From positions 1 through 51,749 of the IMG/VR virus record IMGVR_UViG_3300024518_003367: a stretch of 51,749 nucleotides of DNA, one strand, 5' to 3'. Position numbers and translations under genes: made by a program. The first letter of the stretch is position 1; the number at the start of each line of letters is the position of its first letter. The stretch is from a virus. This document shows, in pieces, positions 1-51,749 of the stretch. The notes below the pieces were generated by a model that was not told the DNA's origin, made no database searches, and was given only the letters and a program-made list of their open reading frames with translations.

Positions 1-219
1 GCAGCGCCAGCACACATCTACTCTGGTGACAACGCCGCCGCCCCAGCACCCGTCAACATGACAGCCCTTGAACTCATTGGCTTCGATCCGCACTTCGTTG
101 GTGTGCCTCTCGACGCCGCCTCCGATAATTTCTTCCTCTTTGAACTCTTTACCACAGAGATCGCAGAGCCACCGTAGCACTCGACTGTGCTCGACTTGGT
201 ACTTCTCGGTTTCTCTCAT
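1..219 (-). CDS. zinc-ribbon-like protein, 3' truncated by window edge
   Basis: Open from an ATG at 219 to the left edge with no stop, so only the first 73 residues are present. Cysteine pairs are visible (WLCDLCGKEF near residue 18 and CWRC at the edge, with C and H between), which suggests a metal-binding ribbon. The start overlaps the stop of the gene at 216-431 as ATGA, giving translational coupling. The sequence alone supports no more precise function. Confidence 0.6.
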   Translation of the reverse strand, partial: MRETEKYQVEHSRVLRWLCDLCGKEFKEEEIIGGGVERHTNEVRIEANEFKGCHVDGCWGGGVVTRVDVCWRC

Positions 220-431
220 TCGTCTACCCTCTTCACGTCGAGGCCGATATTTTCGAGCGGTACGGCTTCCGGCGTGTCCCACGCCATATTGTCGTGCCCT
301 GCGACCACCCTGAAGATCTTGCTCTTGATCTCATGCTCTTTGTAAGGCTTCCCTGTCATTGGATCGATGTTTGCTATCTCGATCGTTCCTCGGTGTACCT
401 TGGTGATCGTCACCACCACGCGGTATTTCAT
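216..431 (-). CDS. hypothetical protein, 71 aa
   Basis: Small soluble protein beginning MKYRVVVTIT, rich in beta-type alternation of hydrophobic residues. I do not recognise the family. The ATG overlaps the stop of the upstream gene (428-610) by four bases, and its own stop overlaps the next start, so it sits in a tightly coupled operon transcribed leftward from the promoter near 1313-1341. Confidence 0.7.
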   Translation of the reverse strand: MKYRVVVTITKVHRGTIEIANIDPMTGKPYKEHEIKSKIFRVVAGHDNMAWDTPEAVPLENIGLDVKRVDE

Positions 432-610
432 GGAAGCTCTCGCTTGAAGAATCCAGTGATGAATGCATTGCCCATCATGGTGCGGCTGGATTCTATCACG
501 ACCGACACCAACTCCCAGCCCAGCTTCCCCATACCATTCCAGTTGGGATCGTCGCTGGAGAACTGGTTCTGATTATTCCACCCCATCTTGACGTACTCAT
601 ACTTTTTCAT
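428..610 (-). CDS. DUF4177-like small protein
   Basis: Sixty residues starting MKKYEYVKMGW; the core GKLGWELVSVV followed by a short hydrophobic strand and FFKRE resembles the DUF4177 pattern (KEGWELVSV ending in a basic tail). The frame is open further upstream, but the ATG at 610 has a good ribosome site (GAGGAAACAGCC) and restores the short overlap with the gene ending at 607. DUF4177 proteins are small and of unknown function. Family assignment is by eye. Confidence 0.7.
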   Translation of the reverse strand: MKKYEYVKMGWNNQNQFSSDDPNWNGMGKLGWELVSVVIESSRTMMGNAFITGFFKRELP

Positions 611-807
611 GGCTGTTTCCTCAACAGCGCACGGTAGTCCCGCAGGGCCATGGTGACCTTCGCTAGGGTGTCCATGCGAAGCCGTCGCCCAGTGCGAACG
701 GGGTCCGTGTTCAGGTCGTGGCGCCGGCCATGCCATCGCTCCACATCGGCGATCAGTTTGTCCAGCGCCTGAACCTTGTGTCGAACCGCCAGCGTCCGAT
801 CGGTCAC
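607..807 (-). CDS. hypothetical protein, 66 aa
   Basis: Basic helical protein beginning MTDRTLAVRHKVQ, with arginine and lysine distributed along likely amphipathic helices. No recognisable domain. The start lies within the last codons of the gene at 804-1268, consistent with translational coupling; no strong independent ribosome site is visible. Confidence 0.65.
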   Translation of the reverse strand: MTDRTLAVRHKVQALDKLIADVERWHGRRHDLNTDPVRTGRRLRMDTLAKVTMALRDYRALLRKQP

Positions 808-1268
808 CGGCCGAGGCGGTGGATGTCGAGCTTGGTGAACGCCGACTTGCGAATCTCCGACACCTTGATGGCGGACACACCCTCCAGCCGCTTGGCGATC
901 GCCACAGCCGACAGGGGACCAACCTTGCCAACGCCGAACGTCATGTTCATGACGATCTGCTCGTCGGAGGTCAGGTTGGTGGCGTCGAGAACCTTCTTCT
1001 GGTTCACGGCCACGTCACCCCAGTAACCGACCATGGTCTTCCCGGGGCCCTTCTTCCGCGCCGAGGGCAACCGCCTGCGATACTTCCGCTTTCCCTTTTT
1101 GGGAGCAACCGCCTTCGACGTTGGCTGGCCGTTCTTCCCGGTGATCAGTCCTGCCAACCGGAGCATCGCCTGTGGGTCAGCCACGGCGACTTCGTTCTGT
1201 TTCAAATTCGCCGCCTCTTTGATGAAGAGGACGCCGCCGGGCACGTCTACTAGTAGTGCTACCGCCAT
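804..1268 (-). CDS. hypothetical basic protein, 154 aa
   Basis: First gene of a leftward five-gene operon. The middle (about residues 57-75) is a Lys/Arg-rich stretch with PKKGKRKYRRR, and the C-terminal third (VGPLSAVAIAKRLEGVSAIKVSEI) looks like a helix-turn-helix or winged-helix module, so nucleic-acid binding is plausible but inferred. The ATG at 1268 follows an AGGAGAG ribosome site, a leader containing GGTTACTGTTCAC and a promoter at 1313-1341. Confidence 0.75.
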   Translation of the reverse strand: MAVALLVDVPGGVLFIKEAANLKQNEVAVADPQAMLRLAGLITGKNGQPTSKAVAPKKGKRKYRRRLPSARKKGPGKTMVGYWGDVAVNQKKVLDATNLTSDEQIVMNMTFGVGKVGPLSAVAIAKRLEGVSAIKVSEIRKSAFTKLDIHRLGR

Positions 1269-1312
1269 ACAAAACTCTCCTGCTAGATGTGAACAGTAAC
1301 CTTCGTGGTATC

Positions 1313-1341
1313 AATATAGCATATCCATGCCACATGGGCAA
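1313..1341 (-). promoter_or_regulatory. sigma-70-type promoter for 804-1268 operon
   Basis: On the minus strand TTGCCC (1336-1341), a 17-base spacer and TATATT (1313-1318). Downstream at 1291-1301 lies GGTTACTGTTC, a variant of the start-associated leader that recurs in the right arm of the window. It lies just downstream of the terminator of the non-coding RNA. Confidence 0.65.
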
Positions 1342-1349
1342 TGGGCGTG

Positions 1350-1379
1350 AAAAAACCGGGCTGAGACTACACCCGGTTT
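1350..1379 (-). terminator. rho-independent terminator of the large ncRNA unit
   Basis: Minus-strand stem AAACCGGG / CCCGGTTT with an 11-base loop, continuing into a run of six T. It ends the transcript starting near 2231 and insulates it from the promoter at 1313-1341. Confidence 0.8.
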
Positions 1380-1702
1380 GCGCGACTGCTTTGCTGGGAT
1401 TACGGCGCGATGTCCCCACCGGCCTTGCCCCTTTGTCCACGCCACCCTTAAAAGCGATGACGTACAACCGCATGACTGCCTTTTTTAGAGAGGTGGCGGA
1501 GCCTCTATCCCGTCCGCGCTACTCAACGATTCGTATTCCGTCTACCCTATCGGACAGTGAATGGTTGCAGCCAACCGTGCAACTCGCCGTTGAGACATCC
1601 ACTCCTTGGGAGAGTGATTGTCGCTCTGTTACCCCGAGGGGCCAGAGCATTAAGCCATTTTCGTGCGAACGGTGGACCCGGCTTTCCGTTTTTAGCCTGT
1701 CG

Positions 1703-1777
1703 GCGCTTTGGCGGGATTCGAACCCGCGACCCACTGATCTATAGTCAGTTGTTCTAACCAGACTGAACTACAAAGCA
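1703..1777 (-). tRNA. tRNA inside the ncRNA, anticodon reads AUA
   Basis: Complete cloverleaf: acceptor TGCTTTG/CAAAGCG (with a terminal U:G), D-arm, anticodon stem ACTGA/TCAGT, five-base variable loop and T-arm GCGGG-TTCGAAT-CCCGC. The seven-base loop CTATAGA puts AUA at positions 34-36, formally a Tyr anticodon with A34, which is very rare, and the short variable loop is unlike bacterial tRNA-Tyr. Identity is therefore uncertain. No encoded CCA. Confidence 0.8.
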
Positions 1778-2237
1778 ATTGGCGTGTCCCAAGACGGAGA
1801 GCGGGTCCGTGGTTCCATGCCTTTTTGGGGCACAGAATGCCACTCTTCGTCTGTGTTTCACCTCGCGGCTACTCCACCGTTCTTCGCGACTGTCGCTCCC
1901 TTTCGGTCAGCGACCACCGTTCGAACTCAATGCCGCCCTAACCTCGCGGTTCGGACTAACATCACATCCCTTATCCGTCTCACGTCAGACGCTTCATGCG
2001 AGGGGTGCGGTTTCGACACCGCTCGTCAGGCCCAGAGTTTCCCAGCCCGACTCCATTCCTACCCTTCACCGTCTTTCCGTTGTAGTCCCCACCTTGTGAG
2101 TAGAGGCGCGAGATCGCTCCCGCCGGACGAGACTTGTATGCGATAACCCGACCGAAGTCAGGCGGGAGTGAGTTGAGACACCCAGTCCCCTTTCGCCGGG
2201 TCACCCCGACGTATTCGCTGCATACTTGCGAGGGAAG

Positions 2238-2266
2238 AAAGTACCCACAGGACATGCCGGCGTCAA
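2238..2266 (-). promoter_or_regulatory. sigma-70-type promoter of the large ncRNA
   Basis: Minus-strand TTGACG (2261-2266), a 17-base spacer and TACTTT (2238-2243). No coding start follows; instead the hairpin-rich region begins, ending at the terminator at 1350-1379. Confidence 0.65.
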
Positions 2267-2272
2267 CCCCCC

Positions 2273-2405
2273 AAAATACAACTCGCCCGACACAATAAAA
2301 AAGCTAGGCTCCCGGCCGGGCCGTGCCAGAATTTTCTTCCAAAGTGTTCAGCGTGGCCGCAGCTGGGGGCCTAGCTTTTTATTTTTGTCGGGCGAGTTGT
2401 ATTTT
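2273..2405. repeat. 37-base inverted repeat with 59-base loop
   Basis: Left arm 2273-2309 and right arm 2369-2405 are nearly perfect inverse copies (ACAACTCGCCCGACA against TGTCGGGCGAGTTGT, and AAAGCTAGGC against GCCTAGCTTT), with only a few mismatches in the A/T tracts. The right arm ends in a T-run, so on the plus strand it could terminate transcription; it also separates the ncRNA promoter from the lone plus-strand gene. A cruciform, terminator or recombination site are all possible. Confidence 0.8.
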
Positions 2406-2425
2406 TTCTGCCTTTATTCTATCTT
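2397..2425 (+). promoter_or_regulatory. possible promoter for plus-strand gene 2480-2830
   Basis: TTGTAT, a 17-base spacer and TATCTT on the plus strand, overlapping the right arm of the inverted repeat, about 55 bases before the start codon. The match to sigma-70 consensus is only partial. Confidence 0.35.
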
Positions 2426-2479
2426 CATACTGTACTGAGAAACAACCCAACCCTTTCCTTATTATATGGGTGTCTGATC

Positions 2480-2830
2480 ATGCCAAGAATCCACCGAAAT
2501 CGACTCGACCAAATCAAAGGCTTGGCCCTGTTGAAACGGGGAGAACTTACAATCCAACGAATCGCCGATCGCATGGAGATACCATACAACCGCCTGTGGC
2601 AGCAGCTGAACCGATCGGGGATGAGGCCGGCTGAGGCCTACAGCCTAGCCGAGGAGCTTCAGAAGATGGGTTGTCTGTTCCAGTCGGCGTCAGCCGAGTT
2701 GCGTATTCTGGGGTACGCCCACGACAAGGGTTTGCCGTTACCGTCTGGTCCCAACTCAACCACATCGGGACCAGCCGCAGAGATCGAACTCACTCCGACG
2801 ACGTCCACTTCACCGGACGAACCGGAGTAG
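2480..2830 (+). CDS. putative HTH DNA-binding regulator, 116 aa
   Basis: One of only three plus-strand genes in the window. Residues about 10-50 (LKRGELTIQRIADRMEIPYN then LWQQLNRSGM) fit a helix-turn-helix of the XRE/Lambda-repressor type: a helix, a turn at the ADRMEIPY segment and a recognition helix. The last 30 residues are Pro/Thr/Ser/Glu-rich and probably disordered. It converges with the tail gene at 2790-3140, overlapping its 3' end by 41 bases. No strong ribosome site precedes the ATG. Regulator role is inferred; its target could be the adjacent ncRNA or inverted repeat. Confidence 0.6.
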   Translation: MPRIHRNRLDQIKGLALLKRGELTIQRIADRMEIPYNRLWQQLNRSGMRPAEAYSLAEELQKMGCLFQSASAELRILGYAHDKGLPLPSGPNSTTSGPAAEIELTPTTSTSPDEPE

Positions 2831-3140
2831 AACGCATCACGTCACCCGCCTTGGTGATCACCTCGTAGATCAACTGGTTCTCCAGAGGGCCGAGGTGGGT
2901 GTCGATGCCCGCCGCTTGGATCAGGCCAAGGTACGAACCGGGTGCGCCGGCCAACTCACTCACCGTCACCGACACGGCGGCGTCGATGGCACCGCCACCT
3001 CGAGTGAGACTGAAGTACCCGGTGAACGGGCCGACACCAGCCGCCGCCTCGAGTAATCCGGTCGAGGCGTTCCGTCTCTTCATTTCGTAGAACACATCCC
3101 AGTCGGTGCCGAGTGGCACCTCACGTACTAGATCAGCCAT
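2790..3140 (-). CDS. putative tail appendage protein, 116 aa
   Basis: Starts MADLVREVPLGTDW at 3140 behind GGGAGGGAACG, overlapping the stop of the giant repeat protein by eight bases. The body alternates beta strands and glycine turns (PFTGYFSLTRGG, PGSYLGLIQA), reminiscent of BppU N-terminal-like baseplate or fibre domains, though this is a weak resemblance. It is the last gene of the late operon, so a role in the fibre or receptor-binding apparatus is inferred from position. Confidence 0.65.
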   Translation of the reverse strand: MADLVREVPLGTDWDVFYEMKRRNASTGLLEAAAGVGPFTGYFSLTRGGGAIDAAVSVTVSELAGAPGSYLGLIQAAGIDTHLGPLENQLIYEVITKAGDVMRSTPVRPVKWTSSE

Positions 3141-6100
3141 CGTTCCCTCCCGGGAAGAAATCAGTGTCACTTCGTCGGTCCACGATCACTGACGGACCCG
3201 ACTTACTCTCCACCTCCAGCGTCGGTCCCGAGAGCATCGTGATGCGATGCGCCGACGACAAACACTCTAGGGATAATGTCGGGCCAGACAGCACCGAGAG
3301 CAACAGGTGCGGTGCCGACCGACAGTCGAGGTACAGCGCCAGTAGTCGTCCCGAGAACAGACTGGCCACACCACTGGTCACCACCACCGTGTTGGCCGAG
3401 GCTCCGAGTGTGATCGCTCCGCTGGCGACCGACACAGCCGGTGTGGTGACAGGAACGATCACCACCGGGGCGTTGAGGGTCACCGCGCCAGCTGACGGAC
3501 TCGCGCCCGGGGTGGTCACAACCACGGTGGACGCCGGCGCCGCCAGAGCGACCGTCGCCTGCAGTGTGGACGACGGTGTGCTCACCACCACCGACGCCGC
3601 CGGTGCCGTGAGCGGCGCCGGGTTGCCGACAGCGACACTCGAGGCCGGTGTGGTGACGACGACCGACGCAGCGGGGGCGGTCACCGCTGACACGCCCACC
3701 GTTATCGTCGCCGCTCCGCTCGTCACCACCACCGTCGCCGCCGGTGCCGTCAGCTGACTGGCCTGAGTGATCGACGCCGCTGGTGTCGTGACCACCACCG
3801 TGGACGCCGTGGCGCTTACCGTCGCCGCACCGGAGGCGGTCGCCGCCGCTCCGCTGGTGACCACCACCGTCGAGGCCGGGGCAGTCAGGGTCTGGGGCGC
3901 CCCACTCGCGACGATACTGGCGGCTGGTGTGGTGACCACCACCGTGCCTGCCGACGCCGTCAACGTCAGCGCGCCAGCCGCCACCGCCGTGGCCGGGGTG
4001 GTGACAGCCACCGTGGAGGCCGCAGCAGTTTGACTGACCGCGCCGGCGGCGATCGTGGCGGCGCCCGAGGTGACCACCACTGTGGAGGCCGGAGCCGTCA
4101 GCACCTGCCCGAAGTCTATGTCGGCCACACCCGTGGTGACCACCACCGTAGAGACAGGGGCGCTCAGAGTGGCTCCGCCAGCGGCTATCGTCGCCGCCGG
4201 GGTGGTGACCGCTACGGTCGCCGCTGGGGCCGTCTGGGCGGATACACCAGCTACCAGCGCCGCCGCAGGGGTGCTGACCGCTACGGTCCCAGCGGGGGCC
4301 GTCAGGGTGGTCGCAGCCGCTAGAGTGGCTGCTGGGGTAGAAACGGCCACAGATGCCGCAGGAGCGCCGATCGCCGATCCGCCCGCTGAGATGGTCGCTG
4401 CCCCTGAGGTCACCGCCACGGTGCTGGCTGGGGCTGCGATTACTTGGGCCTGATCTATGTCCGCAACGCCCGTGGTGACTACCACGGTGCTGACTGGGGC
4501 CGTCAGGGTGACCGCGCCAGCCGCTATGGCGGCGGCGGGGGTGCTGATAGCTACGGTTCCGGCCGGCGCCGCCAGAGCCGGAGGATTCCCGACAGCTAGT
4601 GTCGCCGTTCCGCTGGTGACCGCCACGGTGCTGGCGGTGGCCGTCAGGGCGAGGCCGGAGGAGATCCCCGTGGCCGGGGTGGTGACCACCACGGTCGAGG
4701 CCGTGGCGCTGAGTGCTGGGTCGCCAGCCACCGGCGTTGCCGCTCCGCTGGTGACCACCACCGTGGAGGCCGTGGCCGTCAGGGCGGGCGGATTGCCTAC
4801 GGCTATGGCCGTGGCCGGGGTGGTGACCGCTACGGTCGAAGCCGGCGCCGTTTGGGCGGAGACACCAGCCGCTAGGGTGGCCGCGCCGGACGTGACGACA
4901 ACGGTTGAGGCTGAGGCAGTCAGGATCTGAGGCGCGAGGATCGTGGCCGCACCGCTGGTGACCACCACGGTTCCAGCGGGCGCGGAGAGACTGACCGCTC
5001 CCTGCGCGATGGTGGCAGCACCGCTGGTGACTACAACCGTCGCAGCGGGGGCGGCGAGGACAATGTCCTGATCGATGTCCGCCGCTGGGGTGCTGACCAC
5101 GACGGTTGATGCCGTGGCACTCAAAACACTCGCGCCAGCCACCAGCGCCGCTACCCCGGCAGTCACCAGCACGTTGCTCGACGGCGCCGTCAGGGCGGGC
5201 GGGTTCCCCACCGCCACAGTCGCCGCACCGGACGTCACCGCGACCGTGCTGGAAGGTGCCGTCAGGCTGGCTGACGGTGCGATAGTCGCTGCCGGGGTAG
5301 TCACCACCACCGTGTTTGCCGTCGCTGGCAGTGACACGGCACCCGCTGCAACGGTAGCCGCTGGGGTGGTGACTGGTACTGTGCTGGCCGGAGCGGAGAG
5401 CGACACGGCGGCGGCGGAGATCGCTGCCGCTGGTGTCGTCACCGCTACGGTCGAGGCCCCGGCAGTTTGACTGACCGCACCCGCTGCAATCGCCGTGGCA
5501 GGGGTGCTGACGGCGACGGTCGATGCCGTAGCAGTTTGACTGGACGCACCCGCCGAGATCGACGCCGCACCACTAGTCACCGCAACGGTCGATGCCGTGG
5601 CCGTCAGGGTGGCTCCTCCGGCGGCAGCGGCTGACTTGTAGCAAATCTCGACTTCGTTGGCGCGGACCCGTGTGCCACCGTTGCCGATGACCCACACCTC
5701 GACGTTGTCCCAGTCACCGACGCTCGCCACTTCCGCCGTGGACATCGTGAACTCAGCCCACGCCTCCGTCTGTGTGACGTTCACAAACACCGGGCTGGTG
5801 GCCCTCAGTGTCGCGCCCTCGCGGATCTCCAACTGAAGAGTCGAGTACGCTATGAGGGTAGCGACACCCGAGGTGACGGCCACGGTGCTGGCTGGAGCCG
5901 ACAGGGCGGGCGGGTCACCAACTGAGATTGTGGCCGCGCCACTGCTGACGGCGACCGTGGAGGCCGTGGCGGTCAGGGTAGCAGGACCGCCACCACCGAA
6001 CTCCGTAAGGTTGATCGCTTGCAGGCCGACGCGGTTGGCGAGGAAGTCCCTGTTCTGGTCACCCGTCCCCGACTCTTGGGTCAGGTTGATTTGAATCCAC

Positions 6101-7404
6101 TCAGTTTCGTCAATGCCGGGTTCCGCGAATGCGCCGTGCCGACCAGCAACAAACACACCCGTCGTTGACTGGTCGCCCCGGTGATAACCAAGGAACGAAC
6201 CGATTGCCTGAACGCCGCCCGTCGAGTGCTCGAAACGGAAGTGTTCGCTGACGCGGGTGCTGTCGGTGGCGCTGTTCGTTTCCGCGAGGTAACCCGCGAA
6301 GAACAACCACGCATCGTCGGCGGCGGTGCCATTGATCCGGCTGGTGTTGGTGGCGACCGAGTGCTGGCCGTCAACGTCTCGGTTCTCCGCGTCCATCGGG
6401 TACGCGCCCGTCGTCTCACCCGCCCTCGCCGCATCGTGGTAAGTGCTGACCACCGTGACGCCATCGGGAATCTTGATGACGGTCAACGCGACTTCTTCGC
6501 AGGTCGGATCGGTCGTCGTCTCGGAGTCGTTCACTTGATCGACGGTCAGCACATCGTTGGCGGCGAGATCGAGGGCAATGCCCATTGCCGTCCACGATTC
6601 ATTCGCGCCGTCAGAAGCTCGACCGAAGTTCACCACATGGCTCTGACCGTTGATGTTGCCGTCGTTCACCATGAGCTTCGACACGACGCCCGTTCGCAAC
6701 GATGTACTCAGGCATTCGACATGGACAAAGACCATGTAGCGTCCGGCCACCTTACAGGTTACGTCCGTCCCGCTCGTCCACTCGATGACCGCCGAATCCG
6801 TCTCGACTATCTGATTCGCCCACGTCACCGTCTGGTAGTCACCGTCCACTGGGCGCGTGGTGGTGAAGCCGCCCGGCGTGACCGTGGTGCTGGCGGTACG
6901 AGTTACCTGCAACCAATCGGCGTCATCATCCAGCCGAATGATCTGGATGCTGGACTGCGATGCCATCTGGTCGCAGAGTGAGACGGAGGTGTCACCGAAA
7001 TTTTGGATGTAAATCTCAACGTCATCGGCGGAACTGCCAACGACGGTGTGATCCACATAGGACATCGTGACAACATGAGACTCGTCGGCGCTGCCTGAGT
7101 CGCGCCCGTACCCCGACGCCATCCCTGTGATACCGGGGAGCGCCGTGCCGCCGATCTTCACCACCGACCGCACGACATGACGGTTGTTGTTCCCAATATC
7201 GACGTAGTTCATGCCGACCTTGGAAAAGATCAAGTACCGACCGCTGTTCTGGATGCGATGGGCGGTGTTGCCCGACTGAACTGTTACGTCAGCGGAGGTG
7301 TCGCCAGCTTGGTCCCATGTCAGAATTGTCTCGGACGCACCGAGGTTCGTGACGAGGCCCGTGCTGGCGTGGGCAAGGCGGGTGTAGAGTGAGCCGACCG
7401 CCAT
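3133..7404 (-). CDS. giant repeat-rich tail fibre/adhesin-like protein, 1423 aa
   Basis: Residues 1-480 hold about three beta-rich modules of roughly 150 residues (for example NSGRYLIFSKVGMNYVDI and VAGRYMVFVHVECL), similar in style to jelly-roll C1q-type domains. From about 482 to 1370 the chain is tandem repeats of ~22 residues with consensus like LTAPASTVAVTSGAATIAAG, alternating TSG and TTP at one position; an 80-residue non-repeat insert lies near 530-610. The tail end is a separate SGPTLxLECxS motif region. It lies among fibre genes and starts directly at the stop of 7405-8415. The repeats probably form an extended beta structure; surface adhesion is inferred. Confidence 0.85.
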   Translation of the reverse strand: MAVGSLYTRLAHASTGLVTNLGASETILTWDQAGDTSADVTVQSGNTAHRIQNSGRYLIFSKVGMNYVDIGNNNRHVVRSVVKIGGTALPGITGMASGYGRDSGSADESHVVTMSYVDHTVVGSSADDVEIYIQNFGDTSVSLCDQMASQSSIQIIRLDDDADWLQVTRTASTTVTPGGFTTTRPVDGDYQTVTWANQIVETDSAVIEWTSGTDVTCKVAGRYMVFVHVECLSTSLRTGVVSKLMVNDGNINGQSHVVNFGRASDGANESWTAMGIALDLAANDVLTVDQVNDSETTTDPTCEEVALTVIKIPDGVTVVSTYHDAARAGETTGAYPMDAENRDVDGQHSVATNTSRINGTAADDAWLFFAGYLAETNSATDSTRVSEHFRFEHSTGGVQAIGSFLGYHRGDQSTTGVFVAGRHGAFAEPGIDETEWIQINLTQESGTGDQNRDFLANRVGLQAINLTEFGGGGPATLTATASTVAVSSGAATISVGDPPALSAPASTVAVTSGVATLIAYSTLQLEIREGATLRATSPVFVNVTQTEAWAEFTMSTAEVASVGDWDNVEVWVIGNGGTRVRANEVEICYKSAAAAGGATLTATASTVAVTSGAASISAGASSQTATASTVAVSTPATAIAAGAVSQTAGASTVAVTTPAAAISAAAVSLSAPASTVPVTTPAATVAAGAVSLPATANTVVVTTPAATIAPSASLTAPSSTVAVTSGAATVAVGNPPALTAPSSNVLVTAGVAALVAGASVLSATASTVVVSTPAADIDQDIVLAAPAATVVVTSGAATIAQGAVSLSAPAGTVVVTSGAATILAPQILTASASTVVVTSGAATLAAGVSAQTAPASTVAVTTPATAIAVGNPPALTATASTVVVTSGAATPVAGDPALSATASTVVVTTPATGISSGLALTATASTVAVTSGTATLAVGNPPALAAPAGTVAISTPAAAIAAGAVTLTAPVSTVVVTTGVADIDQAQVIAAPASTVAVTSGAATISAGGSAIGAPAASVAVSTPAATLAAATTLTAPAGTVAVSTPAAALVAGVSAQTAPAATVAVTTPAATIAAGGATLSAPVSTVVVTTGVADIDFGQVLTAPASTVVVTSGAATIAAGAVSQTAAASTVAVTTPATAVAAGALTLTASAGTVVVTTPAASIVASGAPQTLTAPASTVVVTSGAAATASGAATVSATASTVVVTTPAASITQASQLTAPAATVVVTSGAATITVGVSAVTAPAASVVVTTPASSVAVGNPAPLTAPAASVVVSTPSSTLQATVALAAPASTVVVTTPGASPSAGAVTLNAPVVIVPVTTPAVSVASGAITLGASANTVVVTSGVASLFSGRLLALYLDCRSAPHLLLSVLSGPTLSLECLSSAHRITMLSGPTLEVESKSGPSVIVDRRSDTDFFPGGNDG

Positions 7405-8415
7405 CTAGTCCTGCCGCCACTTGGCGCGCACGGTCACGGGCTCCCCTACCCCTGTGGCCGGGTTATCCATACCGAGCTTGGCGATCTCACTGGTGTCGGG
7501 CGTGGCTGTGCTCTCGGCGTAGGTCGCATCATCCTCGTCGCTGGTAACGCCATGCAGTGTGCCACTCGGTTTCGCCGTCCAACTGCCCGCCGCCACCGTC
7601 GCGTTGGGCCGCAACTTCTTGACACGCGACCGACGACGCACCCTGTAGTTGGTGGCTGGCAGGATGACCGGGCCGAAGTCCTCGCTAACATCCCCCATCG
7701 GAGTGTCGTTCCAAGTGATGGGCTGATTATTCCCACTCAGGTCTGGTGAGATCAGGCCACCATGCAGCCCCAACCAATGAGCGCAAGACGCCCCACCGAT
7801 GATGTCGAAGTTGGCTATTTGTATCATTTCCGTGTCGCTCATTACTTTGGGCCACGCGAACAGCCCGTAAAGGCCGCTGGCCGGAAACGGGCCACCCTCG
7901 TTTGCTTTCATGCCGACCGAAAGAGTGGAGTCCGGCGTGGACAACGCGCCCACTCCCATAACGCGGTCAGCATAACTGGTCACATAGTTCAGCTTGTTCA
8001 CACCCTTGCCTAATGGGTTTGGCTCTGCCCACCAGATGTCAGGGTTAAGTACGGTATCACCGTAATCCATGAAGAACCACCACATCAAACGACCACGGTA
8101 TGCAGTCATCCAGCCGTTGCCCGTCGTCATGGCGGTGTCAGTGGTGGCGCGGTTGCGAATCATCCCAATGGAATCAACGATACTGAACGCGGAATAGTTG
8201 TCGGAAAACATTTCCGTGCCCGTAGGGCCACCACCCGTGGGCTGTATGATTCCAACCCCGGTGCCATCCGACAATTCAGGGAAACGCAAAAGGACCGCCA
8301 CTGTCAATGTGTCAGCGGAAGTCCAAGCACTTGACATGCGTGAGCCAGTGGCCCCCACACCTTCGTAGTCCATGCCGTACAGGCGACGGGGGAGAGCGCG
8401 GTATCGGTAAGACAA
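7405..8415 (-). CDS. LamG/concanavalin-like tail appendage protein, 336 aa
   Basis: Beginning MSYRYRALPRRLYGMDYEGV, the first ~240 residues look like a LamG-type lectin sandwich (TADTLTVAVLLRFPE-like strands, the segment LYGLFAWPKVMSDTEMIQIA resembling the terminal strand-helix of LamG_3 domains). The C-terminal ~90 residues carry an RVRRRSRVKKLRP linker and another beta module. Carbohydrate binding on the virion tip is inferred. Its stop abuts the start of the repeat protein. Confidence 0.7.
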   Translation of the reverse strand: MSYRYRALPRRLYGMDYEGVGATGSRMSSAWTSADTLTVAVLLRFPELSDGTGVGIIQPTGGGPTGTEMFSDNYSAFSIVDSIGMIRNRATTDTAMTTGNGWMTAYRGRLMWWFFMDYGDTVLNPDIWWAEPNPLGKGVNKLNYVTSYADRVMGVGALSTPDSTLSVGMKANEGGPFPASGLYGLFAWPKVMSDTEMIQIANFDIIGGASCAHWLGLHGGLISPDLSGNNQPITWNDTPMGDVSEDFGPVILPATNYRVRRRSRVKKLRPNATVAAGSWTAKPSGTLHGVTSDEDDATYAESTATPDTSEIAKLGMDNPATGVGEPVTVRAKWRQD

Positions 8416-8425
8416 CTGCGCCCCC

Positions 8426-8872
8426 TTAGTAGGTTACGCCTTGATAGTCGATGTCGGTGTCCCCACCTGTGGCGCTGAGGGTGGCACCGCTCCTGTTAAT
8501 GCAGATCAATCCCCACTTGGGCGGCACTACGCCACCGAATACCGAAGCAACGGAAACAGGGGCGGCCTCCACACCTGTTGCTGCATTCATCTGGATACTG
8601 ACAAGGTGAGGGCTGTTACGCCGATTGGCAGCAGTGAAAGCAGCATCAGTGCCAGTTGCACCATCTGAGTATTCAGTGTCATCCAACGCCGCGTAGACAT
8701 AGAACTCACAGAGGCCCGTGCCGCCGCTCTGCCCGTTCATCCGAATACGGACCAACACGTCGTCGTAGAGATTGCTGGTGTTGTCGATGACGGTACTCTC
8801 ACGCGCACTGTCGTCGGCAATCGAAGTCAGCGTGATCGTAATAGCGGCCTTCGTCGCATAAACAACACTCAT
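8426..8872 (-). CDS. hypothetical tail-module protein, 148 aa
   Basis: Starts MSVVYATKAAITITL at 8872, overlapping the previous stop as ATGA. Predicted all-beta, with conserved-looking phrases such as GGTGLCEFYVYAALDDTEYS and PKWGLICINRSGATLSATGG, the style of small virion decoration or fibre-tip proteins. I recognise no named family; virion role is inferred from its place in the fibre module. Confidence 0.7.
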   Translation of the reverse strand: MSVVYATKAAITITLTSIADDSARESTVIDNTSNLYDDVLVRIRMNGQSGGTGLCEFYVYAALDDTEYSDGATGTDAAFTAANRRNSPHLVSIQMNAATGVEAAPVSVASVFGGVVPPKWGLICINRSGATLSATGGDTDIDYQGVTY

Positions 8873-9318
8873 GGGAGCACCTGCGCTTTCCGCGCCACAT
8901 CTAAAGTGGCGTCCTCGGTCCACAATTCCTGCGCACGGCTGGTATCCACATCAGCGACCAGAGCGGCGAGGCGTGTCCGAGTGTTCCCGGTGTTGCCGAT
9001 TGCCGCCGTGATGAAGGCTCGCAGTTCGACTGTGTTGGGGATGACCTCATCGGCCAACACGCCGTTCTCAAACCACCGCTGCTCGTTGATTTCCTTCTCG
9101 GTCGGTGTCCCCACGGCCGCAGGAAGATCGGTATGTAGGACAGCCCCAATTACGTCCGACCGTTTGACAAACGGCGGCGGCAACTGGATGCTGGCGCGGG
9201 GGAGATTCAGTATGTCCACCACGCTTTGGTTCTGGCCCGCAGCAAACGGAGCGGCAAGACCGAGCCCCGAGGGGTCAGTCTCGCACTCCGTCTTGAATGC
9301 AGCAGGGTCGATAGCCAT
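8869..9318 (-). CDS. hypothetical protein in tail fibre module, 149 aa
   Basis: Mostly helical protein starting MAIDPAAFKTECETDPSGLG, with a strong ribosome site (GGGGAGGAGG). Phrases such as LADEVIPNTVELRAFITAAI and LWTEDATLDVARKAQ are typical of a small globular protein conserved among environmental phages, but no named family is recognised. It is flanked by beta-rich virion proteins and shares their operon. Confidence 0.7.
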   Translation of the reverse strand: MAIDPAAFKTECETDPSGLGLAAPFAAGQNQSVVDILNLPRASIQLPPPFVKRSDVIGAVLHTDLPAAVGTPTEKEINEQRWFENGVLADEVIPNTVELRAFITAAIGNTGNTRTRLAALVADVDTSRAQELWTEDATLDVARKAQVLP

Positions 9319-9341
9319 AACAGGCCTCCTCCCCTACTGGG

Positions 9342-9815
9342 TTAGCAGGTGTAGTAAAGAATCTCGTTGTTGCCGCCACCCGCCCAGTTGACCGTGATGT
9401 CCCCGCCGTTCGTTGGCGTGTTGGTCAGGTCGTGGTGACTAAACATGTTCGACAGCGTGTCGTTCGTCAGTTCGACGGCGATGACCGCTGCGTCAATCGT
9501 GTCTCCCGCACCGAGAGCGGTCCACGTCAACGCAGCCGCCCGCATCTCCACACGGTCGGAGGCATCAACGATGGTGACCGTCTTGGTCCCCAGCGCCTTG
9601 CGCCCTGAGTTGCCGAAGCCGCGAGTGTAGTTCGCGACACCAGTCAACTCGGCGTCGATCACGTCGTTGGCGCCAGCCATGTCAACGAACGTGTCGTCCA
9701 CAGCATAGGTGTACGCCGTAGCTGTGCCGACCAAAATGCACTTGATGTTGGCGTTGGTGAGGTAGTCCACGTCCCCGTTCAGGAACTCGGCAATACCGTT
9801 CTGATAGGCTGCCAT
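9342..9815 (-). CDS. hypothetical virion protein, 157 aa
   Basis: The ATG at 9815 follows AAGGGGAGAATC and gives MAAYQNGIAEFLNGDVDYL. The chain has a pattern seen in small phage structural proteins: an N-terminal FLNGDVDYLTANIK-like strand pair, then GTKTVTIVDASDRVEM and a glycine-rich C terminus ending NEILYYTC. Function unknown; position suggests a tail appendage component. Confidence 0.7.
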   Translation of the reverse strand: MAAYQNGIAEFLNGDVDYLTNANIKCILVGTATAYTYAVDDTFVDMAGANDVIDAELTGVANYTRGFGNSGRKALGTKTVTIVDASDRVEMRAAALTWTALGAGDTIDAAVIAVELTNDTLSNMFSHHDLTNTPTNGGDITVNWAGGGNNEILYYTC

Positions 9816-9825
9816 GATTCTCCCC

Positions 9826-10272
9826 TTAGTCGAAAGGATTATCCGGCGCCAACGGATCGCGACCGTAGTCTGCCACCGTGGGCGTCGTACCGGGGCGATC
9901 TGACAGAACGCGACCGGGAGCGAAATAGAAGTCATCCCCAAGCTCTGGCGAATTAGTGAAGTGGATCGGCAACAGCACCTTCTCCGACTCACCCCAGTCC
10001 GCTAAGTCTGGAAACGACCTCACTAGTCGTTCGACTTCGTCCCCGACGATTTCCTCGAACTTGTACTTCGGCGCTTGTACGATGTCCGACATCAGTATCT
10101 TGCCGCGCCGATGGGTGTGGCTACCCTTGATGGCGTCCTTCGGCCACTTGTTGAAGAATACGACGTATTGCCCTTTGCCCGTCCTCGGGTCATAGCGGAC
10201 ATCCACGCCTTCTACAATATACAACCCGCCGTCCAACCGCAGGAAGTCGTTAACCTCGATGTTCTTTGCCAT
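9826..10272 (-). CDS. hypothetical protein, 148 aa
   Basis: Starts MAKNIEVNDFLRLDGGLYIV. The N-terminal half (LRLDGGLYIVEGVDVRYDPRTGKGQYVVFF) looks like a small SH3- or OB-like barrel, followed by KGSHTHRRGK; the C-terminal part is acidic and proline-rich. No family recognised. It overlaps the upstream small gene by 23 bases. Confidence 0.65.
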   Translation of the reverse strand: MAKNIEVNDFLRLDGGLYIVEGVDVRYDPRTGKGQYVVFFNKWPKDAIKGSHTHRRGKILMSDIVQAPKYKFEEIVGDEVERLVRSFPDLADWGESEKVLLPIHFTNSPELGDDFYFAPGRVLSDRPGTTPTVADYGRDPLAPDNPFD

Positions 10273-10447
10273 GCTTACTCTCTCGATTCATTCGTTCAAC
10301 GGCTTCGATCCGATGCATGGCTTCATTGTAGCCATACTTGTCAACCAAAGCGATCTCCCCAAGAGTCCGCTGGTATTCGTGCTCAATCTTGTCCCACCGC
10401 TCCGGGCTACGAGATGATGGTGGATCGCCGCCGCGTCTCGACTTCAC
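10250..10447 (-). CDS. hypothetical small basic protein, 65 aa
   Basis: Uses a GTG at 10447 immediately after the preceding stop. The sequence WDKIEHEYQRTLGEIALVDKYGYNEAMHRIEAVERMNRESK is highly helical and probably coiled-coil. No family recognised. Small linking gene between the lysis/envelope and fibre modules. Confidence 0.55.
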   Translation of the reverse strand: MKSRRGGDPPSSRSPERWDKIEHEYQRTLGEIALVDKYGYNEAMHRIEAVERMNRESKHGKEHRG

Positions 10448-10654
10448 CTAAGCCACCAGAAATTCTGGCCCTTTACGACGCTCGACTTGCGCCGCTTTGC
10501 GCCGCCGCGTCTTCCAGCCGGGACGACACCCCGCGCCGGGGGTGGAGCGGGTCGTCGGGAGGTAGCCCGAAAATCGTCCAGTCCGGTGCTCTTCCCCGAC
10601 TGCTTGGAGCCATTCGAAGAACGCCCGTTCATCCCTTATCGACTCGCCAGCCAC
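10448..10654 (-). CDS. hypothetical small protein, 68 aa
   Basis: GTG start at 10654 inside the end of the lipoprotein gene. A helical N-terminus (RDERAFFEWLQAVGEEH) is followed by an Arg-rich, probably disordered tail. A competing frame from an ATG at 10632 covers the same stretch; I prefer this one because it exactly precedes the next gene and encodes a plausible helix. Unknown function. Confidence 0.5.
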   Translation of the reverse strand: MAGESIRDERAFFEWLQAVGEEHRTGRFSGYLPTTRSTPGAGCRPGWKTRRRKAAQVERRKGPEFLVA

Positions 10655-11661
10655 ACGACACGCGGACTTGGCATCACCAAGGCTTGACGAGTGTCCGGTG
10701 GAGCGCCGAACGCGCCGGGGCGTACAGCAAGTTGGTCAGAACCCCAGAACGCCATCCCGGTAACGCTGTCCGTTACTACAGCCATAGCCCGCGCACTGCA
10801 AAATTCTTCATGCACCACAGCGCCCACCGAGTCCTGCACCATCCAGTCGGTGCAGTCGGCGTCGGTGTGAGCTTGCTGTCCGGCGTCGAGTCGAGCACCG
10901 GGCACCGGATGGAATCCATCAAAGGCCGTCTGACAGTTCGCCTGTTCAACGGTCTTGATTCCCTTCGCCCCATCGTCGTAGGCGTAGACCACACACCATC
11001 TCAACGACTCCCATAAATCAGTATTGAGGGTCGTATCAGGCGGCAGTACGGTGATGCTCGCCATCGTCAACGAACCGCCGGGCGGCAGTGGCCCCGAAGC
11101 GGTCGTGTCGGGTGGCGGCAGCGGGTCAAAGCCGGGCGGCGTGCCAGCAGGAAGCGGCTCGGTGTAGCTGACGTTGCCGAGCGATCCGATCCCGGGAGTA
11201 CTAGTACCACGGTCGTCCCACCAGTACGCTGCACCGATTGCCCACGTCTTTGTCTCGCCGGGGTTTGGCCGAGCGCCCAACACCATTGTGTCAACTTGAG
11301 GTTCCGTGAACGGTCGTGCCAACTGTGCCACCGCTGCTGTATCAACGCCGGACAGGGCAACGAATCGTATGGAGTCGGTAGTGCCGGGATGCCATGTAAT
11401 CACCACGGCGACGTTAACCCCCACGGCAGACGCCTCGGGGACAAACGTGGGCTTGCCATCCTCGGCCTCTACTGGCGTACAAGCGACCAGCACCGCGCCT
11501 AGAAGAACCAGCGGTGCTATCTTCGTCATCGCTTTGCCGAACACCTTGAAGCCCAGCACCTTCTCACGGAACTTGGGCACTCGCCACATCAAGATCGTGT
11601 ACAACACCGCGCAGATGCCGAAGCCCCACAGGAATCCGGCTGGGCTGACGTTCGCTTCCAT
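10636..11661 (-). CDS. membrane-anchored lipoprotein-like protein, 341 aa
   Basis: ATG at 11661 behind GGAGGGTGACC. It has a transmembrane helix at about 9-29 and a second hydrophobic stretch at about 45-61 ending LVAC with a lipobox form (MTKIAPLVLLGAVLVAC), so an internal start at 11529 would make a classical lipoprotein. The exterior part is beta-rich, fibronectin-like (VVITWHPGTTDSIRF), with a Pro-rich linker around FDPLPPPDTTASGPLPPGG. It follows the spanin-like gene, the place of an outer-membrane spanin, but is far larger than usual. Role inferred. Confidence 0.65.
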   Translation of the reverse strand: MEANVSPAGFLWGFGICAVLYTILMWRVPKFREKVLGFKVFGKAMTKIAPLVLLGAVLVACTPVEAEDGKPTFVPEASAVGVNVAVVITWHPGTTDSIRFVALSGVDTAAVAQLARPFTEPQVDTMVLGARPNPGETKTWAIGAAYWWDDRGTSTPGIGSLGNVSYTEPLPAGTPPGFDPLPPPDTTASGPLPPGGSLTMASITVLPPDTTLNTDLWESLRWCVVYAYDDGAKGIKTVEQANCQTAFDGFHPVPGARLDAGQQAHTDADCTDWMVQDSVGAVVHEEFCSARAMAVVTDSVTGMAFWGSDQLAVRPGAFGAPPDTRQALVMPSPRVVWLASR

Positions 11662-11663
11662 GG

Positions 11664-12506
11664 TCACCCTCCGATGAGTTTGAACCCTTTAACCAACTTA
11701 TCGGTCAACCAAACCAGATCCAATCCAGCCGTGATGCCGACCCCGTATTTGATTTTGTCGCACGACCCACTACTAGTCGTCGTCTCCGTGAACCCATCGT
11801 AATATTCCGTCTGCACCGTCGTCTCGGGACACCCTCCAAGGTCGTACAACAACCCCGGCCCCAACACCACGGTGAACGGTCGGCCCGCGCTCCGCCTCTT
11901 GAGTGCCGCGATCTGCGCGTCCTTCGTGCTATCGACCTGCGCCTGCAGCCGGTCCTTCTCTACATGTCCCTCGATCACGTCGTCCCGTGCCGCGATGGTC
12001 GAATCAGCGGCGATCGAATCCAGCGAGTACCGCACCTGTAGGTCGGCGCAAGCAATCGCCAGTGTGTTGCACCGTTCGACCTTAGTGGCGATCTGCTCCG
12101 GCGTAGCTGGCTCGCCGTCGATCACGATCACTGGAGGCTGACCGGGGACGCGAATCACTTGCGTTGGGCGCTCACTGAGGGTGGTCAGTAATACCGACAC
12201 CCTCTTGTTGACCCTCGCCGTCTCTCGTCTCGAGCGCACCAGAGCGGTGTCCGTCTCAACGACGATCACCCTCAGTCCCGCTATGGTGTCGGCCTGCGCC
12301 GCCACGGAGTCTTCGAACACGGCGATGACCTTGTCGCGTTCTACAATCTCCGCACCCAGTTTCCAGTAATTCCACCATCCAAGAACAACCATTGCCACGA
12401 CCGCTGCGACCGCCAGATACACCAGCGGGCGCAGGAATCGGATACGTGGTAGGCGGAGATGGAAACCACCCCGTCGGTCGTCTTCACCCTCACGGCGATC
12501 CTCCAT
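11664..12506 (-). CDS. spanin-like (Rz-type) membrane protein, 280 aa
   Basis: Starts MEDRREGEDDRRGG at 12506, overlapping the endolysin stop (TGATG). A single transmembrane helix follows (FLRPLVYLAVAAVVAMVVLG, about residues 24-43), then a long periplasmic coiled coil (IVERDKVIAVFEDSVAAQAD onward) and a glycine-rich C-terminal region with two cysteines. This topology and its place directly after the endolysin fit an inner-membrane spanin, although Rz proteins are usually about 150 residues. Assignment rests on topology and position. Confidence 0.6.
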   Translation of the reverse strand: MEDRREGEDDRRGGFHLRLPRIRFLRPLVYLAVAAVVAMVVLGWWNYWKLGAEIVERDKVIAVFEDSVAAQADTIAGLRVIVVETDTALVRSRRETARVNKRVSVLLTTLSERPTQVIRVPGQPPVIVIDGEPATPEQIATKVERCNTLAIACADLQVRYSLDSIAADSTIAARDDVIEGHVEKDRLQAQVDSTKDAQIAALKRRSAGRPFTVVLGPGLLYDLGGCPETTVQTEYYDGFTETTTSSGSCDKIKYGVGITAGLDLVWLTDKLVKGFKLIGG

Positions 12507-12964
12507 CAGATCCTCCGAATGCCTAGTAGCCTGCTTACCGGGTACTCGCTCACCGATACCGCGTTGCCCTGATTGCCGCCCAACACCTTGATCTTGTCGC
12601 CCTCGAGCCCGCCGTAGAACCCGACATGTCCCGGCGCCCGCGTAACTTCCGGCCCCGGCTGATCCCCTGTGCCGCGCTTCAGGATCACCACGTCCCAGCC
12701 GCTCTCCGCGTCCGCCAGCGCCACCTCGGTGGGTAGCTCCAGCCAACTCCGCGCCATCAGGCTCGACGTGCGCGGCAAGTAGAGCAGCCAGCAGATGTAG
12801 TTGACGAACGCCGAGCACCATGGCGTCTCATCGTTCTGTGGCCACTCGTTGTCGAGCGTCAGCATCGCCATGACCGTGGGGTTGTCCACGCTGCCGGCCA
12901 CCTCGGTCAATCCGAGGAAGCGCATGGCCATCGTCCACGGTGTTACCTCGAGAGGTGGTTTCAT
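12506..12964 (-). CDS. endolysin, TIGR02594/CHAP-like cysteine peptidase
   Basis: A 152-residue peptidoglycan hydrolase of the NlpC/P60-CHAP superfamily, TIGR02594 type. Catalytic Cys50 lies in PWCSAFVN and the His in GHVGFYGG (about 113); the family-typical GGNQGNAVSVSEYPVSRLLG closes the domain. No signal peptide, so a holin is required. The domain fills the whole protein without a separate wall-binding module. Neighbours are holin-like and spanin-like genes, forming a lysis cassette. Confidence 0.9.
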   Translation of the reverse strand: MKPPLEVTPWTMAMRFLGLTEVAGSVDNPTVMAMLTLDNEWPQNDETPWCSAFVNYICWLLYLPRTSSLMARSWLELPTEVALADAESGWDVVILKRGTGDQPGPEVTRAPGHVGFYGGLEGDKIKVLGGNQGNAVSVSEYPVSRLLGIRRI

Positions 12965-13203
12965 TTACCAATCCAACCCTTCGCTGCGTCGATCGCCTCA
13001 TCCACCAATCCAGCCGCCGCCGCCAGCCCGAGTACGATGAGGGTGGCCATCACCTTCCAAAACTGCGCGGTGAATGGCTTCTCCCGGTAAGCCCGAACAG
13101 CGACAATCGCCACGGCCGTGACGACGAGGAGATACCCCATAACGACGAGGTGCCCGGCGTTCTGCGCCTTCTCGATGAAACCCACTTCTTGTAGAAACAT
13201 CAT
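12961..13203 (-). CDS. putative holin, 80 aa, two transmembrane helices
   Basis: Tandem ATG start at 13203/13200 preceded by GGAGGGGAC. Two hydrophobic helices (about 19-37, HLVVMGYLLVVTAVAIVAV, and about 52-66, MATLIVLGLAAAAGL) flank a short charged loop, with a C-terminal lysine tail. Size and topology suit a class II holin that releases the endolysin encoded immediately downstream. The overlap with both neighbours supports co-translation. Confidence 0.7.
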   Translation of the reverse strand: MMFLQEVGFIEKAQNAGHLVVMGYLLVVTAVAIVAVRAYREKPFTAQFWKVMATLIVLGLAAAAGLVDEAIDAAKGWIGK

Positions 13204-13535
13204 GTCCCCTCCAAGTGGTTCAGGCGCTCGTCATGCCGAGCAAGAGTTTCGTTGTCCCTGTGCTGCTGTTCTTGAATCGCCGTGAGAGTGCGTTTTAGTT
13301 CGTCCTGCGTCTTCATCGAGGCACGAACCTGCGCCCACGCCATCCCTACCATAAAGACCGACATCACAAATTGGATACCTACCGCTACCCGAGCCCACGG
13401 GTCTGCGGCCAGCGCCACGCCGACGTCTTGAGGTGGTCCCAGTAGCGCCAAAGAGAGAGCGATCACGCCACCTGTGAGGGTGAGTCCCCCGACGATAAGG
13501 AACGGCGCGATGCCTCGACGGCCACTGCATTCCAT
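13200..13535 (-). CDS. membrane protein with C-terminal coiled coil, possible holin/antiholin
   Basis: From ATG 13535: two transmembrane helices (FLIVGGLTLTGGVIALSLAL and WARVAVGIQFVMSVFMVGMA) then a charged coiled coil (KTQDELKRTLTAIQEQQHRD). Holin-like proteins with such tails are common in lysis cassettes. The frame is open upstream to 13706, but the longer N-terminus is low-complexity and overlaps another plausible gene, so I prefer the internal start. Ribosome site is weak. Confidence 0.6.
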   Translation of the reverse strand: MECSGRRGIAPFLIVGGLTLTGGVIALSLALLGPPQDVGVALAADPWARVAVGIQFVMSVFMVGMAWAQVRASMKTQDELKRTLTAIQEQQHRDNETLARHDERLNHLEGT

Positions 13536-13657
13536 GCGAGCGCGCTGGCCTCCCAGCCTCGCGCCACTCTTCGCTGGCGGCGTAGAATCCATGTCATTGC
13601 TCCCAAGAAGAGGGCGTTCGTTGCCAACGACACGCAGAGCAGCATCGGGTAGGTCAT
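13463..13657 (-). CDS. small single-pass membrane protein, 64 aa
   Basis: MTYPMLLCVSLATNALFLGA is a clear N-terminal membrane helix followed by a basic WILRRQRRVARG segment, the shape of a small holin-associated or inner-membrane spanin protein. It overlaps the following gene by 73 bases in another frame, which is unusual for this operon, so either start choice may be wrong. No clear ribosome site. Confidence 0.45.
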   Translation of the reverse strand: MTYPMLLCVSLATNALFLGAMTWILRRQRRVARGWEASALAWNAVAVEASRRSLSSGDSPSQVA

Positions 13658-13705
13658 TCGTGTCGCCGCGTCTAAGGTAAGTATTCATGTCAGTTCGTCC
13701 AAACA

Positions 13706-16700
13706 CTACGGGATTGGAACGGGCGCGCCAATATTGGAGAAGTTCGTCGGATTCCGCACACCACAGTCGTTGTTATTGGCTGATTCATCGAGCCAGTCGT
13801 CATCTCCAGCTTGCCACACATCGTATCCTGCCACTGAGCCGGGAACCTTTAGTTGGGCCAGCCGATCCGCCGCGCTCCAGACAGCCCCCATCTCACAGAT
13901 GAAGTGATGGATGTTGCCATCGAACCGCGCCGTAGTCGCATCGCTCTCGTTGCCGCCGATAGTGTAGCCGTTGAAACCGTGGCCCCAGAAGCCACCCGAG
14001 ATCGCCGTCTCCTCAGTGATGGTCGCCGGGTAGGCGTCGAAGCTCCGCGACGGCCACAGTACGGTGATGTTTGGTCGATTGGTGCCCGTCCGTGACCAAC
14101 TGATCGCGATACCCACCCAAGTGCCCGCATCGTCTTCACCGAGGTCGATGCTCTCGATGTGATTCGTTGTCACGCCTCGATGATAGAGACGGTAGTAGTT
14201 GTTCGTCACATCCCATGACAGGTACATGTTGTCAGTCGCACCGTCGAGCCAGATGTAGTTGAACGCCGTACCGTTGTCTTGATCGCGCTTGAACCAGACC
14301 GCTACACTGATATCGGTGTCGCCCGTTGGGCTCATATGTGGACCCGTGCCGGAATTAGCCGAAGCCAACGACGAGTCGAACAAACCAGACGGCCCCGCAC
14401 CTTCTAGTGGAACGGGTACGACCGCTGCCCCGACAACCACCACCGCAGCCCGAATGTCCATATTACTTTGGGTGAGAGTGGCGGTGCTGCTGTACGCCAC
14501 ATAGACACCATGACCACTCGGCAACGTGAACGCCGTCGAATCCACCGACACTTCAAGGCCACCTGTTGACGCCGCCTGCGCGATGTTCGCGCTGCTAAGA
14601 GCGATTTCAAGCACCGTGTCCACGGTGGCGTCGGCGGTCGTTGCAGTGACGAGGTTGGCCTCTTTGACCACCGAGATGGTGACTGTCCCCACCGTGAGCG
14701 TAGCGTTGCTCGGCACCCGCACCACCAACTTCGTCACACCCAAATCATGTGATGTCAGGTAGGATTCGTTGGTAGTCGGTCTACCAATGACTATCGCGAC
14801 CGTCTTGGCGGTGTTCTGCGTTGGCTGGCTACCCAACTCCCACCCATCAATCCCATAACTACCAAGTGTGCTGCCACCGCTGCCGCCCGAGCCGCCACCG
14901 CCGGGACTGACCGCTGCTACGACGGAATCATCTGGGTCGATGTCTACTGTGCGTCCCAACTGAGGATTGCCAGCAACCGCGACCGCGTTGGACAACGTCC
15001 TCGCGTTGGTACTCAACTGGAGTGCCGTGTTGCCGGGATGCAGCCAATCGCGTGACAGACTCACCAAACGTACAGTGTCCGAAATACCATTGGGCACATC
15101 GATCACCCGCGCCGTCTGCCCTAGAAGAAACTCAAACATCGACCACGTTCCAGCGTCGATGCCCTCTAAGTCGATTGCCTTCAGACGGTACTCCACGTCG
15201 GCGGCAGCGTGAGTGGTCAGATACTTATTGGCCTCGACCACCATCATGTTCGATCCGTTCGCTTCAACGTAAGGCACATGGGCGGCTGTCCGCGTCAACT
15301 GCATGGCATCAACGTAGAACGTCGTTGCCGTGGCCCCATCCTGCATGATCCGCATAGAGTAATGCGTGACAGCAAGCGACGTGTCGGTGAACAGATTTTT
15401 CTTGGGGTCGATCCCCGACACACCGAGTGTAACCCATTGCTTCGTCTTGGTGCTAAAAGCCTTCGTGTCGTCGCTGGTACTTAACGGGAAGTAGTAGAAC
15501 TCCGACAACACTCCACCCGGCGTCAGCCCCCCGCCGAGGCCGATGTCCATCCGCACCCGTCCCGTCCCGGCGTTGTCGTTCCAGAACACGAAAAACCCTG
15601 AAAGTAGATCATCGAGGGTGGTCCCCGGCTCTATACCAAGCCCTGAGTTAACACCCGAGCCTTGGAATTGTGTCCACCCCGTCTGGTATCCGTCACCATC
15701 AGCGGTGCAAACCACCTTGGCGCTACCAGTGCCAAACTTGATAAACGCTTGATCGGTGTTCTCGGTCACTGTGGATGGCGTGGGGCCAAAAGCGTTCCCT
15801 CCAGCAGACAGCCCCGAAACCCATCGACTGAGCGAAGAATACACCAGCAAATTCTGAACACCGATAATGTCAGGTAAGTCCAATACTTTACGAATCGGCC
15901 CAAAGGTTGTCACGCCAGCGGGGTTGATAATCTCGCGCAACCCTTCACGGTCATCGGTGTTGCTAGGGGTAATAGCGAACGGCCTACCTGCGGTTAGGTC
16001 GCCCGTCGAAGCCATCGTGATTCGCTGATTGGTGACGGTGGTCGCCGTGATCGGTCCAACCCACTCCATCGCGTCGTCCACTGGGTCGTAGAATTTCAAG
16101 TACATCGACGGCCCGTAGCCGCCCTGTGCCGCACCGACATACTGGTCATCGAACGCAATCGGCCCAGTTTGCCCTGACGTATCGCCAGTAAATTGACCTC
16201 GCGCATCTACCGTCGTGCTAGTCACAGCGCCGAGAGTGCCCCATATCGCACGACGAATGCTGCCGTGGAACCCGTTCACTGGCTGACCGCGTGGAATCAC
16301 GATAGTCGCCTGCTCGCGGAACAGTTCGCGGCGGTCGATCTCCGGCAGGTTGACGCTGGTCCGCAACTCCACCTGTGCCGCAGCCGACCCGATGGTCGTC
16401 AGGAGGTCGATGAAGTACCCTGTCGCACCATTCTTCCTAATACTAATTTCACTTTCATTAGCAGCAGCCAGTTTCCGCAGCGCCGACAACGGCGTGTCCC
16501 AGCCGTAGACCACATCCAATTCTTGGGTCACATCAATGGTGCCTGCCGTCCACGTCATCGCAGCGTCGTCGTTGATCGCGTTAAGTATCTGCCCCAACTG
16601 TTCGTCTGTGTCCACGCCAATCAACTGGAAGTCGTGGAGCCGCGCTGCGCTGTCAGTCTCCTCGAAGACAATCGTCTCGTTAGCCAACTCCAAGAGGACC

Positions 16701-16993
16701 GGGTCGGCCTCCAGCCGCACGATCACTTGGTCGCCCTTGCGCTGGGTGTTACGCACAGCCAGCCGCCACTCAGTTACCTGCTCCGCGCCATCGTTGTACA
16801 CCAAACGCAGGACACCTCGCGCCGGCAGTGCCGCCAGAGCGGGGTCAGTGGACGCCACGGTCGCCGTCAGGCGGTCGGTGCCCATCACCTCGATGGTGTC
16901 GGTCAGGCTGATGATCTGAGTGAACACGGACTGGAGCGTACCGCTCGCAGCCTCAAAGTCATCCCACGCCTCCAGCCGTACAAACTTTGGCAT
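13706..16993 (-). CDS. tail tip/hub protein with C-terminal lectin domain, 1095 aa
   Basis: Follows the distal tail gene by one base, the standard place of the tail-associated hub. Residues 1-400 resemble prophage tail hub proteins (a beta-rich start MPKFVRLEAWDDFEAA, then TPLSALRKLAAANESEISIR, typical of gp27-like hub domains). A glycine hinge (GGGGSGGSGGS, near 725) separates a middle beta domain from a C-terminal LamG-like lectin (about 860-1090, DISVAVWFKRDQDNG, HFICEMGAVWSAADRLAQL). It probably caps the tail and binds host glycans; peptidase residues were not identified. Confidence 0.75.
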   Translation of the reverse strand: MPKFVRLEAWDDFEAASGTLQSVFTQIISLTDTIEVMGTDRLTATVASTDPALAALPARGVLRLVYNDGAEQVTEWRLAVRNTQRKGDQVIVRLEADPVLLELANETIVFEETDSAARLHDFQLIGVDTDEQLGQILNAINDDAAMTWTAGTIDVTQELDVVYGWDTPLSALRKLAAANESEISIRKNGATGYFIDLLTTIGSAAAQVELRTSVNLPEIDRRELFREQATIVIPRGQPVNGFHGSIRRAIWGTLGAVTSTTVDARGQFTGDTSGQTGPIAFDDQYVGAAQGGYGPSMYLKFYDPVDDAMEWVGPITATTVTNQRITMASTGDLTAGRPFAITPSNTDDREGLREIINPAGVTTFGPIRKVLDLPDIIGVQNLLVYSSLSRWVSGLSAGGNAFGPTPSTVTENTDQAFIKFGTGSAKVVCTADGDGYQTGWTQFQGSGVNSGLGIEPGTTLDDLLSGFFVFWNDNAGTGRVRMDIGLGGGLTPGGVLSEFYYFPLSTSDDTKAFSTKTKQWVTLGVSGIDPKKNLFTDTSLAVTHYSMRIMQDGATATTFYVDAMQLTRTAAHVPYVEANGSNMMVVEANKYLTTHAAADVEYRLKAIDLEGIDAGTWSMFEFLLGQTARVIDVPNGISDTVRLVSLSRDWLHPGNTALQLSTNARTLSNAVAVAGNPQLGRTVDIDPDDSVVAAVSPGGGGSGGSGGSTLGSYGIDGWELGSQPTQNTAKTVAIVIGRPTTNESYLTSHDLGVTKLVVRVPSNATLTVGTVTISVVKEANLVTATTADATVDTVLEIALSSANIAQAASTGGLEVSVDSTAFTLPSGHGVYVAYSSTATLTQSNMDIRAAVVVVGAAVVPVPLEGAGPSGLFDSSLASANSGTGPHMSPTGDTDISVAVWFKRDQDNGTAFNYIWLDGATDNMYLSWDVTNNYYRLYHRGVTTNHIESIDLGEDDAGTWVGIAISWSRTGTNRPNITVLWPSRSFDAYPATITEETAISGGFWGHGFNGYTIGGNESDATTARFDGNIHHFICEMGAVWSAADRLAQLKVPGSVAGYDVWQAGDDDWLDESANNNDCGVRNPTNFSNIGAPVPIP

Positions 16994-17830
16994 CTATCTC
17001 CACGCCTTGTAGTAGTTCATCGTTGCCGTGCCCGCCGACACGCTGATCTCCGGCGGGTTGGTCGTGATCGGGTACACGCCGTCGCCGTCGTTCGGGTCCA
17101 TCGCGAAGAAGTCCCCCGCCGTGATCTCCGTCATCGAATCGGCCGGAGCGCCGCCCGAGCCCACGACCGTCCCGGCGCTCATGTCGATAGTGTACACCTC
17201 GCTGCCACCCAACGTAGCGAACGTCATACTCTCCAGTAGGGTGGTCGCGTGGTTCCGATATCGCAGGATCGGCGTCGTCGCAGCCCCTGTAATCGTGAAC
17301 ACTCCCAGTGACGGCGCGGTGCCTTGGTCGGCATCGACGTAAGTAGTGCCGATGCCCGTGGCGTTGGTCACCGCCGTGGACAGCGCAAACGGGTACAACA
17401 GGTTCATCTCGATGGTCAGGAACGCCAACGTCGAACCCGCACCGATGAAAGCGGGGTTGGGTAGTCGCGTCCTCACGCTGGCGGTATGCACCAAGAAGTG
17501 ACGCTCTGCGCCGCCACCGGGGTCCATGTCCGGCATGATGACCTGCGTGGCGCCCTGATCGTTGAAGTACGTCAGGGCCGTGCCGGGGCTGTGCATCCGC
17601 CAGATTAACTCGTCTCGAGCGTCTCGCAGAAGCGCCGCCGTGGTGCGCTCGATCAGGCCATTGACGACCACGCGCCGTTGAGCCACCACGGGAGTGATAC
17701 CCGCAACGATGGAGCCCGGCCGGGACGGGATCGTGGCGCTCACCTGTGTTTGTATCGCCGTTGACCAGTGGTCGGGCGGGTCCGTCTCCTTGAACCCGAT
17801 CGTCGTCAGGTCGGTGCCGTTAACTATCAC
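16994..17830 (-). CDS. distal tail protein (Dit-like), 278 aa
   Basis: GTG start at 17830 overlapping the tape-measure stop as GTGA. The N-terminal half (SRPGSIVAGITPVVAQRRVVVNGLI, then RDARDELIWRM) matches the tube-like belt domain of siphovirus Dit proteins; the C-terminal half is beta-rich and may be a galectin-like domain. Position between tape measure and tail hub is the conserved Dit position. Family call is by synteny and pattern. Confidence 0.75.
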   Translation of the reverse strand: MIVNGTDLTTIGFKETDPPDHWSTAIQTQVSATIPSRPGSIVAGITPVVAQRRVVVNGLIERTTAALLRDARDELIWRMHSPGTALTYFNDQGATQVIMPDMDPGGGAERHFLVHTASVRTRLPNPAFIGAGSTLAFLTIEMNLLYPFALSTAVTNATGIGTTYVDADQGTAPSLGVFTITGAATTPILRYRNHATTLLESMTFATLGGSEVYTIDMSAGTVVGSGGAPADSMTEITAGDFFAMDPNDGDGVYPITTNPPEISVSAGTATMNYYKAWR

Positions 17831-20800
17831 CGCGTCCTCCGCGTGTTGCCCTGCGTTCGCTCTTCGGTGGCCAGTCGGTGACCGATCCGCACATCCGTCT
17901 CTTCGGCCAGCCGCTCCACGAACCCGTCAGCCACGGCGATCCCGATCTCCTCACCAGTCAGATTCGAGCCCTCGACTATCACCGTCATATTCTCAATGTC
18001 GATACCGCCGTCCGGTCCCGGCGACGGAGGCAAGCGCGGTGGCTCCATCGGTGGTAGGAACCCGGGTAGCGGTGGCACCTCCAGTAATTCTTTGATCTGT
18101 GTCAGACGCAGTAGTTGGCTGACACCCAAGTCGATCAGTATCCCCGCCTGACTCTCGGTGATCCGAGCGATGGCGTTGAACCCCTGCGTCTTCTCAAGAT
18201 CCTGACCGCCACCGTCAGCCTCAAACTCATCCAACGCCCCTTCCACCTGACGCATGATGGCGATCAGTTGGTCGAGTGATAGGTCGCCCAGATCGTCCAG
18301 AGAGATCGAACCGTCACGCAAACCAGCTACAATCTCACGAATCATCGCCTCGGCGGCTTCGCGTCCACTCTCGGTGTCGAAGTCTAGGTCGCCCAATCCT
18401 TCAAGGACGCCGAAATCGAAATCGTCTCGACTGCCACCGAAGACGAGGTCGGTTTCTGAGTTGATGACCTCCTGCAACGCTCGCAACTGGTCGATGGGAT
18501 TATCAACGTCCAGTAAATCGAACTCCAACTGCAGTCGATCCATTTGACCTTGGACCGTTTCAGCGAACTGTGTGAATTCTTCAAAGTCGATAGCCCGAAC
18601 CACCAGCGCCAATTCTTCCATCGTGGGTAACATCCCATCCCTGAAATGGATGTTTAACCCATTAGCTACTTCTCGCACTTCCGCTGTACTGAGGCCAAGT
18701 CGCCGCAGCGTTTGGTCGTATCGTTCGGCGGCCTCTCGTAGCGCCCTGAGGTGGTCGACAGTACCGGGGCCAAGATCCTCAACGCGGCCCGCCGCCGCCG
18801 CTTCACGCACGGCGCTAATTCGCGAAGCTGGGACGTTACCCAGTACCCCCAAGCCTCCGATTTCCCGCGACAACTTGTCGAGCGCATCATTGTTTTGACG
18901 CAGTAACGCCAGACGGGCGATCTCTTCGGGGCTGGGGCCACCACTCAACAGCCCTTCCAGTCCAGAAAGTGCCTGTGCGAATCCACCCAACACAGGCAAG
19001 GCCGCACCCAGTATTTGCGTGAAGCTGCCAGTCAGTCCACCCGTCAGGTTCCCTGCGTCGTCTCGGGCCTTCTCCAGCAGGAGTGCCAGATCACCAGCGT
19101 TGGCGAACGCTTGAGCGAATCCCTGCACCATGTCGGACACCGCTTCACTGACTAACTCAAACGCCTCAGCCAATTGCAACGCACCACGCACCATCGACTC
19201 TATTTGTCGTGCATTGGCTTGTAGCAACCGGCGCTGTTTTTCAAGATCGCTGGTTGTATCTCCGACCTCCTCGCCGGCGGTCGCGATACCAGTGCCAAGT
19301 TTACCTATCAACGTGACGATGTCGTTAACGATAGTTTTCAGTTCATCGTAGTTATCTACCGTCTCGTCTGCCGCCTCCAGATTAGCCTGCGCCTTCACAA
19401 GCATGGCCTCTAGCACTGGCAACAACTCTATCGCGAGATCGGCGGAGCCGAACTGCAGCCGCAGTAGAGCCGCCTCTACCTTTTCCCCCATCCCTTCAAA
19501 CGATTCACCGAGCGCCTCAATGATGTGCTGGATCTCCAGCATTTCGCGCATCCGCTCAAGTAGTTCTAGCGCATCGTCCGGCATGTCCTCGCCGAAGTCG
19601 CGCCTGAACGTCTCAGCCAAACCCTCGATGTCCAACTCCATATCGTCAGTCAACGTCTTGGTCGATGCCGCCAAGTCACGTTGAAGTTGGAACAATTTGT
19701 CGGCGTCCTCTCGCTGGTTCTTGAACAGTTCCGCGTCTTCGGCAGCGGCGATCATCGGCTCGAGGAACTTCTGCATTTCCGGCGGCAGTTTCTTAAACGC
19801 CTCTTCCAGTTCAGTGCGTATACTGGCAAACGCGATATCGCGCAGGCCCTCAAAGTCACCGATGTTTCGAGCAATCTGTGTATTGATGTCTTTGGTGATA
19901 CGCGCCAAGTTGGCGGCGTCCTCTTCCGCCCATCTTATTTTCAGTGAAATTCTACGGTCTTCGAACAGTTTTTCGATTTCCTCCATAAACCCTTCGCCGA
20001 CACCGTCCTCTCCAGCGTCAAACTTCGCTTGGGCCTCGGCGATAGCCGCGTTCATCTCATTCGTGAGACTCTCTTCTGCGATGTCGCGCAGGCCTTGAAA
20101 GTCTCCAAGATTCTCGGCGATGTTCCTACGAAGCTTGATGCCTGCCGTGGTGGTGAACTCCTCCCACGCCTTCACGGTTCTCTGTATGTCCGAATCGGTC
20201 GGTAGCCCCAACAAGATCCGGCCGAAGTCGATGCGCGCCTGATCACCCAGTGGCTTGATCTTGACCTCCACCTCCACCTCAGGCCGCTCGTCACCGATAG
20301 CCAGCGCCAACTCTTTGAGTATTTCCGCGACTCGCGGGATCTGGTCTTCCGTCAATTCACCCGTCTGCGCCAGTTTGGCCAACGCGGCCTCCAGCGCAAG
20401 CAATTGCTCGGTGGGAATCTCGTTCAGAATGTTCTGCCCGGGGGCGCGCTGGAATCGTTCTCCGATTCCGAAAGGCAGAAGTTTCAGCCCCGGCGATCGC
20501 GCGATAGTACCAGACAGCGCGCCCCCGGGATCGAACAAACCTTGGCCCTTGATGGCCGAATTCTCTAAGTTCTTCAGCACGTCGTTGAGATCGAAGACGT
20601 CCTTGGACCCCTGCCGCGCTATCTCGCTGATGGAACGCAGGAACTCAAGCCGCGTCTGTGCGAAGTTGGTCGATCGCCCAATCGCCTCGTTGACGGCGCC
20701 TGTCCGCTTGCCCTCGCTCAACAAATCGAAGTTCTTGGTCATGAACTGCAATTCATTGTTGATGTTGTCAAACCGCAGCCGGCTGACCTCGCCGTTCAAA

Positions 20801-21903
20801 AGCGACATCAGGTTGACCATCACCTGCAGGCTCTTGTTGACGGTCGGCAGTATCGATTCACCCAGAGAGATCATGACGACGCCAAACTGATTCTTCAGCT
20901 GCTTAGTCAGATTCTTGGTCGTGCCTTCCATCTTGGCGAACGCAGTGCCCGCCGCCCCAGTGGATCTCTCCATCTCACCCATCAGCCGAATCACACGCTT
21001 GCCGTCCTGACCCGTCAACTGGAGTGCGGCGTTCAGGGCATTGACGTCTTGGAACATCAACACGGCCGCGTCTTCGTTATCCTTGAGCGCCTCGGCGAGA
21101 TCGACCATGAACTTCGTCAGGCCGTCGGCCTCGAGCTTGGTCCGATTGAACGTCTTGGCGATCTCAGGAAACTGCGTCTTGAGTGCGGACGTCGGACGAA
21201 TGACATTAGCCAACGTCTGGCGAATGGAGCGCATCGCCAGTTCCATGTCCACACCGCCAAGTGTCAACGCCGTGGCGTTCGCCAACACGTCTTTGAACGA
21301 AATACCCATCGTCGCCGCGAGCCCGGCCACACGACCAACGCTGGTGGCGATTTCATCGAACGTCGTCTTACCGAATCGCACGGCCGTAAACATCTGATCG
21401 GCGACCTCGGTCGCCGTGATGTTGTCGCGCGCCCACGCATTAACCACCGTGGTCAGGCCGTCCACCGACACCTCGACGGAGGTCAGGCCGGCGACCGCCG
21501 CCTCAGTAGCCACCCGGAGGAAGTCGATGGACTGCGCTGCCGGGATCGAAGCCGAGATGATCTGATACAGACCACGACTCATGTCTTGGAGTTCATCAAC
21601 CGGCATGGCTGCGAACAACTCCAGCATCTCTTTCTTCAGCTGACCGACGTCCACCTCAGCGGTATTAACGAGGGTGCTGATCTCGCCAAAGGCGTTCTCC
21701 AACTCCGACGCCATCTTGACCGCCTTGGCTCCAACCAAAGCGAATGCCGCGCCTAGTGCAGCGGCAGCAGCGATCGGATGGGCACGGATGACGGCTGCGA
21801 GGTTTTTGGCGGAACCACCCGCCTTCAGCATCGCCTCGTCAAATTTCTTCGACCGAGCCTCCAGATCAACGAACAGCGTTCCTACTTTACGGATTGGTGG
21901 CAT
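17827..21903 (-). CDS. tape measure protein, 1358 aa
   Basis: The longest helical protein here. Residues about 40-290 carry the TP901-type tape-measure core (ASELENAFGEISTLVNTAEV, GLYQIISASIPAAQSIDFLR, FGKTTFDEIATSVGRVAGLA). Three internal stretches repeat a motif ARNIGDFEGLRDIA / ENLGDFQGLRDIAEESL near 590, 680 and 700. Later parts are coiled coil with hydrophobic helices near 990-1030. It sets tail length; at roughly 1.5 angstrom per residue a tail of around 200 nm would be expected, an estimate from family knowledge. Confidence 0.92.
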   Translation of the reverse strand: MPPIRKVGTLFVDLEARSKKFDEAMLKAGGSAKNLAAVIRAHPIAAAAALGAAFALVGAKAVKMASELENAFGEISTLVNTAEVDVGQLKKEMLELFAAMPVDELQDMSRGLYQIISASIPAAQSIDFLRVATEAAVAGLTSVEVSVDGLTTVVNAWARDNITATEVADQMFTAVRFGKTTFDEIATSVGRVAGLAATMGISFKDVLANATALTLGGVDMELAMRSIRQTLANVIRPTSALKTQFPEIAKTFNRTKLEADGLTKFMVDLAEALKDNEDAAVLMFQDVNALNAALQLTGQDGKRVIRLMGEMERSTGAAGTAFAKMEGTTKNLTKQLKNQFGVVMISLGESILPTVNKSLQVMVNLMSLLNGEVSRLRFDNINNELQFMTKNFDLLSEGKRTGAVNEAIGRSTNFAQTRLEFLRSISEIARQGSKDVFDLNDVLKNLENSAIKGQGLFDPGGALSGTIARSPGLKLLPFGIGERFQRAPGQNILNEIPTEQLLALEAALAKLAQTGELTEDQIPRVAEILKELALAIGDERPEVEVEVKIKPLGDQARIDFGRILLGLPTDSDIQRTVKAWEEFTTTAGIKLRRNIAENLGDFQGLRDIAEESLTNEMNAAIAEAQAKFDAGEDGVGEGFMEEIEKLFEDRRISLKIRWAEEDAANLARITKDINTQIARNIGDFEGLRDIAFASIRTELEEAFKKLPPEMQKFLEPMIAAAEDAELFKNQREDADKLFQLQRDLAASTKTLTDDMELDIEGLAETFRRDFGEDMPDDALELLERMREMLEIQHIIEALGESFEGMGEKVEAALLRLQFGSADLAIELLPVLEAMLVKAQANLEAADETVDNYDELKTIVNDIVTLIGKLGTGIATAGEEVGDTTSDLEKQRRLLQANARQIESMVRGALQLAEAFELVSEAVSDMVQGFAQAFANAGDLALLLEKARDDAGNLTGGLTGSFTQILGAALPVLGGFAQALSGLEGLLSGGPSPEEIARLALLRQNNDALDKLSREIGGLGVLGNVPASRISAVREAAAAGRVEDLGPGTVDHLRALREAAERYDQTLRRLGLSTAEVREVANGLNIHFRDGMLPTMEELALVVRAIDFEEFTQFAETVQGQMDRLQLEFDLLDVDNPIDQLRALQEVINSETDLVFGGSRDDFDFGVLEGLGDLDFDTESGREAAEAMIREIVAGLRDGSISLDDLGDLSLDQLIAIMRQVEGALDEFEADGGGQDLEKTQGFNAIARITESQAGILIDLGVSQLLRLTQIKELLEVPPLPGFLPPMEPPRLPPSPGPDGGIDIENMTVIVEGSNLTGEEIGIAVADGFVERLAEETDVRIGHRLATEERTQGNTRRTR

Positions 21904-22767
21904 CTATTTCACCTTCTCCGCTTTGGCCTGCTGTTTAGCTGTTTCACGATTCGATGCCGACAACTGCGCCTTGGCAACCACCATCGGCAAATCCCAATCG
22001 TTCATCAACCGAGGTAGTTCGACCTCTAGGCTGGTCGAGGCCAGATCGAGGAAGATCGACCACGACGGGCGAGTACGCTTGCCGTCGTGACCGACGTCAT
22101 GCGTCAAGTGCTTGATGGCCTCCAATCGCGTGACGTGAACGATCGCGTAGGCCTGCGCCACACGGTACATGTCCATCACGTCGAGTGCGGCGATATCGTC
22201 GGGGATCTCTGAACGGTCATCATCGGGGTCGTAGGGAAGCCCCCGGCCCTTGGTGGTCATGATCCACGCCAGCAACTCATACTGGTAGCGGATCTCATCG
22301 AGGGCGCGGTTCATCAACGCGACGTCCTCGGATTTACCGCTCTCGGTCCAGCCGCCCAGCTTCGACGTCAGCCACGCCAACGTGTAATCGATCTTGGAGA
22401 TCTCGATCAGCGACCGGAACGACTTGGGGTAGATGTGAAGATACGCCGGACGTCCTTCTGGGCCCGGCAAGATTCGTTCGACGGGGTGCGACTCACTGCG
22501 AAGCACCTTGAGAATGGTGGCGTCGGCGTCAGCTGACAGACTCGAAGATGCGGAGCCCAGCCGCTCGCCTTTGGAGTGATGCCGATGGAGTGTACCGAAA
22601 TAGCGAAGCCAGCCGCGAGGGCCAGAGTCCTTGTTCTCTGGCCCACCCGGCTTCGCCGACTCAAGCTCGGTCGGAGTTGCCCAACCGTGCTTGAGGACCA
22701 CAGTCTCCAAGGTGCCACAATCCCGCTGTAGCTCCTCGACGGAGATAGTACCTGACTGGTCGGTCAC
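21904..22767 (-). CDS. putative tail assembly chaperone, 287 aa
   Basis: Lies exactly between the tail tube gene and the tape measure, the conserved place for tail assembly chaperones. The body is helical (SFRSLIEISKIDYTLAWLTS, RAQAYAIVHVTRLEAIKHL) and the end is Lys/Ala-rich. I see no second overlapping frame and no slippery heptamer that would make a frameshifted longer form, so assignment rests on position only. Confidence 0.55.
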   Translation of the reverse strand: MTDQSGTISVEELQRDCGTLETVVLKHGWATPTELESAKPGGPENKDSGPRGWLRYFGTLHRHHSKGERLGSASSSLSADADATILKVLRSESHPVERILPGPEGRPAYLHIYPKSFRSLIEISKIDYTLAWLTSKLGGWTESGKSEDVALMNRALDEIRYQYELLAWIMTTKGRGLPYDPDDDRSEIPDDIAALDVMDMYRVAQAYAIVHVTRLEAIKHLTHDVGHDGKRTRPSWSIFLDLASTSLEVELPRLMNDWDLPMVVAKAQLSASNRETAKQQAKAEKVK

Positions 22768-22774
22768 CGACCAT

Positions 22775-24253
22775 TTACCAGTTCAACAGCTGTATGGCGC
22801 TCGCTGGCTTCAGCAGAATCGGAATTTCCGTGATCGCGCCTTGGTTGTTCAGGATCGACGCGACGTTGGCCATGTCAACGCTGTTGCCCCAACCACTCAC
22901 CCTGAAGTTGGTGCTGTCGAGCAGCAACCCCTTCATGTACACGCCATCGATGGCGGTCAGGCCGATGTTGTCTCCGGTGATCGGGAGACGGTTCGCCGTG
23001 ATCTCGCTCTGGGCGATACCCAGCGCGTAAGCGAAGTTGACCTCGTTGACCTCGATGATCCCGGCGCCGAGACTGACCTGCGCCTGCCCGGGCCGTGTAC
23101 CGATGGCGATTCGTGACGTGGCCGACCGGATCTCCTCGACCGATCCACCGATCGCCACGGTGACACCATCAGTGCCAATTCCGGCGAACGCTGTCTCGAC
23201 CATCCCGGCCACCGCCGTGGTGGCGATCTGACTGCGGTAGAACTGCGACCGCATGGTCAGGGTGTCGGTGGCGACCGACTCCACTTGGTGGAACTCCACC
23301 GTGCCCGAGCCGGCGGCGCCGAAGCGCACCCACTCGTCAGCGGCGAACCCAGCGCCCTCACCAACACCGAGCGTTACGGTGTTAGTGCCGGCGGCTCCAC
23401 CCGACGCCACGGCGCCAGTGCCGGCGCCGATGGTCATGATACCAAACTCAGTGACAGCATCGAACACCTTGCCCTTGGTCGGGGTGAGGGTGCTGTCGGC
23501 GTCAGCGTTAGTGAGGTACGCCGGGATGAGGTTGTCGATGGTCCCACCGTTGCCAGTCGCCCTGATCGGCAACTGGGTGTGAACCCCACGGCTGAAGGCC
23601 GCGCTGATCCCGGTGTAGTCGAAGTCCACACCCCAAAGCTCAGAGGCGAGGACGGCGCCGTCCATCGTGGTGCCCACAACGACGAGACTCATATTCGACT
23701 CGTTGCCGAATTCAGTGCCGTCGGTGGTAAAAGCGTAGGGCGCGGCGCTGGTGCCGGAGCCCTTGACGTCGGCCGGTGAGGCGCCGACGGCCCACGCGAA
23801 GTTGTGGACGCTGACGCCGGGGAACGCGAACTCCATGGTGGCGCTCACGAACCCGTTGAGAGTGGCGTAGACCAGTCGCTGGGTGGCGACGAAGATGTCC
23901 TGCGACTCTCCGGCCCAACTGAGGGTCAGCCCACCGTCGCTGACGGCACCGAGGTCGGAGGCGTACTGCTCGACCACGGGCTCTGCGGTGGGATGATCAC
24001 GGCTCAACGGCTCCAGCAACGTGATCGTGTTGCCCGCCGGTGTACCGTTAATCTCCGCCAGTTCCAGCGTCTCGCCGGACCCGACGCGGATTACATCATT
24101 GTCGGCGAAGTTGGTGATGGCGGCGACGTCGATGGAGGTGTCACCCTTCACCGGAAACGCGGACTGCAGCACTGAGTTTCCCGGCGAGGTCAACTGATCT
24201 CGAATCAGATGCACCGTCGAGATTTGCTTGATTACTCTGTCTTTCGCGCTCAT
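22775..24253 (-). CDS. major tail (tube) protein, 492 aa
   Basis: Beta-rich protein located between the tail terminator and the chaperone. MSAKDRVIKQISTVHLI is followed by a possible Ig- or Hoc-like accessory segment and repeated glycine-threonine strands (GTNTVTLGVGEGAGFAADEW). It is longer than a minimal tube protein (~200 aa), so it likely carries an extra surface domain. Assignment by synteny and composition. Confidence 0.65.
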   Translation of the reverse strand: MSAKDRVIKQISTVHLIRDQLTSPGNSVLQSAFPVKGDTSIDVAAITNFADNDVIRVGSGETLELAEINGTPAGNTITLLEPLSRDHPTAEPVVEQYASDLGAVSDGGLTLSWAGESQDIFVATQRLVYATLNGFVSATMEFAFPGVSVHNFAWAVGASPADVKGSGTSAAPYAFTTDGTEFGNESNMSLVVVGTTMDGAVLASELWGVDFDYTGISAAFSRGVHTQLPIRATGNGGTIDNLIPAYLTNADADSTLTPTKGKVFDAVTEFGIMTIGAGTGAVASGGAAGTNTVTLGVGEGAGFAADEWVRFGAAGSGTVEFHQVESVATDTLTMRSQFYRSQIATTAVAGMVETAFAGIGTDGVTVAIGGSVEEIRSATSRIAIGTRPGQAQVSLGAGIIEVNEVNFAYALGIAQSEITANRLPITGDNIGLTAIDGVYMKGLLLDSTNFRVSGWGNSVDMANVASILNNQGAITEIPILLKPASAIQLLNW

Positions 24254-24262
24254 GGCGGCTCC

Positions 24263-24685
24263 CTATGGCTTAGTGGCCCAGATTTCTACGTCGATGTCGC
24301 CACGGGTTAGCTCCCGAGTCCCATCGCGTTCGATTACCACCGCCGTTCGCGTCCGACGCATTGGCGCGGCGTCCAATCCCTGCGCTGCCAGTAGCGGTTC
24401 CGTCAAGCCCAACTCGACCCGCTCCAATAAGTTGTTCACAACACTACCAGTGTTAGGCCCTTTCGCATAGGCCGTGATTTGATACTGGAAGAGTCGATTG
24501 TCCCCCGAACCTCCCTCTTCTGTCCCAACAACAAAATGGTACAACAGTATCGGCAATTCTTCGTCGGCCACATGCTTCCATGGCCTGACATTCCCAGTCG
24601 TCCGATTGGTGATCGCCTGTATGCCAGCGTCGGCGTTCAGGATCGCCACCACGGCCTCGTTCGTGTCTTGAACGATGTCGGTCAT
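24263..24685 (-). CDS. tail terminator / completion protein, 140 aa
   Basis: Starts MTDIVQDTNEAVVAILNADA, overlapping the previous stop as ATGA. The pattern (helical N-terminus, then LPILLYHFVVGTEEGG, NRLFQYQITAYAKG) matches minor tail/tail-terminator proteins of the lambda gpU-like fold, which cap the tail tube at the head-proximal end. It immediately precedes the tail tube gene. Confidence 0.7.
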   Translation of the reverse strand: MTDIVQDTNEAVVAILNADAGIQAITNRTTGNVRPWKHVADEELPILLYHFVVGTEEGGSGDNRLFQYQITAYAKGPNTGSVVNNLLERVELGLTEPLLAAQGLDAAPMRRTRTAVVIERDGTRELTRGDIDVEIWATKP

Positions 24686-25152
24686 CTGTCATTCCCTCGT
24701 ATCAGACCGAGGGCCTGCCGGGTGGCCAATAATTCCGTCACAGCCGAAGCGGCCGCTCGCAACATGGCGCTCTCGGACTCCTGCATCACAGGCCGCAGGA
24801 ACGGACGCGGTGCGATGTGACTGTTGCCGTACTCCAGCACGACGCCGTACACAGCTGACTCCGCGTCAGTGGTGATCCCAACCCGCCACGAATTCCCTTC
24901 CTTCCAGACCTCGATGTCCTCGAGAAGCTGCCCATACTGCCGGGCGGGAGGATCACCGGGTGCGCTGGAACGATTGGGAAGACTCGGCCACTTCTGCCCC
25001 TGTCCCGGCTGAATGAGCGAAGCACGAACCCTCTCAGCCATCTTCTCGGCCATCGCCTCGGTTGCGGTGTCACCGTCCACCGCGTTTCGAGCGGCGAGCC
25101 AAATAGCACTGCCGCTGAAGCCACCGAGAAGGTTGATCTTAAACGGAGGCAT
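24682..25152 (-). CDS. HK97 gp10-like head-tail connector, 156 aa
   Basis: Sequence features of the gp10 neck/tail completion family: an N-terminal helix with many Ala/Arg (EAMAEKMAERVRASLIQPGQ), then SRPSSAPGDPPARQYGQLLE-like loop and the family signature WRVGITTDAESAVYGVVLEYGNSHIAPRPFLRP. The final HIAPRPFLRPV phrase is diagnostic. Order between stopper and tail terminator agrees. Confidence 0.8.
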   Translation of the reverse strand: MPPFKINLLGGFSGSAIWLAARNAVDGDTATEAMAEKMAERVRASLIQPGQGQKWPSLPNRSSAPGDPPARQYGQLLEDIEVWKEGNSWRVGITTDAESAVYGVVLEYGNSHIAPRPFLRPVMQESESAMLRAAASAVTELLATRQALGLIRGNDR

Positions 25153-25557
25153 TTAGAACGTCTCCTCGGTGAACTCCAACCCCATCTCAAGCACTTGGCC
25201 GAAATCGTTCGGCACGATCTCGCGCACTCGCCAGTTCTTGCCGGCCATGAACCCAACCGTGACGATCAGGCCCATGTCGGTAGTCGGCTCGAAGCCACTT
25301 ACGTTGCTCATGGTCCCCAGTACCATGATCTTGGTATCGTGCCCGAAGACCCGTTCCGCCTTGGTCTTCGTCAGCACCTCCAGTAAGACCGTGTGGTCGG
25401 ACCCACCTAGCGGGGTGATCCAACTGTACTGCGGACTCCCATCCGGTGTGTCCGCGATGCTCTCACGGATACGGAAGAACCCACTGCTACCCAATTCACC
25501 GAGCAGTGACTTGAGGGCGGGGCCCAGTCCGGTACGGAGGGAGTCGCGGATCGTCAT
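25153..25557 (-). CDS. head closure/stopper-like protein, 134 aa
   Basis: MTIRDSLRTGLGPALKSLLG begins a small beta-barrel-like protein (HTVLLEVLTKTKAERVFGHD, MGLIVTVGFMAGKNWRVREI) typical of head closure proteins located after the connector. One base overlap with the connector gene upstream and adjacency with gp10-like gene downstream support the call; no specific family named. Confidence 0.6.
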   Translation of the reverse strand: MTIRDSLRTGLGPALKSLLGELGSSGFFRIRESIADTPDGSPQYSWITPLGGSDHTVLLEVLTKTKAERVFGHDTKIMVLGTMSNVSGFEPTTDMGLIVTVGFMAGKNWRVREIVPNDFGQVLEMGLEFTEETF

Positions 25558-26075
25558 TAGGTCCGACTGAGCCTCACAGAACTGCCGCTGGACGTGCGGA
25601 AGTGCGACAAGAGACGGACCACAGCTGACGGGAGACTCTTACCCCCGGCGCGGTCCTCTCGCTTCGGCGTCACCTCGATGGACCCAACCTTGATCTCCTC
25701 GAAGCCCTCGAGTCCGCTGGGGCCGAAGAGATCCACATCGCCCGCCTTGATCATCTCCAGAGCCAGTTCCATGGTGGCCCGCTGGATTGGCTCTGGGATG
25801 ACGGTGTTGGCGATGGCGTTGCCGTCCTCGTCTTCCATGCCGGCGCGAGGGAACTTCAGCCGCTGCGGAGTGATGGAGTCGGCCACTACGCCGATGAACA
25901 TCTCCTCGTCAATGCGAGTGGTCGCAGCGACGATGGCTTGTTCGTGGTCAGCGATGGTCGCACTGCCCCACTCGCTGGCGCCACGCTTGCCATCCATGTA
26001 CGCCGTCGCAATCGCTTCCGTCACGTATGCGTTGGCGTTCGCGCCTCCGACTGTTTCATCAAGTGTGAGTGCCAT
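25557..26075 (-). CDS. head-tail connector / DnaT-like adaptor, 172 aa
   Basis: Starts MALTLDETVGGANANAYVTEA, the N-terminal signature of the DnaT-like/putative adaptor family (GANSYVSVEEADAYF in relatives). It continues with helices that hold the connector ring (DHEQAIVAATTRIDEEMFIG, RATMELALEMIKAGDVDL). First true head-completion gene after the glycosyltransferase pair. Confidence 0.78.
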   Translation of the reverse strand: MALTLDETVGGANANAYVTEAIATAYMDGKRGASEWGSATIADHEQAIVAATTRIDEEMFIGVVADSITPQRLKFPRAGMEDEDGNAIANTVIPEPIQRATMELALEMIKAGDVDLFGPSGLEGFEEIKVGSIEVTPKREDRAGGKSLPSAVVRLLSHFRTSSGSSVRLSRT

Positions 26076-26677
26076 TACCAGTTCACTCCTTCGATCTGGC
26101 CGTTCATCCCTTGCTTGACTGGCATCGGGAAGTACGGCGCGAGTAACTCAATGTCCCCGTTGTCCATTCTCAGCGGCAGCGCATCGACGTCGAATCTCAG
26201 GGGCGGTGTGATCACCGCTGTTTCCCACTGCTGTCTCTTTACGTGCGCCTGAGAACAGTCGATCCCTGCCACCGCCATGTTGTAAAGCAACCGTCCTTCG
26301 TTGAACGCATTGAGGTGCCCACCCAGCACACGCTCGCGTTCGTTGTTCGGCACGACGATGACCAACAGCCCCTCCGGTTTGGCTAAACTCACCGCCGCCT
26401 GCAAAAAGCGTTGGACGTCGGTCGCGTGCTCGAGTACATGCGAGCACCACACCACGTCGAACGACTCCCCCACCGGCACTTGCTCGGGGAAGCGACACAC
26501 ATAGTCGGCTGGCGGGTACAGGTTCAGCGTTTTCCATACTTTCCCCGCCCGCTGGAAGTAGCTGCCGACGTCGTTCTGATGCACTTCCCCGCCACTCCCA
26601 ACGTCCAGCACCGTCTCGAACTGGTGATACTTCATCAACCAGTCGAATGCAAAGCCCCCGCGAACCGGGTTACTCAT
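26075..26677 (-). CDS. SAM-dependent methyltransferase, 200 aa
   Basis: From ATG 26677 (MSNPVRGGFAFDW), overlapping the glycosyltransferase stop as ATGA. Class I Rossmann methyltransferase: motif I VLDVGSGG (about 24-31), a post-II segment KTLNLYPPADY, motif IV-like FDVVWCSHVLEHATD, and post-motif LVIVVPNN; the SHVLEH phrase is typical of methyltransferase type 11. Substrate unknown; pairing with a glycosyltransferase suggests sugar or capsid surface modification. Confidence 0.85.
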   Translation of the reverse strand: MSNPVRGGFAFDWLMKYHQFETVLDVGSGGEVHQNDVGSYFQRAGKVWKTLNLYPPADYVCRFPEQVPVGESFDVVWCSHVLEHATDVQRFLQAAVSLAKPEGLLVIVVPNNERERVLGGHLNAFNEGRLLYNMAVAGIDCSQAHVKRQQWETAVITPPLRFDVDALPLRMDNGDIELLAPYFPMPVKQGMNGQIEGVNW

Positions 26678-27516
26678 GCGGCGACCAATGCCTGTTGCAA
26701 GATTATTTCCGCGTTCTGGCGCTCCGATAGCTCGGTGAGCGTCCATTGGGTATATGCCAAGCGACTACCGAATTCCACGCGCTTGGCTTCTGGCAACAGC
26801 ATCGGATCATCCACCATGGACAGATCCGTCTCCGCATACTCGGCATAGAACGCCTCGGGGTCACAGACCACCGGGACGCCGTGGAGGATCGCATCGGTTC
26901 CCGAACCTCCCCATCGGGTGATCACCACCGCTGCTTGACGCAACGCTTCCTGCATCGGTTCGTCGCGGGCATTGCTGACTTCATCACCCGGCAACGATCC
27001 CCTACTCACTGTGAACGGATGTGGGCGATACCGTATCGTCCGATCCGTGACGTTTTTCAACTTACCGTACACCTCCCACCCCCACTGCGCGTGCAAAGAC
27101 GCGCTCTGGTTCTGGGGCAACCCCAGTGGAAGGTCTTGGCAAATCAGCACCTGATCACCAAGTGGGCGAATCGAGTCGAACCCCAAAAGGTCGAACCGAT
27201 CCCTCGGCAGGGGTGCAAGGGGGATGGCGTACAGTCTGTTCACGCCCAGACGGTGATACTCTTTTCGCCGAACGTGCCCGAGGTCGTACACCAGAGTCGG
27301 AGTGCCACGATCGTGGTATGTACGCTGGCAGAGGCGTGGTGCCTCTGTCAGCGAAGTGCCGATACCCGTCACGACCACCAAATCAAAGTCCTCGACCTGA
27401 TCTGGCTTAAACACCTCAACCCGTCGGAAGGTCACCTGATGCCCGGCTGCACTCACACCCTGCGCGAGTGCAGCCATCGCATCGTCAGTGGACCTGCCAT
27501 ACAGACCCACATGCAC
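26674..27516 (-). CDS. GT-B-type glycosyltransferase-like protein, 280 aa
   Basis: Begins MHVGLYGRSTDDAMAALAQG, a nucleotide-sugar fold N-terminal strand, and has a donor-site-like motif ITRWGGSGTDAILHGVPVVC near 205-224, as in GT-B and capsular polysaccharide processing proteins. It is somewhat short for a full GT-B enzyme (usually 350-400 aa). It sits between the coat protein and the head completion genes, next to a methyltransferase; modification of virion or host glycans is inferred. Confidence 0.75.
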   Translation of the reverse strand: MHVGLYGRSTDDAMAALAQGVSAAGHQVTFRRVEVFKPDQVEDFDLVVVTGIGTSLTEAPRLCQRTYHDRGTPTLVYDLGHVRRKEYHRLGVNRLYAIPLAPLPRDRFDLLGFDSIRPLGDQVLICQDLPLGLPQNQSASLHAQWGWEVYGKLKNVTDRTIRYRPHPFTVSRGSLPGDEVSNARDEPMQEALRQAAVVITRWGGSGTDAILHGVPVVCDPEAFYAEYAETDLSMVDDPMLLPEAKRVEFGSRLAYTQWTLTELSERQNAEIILQQALVAA

Positions 27517-27528
27517 CGTGGACTCCGC

Positions 27529-28515
27529 TTACGCGGCGTCTACCGTGAGCCGGACGCCCGGCAGATCCTTCGCGTCGGTCGCGATCTTGTCCCAGTTGGT
27601 CGTGGTGGCGATCGCGGTATCGAGCGGGTTGGCCCCGCCGTTGCCGATATCCCACTGCATACCCTTCATGTTCAGGTTGAAAGCGTACTCCCCCTGAATT
27701 CTGAAGGACAGCTGCTCCAGACCCGTCACGACCTCAGACACCAGATCCTGATCCTCGGACTCAGTACACACCACCGCGCCGCTTACCAGACCGAGTACGG
27801 CGTAGGCGTCGTCGCCTGTGGTGGTGGCGCCAACCTCGAACAGCGAGGCGGCATCAGTGACGATGGTCGGACGACCGAGCGAGAAGGCGGTGCCTTCCTT
27901 GATCTGCACGTCGGCCACGTTGGTGATCTTGTCGGTGATCGACTGACCAGCCAACTGATACCACGAAGAGGAGTGCATTACCCACGCCACGACACGGTTG
28001 CCCGCATCGCCCATCTTCGACAGTGCGGTGTTCAGCAAGCCATGAGTGAGGGTACTGCCTGTGCCGTCGTGGTTCTGGGAGGCTTGACCTTCCAGCGCGG
28101 CTTCAACTGCCATGATGGAAGTGTTGACCATGTCCTGCGTCTTCCGCTCGCCGATCATCCCGCCGAGCTTGAAGGACATTTCCCGCTGATCCTTCCCGAT
28201 CTTTCTCCACGCATCGAGCGTCTGAGTAGCCGGGCCGATCTTCCGGTGTACCTTGACGCCGATGAACTCAGCCTGAGTCATCGCGAGGTCGGTCGCTGCC
28301 GACACGGAGGTCAGATCACGCCGGGTGATCAGGTTCGCCACGTCCTGCAGGAAGGATTCCTTGTTGTAGTCGCCAATCAGCTTGTTAGCGACCAGCCGGA
28401 CGGAGCCGGCCGACGCGGCGTTGAAAACTGCGAGGTTCTGGGCGATGGCCTCGGCCATCCCACCGTAGAATTCCTCGTTATAGATGACGAAGTCAGATCC
28501 TTTACCAATTGCCAT
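27529..28515 (-). CDS. major capsid (coat) protein, 328 aa
   Basis: MAIGKGSDFVIYNEEFYGGM opens a protein of the phage coat family with an expected HK97 fold: an N-terminal arm, spine helix region (VANLITRRDLTSVSAATD), an E-loop like segment and a domain with HSSSWYQLAGQSITDKITNV and KEGTAFSLGRPTIVTDAASL, phrases typical of phage coat proteins. It follows the scaffold by 17 bases. It should be the most abundant virion protein. Confidence 0.88.
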   Translation of the reverse strand: MAIGKGSDFVIYNEEFYGGMAEAIAQNLAVFNAASAGSVRLVANKLIGDYNKESFLQDVANLITRRDLTSVSAATDLAMTQAEFIGVKVHRKIGPATQTLDAWRKIGKDQREMSFKLGGMIGERKTQDMVNTSIMAVEAALEGQASQNHDGTGSTLTHGLLNTALSKMGDAGNRVVAWVMHSSSWYQLAGQSITDKITNVADVQIKEGTAFSLGRPTIVTDAASLFEVGATTTGDDAYAVLGLVSGAVVCTESEDQDLVSEVVTGLEQLSFRIQGEYAFNLNMKGMQWDIGNGGANPLDTAIATTTNWDKIATDAKDLPGVRLTVDAA

Positions 28516-28532
28516 GAGTCACGCTCCGGTGG

Positions 28533-29351
28533 TTACGGCCCCGATTCTGCGTGGACTTTTGTTTCCCACGCCTCGTTGCCATGTTCTCCAATGAAGGCGA
28601 CCTTCTCGGACACGGACATGTCCGCTGCCTTCTTCGATTGTCCGGCCCCACCGGAACGCTTCTTGTCGCCAGCCCCGCTGCCGGACGACCCTGCTCCCTC
28701 GAACACTCCTTGGAAATCAGGGTCTTTCTTCAACTCCTGCACCAACTGAAGGATCGTGAACGGCGAGCCGTCCGCCACGTTGATCCGTGGATGTCCTTGT
28801 GCGTCGAGGACGTCTGCTCGATACGTGCCGTCGTCGTTCCGAACGACTTTGGTGTTGGCACGAATCTCCGGCATCAACAACCGCGCCGATCCCTTCTCCG
28901 ATTGACACGCCATCACGCCAGCGTTCTCAACCAGAAGTCTTTCCACCTCTGAAACGGCTCCGGCTTTCGCCTCTCTCTCAGTGAGGACTTCCTTGTCCTT
29001 CTCCTCGATGGTCAGCAGCCGTACCCGCTCGACCTCAGACTTCGACACCATGTCTTCGCCGTCAGGGTCTTTCTTTTTGCCCGCCAACTGCTCTCGCAGT
29101 TCGTCGCGCTCCGTCTCAAGCGCCTCGCGCTGCTCAGTGGTCATCCGACCCTTGAGTTCTTTCTCGATCTTCTTCTTTTCCTTGAGCAACGTGTCGCGAC
29201 TATTCTTCAACCCCGCCGCGAATGCCTGCTCCGCCGATGTTGGCTCCACGTCCAACCGAAAGACTCCGTTCTCTTCGTCTTCGACATACAAATCTCGGTG
29301 CGCCTCTGCTACGTCGTCCAACGACTCTACTATGGCGGTCAGTTGCGGCAT
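28533..29351 (-). CDS. capsid scaffold protein, 272 aa
   Basis: Start set at ATG 29351 (MPQLTAIVESLDDVAEAHRD) after GGGAG. Highly charged with a long coiled coil (LLKEKKKIEKELKGRMTTEQ; TEREAKAGAVSEVERLLVEN), an unstructured Gly/Ser/Lys-rich stretch (GAGSSGSGAGDKKRSGGAGQ) and a charged C-terminal helix. This is the usual build of scaffolding proteins immediately before the coat gene. Confidence 0.8.
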   Translation of the reverse strand: MPQLTAIVESLDDVAEAHRDLYVEDEENGVFRLDVEPTSAEQAFAAGLKNSRDTLLKEKKKIEKELKGRMTTEQREALETERDELREQLAGKKKDPDGEDMVSKSEVERVRLLTIEEKDKEVLTEREAKAGAVSEVERLLVENAGVMACQSEKGSARLLMPEIRANTKVVRNDDGTYRADVLDAQGHPRINVADGSPFTILQLVQELKKDPDFQGVFEGAGSSGSGAGDKKRSGGAGQSKKAADMSVSEKVAFIGEHGNEAWETKVHAESGP

Positions 29352-29413
29352 GGTGGGTAGTCTCCCAGAGACGGTTGGCATGAATGTTGCTGGATAGGCC
29401 CAAGTTAGGAAAC

Positions 29414-30232
29414 TCAGCCCCGATCCGCAAGCAGGATGGGGATTATGGTCGAGCGACAACCCCAATGCTGGGGCGGCAGTACCTGCGCCGGATCATCGTA
29501 ACGCCACGTCAAAGTGTGTAAGCCCAGACAGATATCGGTGGTGCGCTCATCCAGCACGGCCCAGTACTGGTAGGCCTCTGTCAGCTTCGGATTCTTGAGG
29601 TAAGTCAGAGCAGCGGCCTTGTTCGCCACCTGAGTAACCGATGTGCGGACCAGCGATTCCGCCGCTTGCTGGCCGATGGAGATCACCCCACGCACCATGT
29701 TGCCTTTCGGGCCTCGCACCCCTCTGATGCGGGTCACCAGAGCATCGACCCCTTCCCCTTGGATCATTCCCTGCTGGATCTGAGCCTGATACGCCAACTG
29801 GGCGCCCGCGTTGTGCCGGCCCCACCACTTACCCAGCGGCGCCCCCTGCACCAGATCGGACGACACAATGGCTCGCAATTGGTTGTCGCTGGGGATACGG
29901 ACCCGTGCGATCTGGACTTCCACCATGGCGGCGATCGCCGCTCGCACTTCACGGGCCTCTCCCATGGACAGGGAGCGGAGGCTTCTATTGGTAACGGCCC
30001 GGAGATCGCTGTACATGTTGGCGATCATGGTTTGACCGCGCCGCACCACGGAATTAACGCGCTGCTGTCGCCGGCCGGGAGAGATGTCGGCTATGGGGTT
30101 GTCGCGTATCAGTTCAGCCAAGTCTTTCTGGGTCTTCGCCATTCGACGTCGGACCCTGACCTTGGTGGCTTCCTCGATCTTCCTGCGCTGTGCTACGCGG
30201 CGCAGGGTACGCTTGATGGGATCGGCGGGCAT
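29414..30232 (-). CDS. SPP1 gp7-like head morphogenesis protein, 272 aa
   Basis: Starts at ATG 30232 (MPADPIKRTLRRVAQRR), touching the portal stop. The C-terminal signature of the Mu F/SPP1 gp7 minor head family is clear: VTQVANKAAALTYLK, then WAVLDERTTDICLGL and PPQHWGCRSTIIPIL, including the paired cysteines. These proteins are injected or act in head assembly with the portal. Position after portal is canonical. Confidence 0.88.
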   Translation of the reverse strand: MPADPIKRTLRRVAQRRKIEEATKVRVRRRMAKTQKDLAELIRDNPIADISPGRRQQRVNSVVRRGQTMIANMYSDLRAVTNRSLRSLSMGEAREVRAAIAAMVEVQIARVRIPSDNQLRAIVSSDLVQGAPLGKWWGRHNAGAQLAYQAQIQQGMIQGEGVDALVTRIRGVRGPKGNMVRGVISIGQQAAESLVRTSVTQVANKAAALTYLKNPKLTEAYQYWAVLDERTTDICLGLHTLTWRYDDPAQVLPPQHWGCRSTIIPILLADRG

Positions 30233-31662
30233 CACTCACCCAGCGGATCGTCGTCGTCGCCCTCATCTGGCATCGGCAGCGTCGTGGCCTCCAGTCGCGC
30301 CAACTCCTTGGTCGGATCGAACCCATTGGGCATGGAGTTGCCCTGTACCATGACATTCCAGAACGTCTCACGGCTGATATTGCCGGACGCCACCAAGTTG
30401 TTGTAGGCGTTGATGTCCTCGGGGCTCATGGTCAGCCGCTCGAATTCCTGATTGATCGTGATCGAGCCCGCTGTGTCGTTGCCCAGATACCGTTCATGGA
30501 AGACTAAAGCCAACTCGAGGCCGTCCTGTAGCGATCGAGCGGACGCGGCGAGGCTGGAATCCTGCTCACTCTTGTCGATCTTCTTGGCCTCCGCCGTTTC
30601 TGCCGATCGCGTCTCCCGCTGCAGCATAGCGAGGCCCTGAATCGCCATGCGCTGCTCGAGATCTTTCTGCTCGTCACGGGTTTGGCCCAGCGCCGCGCCC
30701 GTGTGCTCTAAGTAGAACACATCGCCATCGACGTCGATGTCGATCCCGATGTTTGGCCCCATCTCCTGCTCGCCCTCGGTGGTGTCGCGACCCTTGAAGA
30801 TCGGGATGGGCACGCTGGCGATGTGAAGGGAGTGGCGGTGGTCTGACTGGACGTTCCAGTGAGCGATGTTGGTGTAAGACAGATCGAGCAACGACGGGGC
30901 GCTGACCAGTTCATCGATCTTCCGACCCGTGTAGATGACGGCCAGCGGGATCGACGTTTGGTTGGTCAGAACACCTGAGTCGGTGATCGTCAGATTGCTC
31001 TTGGCGTCGGGGGCCCAGCGATCCCAAGTGATCTCGTCGTCAACCTTCTTGTACACCCGGTAGGTGGTGATGTTCTCTTCTCCGAACTCCCCGTCCGGCA
31101 CCATTTCGACAAACCGAATGGTCACCTGAGTCAATACCTTCTGGCCGTTGATGACCTCGACGCGCCAGTTGATGATGTCCAGTGGGGAGATGTGGAGCCA
31201 GTATGGCCGGACCCCCGTCTCGCGTTCCTCGGCTATCGAGAGCGGAGCGCCGTTGGTGTTGGTCGGCACCTCGGGGTAGTCCACCAGAATACAGGAGTGC
31301 CCTAGTCTCCAGCCCTCCTCGAATACCTGACGAGAGAACACGTCGCCGTGGGTGCCGGCGTTGTCGATGTTTTCCCAGTGAAGCTTGAAGCCCTCCGAGA
31401 CGTCCTCTTCCATCACGGGATTCCGGCGGAAGACCATCCCGACCAAACCCTTGATAGTGCGGTTGAGCCCATTGAAGAACTCGCTGGCCGCTATCCGGCG
31501 ATCGTACTCATCATCTGTTTCGGAGGGGTTCTTCGGTAGGTAAGTGGTGCTGCGCTTACGCATCCACCTTGTTCCACGGGAAACATCGTCCAATACGATC
31601 CAGTCCGGCGTCTGGTCGATGTATGCTTGACTCTCGTAGTCTGGGGTGTCGTTTCCTGCCAT
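30232..31662 (-). CDS. portal protein, DUF4055 type, 476 aa
   Basis: Recognisable DUF4055 portal: the N-terminal region has TYLPKNPSETDDEYDRRIA and FFNGLNRTIKGLVGMVFRRN, followed by EEGWRLGHSCILVDYPEVP; the middle keeps PLAVIYTGRKIDELVSAPSL. It forms the dodecameric DNA gate and packaging motor dock. It lies 48 bases after the large terminase stop. Confidence 0.9.
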   Translation of the reverse strand: MAGNDTPDYESQAYIDQTPDWIVLDDVSRGTRWMRKRSTTYLPKNPSETDDEYDRRIAASEFFNGLNRTIKGLVGMVFRRNPVMEEDVSEGFKLHWENIDNAGTHGDVFSRQVFEEGWRLGHSCILVDYPEVPTNTNGAPLSIAEERETGVRPYWLHISPLDIINWRVEVINGQKVLTQVTIRFVEMVPDGEFGEENITTYRVYKKVDDEITWDRWAPDAKSNLTITDSGVLTNQTSIPLAVIYTGRKIDELVSAPSLLDLSYTNIAHWNVQSDHRHSLHIASVPIPIFKGRDTTEGEQEMGPNIGIDIDVDGDVFYLEHTGAALGQTRDEQKDLEQRMAIQGLAMLQRETRSAETAEAKKIDKSEQDSSLAASARSLQDGLELALVFHERYLGNDTAGSITINQEFERLTMSPEDINAYNNLVASGNISRETFWNVMVQGNSMPNGFDPTKELARLEATTLPMPDEGDDDDPLGE

Positions 31663-31710
31663 CGTGCCGTCTCCCCGGCCTCTCGGTCGCCCCGCGACGT
31701 CACGCCTTTA

Positions 31711-33045
31711 TTAAAGGTTCCATCTGGAGGTCTTCCACTTTTTGGCGCCGAACATCAGTTCTGTGACTGCCCACACCATGGCGTCCGCCCGGTCAGGCGA
31801 TCCACCTCCCAGATACTCGTCGGCGGTCAAGGCCAGCATCTGGTCTTCCAGTTTAGCGAAATTCCCTACGTGATGCACCCGGTTCTGCTCATACAAAGCA
31901 GCCACGGGCTCCGCCCGCCGCCCCTTGTGTTTGGCGGCTGACACACCCCGATAGCTGACATTTTCATCAATTGTCCGTATGACCGATTCTACAAGGTCGC
32001 CGCCTTGGTTCTTTTCCGCAACAATCCGGCTGGCCTTGAAGTCGTAGAACGCTCCCACCACCCGCCGGGCCCACTGATCCGGCGAACCCACCAGCGACAG
32101 ATCCTTCATGATGTAGGCGTGGTTATCTGAACCCAGCGCGGCCACGATGATCCCGCTCTCGTTGCTGTTGTCCTGCGAGGAAATGGCGGGGTCCACGCCG
32201 ATCACCAGCCGGACGATAGCCACGGTCATCTTCGCCACTCGATTACGCTCGATCATCTCCAGCGCCCACAGGGCACCCGGGAAGTCAGTCAGCACCTCGG
32301 CGTACAGTTCCTGCCGGCCGAGTCTGGTGCCCTCGTACTTCTGGATCACTCGCTCGATGAACTTCGGTGGCAGGTTGGCGATGTTGTCGTAACTCGAGCC
32401 GCGAGTGACGTAAACGCCGGGGTCTTTCAGTAGCTCTTTGATGATGGGGATCGGACGGGGGGTGGTGGACACGATGACGCGGGGCTTGCTCCCGAGGCGG
32501 AGTCCGAACTCAAGATTGTCCCACGTCTCTTGAGGGTAGTCGTACTTCGCCAACTCATCGACCCAAGCGTAGTGATGTTGGGGTCCACGTAGCTGGTCGG
32601 GTTCCTTCCCGCTGTACGTGGTACCTACACTCCCATTCGGCCAGACCAGTCGGCGGTTGCCCGGCTGGTACAGTGGCATGTTCCACGGCGGTGCTGTCGC
32701 GAGGATACCGGACTCACCCTCGACCAGCACATCGCGAGCGTCGGGACCAGTCTCACCGACCAGCGCGACACGCACCGGGGGATCGTCGGCCTCACCTACC
32801 CACTCGCGTACCGTCTCGGCACCAGTGCGCGTCTTGCCTTCGCCTCGACCCGCAAGGCGAAGCCAGATGACCCAGTCCTCCTCTGGGGTGCCCGGCTCAC
32901 CCTCCGGCAACTTCTGATTTTCACGCGCCCAGAAACTCCAATCAAATAGAAGTTTCTCGACATCCGCTTCACTCATTGTGTCGAGCGTTGCGAGGATGTC
33001 TTCGCGAGATTTACTAGCAATTTCTTCAGCAGTTGATAAAGTCAC
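31711..33045 (-). CDS. terL: terminase large subunit
   Basis: ATPase-nuclease that packages DNA. Walker A GRGEGKT at residues 66-72 and Walker B YAWVDE at 159-164, with the coupling phrase STTPRP near 193; the RNase H-like nuclease begins at VIGVDPAIS (Asp285) and ends with the ADRADAMVWA motif near 425. GTG 33045 is the longest start; ATG 32976 would still keep all motifs. The gene is first in the structural operon and divergent from the plus-strand promoter at 33048. Confidence 0.95.
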   Translation of the reverse strand: MTLSTAEEIASKSREDILATLDTMSEADVEKLLFDWSFWARENQKLPEGEPGTPEEDWVIWLRLAGRGEGKTRTGAETVREWVGEADDPPVRVALVGETGPDARDVLVEGESGILATAPPWNMPLYQPGNRRLVWPNGSVGTTYSGKEPDQLRGPQHHYAWVDELAKYDYPQETWDNLEFGLRLGSKPRVIVSTTPRPIPIIKELLKDPGVYVTRGSSYDNIANLPPKFIERVIQKYEGTRLGRQELYAEVLTDFPGALWALEMIERNRVAKMTVAIVRLVIGVDPAISSQDNSNESGIIVAALGSDNHAYIMKDLSLVGSPDQWARRVVGAFYDFKASRIVAEKNQGGDLVESVIRTIDENVSYRGVSAAKHKGRRAEPVAALYEQNRVHHVGNFAKLEDQMLALTADEYLGGGSPDRADAMVWAVTELMFGAKKWKTSRWNL

Positions 33046-33047
33046 AC

Positions 33048-33076
33048 TTGACTTTCGTGGTACACTTATGTATTAT
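33048..33076 (+). promoter_or_regulatory. plus-strand early-type promoter
   Basis: TTGACT, exact 17-base spacer and TATTAT, the best -10 in the window, followed at 33085-33096 by the leader GGTTACTGACTC and a GGAGGAAGC ribosome site before ATG 33113. It belongs to the same promoter-plus-leader family seen on the minus strand in the right arm. It starts within the first codons of terL on the other strand. Confidence 0.8.
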
Positions 33077-33112
33077 TCATATACGGTTACTGACTCACAT
33101 TTTGGAGGAAGC

Positions 33113-33277
33113 ATGAAACTCACACCTCGCAAACGTCGGATGACTTTTCATTTTGCTACCCGCGAAGAAGCCGCCGAACTCGAAAAGAAACTCGAGCGCG
33201 ACGGCATTCCGTTTGAGCGTCAACACGACGACGCCGATTTCCAACCCTTCAAAGTTCTCACTGGGAGATCTGTATGA
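33113..33277 (+). CDS. hypothetical small protein, 54 aa
   Basis: MKLTPRKRRMTFHFATREEA with a perfect ribosome site (GGAGGAAGC). The pattern TREEAAELEKKLERDGIPFE suggests a beta-alpha-beta mini-domain like small phage proteins with an ACT- or ferredoxin-like arrangement; no family named. It overlaps the next gene by four bases and is transcribed from 33048-33076. Confidence 0.75.
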   Translation: MKLTPRKRRMTFHFATREEAAELEKKLERDGIPFERQHDDADFQPFKVLTGRSV

Positions 33278-33720
33278 CTCCCTTTGAGCCCGCCTACTTC
33301 CCACCGTCGTGGATGGATAAGTATACCCTACCCGGCACCACAGTTGTAATGAACAATCGTTATCAAGTGTGTCTCCGCAAAGCCGCGATCGTGGATGGCA
33401 AGCCAATCACCAGTCTGTCAATCAAGCGCCGCGACAAGAAACCAATCCGGTCGTGGCGCGATTTGTTGTGGATCAAAAACCAACTCTGCGGAGAGGAATG
33501 CGAGGCCGTCGAAATCTTCCCTCCCATGAGCAAGTTGCTGGACACCAGCAATCAGTACTGGTTGTGGGTGTTCCCTGAGGGTGTCTCACTCGGGTTGGGT
33601 CTAGGTAACGATACGGCGGTTGTTTGCGACGGCGACGGCAGTACTGCGCCGGGACGCAACCGCCAACAGCCACTGCCCGAGTGGTATCCGCCGCCGGTCG
33701 TACTGCCGGAAGAAGCCTAA
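33274..33720 (+). CDS. conserved phage protein (DUF7694-like), 148 aa
   Basis: The central segment PIRSWRDLLWIKNQLCGEEC followed by AVEIFPPMSKLLDTSNQYWLWVF strongly resembles a small conserved phage/bacterial family I recall as DUF7694, found in many tailed phages with unknown function. The final 40 residues are Gly/Pro-rich. Coupled by ATGA to 33113-33277; converges with the minus-strand gene at 33717-33893 with a four-base overlap. Confidence 0.7.
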   Translation: MTPFEPAYFPPSWMDKYTLPGTTVVMNNRYQVCLRKAAIVDGKPITSLSIKRRDKKPIRSWRDLLWIKNQLCGEECEAVEIFPPMSKLLDTSNQYWLWVFPEGVSLGLGLGNDTAVVCDGDGSTAPGRNRQQPLPEWYPPPVVLPEEA

Positions 33721-33893
33721 GTCTGGTGTGTGATCCGCCACTCTGGGATCGTCTGGCCCACAGCATCTCGAACGATCCCGCAGTGGCGGCACTTCGTTCC
33801 TCGATGGTAGCTCGTTCGTCCGCTACCCTCCGCCCGAAAATGGCAGCCGTCCCATTGGTGCCAACCGAACCATCGATGCAGTAGCTTTCTCAT
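33717..33893 (-). CDS. DUF1660-like small zinc-finger protein, 58 aa
   Basis: ATG at 33893 after GGAGAGAAACG. The opening MRKLLHRWFGWHQWDGCHF and a later TKCRHCG resemble DUF1660 proteins (a short LLCKWFGHKWxG start with a terminal CxxC), which are small phage proteins of unknown function. Possible zinc binding through Cys/His. Start overlaps the stop of 33890-34153. Confidence 0.65.
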   Translation of the reverse strand: MRKLLHRWFGWHQWDGCHFRAEGSGRTSYHRGTKCRHCGIVRDAVGQTIPEWRITHQT

Positions 33894-34153
33894 CGTTTCT
33901 CTCCATCTAGTGGAACACCATTCAACCAATCCTTGGCGATACTCGCGTACAAACCAGAACCCTCAAATAGTTCATCCAGCAGTTTAGCGAATTTCATCAC
34001 CGCCTTGGCTCGCATCTCCTGCGCCTTCCGTGGACCCACGTACCCTCGACTCAAGGCGTAGGTCGCCCACCCGTCCGGCTTCTTCGCTTCTTGGTGCCCA
34101 TCTTTCCTGCCCTGCTCGTAGGCCAACACCGTCTCACGTTCTTGATCGTTCAT
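33890..34153 (-). CDS. hypothetical protein starting next to a tRNA, 87 aa
   Basis: MNDQERETVLAYEQGRKDGH is a plausible helical N-terminus and RGYVGPRKAQEMRAKAVMKF follows. The ATG at 34153 lies only three bases after the 3' end of the tRNA-Leu at 34157-34231, with no room for a ribosome site outside the tRNA. Translation may need an internal start or use a leaderless message released by tRNA processing. Function unknown. Confidence 0.65.
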   Translation of the reverse strand: MNDQERETVLAYEQGRKDGHQEAKKPDGWATYALSRGYVGPRKAQEMRAKAVMKFAKLLDELFEGSGLYASIAKDWLNGVPLDGEKR

Positions 34154-34156
34154 AAG

Positions 34157-34231
34157 TGCGCCCGGCTGGATTCGAACCAGCAACCTCCGCATTTTGAGTG
34201 CGGTCACGTATACCAATTCCGCCACGGACGC
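34157..34231 (-). tRNA. tRNA-Leu (CAA) with short variable loop
   Basis: Acceptor GCGTCCG/CGGGCGC, Leu-type D-arm (GGCGGAATTGGTATACG), anticodon stem CCGCA/TGCGG with loop CTCAAAA giving CAA, and T-arm GCTGG-TTCGAAT-CCAGC. The variable region is only five bases, whereas bacterial tRNA-Leu normally has a long arm. CCA is not encoded. Confidence 0.85.
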
Positions 34232-34233
34232 GA

Positions 34234-34320
34234 TGGCAGCGTCAGGACTCGAACCTGAGGTGTTCACCGCTCGGGTAGCTGATCTACAGTCAGCCGCGTT
34301 CGCCGCTCCGCCACACTGCC
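34234..34320 (-). tRNA. tRNA-Tyr (GTA)
   Basis: Acceptor GGCAGTG/CGCTGCC, anticodon stem GCTGA/TCAGC with loop CTGTAGA (GTA), a long variable arm (about 19 bases) as expected for bacterial tRNA-Tyr, and T-arm TCAGG-TTCGAGT-CCTGA. Confidence 0.9.
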
Positions 34321-34321
34321 A

Positions 34322-34395
34322 TGCTCCAGCAGGGATTCGAACCCTGAGTCTCCAGATCCTAAATCTGGCGCGTTTGCCAATTTCGCCACCGGAGC
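34322..34395 (-). tRNA. tRNA-Leu (TAG) with short variable loop
   Basis: Acceptor GCTCCGG/CTGGAGC, anticodon stem CCAGA/TCTGG with loop TTTAGGA (TAG), T-arm CAGGG-TTCGAAT-CCCTG. As in the neighbouring tRNA-Leu, the long variable arm is missing. Confidence 0.88.
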
Positions 34396-34399
34396 GTGG

Positions 34400-34488
34400 G
34401 TGCCTGACGGGATTCGAACCCGCATGACCGCCATCTATCGACATTCATTCGTCTGGGGCGGGATCGTTACCAATTACGACCACAGACA
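34400..34488 (-). tRNA. tRNA-like gene with oversized anticodon loop
   Basis: Acceptor TGTCTGT/TCAGGCA (one mismatch), D-stem TCGT/ACGA, and T-arm GCGGG-TTCGAAT-CCCGT are good, but the anticodon stem CCGCC/GGCGG encloses 24 bases instead of 7 (GACGAATGAATGTC in the middle can form a small inner hairpin). The extra 17 bases could be an intron-like insert or decay. Isotype cannot be assigned. Confidence 0.6.
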
Positions 34489-34497
34489 CCGCTTACA

Positions 34498-34564
34498 TAG
34501 CAGGGCCGGGAATCGAACCCGGCTTGATGGGTTATGGGCCCACCGTGCCACCGCTGGCCCTGCG
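34498..34564 (-). tRNA. tRNA-Met (CAT), initiator-like
   Basis: Anticodon stem GTGGG/CCCAT gives three consecutive G:C pairs next to loop CCCATAA (CAT), and the acceptor CGCAGGG/CCCTGCT has a C:T mismatch at 1:72; both are hallmarks of bacterial initiator tRNA. T-arm CCGGG-TTCGATT-CCCGG. Position 33 is C instead of the nearly universal U and the D-arm is short, so function is uncertain. Confidence 0.75.
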
Positions 34565-34568
34565 ATGA

Positions 34569-34611
34569 CCACCCCACCTGAAACCCCATGGGTTTTTCGA
34601 CAGTGGGGTGG
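34569..34611. repeat. nested hairpin between small gene and tRNA cluster
   Basis: CCACCCCAC and GTGGGGTGG are perfect nine-base arms enclosing a second stem AAACCC/GGGTTT. There is no T-run on either side, so it is not a classical terminator; it may be a processing or stabilising hairpin between the gene ending at 34617 and the tRNA operon. Confidence 0.6.
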
Positions 34612-34616
34612 AACCT

Positions 34617-34814
34617 TTACTTGATGCGCTTCACTCGGACCTCGCGCCAGTGCGCCTCCGCAGCGGCACGGGTCATTCCACAACACCGCATCAGATTCCT
34701 AACCTTGCGCTTTTCCAGTCGATGACTCGACCAGTACCGCGCACGAACACCGTTTCGGGCACCACGACCGTGCTTCCGGTTCTTCTTGCTACCCTTTGCC
34801 TTCTCGCCTGCCAT
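34617..34814 (-). CDS. small highly basic protein, 65 aa
   Basis: MAGEKAKGSKKNRKHGRGAR start with an AGGAG ribosome site; nearly a third of residues are Lys/Arg and the sequence continues RKVRNLMRCCGMTRAAAEAHW. It may bind nucleic acid, similar in style to very small phage basic proteins, but no family is recognised. Confidence 0.7.
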   Translation of the reverse strand: MAGEKAKGSKKNRKHGRGARNGVRARYWSSHRLEKRKVRNLMRCCGMTRAAAEAHWREVRVKRIK

Positions 34815-34841
34815 GACTGACTCCTAGTTGGGGTCACTTTG

Positions 34842-35132
34842 TCATGGCACACCATCCTTTCCTTTGGGTTCCGGCCATCCGAATCGCTCTTTCCAGAGAT
34901 CGAATGGCTCGTATCCGCGCCGGGCACACACCCACCGCGTCACTGCATGCCACCCCGTTCCCTCTGGGGCACCGAAGTAGACGGCATGTACTTCATCTAC
35001 CTCTGCTTCTGTGATCTCTTCGCCGTCCGCGCAGGCCCAGCCGAACGTGTCGTTCATGTTGACCCAGAAACCGTCGAGATCGTCGTCGTCAAAGACGATT
35101 CCTTTAGCCCGCAACTCTTCCAGTTTACTCAT
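34842..35132 (-). CDS. hypothetical protein starting one base after a tRNA, 96 aa
   Basis: MSKLEELRAKGIVFDDDDLD, an acidic protein with NMNDTFGWACADGEEITEAE then HAVTRWVCARRGYEPFDLWK. The ATG at 35132 begins one base after the tRNA-like gene at 35134-35217, leaving no leader for a ribosome site. The start may be used as leaderless mRNA after tRNA 3' processing. Function unknown. Confidence 0.65.
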   Translation of the reverse strand: MSKLEELRAKGIVFDDDDLDGFWVNMNDTFGWACADGEEITEAEVDEVHAVYFGAPEGTGWHAVTRWVCARRGYEPFDLWKERFGWPEPKGKDGVP

Positions 35133-35133
35133 A

Positions 35134-35217
35134 CAGCCAGAGTGGGATTCGAACCCACGTTCCCCTGCCCGAGTCGAACGGGCAATCAGCCGTCGCTGAC
35201 CCTACCGTGGTCTGGCC
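35134..35217 (-). tRNA. divergent tRNA, possible Ser (CGA)
   Basis: Acceptor GGCCAGA/TCTGGCT and T-arm GTGGG-TTCGAAT-CCCAC are clear. If the hairpin GCCCG-TTCGACT-CGGGC is the anticodon arm, the anticodon is CGA with U33; then the D-region is longer than usual and the variable loop is eight bases. The hairpin also looks like a second T-arm, so this could be a rearranged tRNA. Confidence 0.6.
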
Positions 35218-35221
35218 TTCA

Positions 35222-35296
35222 TAGGGACGGTGGGATTCGAACCCACGGCCCCCTGCTCCCAAAGCAGGTGCGCTGACCTGTCTGCGCTACGTCCCT
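35222..35296 (-). tRNA. tRNA-Pro (TGG)
   Basis: Textbook cloverleaf: acceptor AGGGACG/CGTCCCT, D-stem GCGC/GCGC, anticodon stem CCTGC/GCAGG with loop TTTGGGA (TGG), T-arm GTGGG-TTCGAAT-CCCAC. CCA is not encoded. Confidence 0.93.
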
Positions 35297-35441
35297 GTGG
35301 GGCACGGCCCCCACCGCCAGACCGTACCCAGTTCGCGTGGCCCACTTACCATCCAATTCCACGCTAGGCTCCCACAACCCCTCGCGCCGATTATTGCCCA
35401 CTACTCAGGCTTCACAGCGTGGCCGTGGTGCGAACGCCGTC

Positions 35442-35783
35442 CTAGTGCGTCTCGTCGTACTCGACCGCTTGCCGGGCCGCTTCGATCACCATCGGGCCGA
35501 AGTTCTGGTTGTTCACCAACGGCACTGAGTTCGTGGTCACCTCGCCGTCCGTATTGGTGATCGTCTGCGAACCGTAAGTCACCGGATCACAGGTGATCGT
35601 CATGTCGCCGTACCACGGATAGATCGGGACCGGGTGGATCGGGTACTGGTACGGATAGTTGTTGTACGGTAGCGGATGGCTGTGGTGGTGGTAGTGGTGA
35701 TGCACCACGACCGCGCCCTCCTCCGCGAAACAGTTGCACGTCCCCGGCTGCTCGTAGTCGCTGTCGCACTTCCTACAGTGATT
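35442..35783 (-). CDS. histidine-rich protein with N-terminal zinc ribbon, 113 aa
   Basis: ATG 35783 after GGGAGACACA, touching the lipoprotein stop. MNHCRKCDSDYEQPGTCNCF forms a four-cysteine ribbon; the middle is His/Tyr/Pro-rich (VVVHHHYHHHSHPLP, then YPYQYPIHPVPIYPWYG), a likely metal-coordinating or low-complexity segment. No family recognised. Confidence 0.7.
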   Translation of the reverse strand, partial: NHCRKCDSDYEQPGTCNCFAEEGAVVVHHHYHHHSHPLPYNNYPYQYPIHPVPIYPWYGDMTITCDPVTYGSQTITNTDGEVTTNSVPLVNNQNFGPMVIEAARQAVEYDETH

Positions 35784-36142
35784 CATTGTGTCTCCCACGT
35801 TAACCGACATTCGTCAAACTCTGGTGGGTGCCCCTCGGCGCCCAGTAACTCATGCAGCATCTCGTGCCGCACCACCACCTCATGGTTCCGGTACAACCCG
35901 GCGATCACTATGCCGACGTTCTGTATCCAGTGACCCACCCACTCCGCGCCGTCCAACTCAAAAGTCTGGCCCGGTATGATGTACCAGTCTATCGCTTCGA
36001 AGTCCCCCGTCAATCCCGAACACTCTTCCGTCCGCTCCCACCACGCCGCGTACCACGCCGGAGCCTCCATCGCGACCGCGCCTTCGGGTAGTGGCTGTGA
36101 CGGGCCGCAGCCCAGTAGAGCCAGTAGGAGCCATACCCTCAC
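35783..36142 (-). CDS. lipoprotein with HEXXH metalloprotease-like motif, 119 aa
   Basis: Using the GTG at 36142 (overlapping the previous stop as GTGA) gives a typical lipoprotein signal (VRVWLLLALLGC, Cys12). The rest ends in VVVRHEMLHELLGAEGHPPE: HEMLH is a zinc metalloprotease-type motif and a third His lies eight residues downstream. Small HEXXH domains of this kind occur in bacterial lipoproteins; protease activity is inferred. An ATG at 36169 would add nine residues and spoil the signal peptide. Confidence 0.72.
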   Translation of the reverse strand: MRVWLLLALLGCGPSQPLPEGAVAMEAPAWYAAWWERTEECSGLTGDFEAIDWYIIPGQTFELDGAEWVGHWIQNVGIVIAGLYRNHEVVVRHEMLHELLGAEGHPPEFDECRLTWETQ

Positions 36143-36426
36143 TTCGCCAGCAATTCCGTCCGGCGGCAAGCGTCGTACACGACGTCGTACAGTTCGTGCG
36201 CCGCCTCGTCGGTGCGCTCACCCCACGTCCCTATCAGCTTCATGTCGGTCCAGTCGATACCTCTCGCCGCGTGGGCGGTCGGCACGTACCGCCACCTATT
36301 GCCCTGCATGTCGAGGAACTCCAAACGGAGCGAGTCGAACGTGCCCGTCTCTCTCTCGGCTTTATTCCTAAACCAACTCGCCGCCTGAAGAGTGTTCCCT
36401 GCCAGTACCGCCGTCATCTTTTTCAT
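36139..36426 (-). CDS. hypothetical protein with possible signal peptide, 95 aa
   Basis: ATG 36426 overlaps the upstream stop (ATGA): MKKMTAVLAGNTLQAASWFR. The N-terminus could be a weak signal sequence but is short and not very hydrophobic. The C-terminal half (THAARGIDWTDMKLIGTWGE) shows no known motif. It precedes the HEXXH lipoprotein and probably shares its transcript. Confidence 0.65.
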   Translation of the reverse strand: MKKMTAVLAGNTLQAASWFRNKAERETGTFDSLRLEFLDMQGNRWRYVPTAHAARGIDWTDMKLIGTWGERTDEAAHELYDVVYDACRRTELLAK

Positions 36427-36656
36427 TCGGGCCAATCCGTTGATAGTGTCATGTCGCGAGCCACGCGGTGCGCGTCTTCCTTCGGCGTTGTCGGCGTCAT
36501 TCTCGTCCAGCCCGGCCAGTCCAACTGATACGTGAAGTCGGTACAGGTACACATCGTACATTCCAACTGGCACCCGCACTCACCCAATTCATGCTGGGCG
36601 TGGGTGTGCCCGCAGTACGCGCACTTCTCGTTCGGGTCTTGCGGTGGGCCGATCAC
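36423..36656 (-). CDS. cysteine-rich zinc-binding protein, 77 aa
   Basis: Seven or more Cys in the first 40 residues: CAYCGHTHAQH, then ECGCQLECTMCTCTDF, which would coordinate two zinc ions. This 'CAYCGHxxxxH ... CxCxxF' layout occurs in small phage and actinobacterial proteins of unknown function. The start overlaps the upstream stop. Confidence 0.72.
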   Translation of the reverse strand: MIGPPQDPNEKCAYCGHTHAQHELGECGCQLECTMCTCTDFTYQLDWPGWTRMTPTTPKEDAHRVARDMTLSTDWPE

Positions 36657-36931
36657 GACGCCACCCGGTATTCCACGCCCGGCACCATCTTACCTCGGGG
36701 CAGCGTCATGCCGCTCGGCACCTCCACTGTGTCGCCCGGCTGCACCCAGTACGCTGCCATCTCGACATGCCCGGTTGAAGTACACCGGAACGTCCGCGCC
36801 GTTCCCTCCGCGTACAGTTTACCCAGCGGCGACATCTCTATGGGCGGGAATCCGTCGCAATCGCCGTCGTGCCCTAGGCTCAACGCACAGCCTGCCCGCA
36901 TCCCTCGCCATTTCCGTCCGCAAGTGATCAT
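36653..36931 (-). CDS. hypothetical protein, 92 aa
   Basis: ATG 36931 overlapping the previous stop. MITCGRKWRGMRAGCALSLG then GHDGDCDGFPP gives a Cys/His/Asp set that may bind metal; the end PSGMTLPRGKMVPGVEYRV is beta-type. No family recognised. Confidence 0.68.
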   Translation of the reverse strand: MITCGRKWRGMRAGCALSLGHDGDCDGFPPIEMSPLGKLYAEGTARTFRCTSTGHVEMAAYWVQPGDTVEVPSGMTLPRGKMVPGVEYRVAS

Positions 36932-37182
36932 TCCCAGTCCTTTGGCTCTGAGTCCGCCGCCATCTTCGCGTTGCTGGCGCGGATCTCGGGGGTGCTCCAC
37001 CACACTACGACGGACGATCCCATCCTGAACCCCACGTCGCTGCCATCAAGGTCGGTCATCCAAACCATCTGATCTGGATCTGGGTTGACGTGACTCCACA
37101 CTCGCTGCAACTCGCGAGGCATCTGGTCGTTGGCCACCGCGAACTGCGTCCCATCGATCATCACGATCCAGAATTCGTCCAT
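36928..37182 (-). CDS. hypothetical protein, 84 aa
   Basis: MDEFWIVMIDGTQFAVANDQ preceded by GGAGTAAAAC. Tryptophan-rich beta protein (MVWMTDLDGSDVGFRM, SSVVVWWSTPEI). Unusually, it overlaps the C-terminal part of the reading frame at 37046-37312 by 137 bases. Confidence 0.65.
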   Translation of the reverse strand: MDEFWIVMIDGTQFAVANDQMPRELQRVWSHVNPDPDQMVWMTDLDGSDVGFRMGSSVVVWWSTPEIRASNAKMAADSEPKDWE

Positions 37183-37312
37183 GTTTTACTCCGTCTGAGG
37201 CCAGTCCGCAAAAGATACAGTGAAAGTCCCACTCGTACTCGGGTGGCGCCGGGCGCGTCGAATGCCAGCCGCCGCAGTGTGGGCAGAGCGCCGGGGGCTT
37301 CCTGTCACTCAT
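37046..37312 (-). CDS. zinc-ribbon protein with long overlap, 88 aa
   Basis: ATG 37312 overlaps the small terminase stop. CPHCGGWH and FHCIFCGL form a four-Cys ribbon within the first 37 residues. After about residue 43 the sequence becomes Arg/Asp-rich and lies over the next gene; a TAA in a neighbouring frame occurs just before that gene's start, so a one-base frameshift or sequencing error could explain the excess. Confidence 0.55.
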   Translation of the reverse strand: MSDRKPPALCPHCGGWHSTRPAPPEYEWDFHCIFCGLASDGVKHGRILDRDDRWDAVRGGQRPDASRVAASVESRQPRSRSDGLDDRP

Positions 37313-37895
37313 CGACTATCTCCGCATCCTCGATCGTCACATCGTCCTCTCGCGGGGGCATCAGTGCCTCGCCCGCCGTCCGGCGCTCCGCTATCGCCGT
37401 CAGCCGCTCGACCAATGTATCCTTGGCGCTGACCTCGACCTGTATCGGGTTGTCCGGGTCACCCTTGACCGTCGTCTCGAGTCGCTGTTGCCGGGCGAAC
37501 CGGCCGGCGTGGACCCGCTCGAGCCACCACGCCGCCGCCCGCCAGTCCTCGATCGCCGACGTCGTGACCTTGTTGACCATGTCCGTCTCGGCCATCGCCC
37601 GTGCTGTCTCCACACCCACGGCGAAGTCCATGTAGATGACCTCGCTCTCCACCAGTGGTTGGCGGTTTATCTCGTAGTTCTCGAGACGCGCGTACACTTC
37701 GCGGCCCAACTTCATCCAGTGGTGGAATCCGCCTTCGCTGATCCCACACGCCCGCGCGGCGGTGGCGACGAAGTTCCCCTCCAGTACCTTGGCGACGACC
37801 TCTTCCAGTTTCTCTTCCGTCAGCTTGCGCGGCCGGCCGGCGCCCGTGCGGATCTCCATCGCCTTGCCGATGTCCTTGTCAGGCGATCCGTCCAT
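37305..37895 (-). CDS. terminase small subunit-like protein, 196 aa
   Basis: AGGAGG ribosome site before ATG 37895. An N-terminal helix-turn-helix region (GRPRKLTEEKLEEVVAKVLE, then ACGISEGGFHHWMKLG) binds DNA, and the phrase IEDWRAAAWWLERVHAGRFA is typical of small terminases and phage-associated HTH terminase-like proteins. The Asp/Glu-rich tail may engage the large subunit. It is separated from terL by more than 4 kb of small genes and tRNAs, which is unusual. Confidence 0.75.
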   Translation of the reverse strand: MDGSPDKDIGKAMEIRTGAGRPRKLTEEKLEEVVAKVLEGNFVATAARACGISEGGFHHWMKLGREVYARLENYEINRQPLVESEVIYMDFAVGVETARAMAETDMVNKVTTSAIEDWRAAAWWLERVHAGRFARQQRLETTVKGDPDNPIQVEVSAKDTLVERLTAIAERRTAGEALMPPREDDVTIEDAEIVDE

Positions 37896-38049
37896 ACCCC
37901 GCCTCCTCGAGTTCCCACTGGTAGATCTCCCACGCCATGTTCATCTGGCCCGCATCGAACGGGCGCCCACGCTGGGTACAGCCCCACGCTGTCAGGCGGT
38001 CGTAGCGCACATAGGCGGTGCGGAGAGTCCTGTCTGTGGCGGCGGTCAT
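37879..38049 (-). CDS. hypothetical small protein, 56 aa
   Basis: Short gene from ATG 38049 (overlapping the upstream TGA as ATGA): MTAATDRTLRTAYVRYDRLT, then WGCTQRGRPFDAGQMNMAWE. Its end overlaps the small terminase start by 17 bases, so the two are coupled. The tidy overlaps at both ends make it a credible gene; function unknown. Confidence 0.65.
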   Translation of the reverse strand: MTAATDRTLRTAYVRYDRLTAWGCTQRGRPFDAGQMNMAWEIYQWELEEAGYGRIA

Positions 38050-38507
38050 CCGGTCTTCCTCTCACGGATAGGGCTGGCGCGACAGACCATGCTGTACCCA
38101 CCGTGTATCCAGAAGCCGCGCTTATGCCGCTCCGGCACGTCGCCATCGGCGCAGAACACGCACATCGCCTCGCAGTCGAGCCGTCGTTCGCGTTCCAGCG
38201 CCTTGCGAGCAACCGACAGCGGAACGTGGGCCTCCTCACCGAGCGGGATGATCACCGCGGACTCTCTCAGTGATCGGTCAAGCCCGTCACAATGCTCCCG
38301 GTGCATAGCCAACACTTTGTCGTTGGCATATTTCAGATGGCAGTCGGGGCATTCGACCCTTGGCGGACGTGGTTTATCGGTCATCGGATTTCTCCGCGTC
38401 CCACCTTCCCATCGACGCCACTCTATCCAGAACATGAAGAACACCATGAGCAACAACGGGAGCCCGATAGCCATCAACCCAAGAAACACCTTCGCGTTCT
38501 GACTCAT
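38046..38507 (-). CDS. membrane-anchored zinc-finger protein, 153 aa
   Basis: Residues 7-28 form a membrane helix (VFLGLMAIGLPLLLMVFFMF). A C2H2-like finger follows at about 53-68 (VECPDCHLKYANDKVLAMHR), and a second Cys set (CEAMCVFCADGD) lies near 112-122. An internal ATG (MTDKPRPPRV) has its own good ribosome site (GGAGAAATCCG), so two products, with and without the membrane anchor, are possible. Confidence 0.68.
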   Translation of the reverse strand: MSQNAKVFLGLMAIGLPLLLMVFFMFWIEWRRWEGGTRRNPMTDKPRPPRVECPDCHLKYANDKVLAMHREHCDGLDRSLRESAVIIPLGEEAHVPLSVARKALERERRLDCEAMCVFCADGDVPERHKRGFWIHGGYSMVCRASPIRERKTG

Positions 38508-38779
38508 CGGATGTCCACTCCCATTTCGATAAGTTTCGCTAGTAGCCCCAGCATTCGCGTTTCCAGTGTCTCCACTCGCTCCTCCAACATTTTGTATTCC
38601 GCTTCCCGCAGTCGCAGTATCCCTGTCTCAACCGGGTCCGGCGTCGAGTCGTCCAGCACCCGCAGGACCGAACTGAAGTCCACGCCACATGACACACAGT
38701 GCGCCACCGCCTTCTTCGCTTCCACGCCACACGCCGGGCAGAAATTCAACCCGAAAAGCTCATCGTGGATTGTTGTCAT
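38504..38779 (-). CDS. zinc ribbon plus coiled-coil protein, 91 aa
   Basis: ATG 38779 overlaps the preceding stop. MTTIHDELFGLNFCPACGVE and HCVSCGVDF form a four-cysteine ribbon, followed by a long amphipathic coiled coil (REAEYKMLEERVETLETRML). Such ribbon-coil proteins are common small phage products of unknown role. Confidence 0.7.
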   Translation of the reverse strand: MTTIHDELFGLNFCPACGVEAKKAVAHCVSCGVDFSSVLRVLDDSTPDPVETGILRLREAEYKMLEERVETLETRMLGLLAKLIEMGVDIR

Positions 38780-38970
38780 TGGTTCTGCCCCATCTTCCTC
38801 GGGGGAGTGACCCACTCCGGCCCCGCGTTGTGCGGCGGGAGCCACGTTGTCAGTCTGAGCGCCAGCGACCTGACCGCCCACTCGAAATCTGAGTGACTCA
38901 GGATCGCTTGTCTCATCGGCTTCGTCACGGTGACGGCTCCCAGCGGCATCGATGTGAAGTCCGGCATCAT
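38776..38970 (-). CDS. hypothetical small protein, 64 aa
   Basis: Tandem ATG at 38970/38967 overlapping the stop of the 37-residue gene. MMPDFTSMPLGAVTVTKPMR then HSDFEWAVRSLALRLTTWLP; mixed alpha/beta. No family recognised; the C-terminal stop overlaps the next start as ATGA. Confidence 0.6.
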   Translation of the reverse strand: MMPDFTSMPLGAVTVTKPMRQAILSHSDFEWAVRSLALRLTTWLPPHNAGPEWVTPPRKMGQNQ

Positions 38971-39080
38971 CGTGTCACCCTGTCCTGTGGCAGGTGGGCG
39001 TCGGAGATGCAGGAGATCACTCCCTCGCACACCGTTCCATCCGGCAGCGTCACGTATGCTACGTCTCCTCTGCTCCACAT
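38967..39080 (-). CDS. microprotein, 37 aa
   Basis: MWSRGDVAYVTLPDGTVCEG then VISCISDAHLPQ; an SH3-like strand pattern in miniature. A near-ideal ribosome site (AGGAGGAAAGCCG) precedes the ATG and the TGA overlaps the next ATG, both strong signs that this very short frame is translated. Confidence 0.6.
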   Translation of the reverse strand: MWSRGDVAYVTLPDGTVCEGVISCISDAHLPQDRVTR

Positions 39081-39095
39081 CGGCTTTCCTCCTGT

Positions 39096-39410
39096 TCAGC
39101 AGCAACAACGCCATCTCGGGGCCGAGCAAATCAGGCACTTCTGACTGTTCGCCTTCTGGTACTTCGCCCAACAGATCGGGCAGTACCGTCCTGCGAATCG
39201 ACTCCCGGCCACATCCGTCTTCGTCATCACGATCCCACAGTCACAGCAAGGTAGCAACCCGTTATCCTCGTACTGTTTCACCAAAGACACGGCAGCGTCC
39301 CGGTGCTTCGTTCGAGGCAAGGACACCTTGCCACCTTCCACGTACAGCGTCCCGTGTTCGGGATACCATGTGCCGTGCATTCCGATTCTTACGAACTCCT
39401 CTGACATCAT
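39096..39410 (-). CDS. zinc-ribbon protein, 104 aa
   Basis: ATG tandem at 39410/39407 with AGGAGACGG upstream. The first half is a beta domain (HGTWYPEHGTLYVEGGKVSL); the second carries three Cys clusters: LPCCDCGIVM, RYCPICWAKY and KCLICSAPRWRCCC, likely two zinc sites. Unknown function, one of many zinc-ribbon proteins in this segment. Confidence 0.7.
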   Translation of the reverse strand: MMSEEFVRIGMHGTWYPEHGTLYVEGGKVSLPRTKHRDAAVSLVKQYEDNGLLPCCDCGIVMTKTDVAGSRFAGRYCPICWAKYQKANSQKCLICSAPRWRCCC

Positions 39411-39417
39411 CCGTCTC

Positions 39418-39531
39418 CTATCTCCGGGCCGTACCGACTCGTGATCTCGTGTCTCTGAGTCGGCTTGACGATGGGCCCGGCTTGGCCGAGTTCGTTCGTA
39501 GTTCGATCTCAGCCAACTGCTTAGTCGTCAT
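39418..39531 (-). CDS. possible microprotein, 37 aa
   Basis: The ATG at 39531 (or 39534) lies inside the Asp-rich end of the upstream gene and is preceded by GAGGAGTTTGACG. MTTKQLAEIELRTNSAKPGP resembles the N-terminus of common phage proteins starting 'LxEIxxRxxxAxPGP'. The C-terminal half is low-complexity Arg/Ser, and a neighbouring frame reads more naturally, so it may be a truncated or frameshifted relic. Confidence 0.4.
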   Translation of the reverse strand: MTTKQLAEIELRTNSAKPGPSSSRLRDTRSRVGTARR

Positions 39532-39796
39532 CATCGTCAAACTCCTCCGCTATCGCCCACAGGTTCATCAGTAACCGTTCGTCCCACGACATCACCGTCC
39601 GTGGCACACCCTTGAAGCAACTCCCATCCGCCCCCTCCCACGCTCGGGGCTGATCGGTCGCCAGTGCCACCTCCTCCGTCTTCTTCTCGTCCACACGCCA
39701 CCGCCCTCGGGTCATATCCACGGCTGTTCCCCGTTCCCTAGCTGGTCGTACACGGTAACCCGGCACTCCAACCGAGCCCTCCAAGTGGGCCAGCAC
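39521..39796 (-). CDS. hypothetical protein with acidic tail, 91 aa
   Basis: Probable GTG start at 39796; an internal ATG (MTRGRWRVDEKKTEEVALAT) is an alternative. The C-terminal half (SWDERLLMNLWAIAEEF) is helical and ends in five aspartates. First gene downstream of the AT-rich gap, so it may be the first gene of the leftward operon. Function unknown. Confidence 0.6.
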   Translation of the reverse strand: MLAHLEGSVGVPGYRVRPARERGTAVDMTRGRWRVDEKKTEEVALATDQPRAWEGADGSCFKGVPRTVMSWDERLLMNLWAIAEEFDDDDD

Positions 39797-40335
39797 TACG
39801 TCCGGCGAGGGGATCTACTTCTGGCATCCATCCCGCCGAATCGCCTCCGTGTAAGGTATGCTATCTCAGCCCTTCCCTCACACCTCTTCGTTGCTGGCCG
39901 GGCGGTTTCCACGGGGTGCACATCCCTTGCCTCAACCCGGTTCGCAACTAGGCGCTGCCCTAAATGATCTAGGGGTGCAACTTTTTCGCTCTATATAAGG
40001 AAAGACAACTTACTCACTACCCTTATATACTATACATATCCAATAGAAGAAGAGAAGAGAGAGTCATCCCAGATACATAAGACTCATAAAAACTCAAATT
40101 TTTCGCAACCCCCAATCCAAGAATTCCACTATTTTTGCGCCCAGCTGGGCCCCCCGCTCCGCGCAAAAAAAATGCTGGGATTGGACTTTGTCCAATCTCG
40201 AGCCTGTGGCACGCCCCTTGCTGTAGCATGCAAGGGGCGTGCCAGACGGCGCCGGTCCTCGAGCGGCGCCGCGAAAAAGGTGGAGACGCACGGGCGGCGC
40301 CGGGTCCATTCCGGCGCCGCATCTCGCGCGACTAA
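39797..40335. other. AT-rich, hairpin-rich intergenic region
   Basis: Contains no convincing gene. At 39960-40150 it is strikingly AT-rich compared with the surrounding sequence. TATATAAGG at 39992-40000 faces its inverse copy at 40021-40029. GATTGGAC-TTT-GTCCAATC (40179-40197) and a 14-base perfect inverted repeat TGGCACGCCCCTTG with ten-base loop (40207-40244) follow. It is upstream of the leftward operon that leads to the structural genes and probably carries its promoter, although I see no sigma-70 promoter of good quality. Confidence 0.6.
40207..40244. repeat. 14-bp perfect inverted repeat
   Basis: TGGCACGCCCCTTG, ten-base loop CTGTAGCATG, CAAGGGGCGTGCCA. There is no T-run on either strand, so it is an unlikely terminator; an operator, cruciform or processing hairpin are possible. 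Confidence 0.8.
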
Positions 40336-40578
40336 TCAAGGCCCATAGTACATAGCCAGTCGGTCGAGCCCGCGCCGCTCGACGCCTTGCTGGCCACACG
40401 GCGCCGGTAGTGGCGGCGCCGGTAGGATTGTGACCCGGCGCGCGGGTCGCGCGTTACGGGGGCGTATTGGGCGCCGGTCCTCCACCGGCGCCGTAGTGGT
40501 GGTGTGGGCCGCGCGCCGTTCTATGTGTCGCGCAGCGGGGTAAGGGATGCCGAGCCAGCGGCTATAGTAGGGAGTCAT
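40336..40578 (-). CDS. hypothetical protein, 80 aa
   Basis: ATG 40578 overlaps the stop of 40575-41276 as ATGA. MTPYYSRWLGIPYPAARHIE then a Pro/Arg-rich remainder (VTILPAPPLPAPCGQQGVER), low complexity partly forced by the dense GGCGCC palindromes. The overlap favours translation, but composition makes this less certain. Confidence 0.5.
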   Translation of the reverse strand: MTPYYSRWLGIPYPAARHIERRAAHTTTTAPVEDRRPIRPRNARPARRVTILPAPPLPAPCGQQGVERRGLDRLAMYYGP

Positions 40579-41276
40579 GGCGCCACCTTGCCGGCGCCGC
40601 TGCCATGTGCCTCTATCAGTACGGCCGCGCCGCTGGCGCCGTCGCAACGGAGGCAATCCCGGCAATCGATGGCCGGCGCTGGGCAGTAGAATTCCCCGGG
40701 CACTGTGTCGCGATCGCCTAAGGCGGAGACTCGAAAGGTTCCCCAGCCGCGCGCGGTTGCCTCTTCCTGATCGGCTATACTGTCACACGATGCCTGCAGG
40801 ATGGAAGAGAAGCCGCGCGCCATCTTCGCGCGCCACTGATGTGTGTACCCAGTCCAGCCAGCGGAATGACTGACGAGAGATTGCCACATCTCGAGCGGCG
40901 CCGCTACCGGGTCACCGTAGGCGCCTAGCCTGATGCGATCAGTACGCCGGAAGAGAGAAGCCGGGTCAGTGCAATACTCGTAGCCGGCGCCGTTCTTGTA
41001 GCATTCCCAAATGCCGCGCGGCGCCTGTCCTACGTTCACATAACAACCACCACGCAGCGCCTTGCGAAAGGGACAGCCACCACAAATGGCGGAATCTTTC
41101 CCAGTCTCGAGCGCCTCGAGGGGCGGTATATCGGACCGTAGGATATACGCCTGTAGCATGTCGCCAGTTTTGCCGTTGCTCGATGGCTCGAGTATGCCGG
41201 ATATGATGACGACAATGGGCGCGCCGTTAATCCGGCTGACGCCCTCGTATGCAATCACGCTGTTGTCGTTTGACAT
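40575..41276 (-). CDS. conserved hypothetical phage protein (DUF7227-like), 233 aa
   Basis: Phrases LQAYILRSDIPPLEALETGK, AICGGCPFRKALRGGCYVNV, RLGAYGDPVAAPLEMWQSLV and TGYTHQWRA match a conserved phage/plasmid family I recall as DUF7227. The CGGCPFR...CYV cysteines and C-terminal CPAPAIDCRDCLRC could bind a metal or iron-sulfur cluster. In relatives it is associated with mobile elements; function unknown. Confidence 0.72.
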   Translation of the reverse strand: MSNDNSVIAYEGVSRINGAPIVVIISGILEPSSNGKTGDMLQAYILRSDIPPLEALETGKDSAICGGCPFRKALRGGCYVNVGQAPRGIWECYKNGAGYEYCTDPASLFRRTDRIRLGAYGDPVAAPLEMWQSLVSHSAGWTGYTHQWRAKMARGFSSILQASCDSIADQEEATARGWGTFRVSALGDRDTVPGEFYCPAPAIDCRDCLRCDGASGAAVLIEAHGSGAGKVAP

Positions 41277-41512
41277 TAGAACGACTGCAGCGGTCGTGCG
41301 AATGGCTTGAACGGCTCGACCGTATGAAAGGTACCGGTCAGGCTAGAAACGGCGCGCCGGCTAATCCTGCCAGCGGGACGGACGGCGCGAGTCAGGCAAC
41401 GGCCAGCAGGGCGCGCGGCTCGCGCGATGCGCCGGTCATCAGCCAGCACGATGACAGTCCGAAGCATGTGGAAGAAAGCAGCAGCAGCGAGAGTCAGGGC
41501 GATTGAAAACAT
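41276..41512 (-). CDS. small membrane-anchored basic protein, 78 aa
   Basis: ATG 41512 is directly preceded by a GGTTACTTGACTC leader variant. MFSIALTLAAAAFFHMLRTV is a membrane helix; the remainder is Arg-rich (RRIARAARPAGRCLTRAVRP) and would stay cytoplasmic. Composition is skewed by GGCGCGCC palindromes. Touches the next gene by one base. Confidence 0.5.
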   Translation of the reverse strand: MFSIALTLAAAAFFHMLRTVIVLADDRRIARAARPAGRCLTRAVRPAGRISRRAVSSLTGTFHTVEPFKPFARPLQSF

Positions 41513-41525
41513 GAGTCAAGTAACC
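41513..41525 (-). promoter_or_regulatory. start-associated leader variant before 41276-41512
   Basis: GGTTACTTGACTC on the minus strand, one base longer than the common GGTTACTGACTC, directly adjoining the ATG. No promoter of the right-arm type lies upstream. Confidence 0.5.
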
Positions 41526-41565
41526 TTTCCGGCGCGCATCATGGCGCGCCGTTTTCTTGAGTGAG

Positions 41566-41649
41566 TCAGTCGCGAATAGCTAAGGCGATAACGCAAGCGG
41601 CAAAACATACCAGTAGAACAATGAACAGCGCGAAGACAGGAACAGACAC
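41566..41649 (-). CDS. possible membrane microprotein, 27 aa
   Basis: GTG 41649 after GGGAGTTCCTACC encodes SVPVFALFIVLLVCFAACVI then ALAIRD, almost a pure membrane helix. Small hydrophobic peptides of this sort occur in phages, but the length makes a chance frame possible. Confidence 0.4.
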   Translation of the reverse strand: MSVPVFALFIVLLVCFAACVIALAIRD

Positions 41650-41695
41650 GGTAGGAACTCCCGGCGCGCCGTTGCCGGCGCGCCCATGGTGAAGA

Positions 41696-42580
41696 TTATT
41701 CAAACGTGCGACCCAGTACGAGATCAGCGGCCTTCTGTGCGCGCGCCGCTGCTGTTACTACCAACTTGCTGTCGCCTTTCAACCGTTGCAGCCAGTTGGC
41801 TACGTAGGCGGCTGACTGATCGATGAAGCTATCAAGCGGCAAGCCGCCTTCTGCTGCTAGGAAACTGGCGCCCATCTCTGCAGTCAATTCTTCCTGCGAA
41901 TATGATTCCGACCCGAACGGCTGTGCGCCGCTGTCGGCTGGGAACCTGTCAAGCCGGCTGCTGTGGCCGGTAGCGTGTACCATCTCATGGAAGAGCGTGC
42001 AATAGTACGCCGGCGCCGTTTCGAATGCGTCAAGGTTCGGCATTCCGATAGCGTCAGCCGATGGCGAGTAATACGCCTGACTCTTGCCATGTTCTACTTT
42101 GCAGCCGTCTTCCCAGCCGGCTGCTATTGCGGCTGCTGATTCGATGGCATCATGGGTCTGACCGGCTGCAGCATCTTCAGCCGCTTGCCATTCCGTCAGC
42201 CGCTTGTGGCTTATGCCGTCGCACTGGCTGACATTGAACACTGTGTAGTAGCGCATAATGGGGAAGGCCTGCTTTCCCTTTGCGGCTGCTGCGGCCTTTT
42301 TCTTTTCATCGGGCCACAGCCAGAAGACAACGGGCGAACCTTTCTCGCCTTTCCGAACCTGACCGCCTAACGTCTTCGCTTGCTTGTAGGAAACGAAGTA
42401 AGGCGAGGAGTAGCCAAGCATTCCCAGCAGGAAGACGTTTATCCCTCGGTACGCCTTGCCGCTTTTCAAGTTGGCCGGCGCCGCTGTGCCGGCGCGCCAT
42501 GGCTTGTGCCATGGTAGCGTGCCGTCAGTCTCGATTGCTGCAATAATTCTGTCGGTGATGATCTCGTAAACAGTAGCCAT
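41696..42580 (-). CDS. ArdC-like antirestriction / ssDNA-binding metallopeptidase, 294 aa
   Basis: Two parts: an N-terminal ArdC-type ssDNA-binding domain (about 1-125, YEIITDRIIAAIETDGTLPW, then GKAYRGINVFLLG and GGQVRKGEKGSPVVFW) and a C-terminal zinc metallopeptidase (LFHEMVHATGHSSRLDR with HEMVH at 198-202 and a likely Glu ligand in EELTAEMGASF). ArdC proteins protect incoming DNA against host restriction. Start at ATG 42580 behind GAGGG. Codon use is more Gcu/Ctt-like than neighbours, consistent with transfer. Confidence 0.85.
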   Translation of the reverse strand: MATVYEIITDRIIAAIETDGTLPWHKPWRAGTAAPANLKSGKAYRGINVFLLGMLGYSSPYFVSYKQAKTLGGQVRKGEKGSPVVFWLWPDEKKKAAAAAKGKQAFPIMRYYTVFNVSQCDGISHKRLTEWQAAEDAAAGQTHDAIESAAAIAAGWEDGCKVEHGKSQAYYSPSADAIGMPNLDAFETAPAYYCTLFHEMVHATGHSSRLDRFPADSGAQPFGSESYSQEELTAEMGASFLAAEGGLPLDSFIDQSAAYVANWLQRLKGDSKLVVTAAARAQKAADLVLGRTFE

Positions 42581-42606
42581 GATAGGCGCCCTCGAGTGTA
42601 GTGAGT

Positions 42607-42870
42607 TTAGAAGTCCCAGCCGTTTGGGATAGTGCCGTTGCGCATCAGGGAGCCGATAAGAGAAAGCATTGCTTGCGAGCCAGTGCCGCGCGTTTCCCAA
42701 TCCATTGTTTCTATGGTACCGCGCGGTCCAACCGTCAGCGCGTAGCATGGGTGGTCCCGTTCTGCCGGCATCAGCGTGAAGTCGTTTCGCTGGCCGAAGT
42801 AATCGAGCGGCGCGCCGGTACCGTCAGGGTAGCAATACTCGGGAGCGCCGTTGCTGTCGTAGTCAGTCAT
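42607..42870 (-). CDS. hypothetical protein, 87 aa
   Basis: MTDYDSNGAPEYCYPDGTGA, then TIETMDWETRGTGSQAMLSL; compact acidic alpha/beta protein. AAGG in GGCGAAAGGCTACTGACCT serves as ribosome site; the same stretch contains a GGCTACTGACC leader variant. Located next to ArdC-like gene, so an accessory role in DNA defence is possible but unsupported. Confidence 0.62.
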   Translation of the reverse strand: MTDYDSNGAPEYCYPDGTGAPLDYFGQRNDFTLMPAERDHPCYALTVGPRGTIETMDWETRGTGSQAMLSLIGSLMRNGTIPNGWDF

Positions 42871-42882
42871 AGGTCAGTAGCC
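42871..42882 (-). promoter_or_regulatory. start-associated leader variant before 42607-42870
   Basis: GGCTACTGACCT adjoining the ATG, a one-base variant of the right-arm leader core, within GGCGAAAGG ribosome-site sequence. Confidence 0.45.
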
Positions 42883-43181
42883 TTTCGCCTTAGCGGCTAA
42901 CGCTAGGGCACAGCCGGCAAGCGGCGCCGGCATATAATGAACGAAGGATGAAACATTGCCTCGAGTGAGGCGGAGAGTCGGGGGGCGTTTCAAGCGGCGC
43001 GGCTGTCGGTGTTTCACCACCATGGGACCGGGCCTATTCTGTGAGGGAATAAGTTAACTATCCATGGCTGATAACGCAATACCTGAGTTTCAAGGCCTAG
43101 GTATAGGCTATTTCGGGTTATGGGTCACAAATATACTATGTCCCGAAAATACGGCCTTGTAAGTCATTGCCCTGTAACGAC

Positions 43182-43210
43182 TTGTCCGAACGGCAGGAGG
43201 TTGGTATACT
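43182..43210 (+). promoter_or_regulatory. possible plus-strand promoter
   Basis: TTGTCC, 17-base spacer, TATACT. The following sequence runs towards the dyad array and no good gene follows, so any transcript would be non-coding or a primer. Confidence 0.35.
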
Positions 43211-43477
43211 AGTATGGGTAGGACATAAACATCCGTTAGACGGCAACCTCGGGCGTTCTAGGGGTATACCAGCCGCAAAGCCATTGCCTAGGCGGTTTCC
43301 GGCTGGCGCCTGCTGGCGCCGGCTGGCGCCTGCTGTATATAATGAACGCGCGAAGCAAGAGGCGTGCCAACTATGCATATCTTAACTATGGCATAGAACT
43401 TGCTCTGGCTATTGCAAGGTATGTGCCATAGATGTGGCACGAATCTTGTGCAGGGAAAGTGCCGCGCCGGCACCACA

Positions 43478-43727
43478 TGTAGCGTCGAAACCACAGGGCT
43501 ATGTGGCGGAGACGCAACGTAGCGCCGACGCAACATCGGTGTGGCGTCGATCCCACGGCGAAATGCGAAAGTGTGGCTCGAGCGCCACGGCAGAATACGA
43601 CAATGTTGCATCGACGCCATATGTGGTGCTCACGCAACAACTTCGCAAAATACCGTGGCGGCGGCGCGACACCCTCGCGTTTTGCCGTGGCGTCGGCGCA
43701 ACATAAAAGTGTGGTGGGAACGCCACA
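43478..43727. repeat. array of ten 18-bp imperfect palindromes
   Basis: Consensus YGTGGCG-NNNN-CGCMACA. Copies start at 43478, 43502, 43518, 43540, 43572, 43604, 43622, 43654, 43686 and 43710; examples are TGTGGCTCGAGCGCCACG and TGTGGTGGGAACGCCACA. Steps of 32 bases, about three helical turns, occur four times, with others of 16-24. Such phased dyads are typical of binding sites for a dimeric protein at replication origins, partition sites or operator arrays. Confidence 0.9.
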
Positions 43728-43730
43728 GGA

Positions 43731-43794
43731 CTTTGACTCGGGTTTAACTCGGATGGGTTTAACTCGCCTTTAACTCGAGGTCGCCTTTAACTCG
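43731..43794. repeat. five TTTAACTCG-type repeats
   Basis: CTTTGACTCG (43731-43740) followed by TTTAACTCG at 43743, 43758, 43769 and 43786, all in one orientation and adjoining the dyad array. CAGGACTTTGACTCG plus CTTTAACTCG recurs at 47843-47870, and single copies lie at the ends of or within other right-arm genes. Confidence 0.75.
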
Positions 43795-43857
43795 ACACGA
43801 ACAACGCCGGCAACCATCGAGTCGCGCGATCGCGCGATCGTTCGTTACACGCGATCC

Positions 43858-44085
43858 TCAGAGCATCGTCAGCGTCTGCACCGCCTGACTCCGCTCCTGT
43901 ATCCGGCGGGCCACCTCAGTGGCGAGGCGTCCGCCGCCCAGCCCGCCGACCTGCTCAGTCAGCACCTCACTGACAATCATGCTCGCCTGCAGTAGGCCCT
44001 CACTCTCGCCGACCTGCATCCCCAGATTGAAGCACTTGCGTTTCAGTGCCTCGAACTCCGCCTCGGTCATTTCTCGATCAGCCAT
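43858..44085 (-). CDS. hypothetical helical protein, 75 aa
   Basis: ATG 44085 lies in the end of the upstream gene. MADREMTEAEFEALKRKCFN then NLGMQVGESEGLLQASMIVS, entirely helical. The last gene of its operon, ending just before the TTTAACTCG repeats. No family recognised. Confidence 0.68.
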   Translation of the reverse strand: MADREMTEAEFEALKRKCFNLGMQVGESEGLLQASMIVSEVLTEQVGGLGGGRLATEVARRIQERSQAVQTLTML

Positions 44086-44245
44086 CAGACTTCCTCGATT
44101 CCTCGATCCGCTTGCCCAGTGGCAGCAGGATGTCCCTGCCACAGGTCGGGCAGTAGACGGACGTGATGTTGTCGTATATCCACCGCTCGATGGCGTAGCT
44201 CGTCGCGCAGTCGGGACAGGTGATCGCCACTTGATCCGCTGCCAT
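44078..44245 (-). CDS. small zinc-ribbon protein, 55 aa
   Basis: ATG 44245 overlaps the preceding stop (TGATG) with GGGAGGCTTG upstream. ITCPDCATSYAIERW and SVYCPTCGRDILLP form a four-Cys ribbon, similar to zinc-ribbon domains of transcription-associated proteins. Confidence 0.72.
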   Translation of the reverse strand: MAADQVAITCPDCATSYAIERWIYDNITSVYCPTCGRDILLPLGKRIEESRKSDG

Positions 44246-44463
44246 CAAGCCTCCCACGTTTCGATCGCGTCCGGCCACCGCCGGGCGATCTCTTCACTCG
44301 TCACACAGAAGCACTGGCCGCACCACTGCGGGCCCGTGTGGTGATTCTCGCCCCACCACTCTACCGTGATGCTCCACCACCGCACGCCGGCGCGCATCTG
44401 CTTGCCCCAGTACTCGAGGTACACTCGAGTCTTGTCGCGTGCCGGCTTGGTTTGCGTGGTCAT
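44245..44463 (-). CDS. hypothetical protein, 72 aa
   Basis: ATG 44463 overlaps the upstream stop (TGATG). MTTQTKPARDKTRVYLEYWG, then TVEWWGENHHTGPQWCGQCF: tryptophan-rich with a CGQC pair and HH, so metal binding is possible. No family recognised. Confidence 0.68.
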   Translation of the reverse strand: MTTQTKPARDKTRVYLEYWGKQMRAGVRWWSITVEWWGENHHTGPQWCGQCFCVTSEEIARRWPDAIETWEA

Positions 44464-44759
44464 CAGTCCCCCGGCGCCAGCTGGTCGGCCTCGACGTCGG
44501 CCCACTCGGGCTCGTCGGGCTCGACCTCGGCCGGCTCGGTGGTGACGCACTCGAGGTACAGCGACACCGGCGTGCCGTAGTTATGAATGATGAACGTCTG
44601 CCGGCCGATGCCGGTCTGGACGTCCACGTTGCGCCGTGGCTCCACGCGCCAGCTGTGGCCGATGATGTTACCCAGCCCCCGGCCGTACTTGATCGCGTCC
44701 TCATGACTGGGGAAACCTCGGGCCAGCGCCTTGTGGCGTGTCCATTCAGCGTATCTCAT
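44463..44759 (-). CDS. hypothetical protein, 98 aa
   Basis: MRYAEWTRHKALARGFPSHE, a short N-terminal alpha-beta part (DAIKYGRGLGNIIGHSWRVE), then QTFIIHNYGTPVSLYLECVT and an acidic, Pro-rich tail. Four bases after the stop of 44763-44984. Unknown function. Confidence 0.68.
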   Translation of the reverse strand: MRYAEWTRHKALARGFPSHEDAIKYGRGLGNIIGHSWRVEPRRNVDVQTGIGRQTFIIHNYGTPVSLYLECVTTEPAEVEPDEPEWADVEADQLAPGD

Positions 44760-44762
44760 TGG

Positions 44763-44984
44763 TCAACCCCTCTCTCTCAGCGACCGGCACAGCGCGATGA
44801 TGTCTTGATCGTTCGTGCTGTCCTCGGGGAAGTCGAGCGAACTCGAGCACATGAAGTAGTCCGGCCGGCGGAAGACGATGAATGCGTTGTACTCTTCGAC
44901 CGTGGTGATCCGCGCCAGCACTTTGTTGGTGTCGATGTCGGACACTTCGATCGCGTCGTTGTTGACCGTCATGTAGTATCTCAT
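44763..44984 (-). CDS. hypothetical protein, 73 aa
   Basis: First gene of an operon behind promoter 45026-45054; GAGGGGGAC ribosome site. MRYYMTVNNDAIEVSDIDTN then EEYNAFIVFRRPDYFMCSSS; small alpha/beta protein without a recognised family. Confidence 0.72.
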   Translation of the reverse strand: MRYYMTVNNDAIEVSDIDTNKVLARITTVEEYNAFIVFRRPDYFMCSSSLDFPEDSTNDQDIIALCRSLRERG

Positions 44985-45025
44985 TTTGTCCCCCTCGAGT
45001 GTTGAGTCAGTAACCATCTACGACT

Positions 45026-45054
45026 AACCTAATCAACTACACATATCCTGTCAA
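45026..45054 (-). promoter_or_regulatory. early-type promoter for 44763-44984 operon
   Basis: TTGACA (45049-45054), 17-base spacer, TAGGTT (45026-45031) on the minus strand; leader GGTTACTGACTC at 45004-45015, then the GAGGGGGAC ribosome site. Confidence 0.85.
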
Positions 45055-45169
45055 GCCTCCAATCCTGCTCGAGTCTGGCGCCCCAGCTGAGGCGCCTTGG
45101 GACCAGCGCCATGTTCCGCCACTGGCCCCGGGGGAGACGATCGGTGACTCAGGCCGACCGTCGTGTGCC

Positions 45170-45640
45170 TTACGCCTCATCCCTCCTCGGGAGGTAGTAC
45201 TGCGTGTGCCGGATGTTGTCGCGCGGCACGATGGCGTAGCCGGCCTTATGGAGCGCCTTGACGATCTCGCCCGCTCTATCGTTGAGGTTCGTCGCCAGTG
45301 CCAGCGCCTCGACCTGTTGATCGCGCGACTCTTCGTACTCTCGCCGGACGCGCCGCCTGATCACCTGACGAGCGCGGGCGTTCTCTTCGGCCAGTGCGTA
45401 GTTACTACGCTTGCCGTAGTTGCGCCACGACACCACCTCGCCCCGCTTCATCAACCGCGCCAGCGCGTTCTTCCGTTCTCGAGCGTCTGACCTAGTCGCC
45501 ATGCGACCGACAACGGCGCCCATGAACCGGGCCTGCTTGTTGAAGGCCGTCTCGCTCTGGTTGTCCCAGTCGGCCGGCGGGGTCAGTGCCTCGATGATGT
45601 CCATCTCCGCCTCGAGCCGTATCTGTTGTGCCATGCCCAT
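45170..45640 (-). CDS. hypothetical helical protein, 156 aa
   Basis: MGMAQQIRLEAEMDIIEALT; a long, charged, helical protein (RKNALARLMKRGEVVSWRNY, VIRRRVRREYEESRDQQVEA). The basic middle could touch nucleic acid. AAGGGGGAC ribosome site, led by the promoter at 45687-45715. No family recognised. Confidence 0.72.
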   Translation of the reverse strand: MGMAQQIRLEAEMDIIEALTPPADWDNQSETAFNKQARFMGAVVGRMATRSDARERKNALARLMKRGEVVSWRNYGKRSNYALAEENARARQVIRRRVRREYEESRDQQVEALALATNLNDRAGEIVKALHKAGYAIVPRDNIRHTQYYLPRRDEA

Positions 45641-45686
45641 TGTGTCCCCCTTGCTTCGTAGTAAGTCAGTAACCGTTGCTGGATAC

Positions 45687-45715
45687 AAGGTAATCAATGG
45701 TTGATATCCTGTCAA
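45687..45715 (-). promoter_or_regulatory. early-type promoter for 45170-45640
   Basis: TTGACA (45710-45715), 17-base spacer, TACCTT (45687-45692); leader GGTTACTGACT at 45664-45674. The -35 lies just upstream of the stop of 45720-46133. Confidence 0.85.
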
Positions 45716-45719
45716 CCCC

Positions 45720-46133
45720 TCAGATATAGATCTCTCCCGGCGCCAGCGTCCGCATGATGTACTCCGCCGCTTGTCCGATGTTGCCCCACGTTGCCTCGAG
45801 GGCCGGGTTGCGGTACTGCTGGTCCGCCACGCCTTCCTCGAGATCTTCCGGCCGCACCACGTCCTCCCAGAAGTGGCTCGGCAGTTTGAATTCCCAAACG
45901 ATGATGCTGTCGCTGATCCGATGCTGGAACACCGCCAGTGCCTGAGTGTAGCCGGGCCGGCGCCGCATGAAGGTCAGCCCCTTCTCCCTGCCGTTAGACC
46001 ACGGCCGGATTAGGAACTCCGTGATCGCCAGACCCGGCTCGTCCCACTCCGTCATCGCTTCCTCGATGCGAGGGACGACCAAGTGCGCCACGGCCCACGC
46101 CTGATCGCTGAGGCCAAGTTGGAGTACGCTCAT
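45720..46133 (-). CDS. hypothetical protein, 137 aa
   Basis: MSVLQLGLSDQAWAVAHLVV; alpha/beta protein with FLIRPWSNGREKGLTFMRRR and HRISDSIIVWEFKLPSHFWE. GAGGGGGGC ribosome site; the start overlaps the previous stop (TAATG). Unknown function. Confidence 0.72.
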   Translation of the reverse strand: MSVLQLGLSDQAWAVAHLVVPRIEEAMTEWDEPGLAITEFLIRPWSNGREKGLTFMRRRPGYTQALAVFQHRISDSIIVWEFKLPSHFWEDVVRPEDLEEGVADQQYRNPALEATWGNIGQAAEYIMRTLAPGEIYI

Positions 46134-46336
46134 TAGAAGCCCCCCTCGTCCACGCTGGACACGTTGACCAGCACGTTCTCGAGGCCACGTCGTGTGTTCA
46201 CCGCCGACCGCACCGTCTGATACACCACATCACTCAGGTTGAGTTCAGTGAGCGCGTCATCGGCCTCGTTGGCCTGCTCATCGGTGATCAGCCCAGAGGG
46301 AACCTCGAGCCGCACCACGATCTCCATCAGTACCAT
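46133..46336 (-). CDS. hypothetical protein, 67 aa
   Basis: MVLMEIVVRLEVPSGLITDE, then DALTELNLSDVVYQTVRSAV, a beta-alpha-beta pattern. AGGGGGCAAG ribosome site. Led by the promoter at 46382-46410. No family recognised. Confidence 0.7.
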   Translation of the reverse strand: MVLMEIVVRLEVPSGLITDEQANEADDALTELNLSDVVYQTVRSAVNTRRGLENVLVNVSSVDEGGF

Positions 46337-46381
46337 TCTTGCCCCCTTTACTTTGTTGTGAGTCAGTAACCATCTGCAACC

Positions 46382-46410
46382 AACCTAATCAATAGTGCAT
46401 ATCTTGTCAA
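46382..46410 (-). promoter_or_regulatory. early-type promoter for 46133-46336
   Basis: TTGACA (46405-46410), 17-base spacer, TAGGTT (46382-46387); leader GGTTACTGACTC at 46360-46371. The 52 bases 46360-46411 are identical to 47147-47198. Confidence 0.87.
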
Positions 46411-46419
46411 GTGTTCTCT

Positions 46420-46620
46420 TCAGCCACCTTTGACGATGTAGTGACCGGGGTAATTGTCTACCGGGTTGGTCGCCGGGCGGAACAGGCGGTACAGGTCGTC
46501 GGTCCCTAGTGCGGCATCGAAGGCGTAGCTGATGCGGTGCCGGATGCGATAGCCTTGGACGGCGTCGATGCTGTCGAAGGTCTTGGCCTCGTTGATGAAG
46601 GCGGTGAGGTGGATCGGCAT
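46420..46620 (-). CDS. hypothetical protein, 66 aa
   Basis: MPIHLTAFINEAKTFDSIDA, then VQGYRIRHRISYAFDAALGT and LYRLFRPATNPVDNYPGHYI. AAGGGGAAC ribosome site preceded by the leader at 46644-46655. Unknown function. Confidence 0.7.
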   Translation of the reverse strand: MPIHLTAFINEAKTFDSIDAVQGYRIRHRISYAFDAALGTDDLYRLFRPATNPVDNYPGHYIVKGG

Positions 46621-46643
46621 GTCGTGTTCCCCTTCGCTGTGGT

Positions 46644-46655
46644 GAGTCAGTAACC
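46644..46655 (-). promoter_or_regulatory. start-associated leader before 46420-46620
   Basis: GGTTACTGACTC; its TACTGA includes the stop codon of the upstream gene. There is no -35/-10 here, so this copy is tied to the gene start rather than to a promoter. Confidence 0.75.
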
Positions 46656-46847
46656 TTCGAGTGACCGTTTGTACTCATCTCTCGCCGTGATGGCGTTGTT
46701 GCAATTCCTAGTCGCGACACTCAGTGCAGCCCTCGCCGCCAGCTTGCCTTGGCCGAGGCTGAAGGCTTCGGCGTGGCGCGCTTTCGCTGCCCGGTAAATG
46801 GCTTTCGTCCGCAGCACTTCGGCCCTGAGTTCGTCTAGCTTGTCCAC
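46647..46847 (-). CDS. hypothetical coiled-coil protein, 66 aa
   Basis: Start chosen at GTG 46847 because the AAAGGGGAACAAA ribosome site has the same form and spacing as at neighbouring genes; an earlier GTG at 46865 would put that site inside the gene. Helical throughout: DKLDELRAEVLRTKAIYRAA and LSVATRNCNNAITARDEYKR. Confidence 0.65.
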   Translation of the reverse strand: MDKLDELRAEVLRTKAIYRAAKARHAEAFSLGQGKLAARAALSVATRNCNNAITARDEYKRSLEGY

Positions 46848-46868
46848 TTTGTTCCCCTTTGCCACAGT

Positions 46869-46880
46869 GAGTCAGTAACC
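46869..46880 (-). promoter_or_regulatory. start-associated leader before 46647-46847
   Basis: GGTTACTGACTC located between the stop of 46886-47125 and the ribosome site, again without a promoter of its own. Confidence 0.75.
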
Positions 46881-46885
46881 TTCGT

Positions 46886-47125
46886 CTACCTGCCCTGCTG
46901 TTCCCGCTCGATCAAACTGGTTGCCCATTCCTTGCACTCCCGCACCGTGTCCTGATACCGATAATCCTGATCCTTCAGGTTGTCCCGTACCGAATACGAA
47001 TCGGGGTACACCGTGCTACGGAAATTCGGTGAAATCGTGAAGCGACCTTCCATGCTCTCCCAGTAACCGCCCTCTGTCGCATCACCGGGCTCGCCCGTGA
47101 ACAGCCAGTGGATCTTGATCTTCAT
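46886..47125 (-). CDS. hypothetical protein, 79 aa
   Basis: MKIKIHWLFTGEPGDATEGG, then FTISPNFRSTVYPDSYSVRD and DTVRECKEWATSLIEREQQG: a beta first half and helical end. AAGGGGAAC ribosome site; led by the promoter at 47169-47197. Unknown function. Confidence 0.7.
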   Translation of the reverse strand: MKIKIHWLFTGEPGDATEGGYWESMEGRFTISPNFRSTVYPDSYSVRDNLKDQDYRYQDTVRECKEWATSLIEREQQGR

Positions 47126-47168
47126 TGTGTTCCCCTTTGCTACAGTGAGTCAGTAACCATCTGCAACC

Positions 47169-47197
47169 AACCTAATCAATAGTGCATATCTTGTCAA
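47169..47197 (-). promoter_or_regulatory. early-type promoter for 46886-47125 operon
   Basis: TTGACA (47192-47197), 17-base spacer, TAGGTT (47169-47174); leader GGTTACTGACTC at 47147-47158. Duplicate of the promoter at 46382-46410 over 52 bases. Confidence 0.87.
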
Positions 47198-47210
47198 GGG
47201 CCAATTTTGG

Positions 47211-47320
47211 AGGTGGTTGACTGCTGGTGACACGACTGCTTTCTCAGTCTACGAGGCACCGGAATCTCCCGTATGGGAGCCCTGATGGAAAGTCCCCTAG
47301 CCACCAACAATGAACCACCT
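47211..47320 (-). ncRNA. possible branched structured RNA
   Basis: An outer stem AGGTGGTT/AACCACCT (47211-47218 with 47313-47320) encloses GACTG/CAGTC (47234-47249), CTCCC/GGGAG (47266-47279) and GGTG/CACC pairs. It follows directly after the tRNA-like element at 47329-47399 in the same transcript direction. It lacks a T-loop, so it is not a tRNA. Folding by eye only. Confidence 0.35.
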
Positions 47321-47328
47321 GCTGCTAA

Positions 47329-47399
47329 TGGAAGCGGTGGGAATCGAACCCACACCGGGCGAGGACTACTCAGTCGCGCGGTCAGTCACCTTCGCCCCC
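47329..47399 (-). tRNA. degenerate tRNA-like element
   Basis: Acceptor GGGGGCG/CGCTTCC (two G:U pairs) and T-arm GTGGG-TTCGATT-CCCAC are intact, with an A discriminator. The region between holds 39 bases, almost tRNA-sized, but no clean five-pair anticodon stem; GACTGAGTAGTC can form a short hairpin. It starts eight bases after the stop of 47407-47625. A decayed tRNA or a processing signal. Confidence 0.5.
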
Positions 47400-47406
47400 T
47401 CCTTAC

Positions 47407-47625
47407 TTACACTACTACGGTGCTCATCCCTGCTGCGTACCGCCGGCTGAACTCGGCGTTGACCACGTCGATGTCCTGCCTTGCCTGTCGAATCGATTCG
47501 GAGGTTCCGCTGACATGGAAGATCCGATTGTGACAACTTCTCCAGAGGTGATTCAGCGTGTTCACCGTAACGCCCCTGACGTCCTCGGCCTGCAACCGTT
47601 CGTAGTCCAATTGTACCAGTGCCAT
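47407..47625 (-). CDS. hypothetical protein, 72 aa
   Basis: MALVQLDYERLQAEDVRGVT, then LNHLWRSCHNRIFHVSGTSE and RQARQDIDVVNAEFSRRYAA, a helical protein. GAGGGGGAC ribosome site, led by the promoter at 47669-47697. Unknown function. Confidence 0.7.
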   Translation of the reverse strand: MALVQLDYERLQAEDVRGVTVNTLNHLWRSCHNRIFHVSGTSESIRQARQDIDVVNAEFSRRYAAGMSTVVV

Positions 47626-47668
47626 CGTGTCCCCCTCGAGTGTTGAGTCAGTAACCGTTGCTACACAC

Positions 47669-47697
47669 AAGGTAATCAATGGTGCATACCAGCGCAA
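47669..47697 (-). promoter_or_regulatory. early-type promoter for 47407-47625
   Basis: TTGCGC (47692-47697, weaker than TTGACA), 17-base spacer, TACCTT (47669-47674); leader GGTTACTGACTC at 47645-47656. Confidence 0.75.
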
Positions 47698-47715
47698 CCC
47701 CCAATTTCCTCGAGT

Positions 47716-47763
47716 GGACCGGACGGGAATCGAACCCGCCTTCCCAGTCGCGTGTACCGGCCC
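47716..47763 (-). ncRNA. T-arm minihelix 2 (tRNA-like without anticodon arm)
   Basis: Seven-base acceptor-like stem GGGCCGG/CCGGTCC, a 17-base linker containing CGCGACTGGGAAG, and a T-arm GCGGG-TTCGATT-CCCGT; 48 bases in all. There is no D-arm or anticodon arm. The acceptor/T-arm minihelix is the minimal form recognised by RNase P. Confidence 0.6.
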
Positions 47764-47768
47764 GGGAG

Positions 47769-47843
47769 GAGAAGTTGAGGAACCAGAGGGGGGAATCGAA
47801 CCCACCCATTCCCAGTGCGCTTGCTCTGGCCCCCCAACCTCTC
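47769..47843 (-). ncRNA. T-arm minihelix 1 on a 20-bp stem
   Basis: A continuous 20-pair stem (47824-47843 with 47769-47788, including several G:U pairs) carries a T-arm GTGGG-TTCGATT-CCCCC and an 18-base linker with GCGCACTGGGAATGG. It lies between the stop of 47863-48219 and minihelix 2, and shares the ACTGGGAA linker core with it. Confidence 0.65.
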
Positions 47844-47862
47844 AGGACTTTGACTCGAACCT

Positions 47863-48219
47863 TTAACTCGTTTTGTGCGCCCGGCCGTAGCGAGCGACCT
47901 CGGACGTTTCCGTGATCGTGTCCTCCCAGCCCTTGTTCTTACGGGCCTCGTCCGCCTTGGCCTCGGCAATGATCGCAGCCTTGAGGAGTTTAGTCGCGAA
48001 CTCCACAGCATAGTGTGCCTCCATCCCGTTGACCTCGGCAAACGTGTTGACACGCTTAGTCTCTCTCTCTTCGCCGTATGGCTTGATCGATTCGACGGCG
48101 CTGAATGACACCGTGTGGTCCGAATGGACACGGAACCCGATGTGCTGAGTGACATTCTCGTTCTTGCCATAGTGCTGGACAGTTTGCTGCTCCAGCTGGC
48201 CAGTGGTGATCTCGGTCAC
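47863..48219 (-). CDS. hypothetical protein, 118 aa
   Basis: GTG start at 48219 behind GGGAGGTACGTC, overlapping the upstream stop as GTGA. MTEITTGQLEQQTVQHYGKN, then VHSDHTVSFSAVESIKPYGE and HYAVEFATKLLKAAIIAEAK; alpha/beta with Lys/Glu-rich end. The stop lies in a CTTTAACTCG repeat. Unknown function. Confidence 0.7.
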   Translation of the reverse strand: MTEITTGQLEQQTVQHYGKNENVTQHIGFRVHSDHTVSFSAVESIKPYGEERETKRVNTFAEVNGMEAHYAVEFATKLLKAAIIAEAKADEARKNKGWEDTITETSEVARYGRAHKTS

Positions 48220-48719
48220 GACGTACCTCCCATCTGTGCGACGTAGAAATTCGCCGCGCCCTGCGCCTCTTCCTCGCTGTCATACCAATCCATGTCCTCG
48301 TCCGGCCGGTCGGGTCCGTGTGGTGACACCTTCCACTGATTCGGCATACCGATGTCGCTGTAGTCGAACAACATCACCGCAGGCGTCGTGTCCTCGCCGT
48401 ACCGGACGAACTGTCTCACCGGGGCCACTTTCACGTTGCGGTTGTGGTCGGGGACGATCTCACTGACGGTCCCGTCGAGGTCAATCACCTGCTGCTTGTA
48501 CTCTACCCTGATGAACGCCTTGTTCGCGTCAGGATGTGGTCCGGTGCAGATGACGCCAGCCAGTGCGAAGATCACGGCTTTGCCGTCACCGTTTGAGGTG
48601 ACCTGATAGCCGCTGGTGCCGCGCCGCAACCGCATCCCGTCGGCCAGCCGGAGGATCGTGCCCGGCTCCACCTTCAGGACGATCGCGCCGTTGCCGTGTA
48701 CCTGCTCGAGTGAAAACAT
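48216..48719 (-). CDS. hypothetical beta-rich protein, 167 aa
   Basis: MFSLEQVHGNGAIVLKVEPG, then TSNGDGKAVIFALAGVICTG and RVEYKQQVIDLDGTVSEIVP, followed by a helical end EEEAQGAANFYVAQMG. AAGGGGGCACG ribosome site. Led by promoter 48826-48854 with an unusually long leader. Unknown function. Confidence 0.72.
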   Translation of the reverse strand: MFSLEQVHGNGAIVLKVEPGTILRLADGMRLRRGTSGYQVTSNGDGKAVIFALAGVICTGPHPDANKAFIRVEYKQQVIDLDGTVSEIVPDHNRNVKVAPVRQFVRYGEDTTPAVMLFDYSDIGMPNQWKVSPHGPDRPDEDMDWYDSEEEAQGAANFYVAQMGGTS

Positions 48720-48825
48720 CGTGCCCCCTTGCTGTTAAGTAAGTCAGTAACCATCAGTGCGATGAGTGACGAACCCCGTCAAGGCTTTGCAGTCCAATCA
48801 AAGGCCCGCCCCTCACGCTAGGCAC

Positions 48826-48854
48826 AAGGTAATCAATGGCACATATTCTGTCAA
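48826..48854 (-). promoter_or_regulatory. early-type promoter for 48216-48719 operon
   Basis: TTGACA (48849-48854), 17-base spacer, TACCTT (48826-48831). The leader GGTTACTGACTT (48741-48752) is about 70 bases downstream rather than 10-20; a second poor TTGACG box lies between them. Nothing else is seen in the 48720-48964 gap. Confidence 0.8.
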
Positions 48855-48964
48855 GAGGGGAAAGTGGGCAGAGGATGTGATGCCCAGCACAGGTCGAATT
48901 TTATGGATGAACGCCCGACTCCGGCGCCCCTCGAGTGGCCAGTTTAGAGACTTGGCTTAGGTCT

Positions 48965-49132
48965 TTAACTCGCGATCGAGATCTCGTCCACCTTGAAGGT
49001 AGTGCCTTCGACGTCCTTGGTGCAGATCAGGCCGCACTTGAACGCCCGTTCCTTGTCCGTGTAAAACATGTCGGTATCGGGCCCCATGTGCCTCCCGTTT
49101 GCATGATAGTACGTCACGCGCCATGCTGTCAT
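48965..49132 (-). CDS. hypothetical small protein, 55 aa
   Basis: ATG 49132 overlaps the upstream TGA as ATGA. MTAWRVTYYHANGRHMGPDT, then DKERAFKCGLICTKDVEGTT: a beta-alpha-beta arrangement that recalls other small phage proteins of unknown function. The stop is within a CTTTAACTCG copy. Clean overlap supports it despite its length. Confidence 0.65.
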   Translation of the reverse strand: MTAWRVTYYHANGRHMGPDTDMFYTDKERAFKCGLICTKDVEGTTFKVDEISIAS

Positions 49133-49428
49133 GATGCCGTCCCCTCTTCCTCGTCAGTCAGGGCGAGGGAAGCCAGCAACCCCATGATGGACGCGCTCGC
49201 CTCCTCAACTCTCTTTAACTCGGTGATCGCCTCGGCGTCGAATGTCTGCTTGCCGACTCGCTTCCGCATCGTACCGTACCGAGCCTCGCGCAGGATGGCG
49301 ACGAAATCGGCGTGCCCGGCGGCGTCCACCGTGATGATTGTGTGCGCCGGCCGGAAGACAGCGGGAGTCTCGCCCTCGAAGTCTCCACCACCCACCTTCG
49401 TTTCAGGCACTAGTTTGACTCGGATCAT
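49129..49428 (-). CDS. hypothetical protein, 99 aa
   Basis: ATG 49428 overlaps the previous stop. MIRVKLVPETKVGGGDFEGE, then RPAHTIITVDAAGHADFVAI and a coiled-coil-like end TELKRVEEASASIMGLLASL. No family recognised. Confidence 0.7.
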   Translation of the reverse strand: MIRVKLVPETKVGGGDFEGETPAVFRPAHTIITVDAAGHADFVAILREARYGTMRKRVGKQTFDAEAITELKRVEEASASIMGLLASLALTDEEEGTAS

Positions 49429-49601
49429 CGGATCTCCCTCACGGTCGCCCGCTGTACCTCGGGCGATAACTCGGGGACGTCGGCCCGGCGTGTGTCGTCG
49501 CACGCCACACACAGGACGGGGAAGCCATGGGCCTTCTCGAAGTACGTACCGCACCACGAACACATCAGGCCATCGAGCATATCGTTAGCGACCTCACCCA
49601 T
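49425..49601 (-). CDS. small zinc-ribbon protein, 58 aa
   Basis: ATG 49601 overlaps the upstream gene by eight bases. LMCSWCGTYFEKAHGFPVLC then VACDDT is a compact CxxC...CxxC ribbon common in small phage and actinobacterial proteins of unknown function. Confidence 0.72.
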   Translation of the reverse strand: MGEVANDMLDGLMCSWCGTYFEKAHGFPVLCVACDDTRRADVPELSPEVQRATVREIR

Positions 49602-49827
49602 TGGACGGCCATGGGTCAGCGTTGAACACGACGTTCGTGCCATGACGACGGGCCGTCACTTCCGGCACGGCGACCTCGATGCCGTGCGGCACAGCGTTGA
49701 CGTGAATCCTCAATGCGGCCACGTCGTCGTAGAGGCCAGCCTCTTTGACGTTCTTCGTGTACCCTTGGTGGTTCGGTCGCCACCACATGCGATGTTCGTG
49801 CGACCAAATCATGTACTGTTCACCCAT
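49594..49827 (-). CDS. conserved small phage protein, 77 aa
   Basis: MGEQYMIWSHEHRMWWRPNH then QGYTKNVKEAGLYDDVAALR: the opening 'YxIWSxEHxxWWRPNxxGYT' phrase is a recurring motif in small proteins of unrelated tailed phages; function unknown. Overlaps both neighbours by eight bases. Confidence 0.75.
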   Translation of the reverse strand: MGEQYMIWSHEHRMWWRPNHQGYTKNVKEAGLYDDVAALRIHVNAVPHGIEVAVPEVTARRHGTNVVFNADPWPSNG

Positions 49828-50218
49828 TGATCAACCCCTTGATCTCCTCGACCGTCTCAAGAGCCAAGACGTTATCTACGTCTCGCTTGAACGAAATCAC
49901 CGAACCGTCATGCACCCCGGCGTCCGCCTCTGGAAAAGATTTCTTGCAGTCAGGCACCACGTCGGTGTCAACGACCATGATGCTCGGCTTGACAGATTGA
50001 ATAGTGTCAGACGAAAGAAGAATCTTGTTCCCATCCCGGTTGGTTACTTCGATCTTCTTGTCCGATACAGCCAGCTGCGCTCGGATGTCTTCGAGCGCGA
50101 GGCAGAGCGCGGTGACGGCGCTGGTGATCGCCATGCCGATCTCGAACGGACCAGCAGGGCTTGCGGCCTTTAACTCGCTCGCCGCCTCAAAGAGAAGACT
50201 CTGAGCATCTTTGTTCAT
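49820..50218 (-). CDS. hypothetical protein, 132 aa
   Basis: MNKDAQSLLFEAASELKAAS, with a helical first half (FEIGMAITSAVTALCLALED) and a beta-type second half (VTNRDGNKILLSSDTIQSVK, GSVISFKRDVDNVLAL). No family recognised. ATG overlaps the preceding stop as ATGA. Confidence 0.7.
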   Translation of the reverse strand: MNKDAQSLLFEAASELKAASPAGPFEIGMAITSAVTALCLALEDIRAQLAVSDKKIEVTNRDGNKILLSSDTIQSVKPSIMVVDTDVVPDCKKSFPEADAGVHDGSVISFKRDVDNVLALETVEEIKGLING

Positions 50219-50586
50219 ACAGACCTCGCAAATTCACGTCCGTTGTCTGATACCATACGGAGAAACTCGGTTCGAAAATCCAAAAATTCTTTTCGGGCCC
50301 GGTTGCGATACTCGTCCAGAACGTCGGACCAATCGTAGCAGGGCTCGTCCATCTCCATGAGCTTGGCGACCGGGTGGTCGGACCACAGCACGGTGTTGCC
50401 TCGCTCGTCTATCGGCAGGCCACCGATGGCGTCGGTCACGTTGCTGATGTAGTCGGACACCTTGTCCCAGTTCACGTTGTAGAACTCAGCCGAATCCTCG
50501 GCGTTCGAAACGATGTGTTGCTCGACGTCGGCCATGAGGCGGTCGGTGTTCGCTCGCAGAATCAGACGTGAGACTTGGATGATCAT
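50215..50586 (-). CDS. hypothetical protein, 123 aa
   Basis: MIIQVSRLILRANTDRLMAD, then NVNWDKVSDYISNVTDAIGG and YRNRARKEFLDFRTEFLRMV, mostly helical. Overlaps its neighbours by four bases at each end. Unknown function. Confidence 0.7.
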   Translation of the reverse strand: MIIQVSRLILRANTDRLMADVEQHIVSNAEDSAEFYNVNWDKVSDYISNVTDAIGGLPIDERGNTVLWSDHPVAKLMEMDEPCYDWSDVLDEYRNRARKEFLDFRTEFLRMVSDNGREFARSV

Positions 50587-50945
50587 CGGCGTGGCCCCCG
50601 CTGGCCCAGCATGACGCCAGTCATGTTACGAGAGACGTCGTCCGATACTTCCTTGGGAACGATTGGGAAAATGTCGGACCCGCCGCACTCGGGGCACTCG
50701 TCCAAGGGAGACTTGAACTTGGTGTCGCAGTCTTCGCACTTCCACCGGGGCTTCGCCGCCCGCCAATCGGCCACCTTGCGCGACAACTCGGCCTCATCTA
50801 GAGAGCGCGGGTCAACGTGCAGCCATGCGATGAACCCCTCGGCACTCTCGTCGTCGGAGAAGACGGGGCCGAAGGCCCAGTCGCTGGTGTTGCAGAACAT
50901 GATCTGCTGCCCACTCCGCTCGTCCTTCATGATCTCTACGCTCAT
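50583..50945 (-). CDS. protein with C-terminal zinc ribbon, 120 aa
   Basis: ATG 50945 after GAGAGGAGCAGG: MSVEIMKDERSGQQIMFCNT. The C-terminal WKCEDCDTKFKSPLDECPECGG is a clear four-Cys ribbon at about 70-90, like rubredoxin/zinc-ribbon domains. The N-terminal half (WAFGPVFSDDESAEGFIAWL) is unassigned. First gene of its operon. Confidence 0.75.
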   Translation of the reverse strand: MSVEIMKDERSGQQIMFCNTSDWAFGPVFSDDESAEGFIAWLHVDPRSLDEAELSRKVADWRAAKPRWKCEDCDTKFKSPLDECPECGGSDIFPIVPKEVSDDVSRNMTGVMLGQRGPRR

Positions 50946-50983
50946 TCCCTGCTCCTCTCTAAGCCAGTAACCATCTACCAAGC

Positions 50984-51012
50984 AACCTAATCAAAGGTAC
51001 ATATTCTGTCAA
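50984..51012 (-). promoter_or_regulatory. early-type promoter for 50583-50945 operon
   Basis: TTGACA (51007-51012), 17-base spacer, TAGGTT (50984-50989); leader variant GGTTACTGGCTT at 50961-50972. The TGA stop of the upstream gene is part of the -35 box. Confidence 0.83.
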
Positions 51013-51296
51013 GCCTCAGGTTCAAGCGGCCTGTCGATGGTGATGATGTCGCCCTCGGAGGCGAGCACCGTGTACTCCCGGTCGCGGATACAGATGGTGT
51101 CGCCCGGCTCGATGTCGGTGCCGTGCATCACCACGATCTTGGCCTTGGGTTTGGAGAAGAGGGCCTCCGCCGCCAGAAACATGACGGCCCAGAGAGCCCC
51201 GGCTAGTATCGACTTCCACCACGGGCCACCGACGAGGTAACCCACGGCGCCAGCGCCCCCGTAGAAGAGAAGAAGTTTCAGCTTAATCCGGTCCAT
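51009..51296 (-). CDS. two-helix membrane protein with beta tail, 95 aa
   Basis: ATG 51296: MDRIKLKLLLFYGGAGAVGY. Two membrane helices (about 8-22 and 29-47, SILAGALWAVMFLAAEALF) and a C-terminal cytoplasmic barrel-like part (PGDTICIRDREYTVLASEGD). It may be involved in envelope processes; no family. Start overlaps the next gene's end by 19 bases. Confidence 0.68.
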   Translation of the reverse strand: MDRIKLKLLLFYGGAGAVGYLVGGPWWKSILAGALWAVMFLAAEALFSKPKAKIVVMHGTDIEPGDTICIRDREYTVLASEGDIITIDRPLEPEA

Positions 51297-51749
51297 AAGG
51301 CCCCCAGTCCTGCAGCGGCGAAGAAGTGCCATTCGGCGTGATGTTTAGGTCTGACTTGCAACCCTATGAAAAACGTAGCCACACTAAGGAGGAGTAGCTG
51401 CCACTCCTGCCAGTGAAACAGAAACGCAATACCGTACACAGCGAGGAACATCCCACCAATTTTGTTCTCCATCGGGACGTCGAGTTGCTTCATACGGAGC
51501 CACCGTGAGGCGACAACGATGATCGGCGCAGCCACCAGCGGCCACCAACCCGGCCCAAGGATCGCGTACAGGAACAGGTACATACCGATGGCGTACATCG
51601 ACATCACGTCGTAGTGCGCCGGGCGCGAATCATCGGTGTGGTACTCACCACTACTGAGCGCCACCGCCACCATGAACAGCATGAAGAACAGCGGCGTGAA
51701 ATCGTAGACGCCAGTCTCGATCCAACCCCGTATCGGATGCGCCTGCCAC
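51278..51749 (-). CDS. multi-pass membrane protein, 5' truncated by window edge
   Basis: Reading frame is open to the right edge, so the start is beyond the window; ATG 51682 is only an internal candidate because the codons upstream read sensibly (GWIETGVYDFTPLFF). About four membrane helices are visible (LFFMLFMVAVAL, MYAIGMYLFLYAIL, IGGMFLAVYGIAFLF, LLLLSVATFFIGL). Unknown function. Confidence 0.65.
   Translation of the reverse strand, partial: WQAHPIRGWIETGVYDFTPLFFMLFMVAVALSSGEYHTDDSRPAHYDVMSMYAIGMYLFLYAILGPGWWPLVAAPIIVVASRWLRMKQLDVPMENKIGGMFLAVYGIAFLFHWQEWQLLLLSVATFFIGLQVRPKHHAEWHFFAAAGLGALWTGLS

Follow-up and report, generated by a model that had tools for sequence, protein, structure and literature searches.

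The window analysed in this study, 51,749 bp in length, constitutes one virus record, and the same phage is represented at ~99.9% identity by contig IMGVR_UViG_3300024520_000062 (67,188 bp), referred to as G001. Both ends of G001 align to window positions 26521-26668 and form an imperfect overlap of 148 bp, which indicates a circular genome of which ~15.3 kb are missing from the window; judged from these ends, the genome very probably closes as a circle of ~67.04 kb. Gene calling with a simple author-written codon-usage script yielded 88 genes, of which 86 are located on the minus strand. In the order of transcription, an early/replication block ending at position 43858 and encoding an XRE-type protein, a SNF2-type helicase, a primase-helicase, a YqaJ nuclease and many small ORFs is followed by a gap containing an array of dyad repeats and then by the ArdC block, which comprises the genes for ArdC and phrog_2554, terS, tRNA genes, terL and the portal, capsid and tail genes (Table 1). 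The array gap is the second-largest among 42 gaps, and the ORFs across the array have negative codon-usage scores, in agreement with the initial annotation that had regarded the region as gene-free. Searches for DNA similarity with window positions 40000-51749 against phages and with the 1-kb gap against phages and plasmids gave no match. The one close relative detected, G001, is nearly identical and too similar for conservation testing. The ten dyads are the same in both sequences, and three differences occur over 5.5 kb, one of them (43597) between two dyads.

Table 1. Coordinates of the array, the adjoining sequence features and the genes discussed in the text (window positions unless another sequence is named)
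Feature	Position	Strand	Remarks
Ten-dyad array	43478..43727	.	18-bp dyads, half-site YGTKGCG, 4-bp centre
Dyad starts	43478, 43502, 43518, 43540, 43572, 43604, 43622, 43654, 43686, 43710		
Candidate eleventh dyad, degenerate	43460..43477	.	TGCCGCGCCGGCACCACA, 12.6 bits
Gene-free gap with array	42871..43857	.	Called as 42749-43857 if the 87-aa ORF 42607-42870 is not a gene
Five CGAGTYAAA copies	43732..43794	-	TTTAACTCG when read on the + strand
Perfect 14-bp palindrome	43827..43840	.	CGATCGCGCGATCG
Low-GC segment adjoining array	43331..43436	.	In the bottom 1% of 100-bp windows
Second low-GC segment	43022..43229	.	Minimum GC 0.40, lowest 0.35% of genome
Three overlapping CCGGCTGGCGCCTGCTG-type repeats	43299..43335	.	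10 bp apart
Sigma-70-like TTGTCC-N17-TATACT	43182..43210	+	Directed toward array
ArdC-type anti-restriction protein	41696..42748	-	PF08401, PF18818; adjoins gap
Terminase small subunit (terS)	37305..37895	-	phrog_4102; 5.6 kb from array
Terminase large subunit (terL)	31711..33045	-	~10.5 kb from array
Small zinc-ribbon protein	44078..44278	-	PF13717, E 2.8e-6, under Pfam cut-off; other side of array
XRE-type HTH protein, 109 aa	L106:1034-1363		PF13560, E 5.8e-8; ~22.6 kb from array in G001

All ten dyads listed in the initial annotation were found again at exactly the same positions. The consensus YGTGGCG-N4-CGCMACA, which every copy had been said to fit, is overly strict as first written, since an exact fit was obtained for the copy at 43686 alone, and on the better strand six copies carry one mismatch, two carry two and one (43478) carries three. 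The looser half-site YGTNGCG leaves zero to two mismatches per copy, and the nucleotides of the 20 half-sites are distributed by position as T14/C6, G19/A1, T20, G12/T5/A2/C1, G20, C16/T3/G1 and G16/T2/A2. With up to two mismatches allowed, the stricter consensus matched 15 times in the whole window, both strands combined, in each case within 43502-43727, compared with 3.39 +/- 2.05 matches (maximum 9) in 100 dinucleotide shuffles. A PSSM assigned 16.7-23.2 bits to the ten dyads, scores that are partly circular because the matrix was derived from the dyads themselves; the next best site is the possible degenerate copy at 43460, and the remaining window does not exceed 11.7 bits. Sixty simulated windows generated with a first-order Markov model contained a total of ten sites of at least 16 bits, and never two of them within 250 bp. 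The dyad array is real and far beyond chance expectation. Moreover, a search of the window together with the missing 15 kb, where the top sites scored 13.0 and 10.5 bits, revealed no second cluster, so that the dyad does not occur at the same density throughout the genome.

The steps between the dyad starts are 24, 16, 22, 32, 32, 18, 32, 32 and 24 bp, and the four 32-bp steps noted previously are thus borne out as four of nine. The suggestion that these steps place the sites on one face of the helix was retained in part: some helical phasing is present, with a maximum vector strength of 0.59-0.60 at 10.4-10.5 bp, but the effect is modest, as 2.9% of random step sets equal it. No report of a ten-dyad array was found among the literature matches listed.

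The arms of an RNA hairpin should covary, and those of the array do not: position 4 is matched by its complement in the other arm in three of the ten copies, against 3.9 expected under independence, and in 18 of 40 hand-picked sites from several phages, against 17.3 expected. This pattern fits a DNA site whose halves are read separately by a symmetric dimer, and the dyads are regarded as putative DNA sites of this kind and not as RNA hairpins. An RNA element in the form of a row of transcript hairpins would be consistent with the partial pairing possible in each dyad, but in view of the missing covariation, and with no match at the Rfam curated threshold within 38-50 kb, this already disfavoured reading appears extremely improbable.

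The repeats reported to lie next to the array are present, with TTTGACTCG at 43732 and TTTAACTCG at 43743, 43758, 43769 and 43786, but they are not specific to it, because the strand that carries them contains the word (with A/G at position 4) seven more times in the interval from 47.8 to 53 kb. Counted as CGAGTYAAA, the motif occurs 12 times, exclusively on the minus strand (43732-51749 plus the missing part, at circle position 52980), and five of these copies adjoin the array. The nearby palindrome was confirmed as a perfect 14-bp sequence. In addition to the features listed in Table 1, the gap holds tandem GC-rich repeats, and sigma-70-like matches are no more frequent in this region than in shuffled sequences.

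The occurrence of similar dyads was then surveyed in a viral collection with two two-dyad patterns, both derived from this array. The first pattern detected 70 stretches, compared with 3 for a single permuted control of equal base composition, and the second detected 29; together they define 83 different loci, of which 19 represent one O-gene family and many others appear as repeats inside ORFs. Dyad clusters recur in unrelated phages that each share at most two proteins with the array phage, and three settings stood out on inspection, namely an initiator gene, the terminase genes and the region between divergent HTH genes, with G005, G012 and G020 lying outside all of them. In the first setting, relatives of a single lambda-O-like initiator (47-100% identical) are encoded at each of the 19 loci with a GTGGCGTTTCCACCAC-type dyad pair, but at none of six loci without this pair in the same test. 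In the representative L137, the dyads are located 23 bp apart within the initiator gene, with an AT-rich stretch and the gene for a DnaB-like helicase behind them; the deduced initiator matches the replication-initiation families phrog_5810 (E 1.1e-95) and the O-like phrog_345 (E 4.4e-34).

The second setting comprises dyads directly upstream of a Nu1-type terS gene in several lineages (L154, L161, L269 and L277), upstream of terS-terL (G017 and G018), between terS and terL (L166), just past terS (L272 and L279) or adjoining terL, with a presumed terS that shows no match to terminase families (G015 and L116); in G006 the dyads lie 2.6 kb before terL, with a weak terS match. Among 17 other dyad-cluster records, which were hand-picked as apparently non-coding clusters and include several partial contigs, TerL was detectable in 13 (the exceptions being G013, L130, L158 and G019) by means of 19 queries, 13 of which stem from such records or the array phage, and the dyads are located within 2.6 kb of TerL in 10 of these 13. 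The combined P value for nearness to TerL in 14 records, including the array phage, is 0.076, and the link between dyads and terminase is therefore suggestive but not proven. In the third setting, several dyads are found between divergent HTH genes of Micromonospora rosaria (L236/L141) and of a similar element (L273), where they are taken to mark a putative operator position.

A stricter pattern applied to a genome collection yielded 74 stretches, 19 of them from one Gemmatimonadetes MAG. The latter contains TGTAGCG-N4-CGCTACA-type dyads on 19 SLSF01 contigs, often ~42 bp apart (for example L187, L193, L194, L209, L217, L246, L248 and L253). The cyanophage-like sequence L143/G006 contains five dyads at 16064-16179 with steps of 24, 18, 32 and 24 bp, all of which are present in the array, a likeness that may be due to chance. 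No cluster of the array dyad was detected in the TerL-related genomes Strzyga, MD02, Mae-JY09 and ctuI7215, nor in MEP301, Hodr, S-CRES1 and PS3, relatives of other array phages; the comparison covers the best 5-8 sites of each genome, some of which are partial, and ctuI7215 has one lone site of 15.3 bits at 44852.

The initial annotation had found no cognate protein in the window, a statement that is not contradicted here, and the full genome adds one phage-encoded HTH regulator outside the window, the 109-aa XRE-type protein, which nothing links to the array. As a universal binder this type of protein was rejected, since HTH_3 was detected in 6 of 14 array-bearing records, in four of them above the cut-off; a search with a 60-residue piece of the XRE protein matched none of seven records, an empty answer that counts as no evidence in that search. 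An all-against-all BLASTP comparison of 18 sequence sets likewise yielded no protein common to all array phages, as sharing was confined to related lineages or single pairs; examples of proteins shared with the array phage are the YqaJ nuclease and the SNF2-type helicase. O-like initiators are encoded in 3 of 17 records, two of which belong to the O-gene family itself, the third being the L269 record; the O-like initiator profile PF04492 had no match in G001, and no known initiator domain was recognised near the array. The recognised DNA-binding candidates of the array phage are the XRE protein, TerS, the primase-helicase and the zinc-ribbon protein, the last of which is a candidate binder by position only. 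Since most of the small early proteins tested had no match at all, the binder may be among the unrecognised ones. Single-sequence structure models of the 304-aa primase neighbour and of TerS reached a mean pLDDT of 32.0 and 40.1, respectively, and were not relied on. The neighbouring phrog_2554 gene was also considered as a general companion of dyad arrays and was not seen in 80 loci, apart from the one in its own phage.

The array most likely serves in starting DNA copying or in switching on the late genes. The reading that we tentatively prefer, with a rough probability of 40%, is that it serves as an iteron-type site for initiator binding at the phage origin of replication, since an array of this copy number near an AT-rich stretch and within a large gap free of genes is reminiscent of an iteron origin. 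In the model proposed here for protein binding, initiator identity, melting and loading at the array, the ten dyads would be bound by multiple dimers of an initiator, encoded by the phage or by the host, which would wrap ~250 bp and help to open the adjacent AT-rich DNA, at which the phage primase-helicase would be loaded. This model is consistent with the presence of ten dyads within 250 bp at a single location in the genome, with the independent variation of their halves and with the low GC content nearby (genome quantile 0.0035). The GC content near the dyads falls into approximately the lowest 1% of the respective genome in five of eight array-bearing records tested (the array phage, G005, G014, G015 and G018, the last four with quantiles of 0.0057, 0.0101, 0.0001 and 0.0025), and the dyads are located in the largest or second-largest gap of the array phage, G005, G012, G015 and G018. 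On the other hand, no such low-GC flank is present in G006, G007 and G012 (quantiles 0.35, 0.06 and 0.54), and low-GC gaps are common in the array phage itself, where 3 of 14 gaps of at least 200 bp reach the same level. The replication genes are not adjacent, with the primase gene ~13.5 kb from the array, and the dyads of many other phages lie at terminase genes instead. The GC-skew analysis suggested in the initial annotation left the array unmarked, as the detrended extremes are located at 40.2 and 10.0 kb, and the patterns tried for a DnaA box gave no match.

Comparison with known replication origins yielded a mixed picture. The lambda origin consists of iterons within the O gene, an AT-rich tract and a helicase gene (PMC7466680), and the dyads of L137 show the same layout, which favours an origin. 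The array resembles this type in that imperfect inverted repeats of 18-19 bp form a cluster, with low-GC segments nearby of a kind also present in other large gaps of the genome, and the similar dyads of other phages are located inside an O-like gene; it differs in having ten copies, where lambda-type origins have four or six, in its irregular spacing, and in lying outside genes in a phage in which no O-like initiator was detected. The origin of the PLE satellite with its RepA_N iterons (PMC7145576) shares semi-palindromic repeats in a noncoding region to which the initiator gene is not adjacent, whereas no RepA_N-like protein was recognised in the array phage with the families searched. The Krampusvirus-type phages Gilda and Sparcetus encode a related primase-helicase (~34% identical) and likewise have clusters of inverted repeats with a TGTGG core in a gap, but their half-site is ATTGTGG, not the 18-bp dyad, and the clusters are located directly upstream of the primase gene. 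This arrangement is not repeated in the primase relatives Wollypog, in which the gap has few such repeats, and MW202657, in which it measures merely ~115 bp. The Microbacterium phage Gilda (L323/L324) has two clusters of seven ATTGTGG/CCACAAT repeats, at 32255-32365 and from 56219, one of which is located just upstream of the primase/helicase gene.

The location of the array where the late block begins and the terminase-linked clusters of other phages favour a role as operator or packaging site. Of the three functions named in the initial annotation, origin, centromere and multi-operator, the first and the last were retained. As a multi-operator, the array would be bound cooperatively by a dimeric HTH regulator that switches the leftward block of ArdC, terS, terL and structural (late) genes on or off; this is the main rival to the origin reading and somewhat less likely. 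Apart from its position in the direction of transcription and the dyads at or near terminase genes elsewhere, this function is suggested by the XRE-type protein of the phage and by the dyads between divergent HTH genes in Micromonospora rosaria and L273. These inferred operators carry the same dyad in three to four copies, beside or over the starts of regulator genes, but ten would be a large number of sites for an operator, scanning for promoters beside the array gave no minus-strand sigma-70 match, and the limited occurrence of HTH_3 among the array-bearing records also speaks against this function. The models used detected no tyrosine integrase in G001, which weakens a repressor of the lysogeny type. 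Late genes of phages are also controlled by small DNA-binding proteins such as Ogr of P2 and B of 186, and the consensus of Ogr/delta activators is TGT-N12-ACA; the five annotated P2 and 186 sites fail to match the dyad, and a late-activator site of this type was rejected. Binding of the terminase small subunit (or of a helper) to start packaging, in the manner of a pac or cosB site, is an unlikely function of the array. The nearness of the dyads to TerL in the hand-picked records, several of them short, and the repeats at terS in the pac site of SPP1 (PMC4737164) are in line with it, but neither terminase gene of the array phage lies beside the array, and the P value given above argues for caution. 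The small subunits of the dyad records match phrog_57, 1482, 51, 309 and weakly 9231, with 4102 for the array phage and no terminase family for G015 and L116, so that one site shared by such different families is unexpected. In SF6/SPP1, individual DNA-binding domains of the small terminase did not require the pac repeats in order to bind (PMC4737164).

A partition centromere of a plasmid-like phage, recognised by an RHH or ParB-like protein, would agree with clustered dyads in a gene-free region and with the adjacent ArdC gene, which is of plasmid type. As ParB_N (PF02195) was detected in none of the 17 array-bearing records and no ParA-type ATPase of the AAA_31 family (PF13614) in G001, the ParB-type centromere proposed in the initial annotation is unsupported and a centromere very improbable. 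The study of PLE and ICP1 notes that a predicted rolling-circle origin may lie near the pac site of a phage (PMC7145576), so that the origin, operator and packaging functions are not necessarily exclusive. A single widespread factor, perhaps host-encoded, might even read TGTKGCG-N4-CGCMACA in unrelated phages at the origin, at the start of the late operon and at the packaging site, with the ten-site array as its densest form coupling replication to packaging, which we consider distinctly unlikely. Iteron-like and operator arrays are of a known kind, and the array alone thus represents no new class; the uncommon aspect is the clustering of closely similar dyads at initiator genes, at terminase genes and between HTH genes in phages without a detected common binder. 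If one factor does read all of them, the dyads would constitute a common switch of unrelated phages, and if there is no single factor, the identity of a dyad alone cannot separate an origin from an operator or a packaging site.

Several further features were recorded in this and in other genomes. The ArdC and phrog_2554 genes are part of an island (39800-43500) rich in GGCGCC, GGCGCGCC and GCGCGC, with 16, 5 and 14 copies, respectively, in the 2-kb bin from 40001, compared with 0-7, 0-2 and 0-4 in the other bins; its GC skew is near zero or positive rather than negative, and the island was possibly acquired. On the minus strand, tmRNA/tRNA-like fragments with T-arm motifs are located at 47326-47399 and 47686-47739, with scores under the Rfam gathering scores (28 bits versus 47, and 19.7 versus 84). 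A promoter-leader-like block that includes a 54-bp exact repeat recurs before early genes at 46358-46411 and 47145-47198 and near 45003, 45664, 46850 and 47628. Arrays of other dyads were observed as well: eleven GGGCCT-N-AGGCCT-type dyads occupy ~270 bp of L034 (4977-5248), and Synechococcus phage S-CRES1 (L319) carries two arrays of a different, GTGGACA-type dyad at 3232-3357 and 31517-31663, with six and seven copies ~21-24 bp apart, the first of which separates the divergently oriented replication gene gp3 from gp4.
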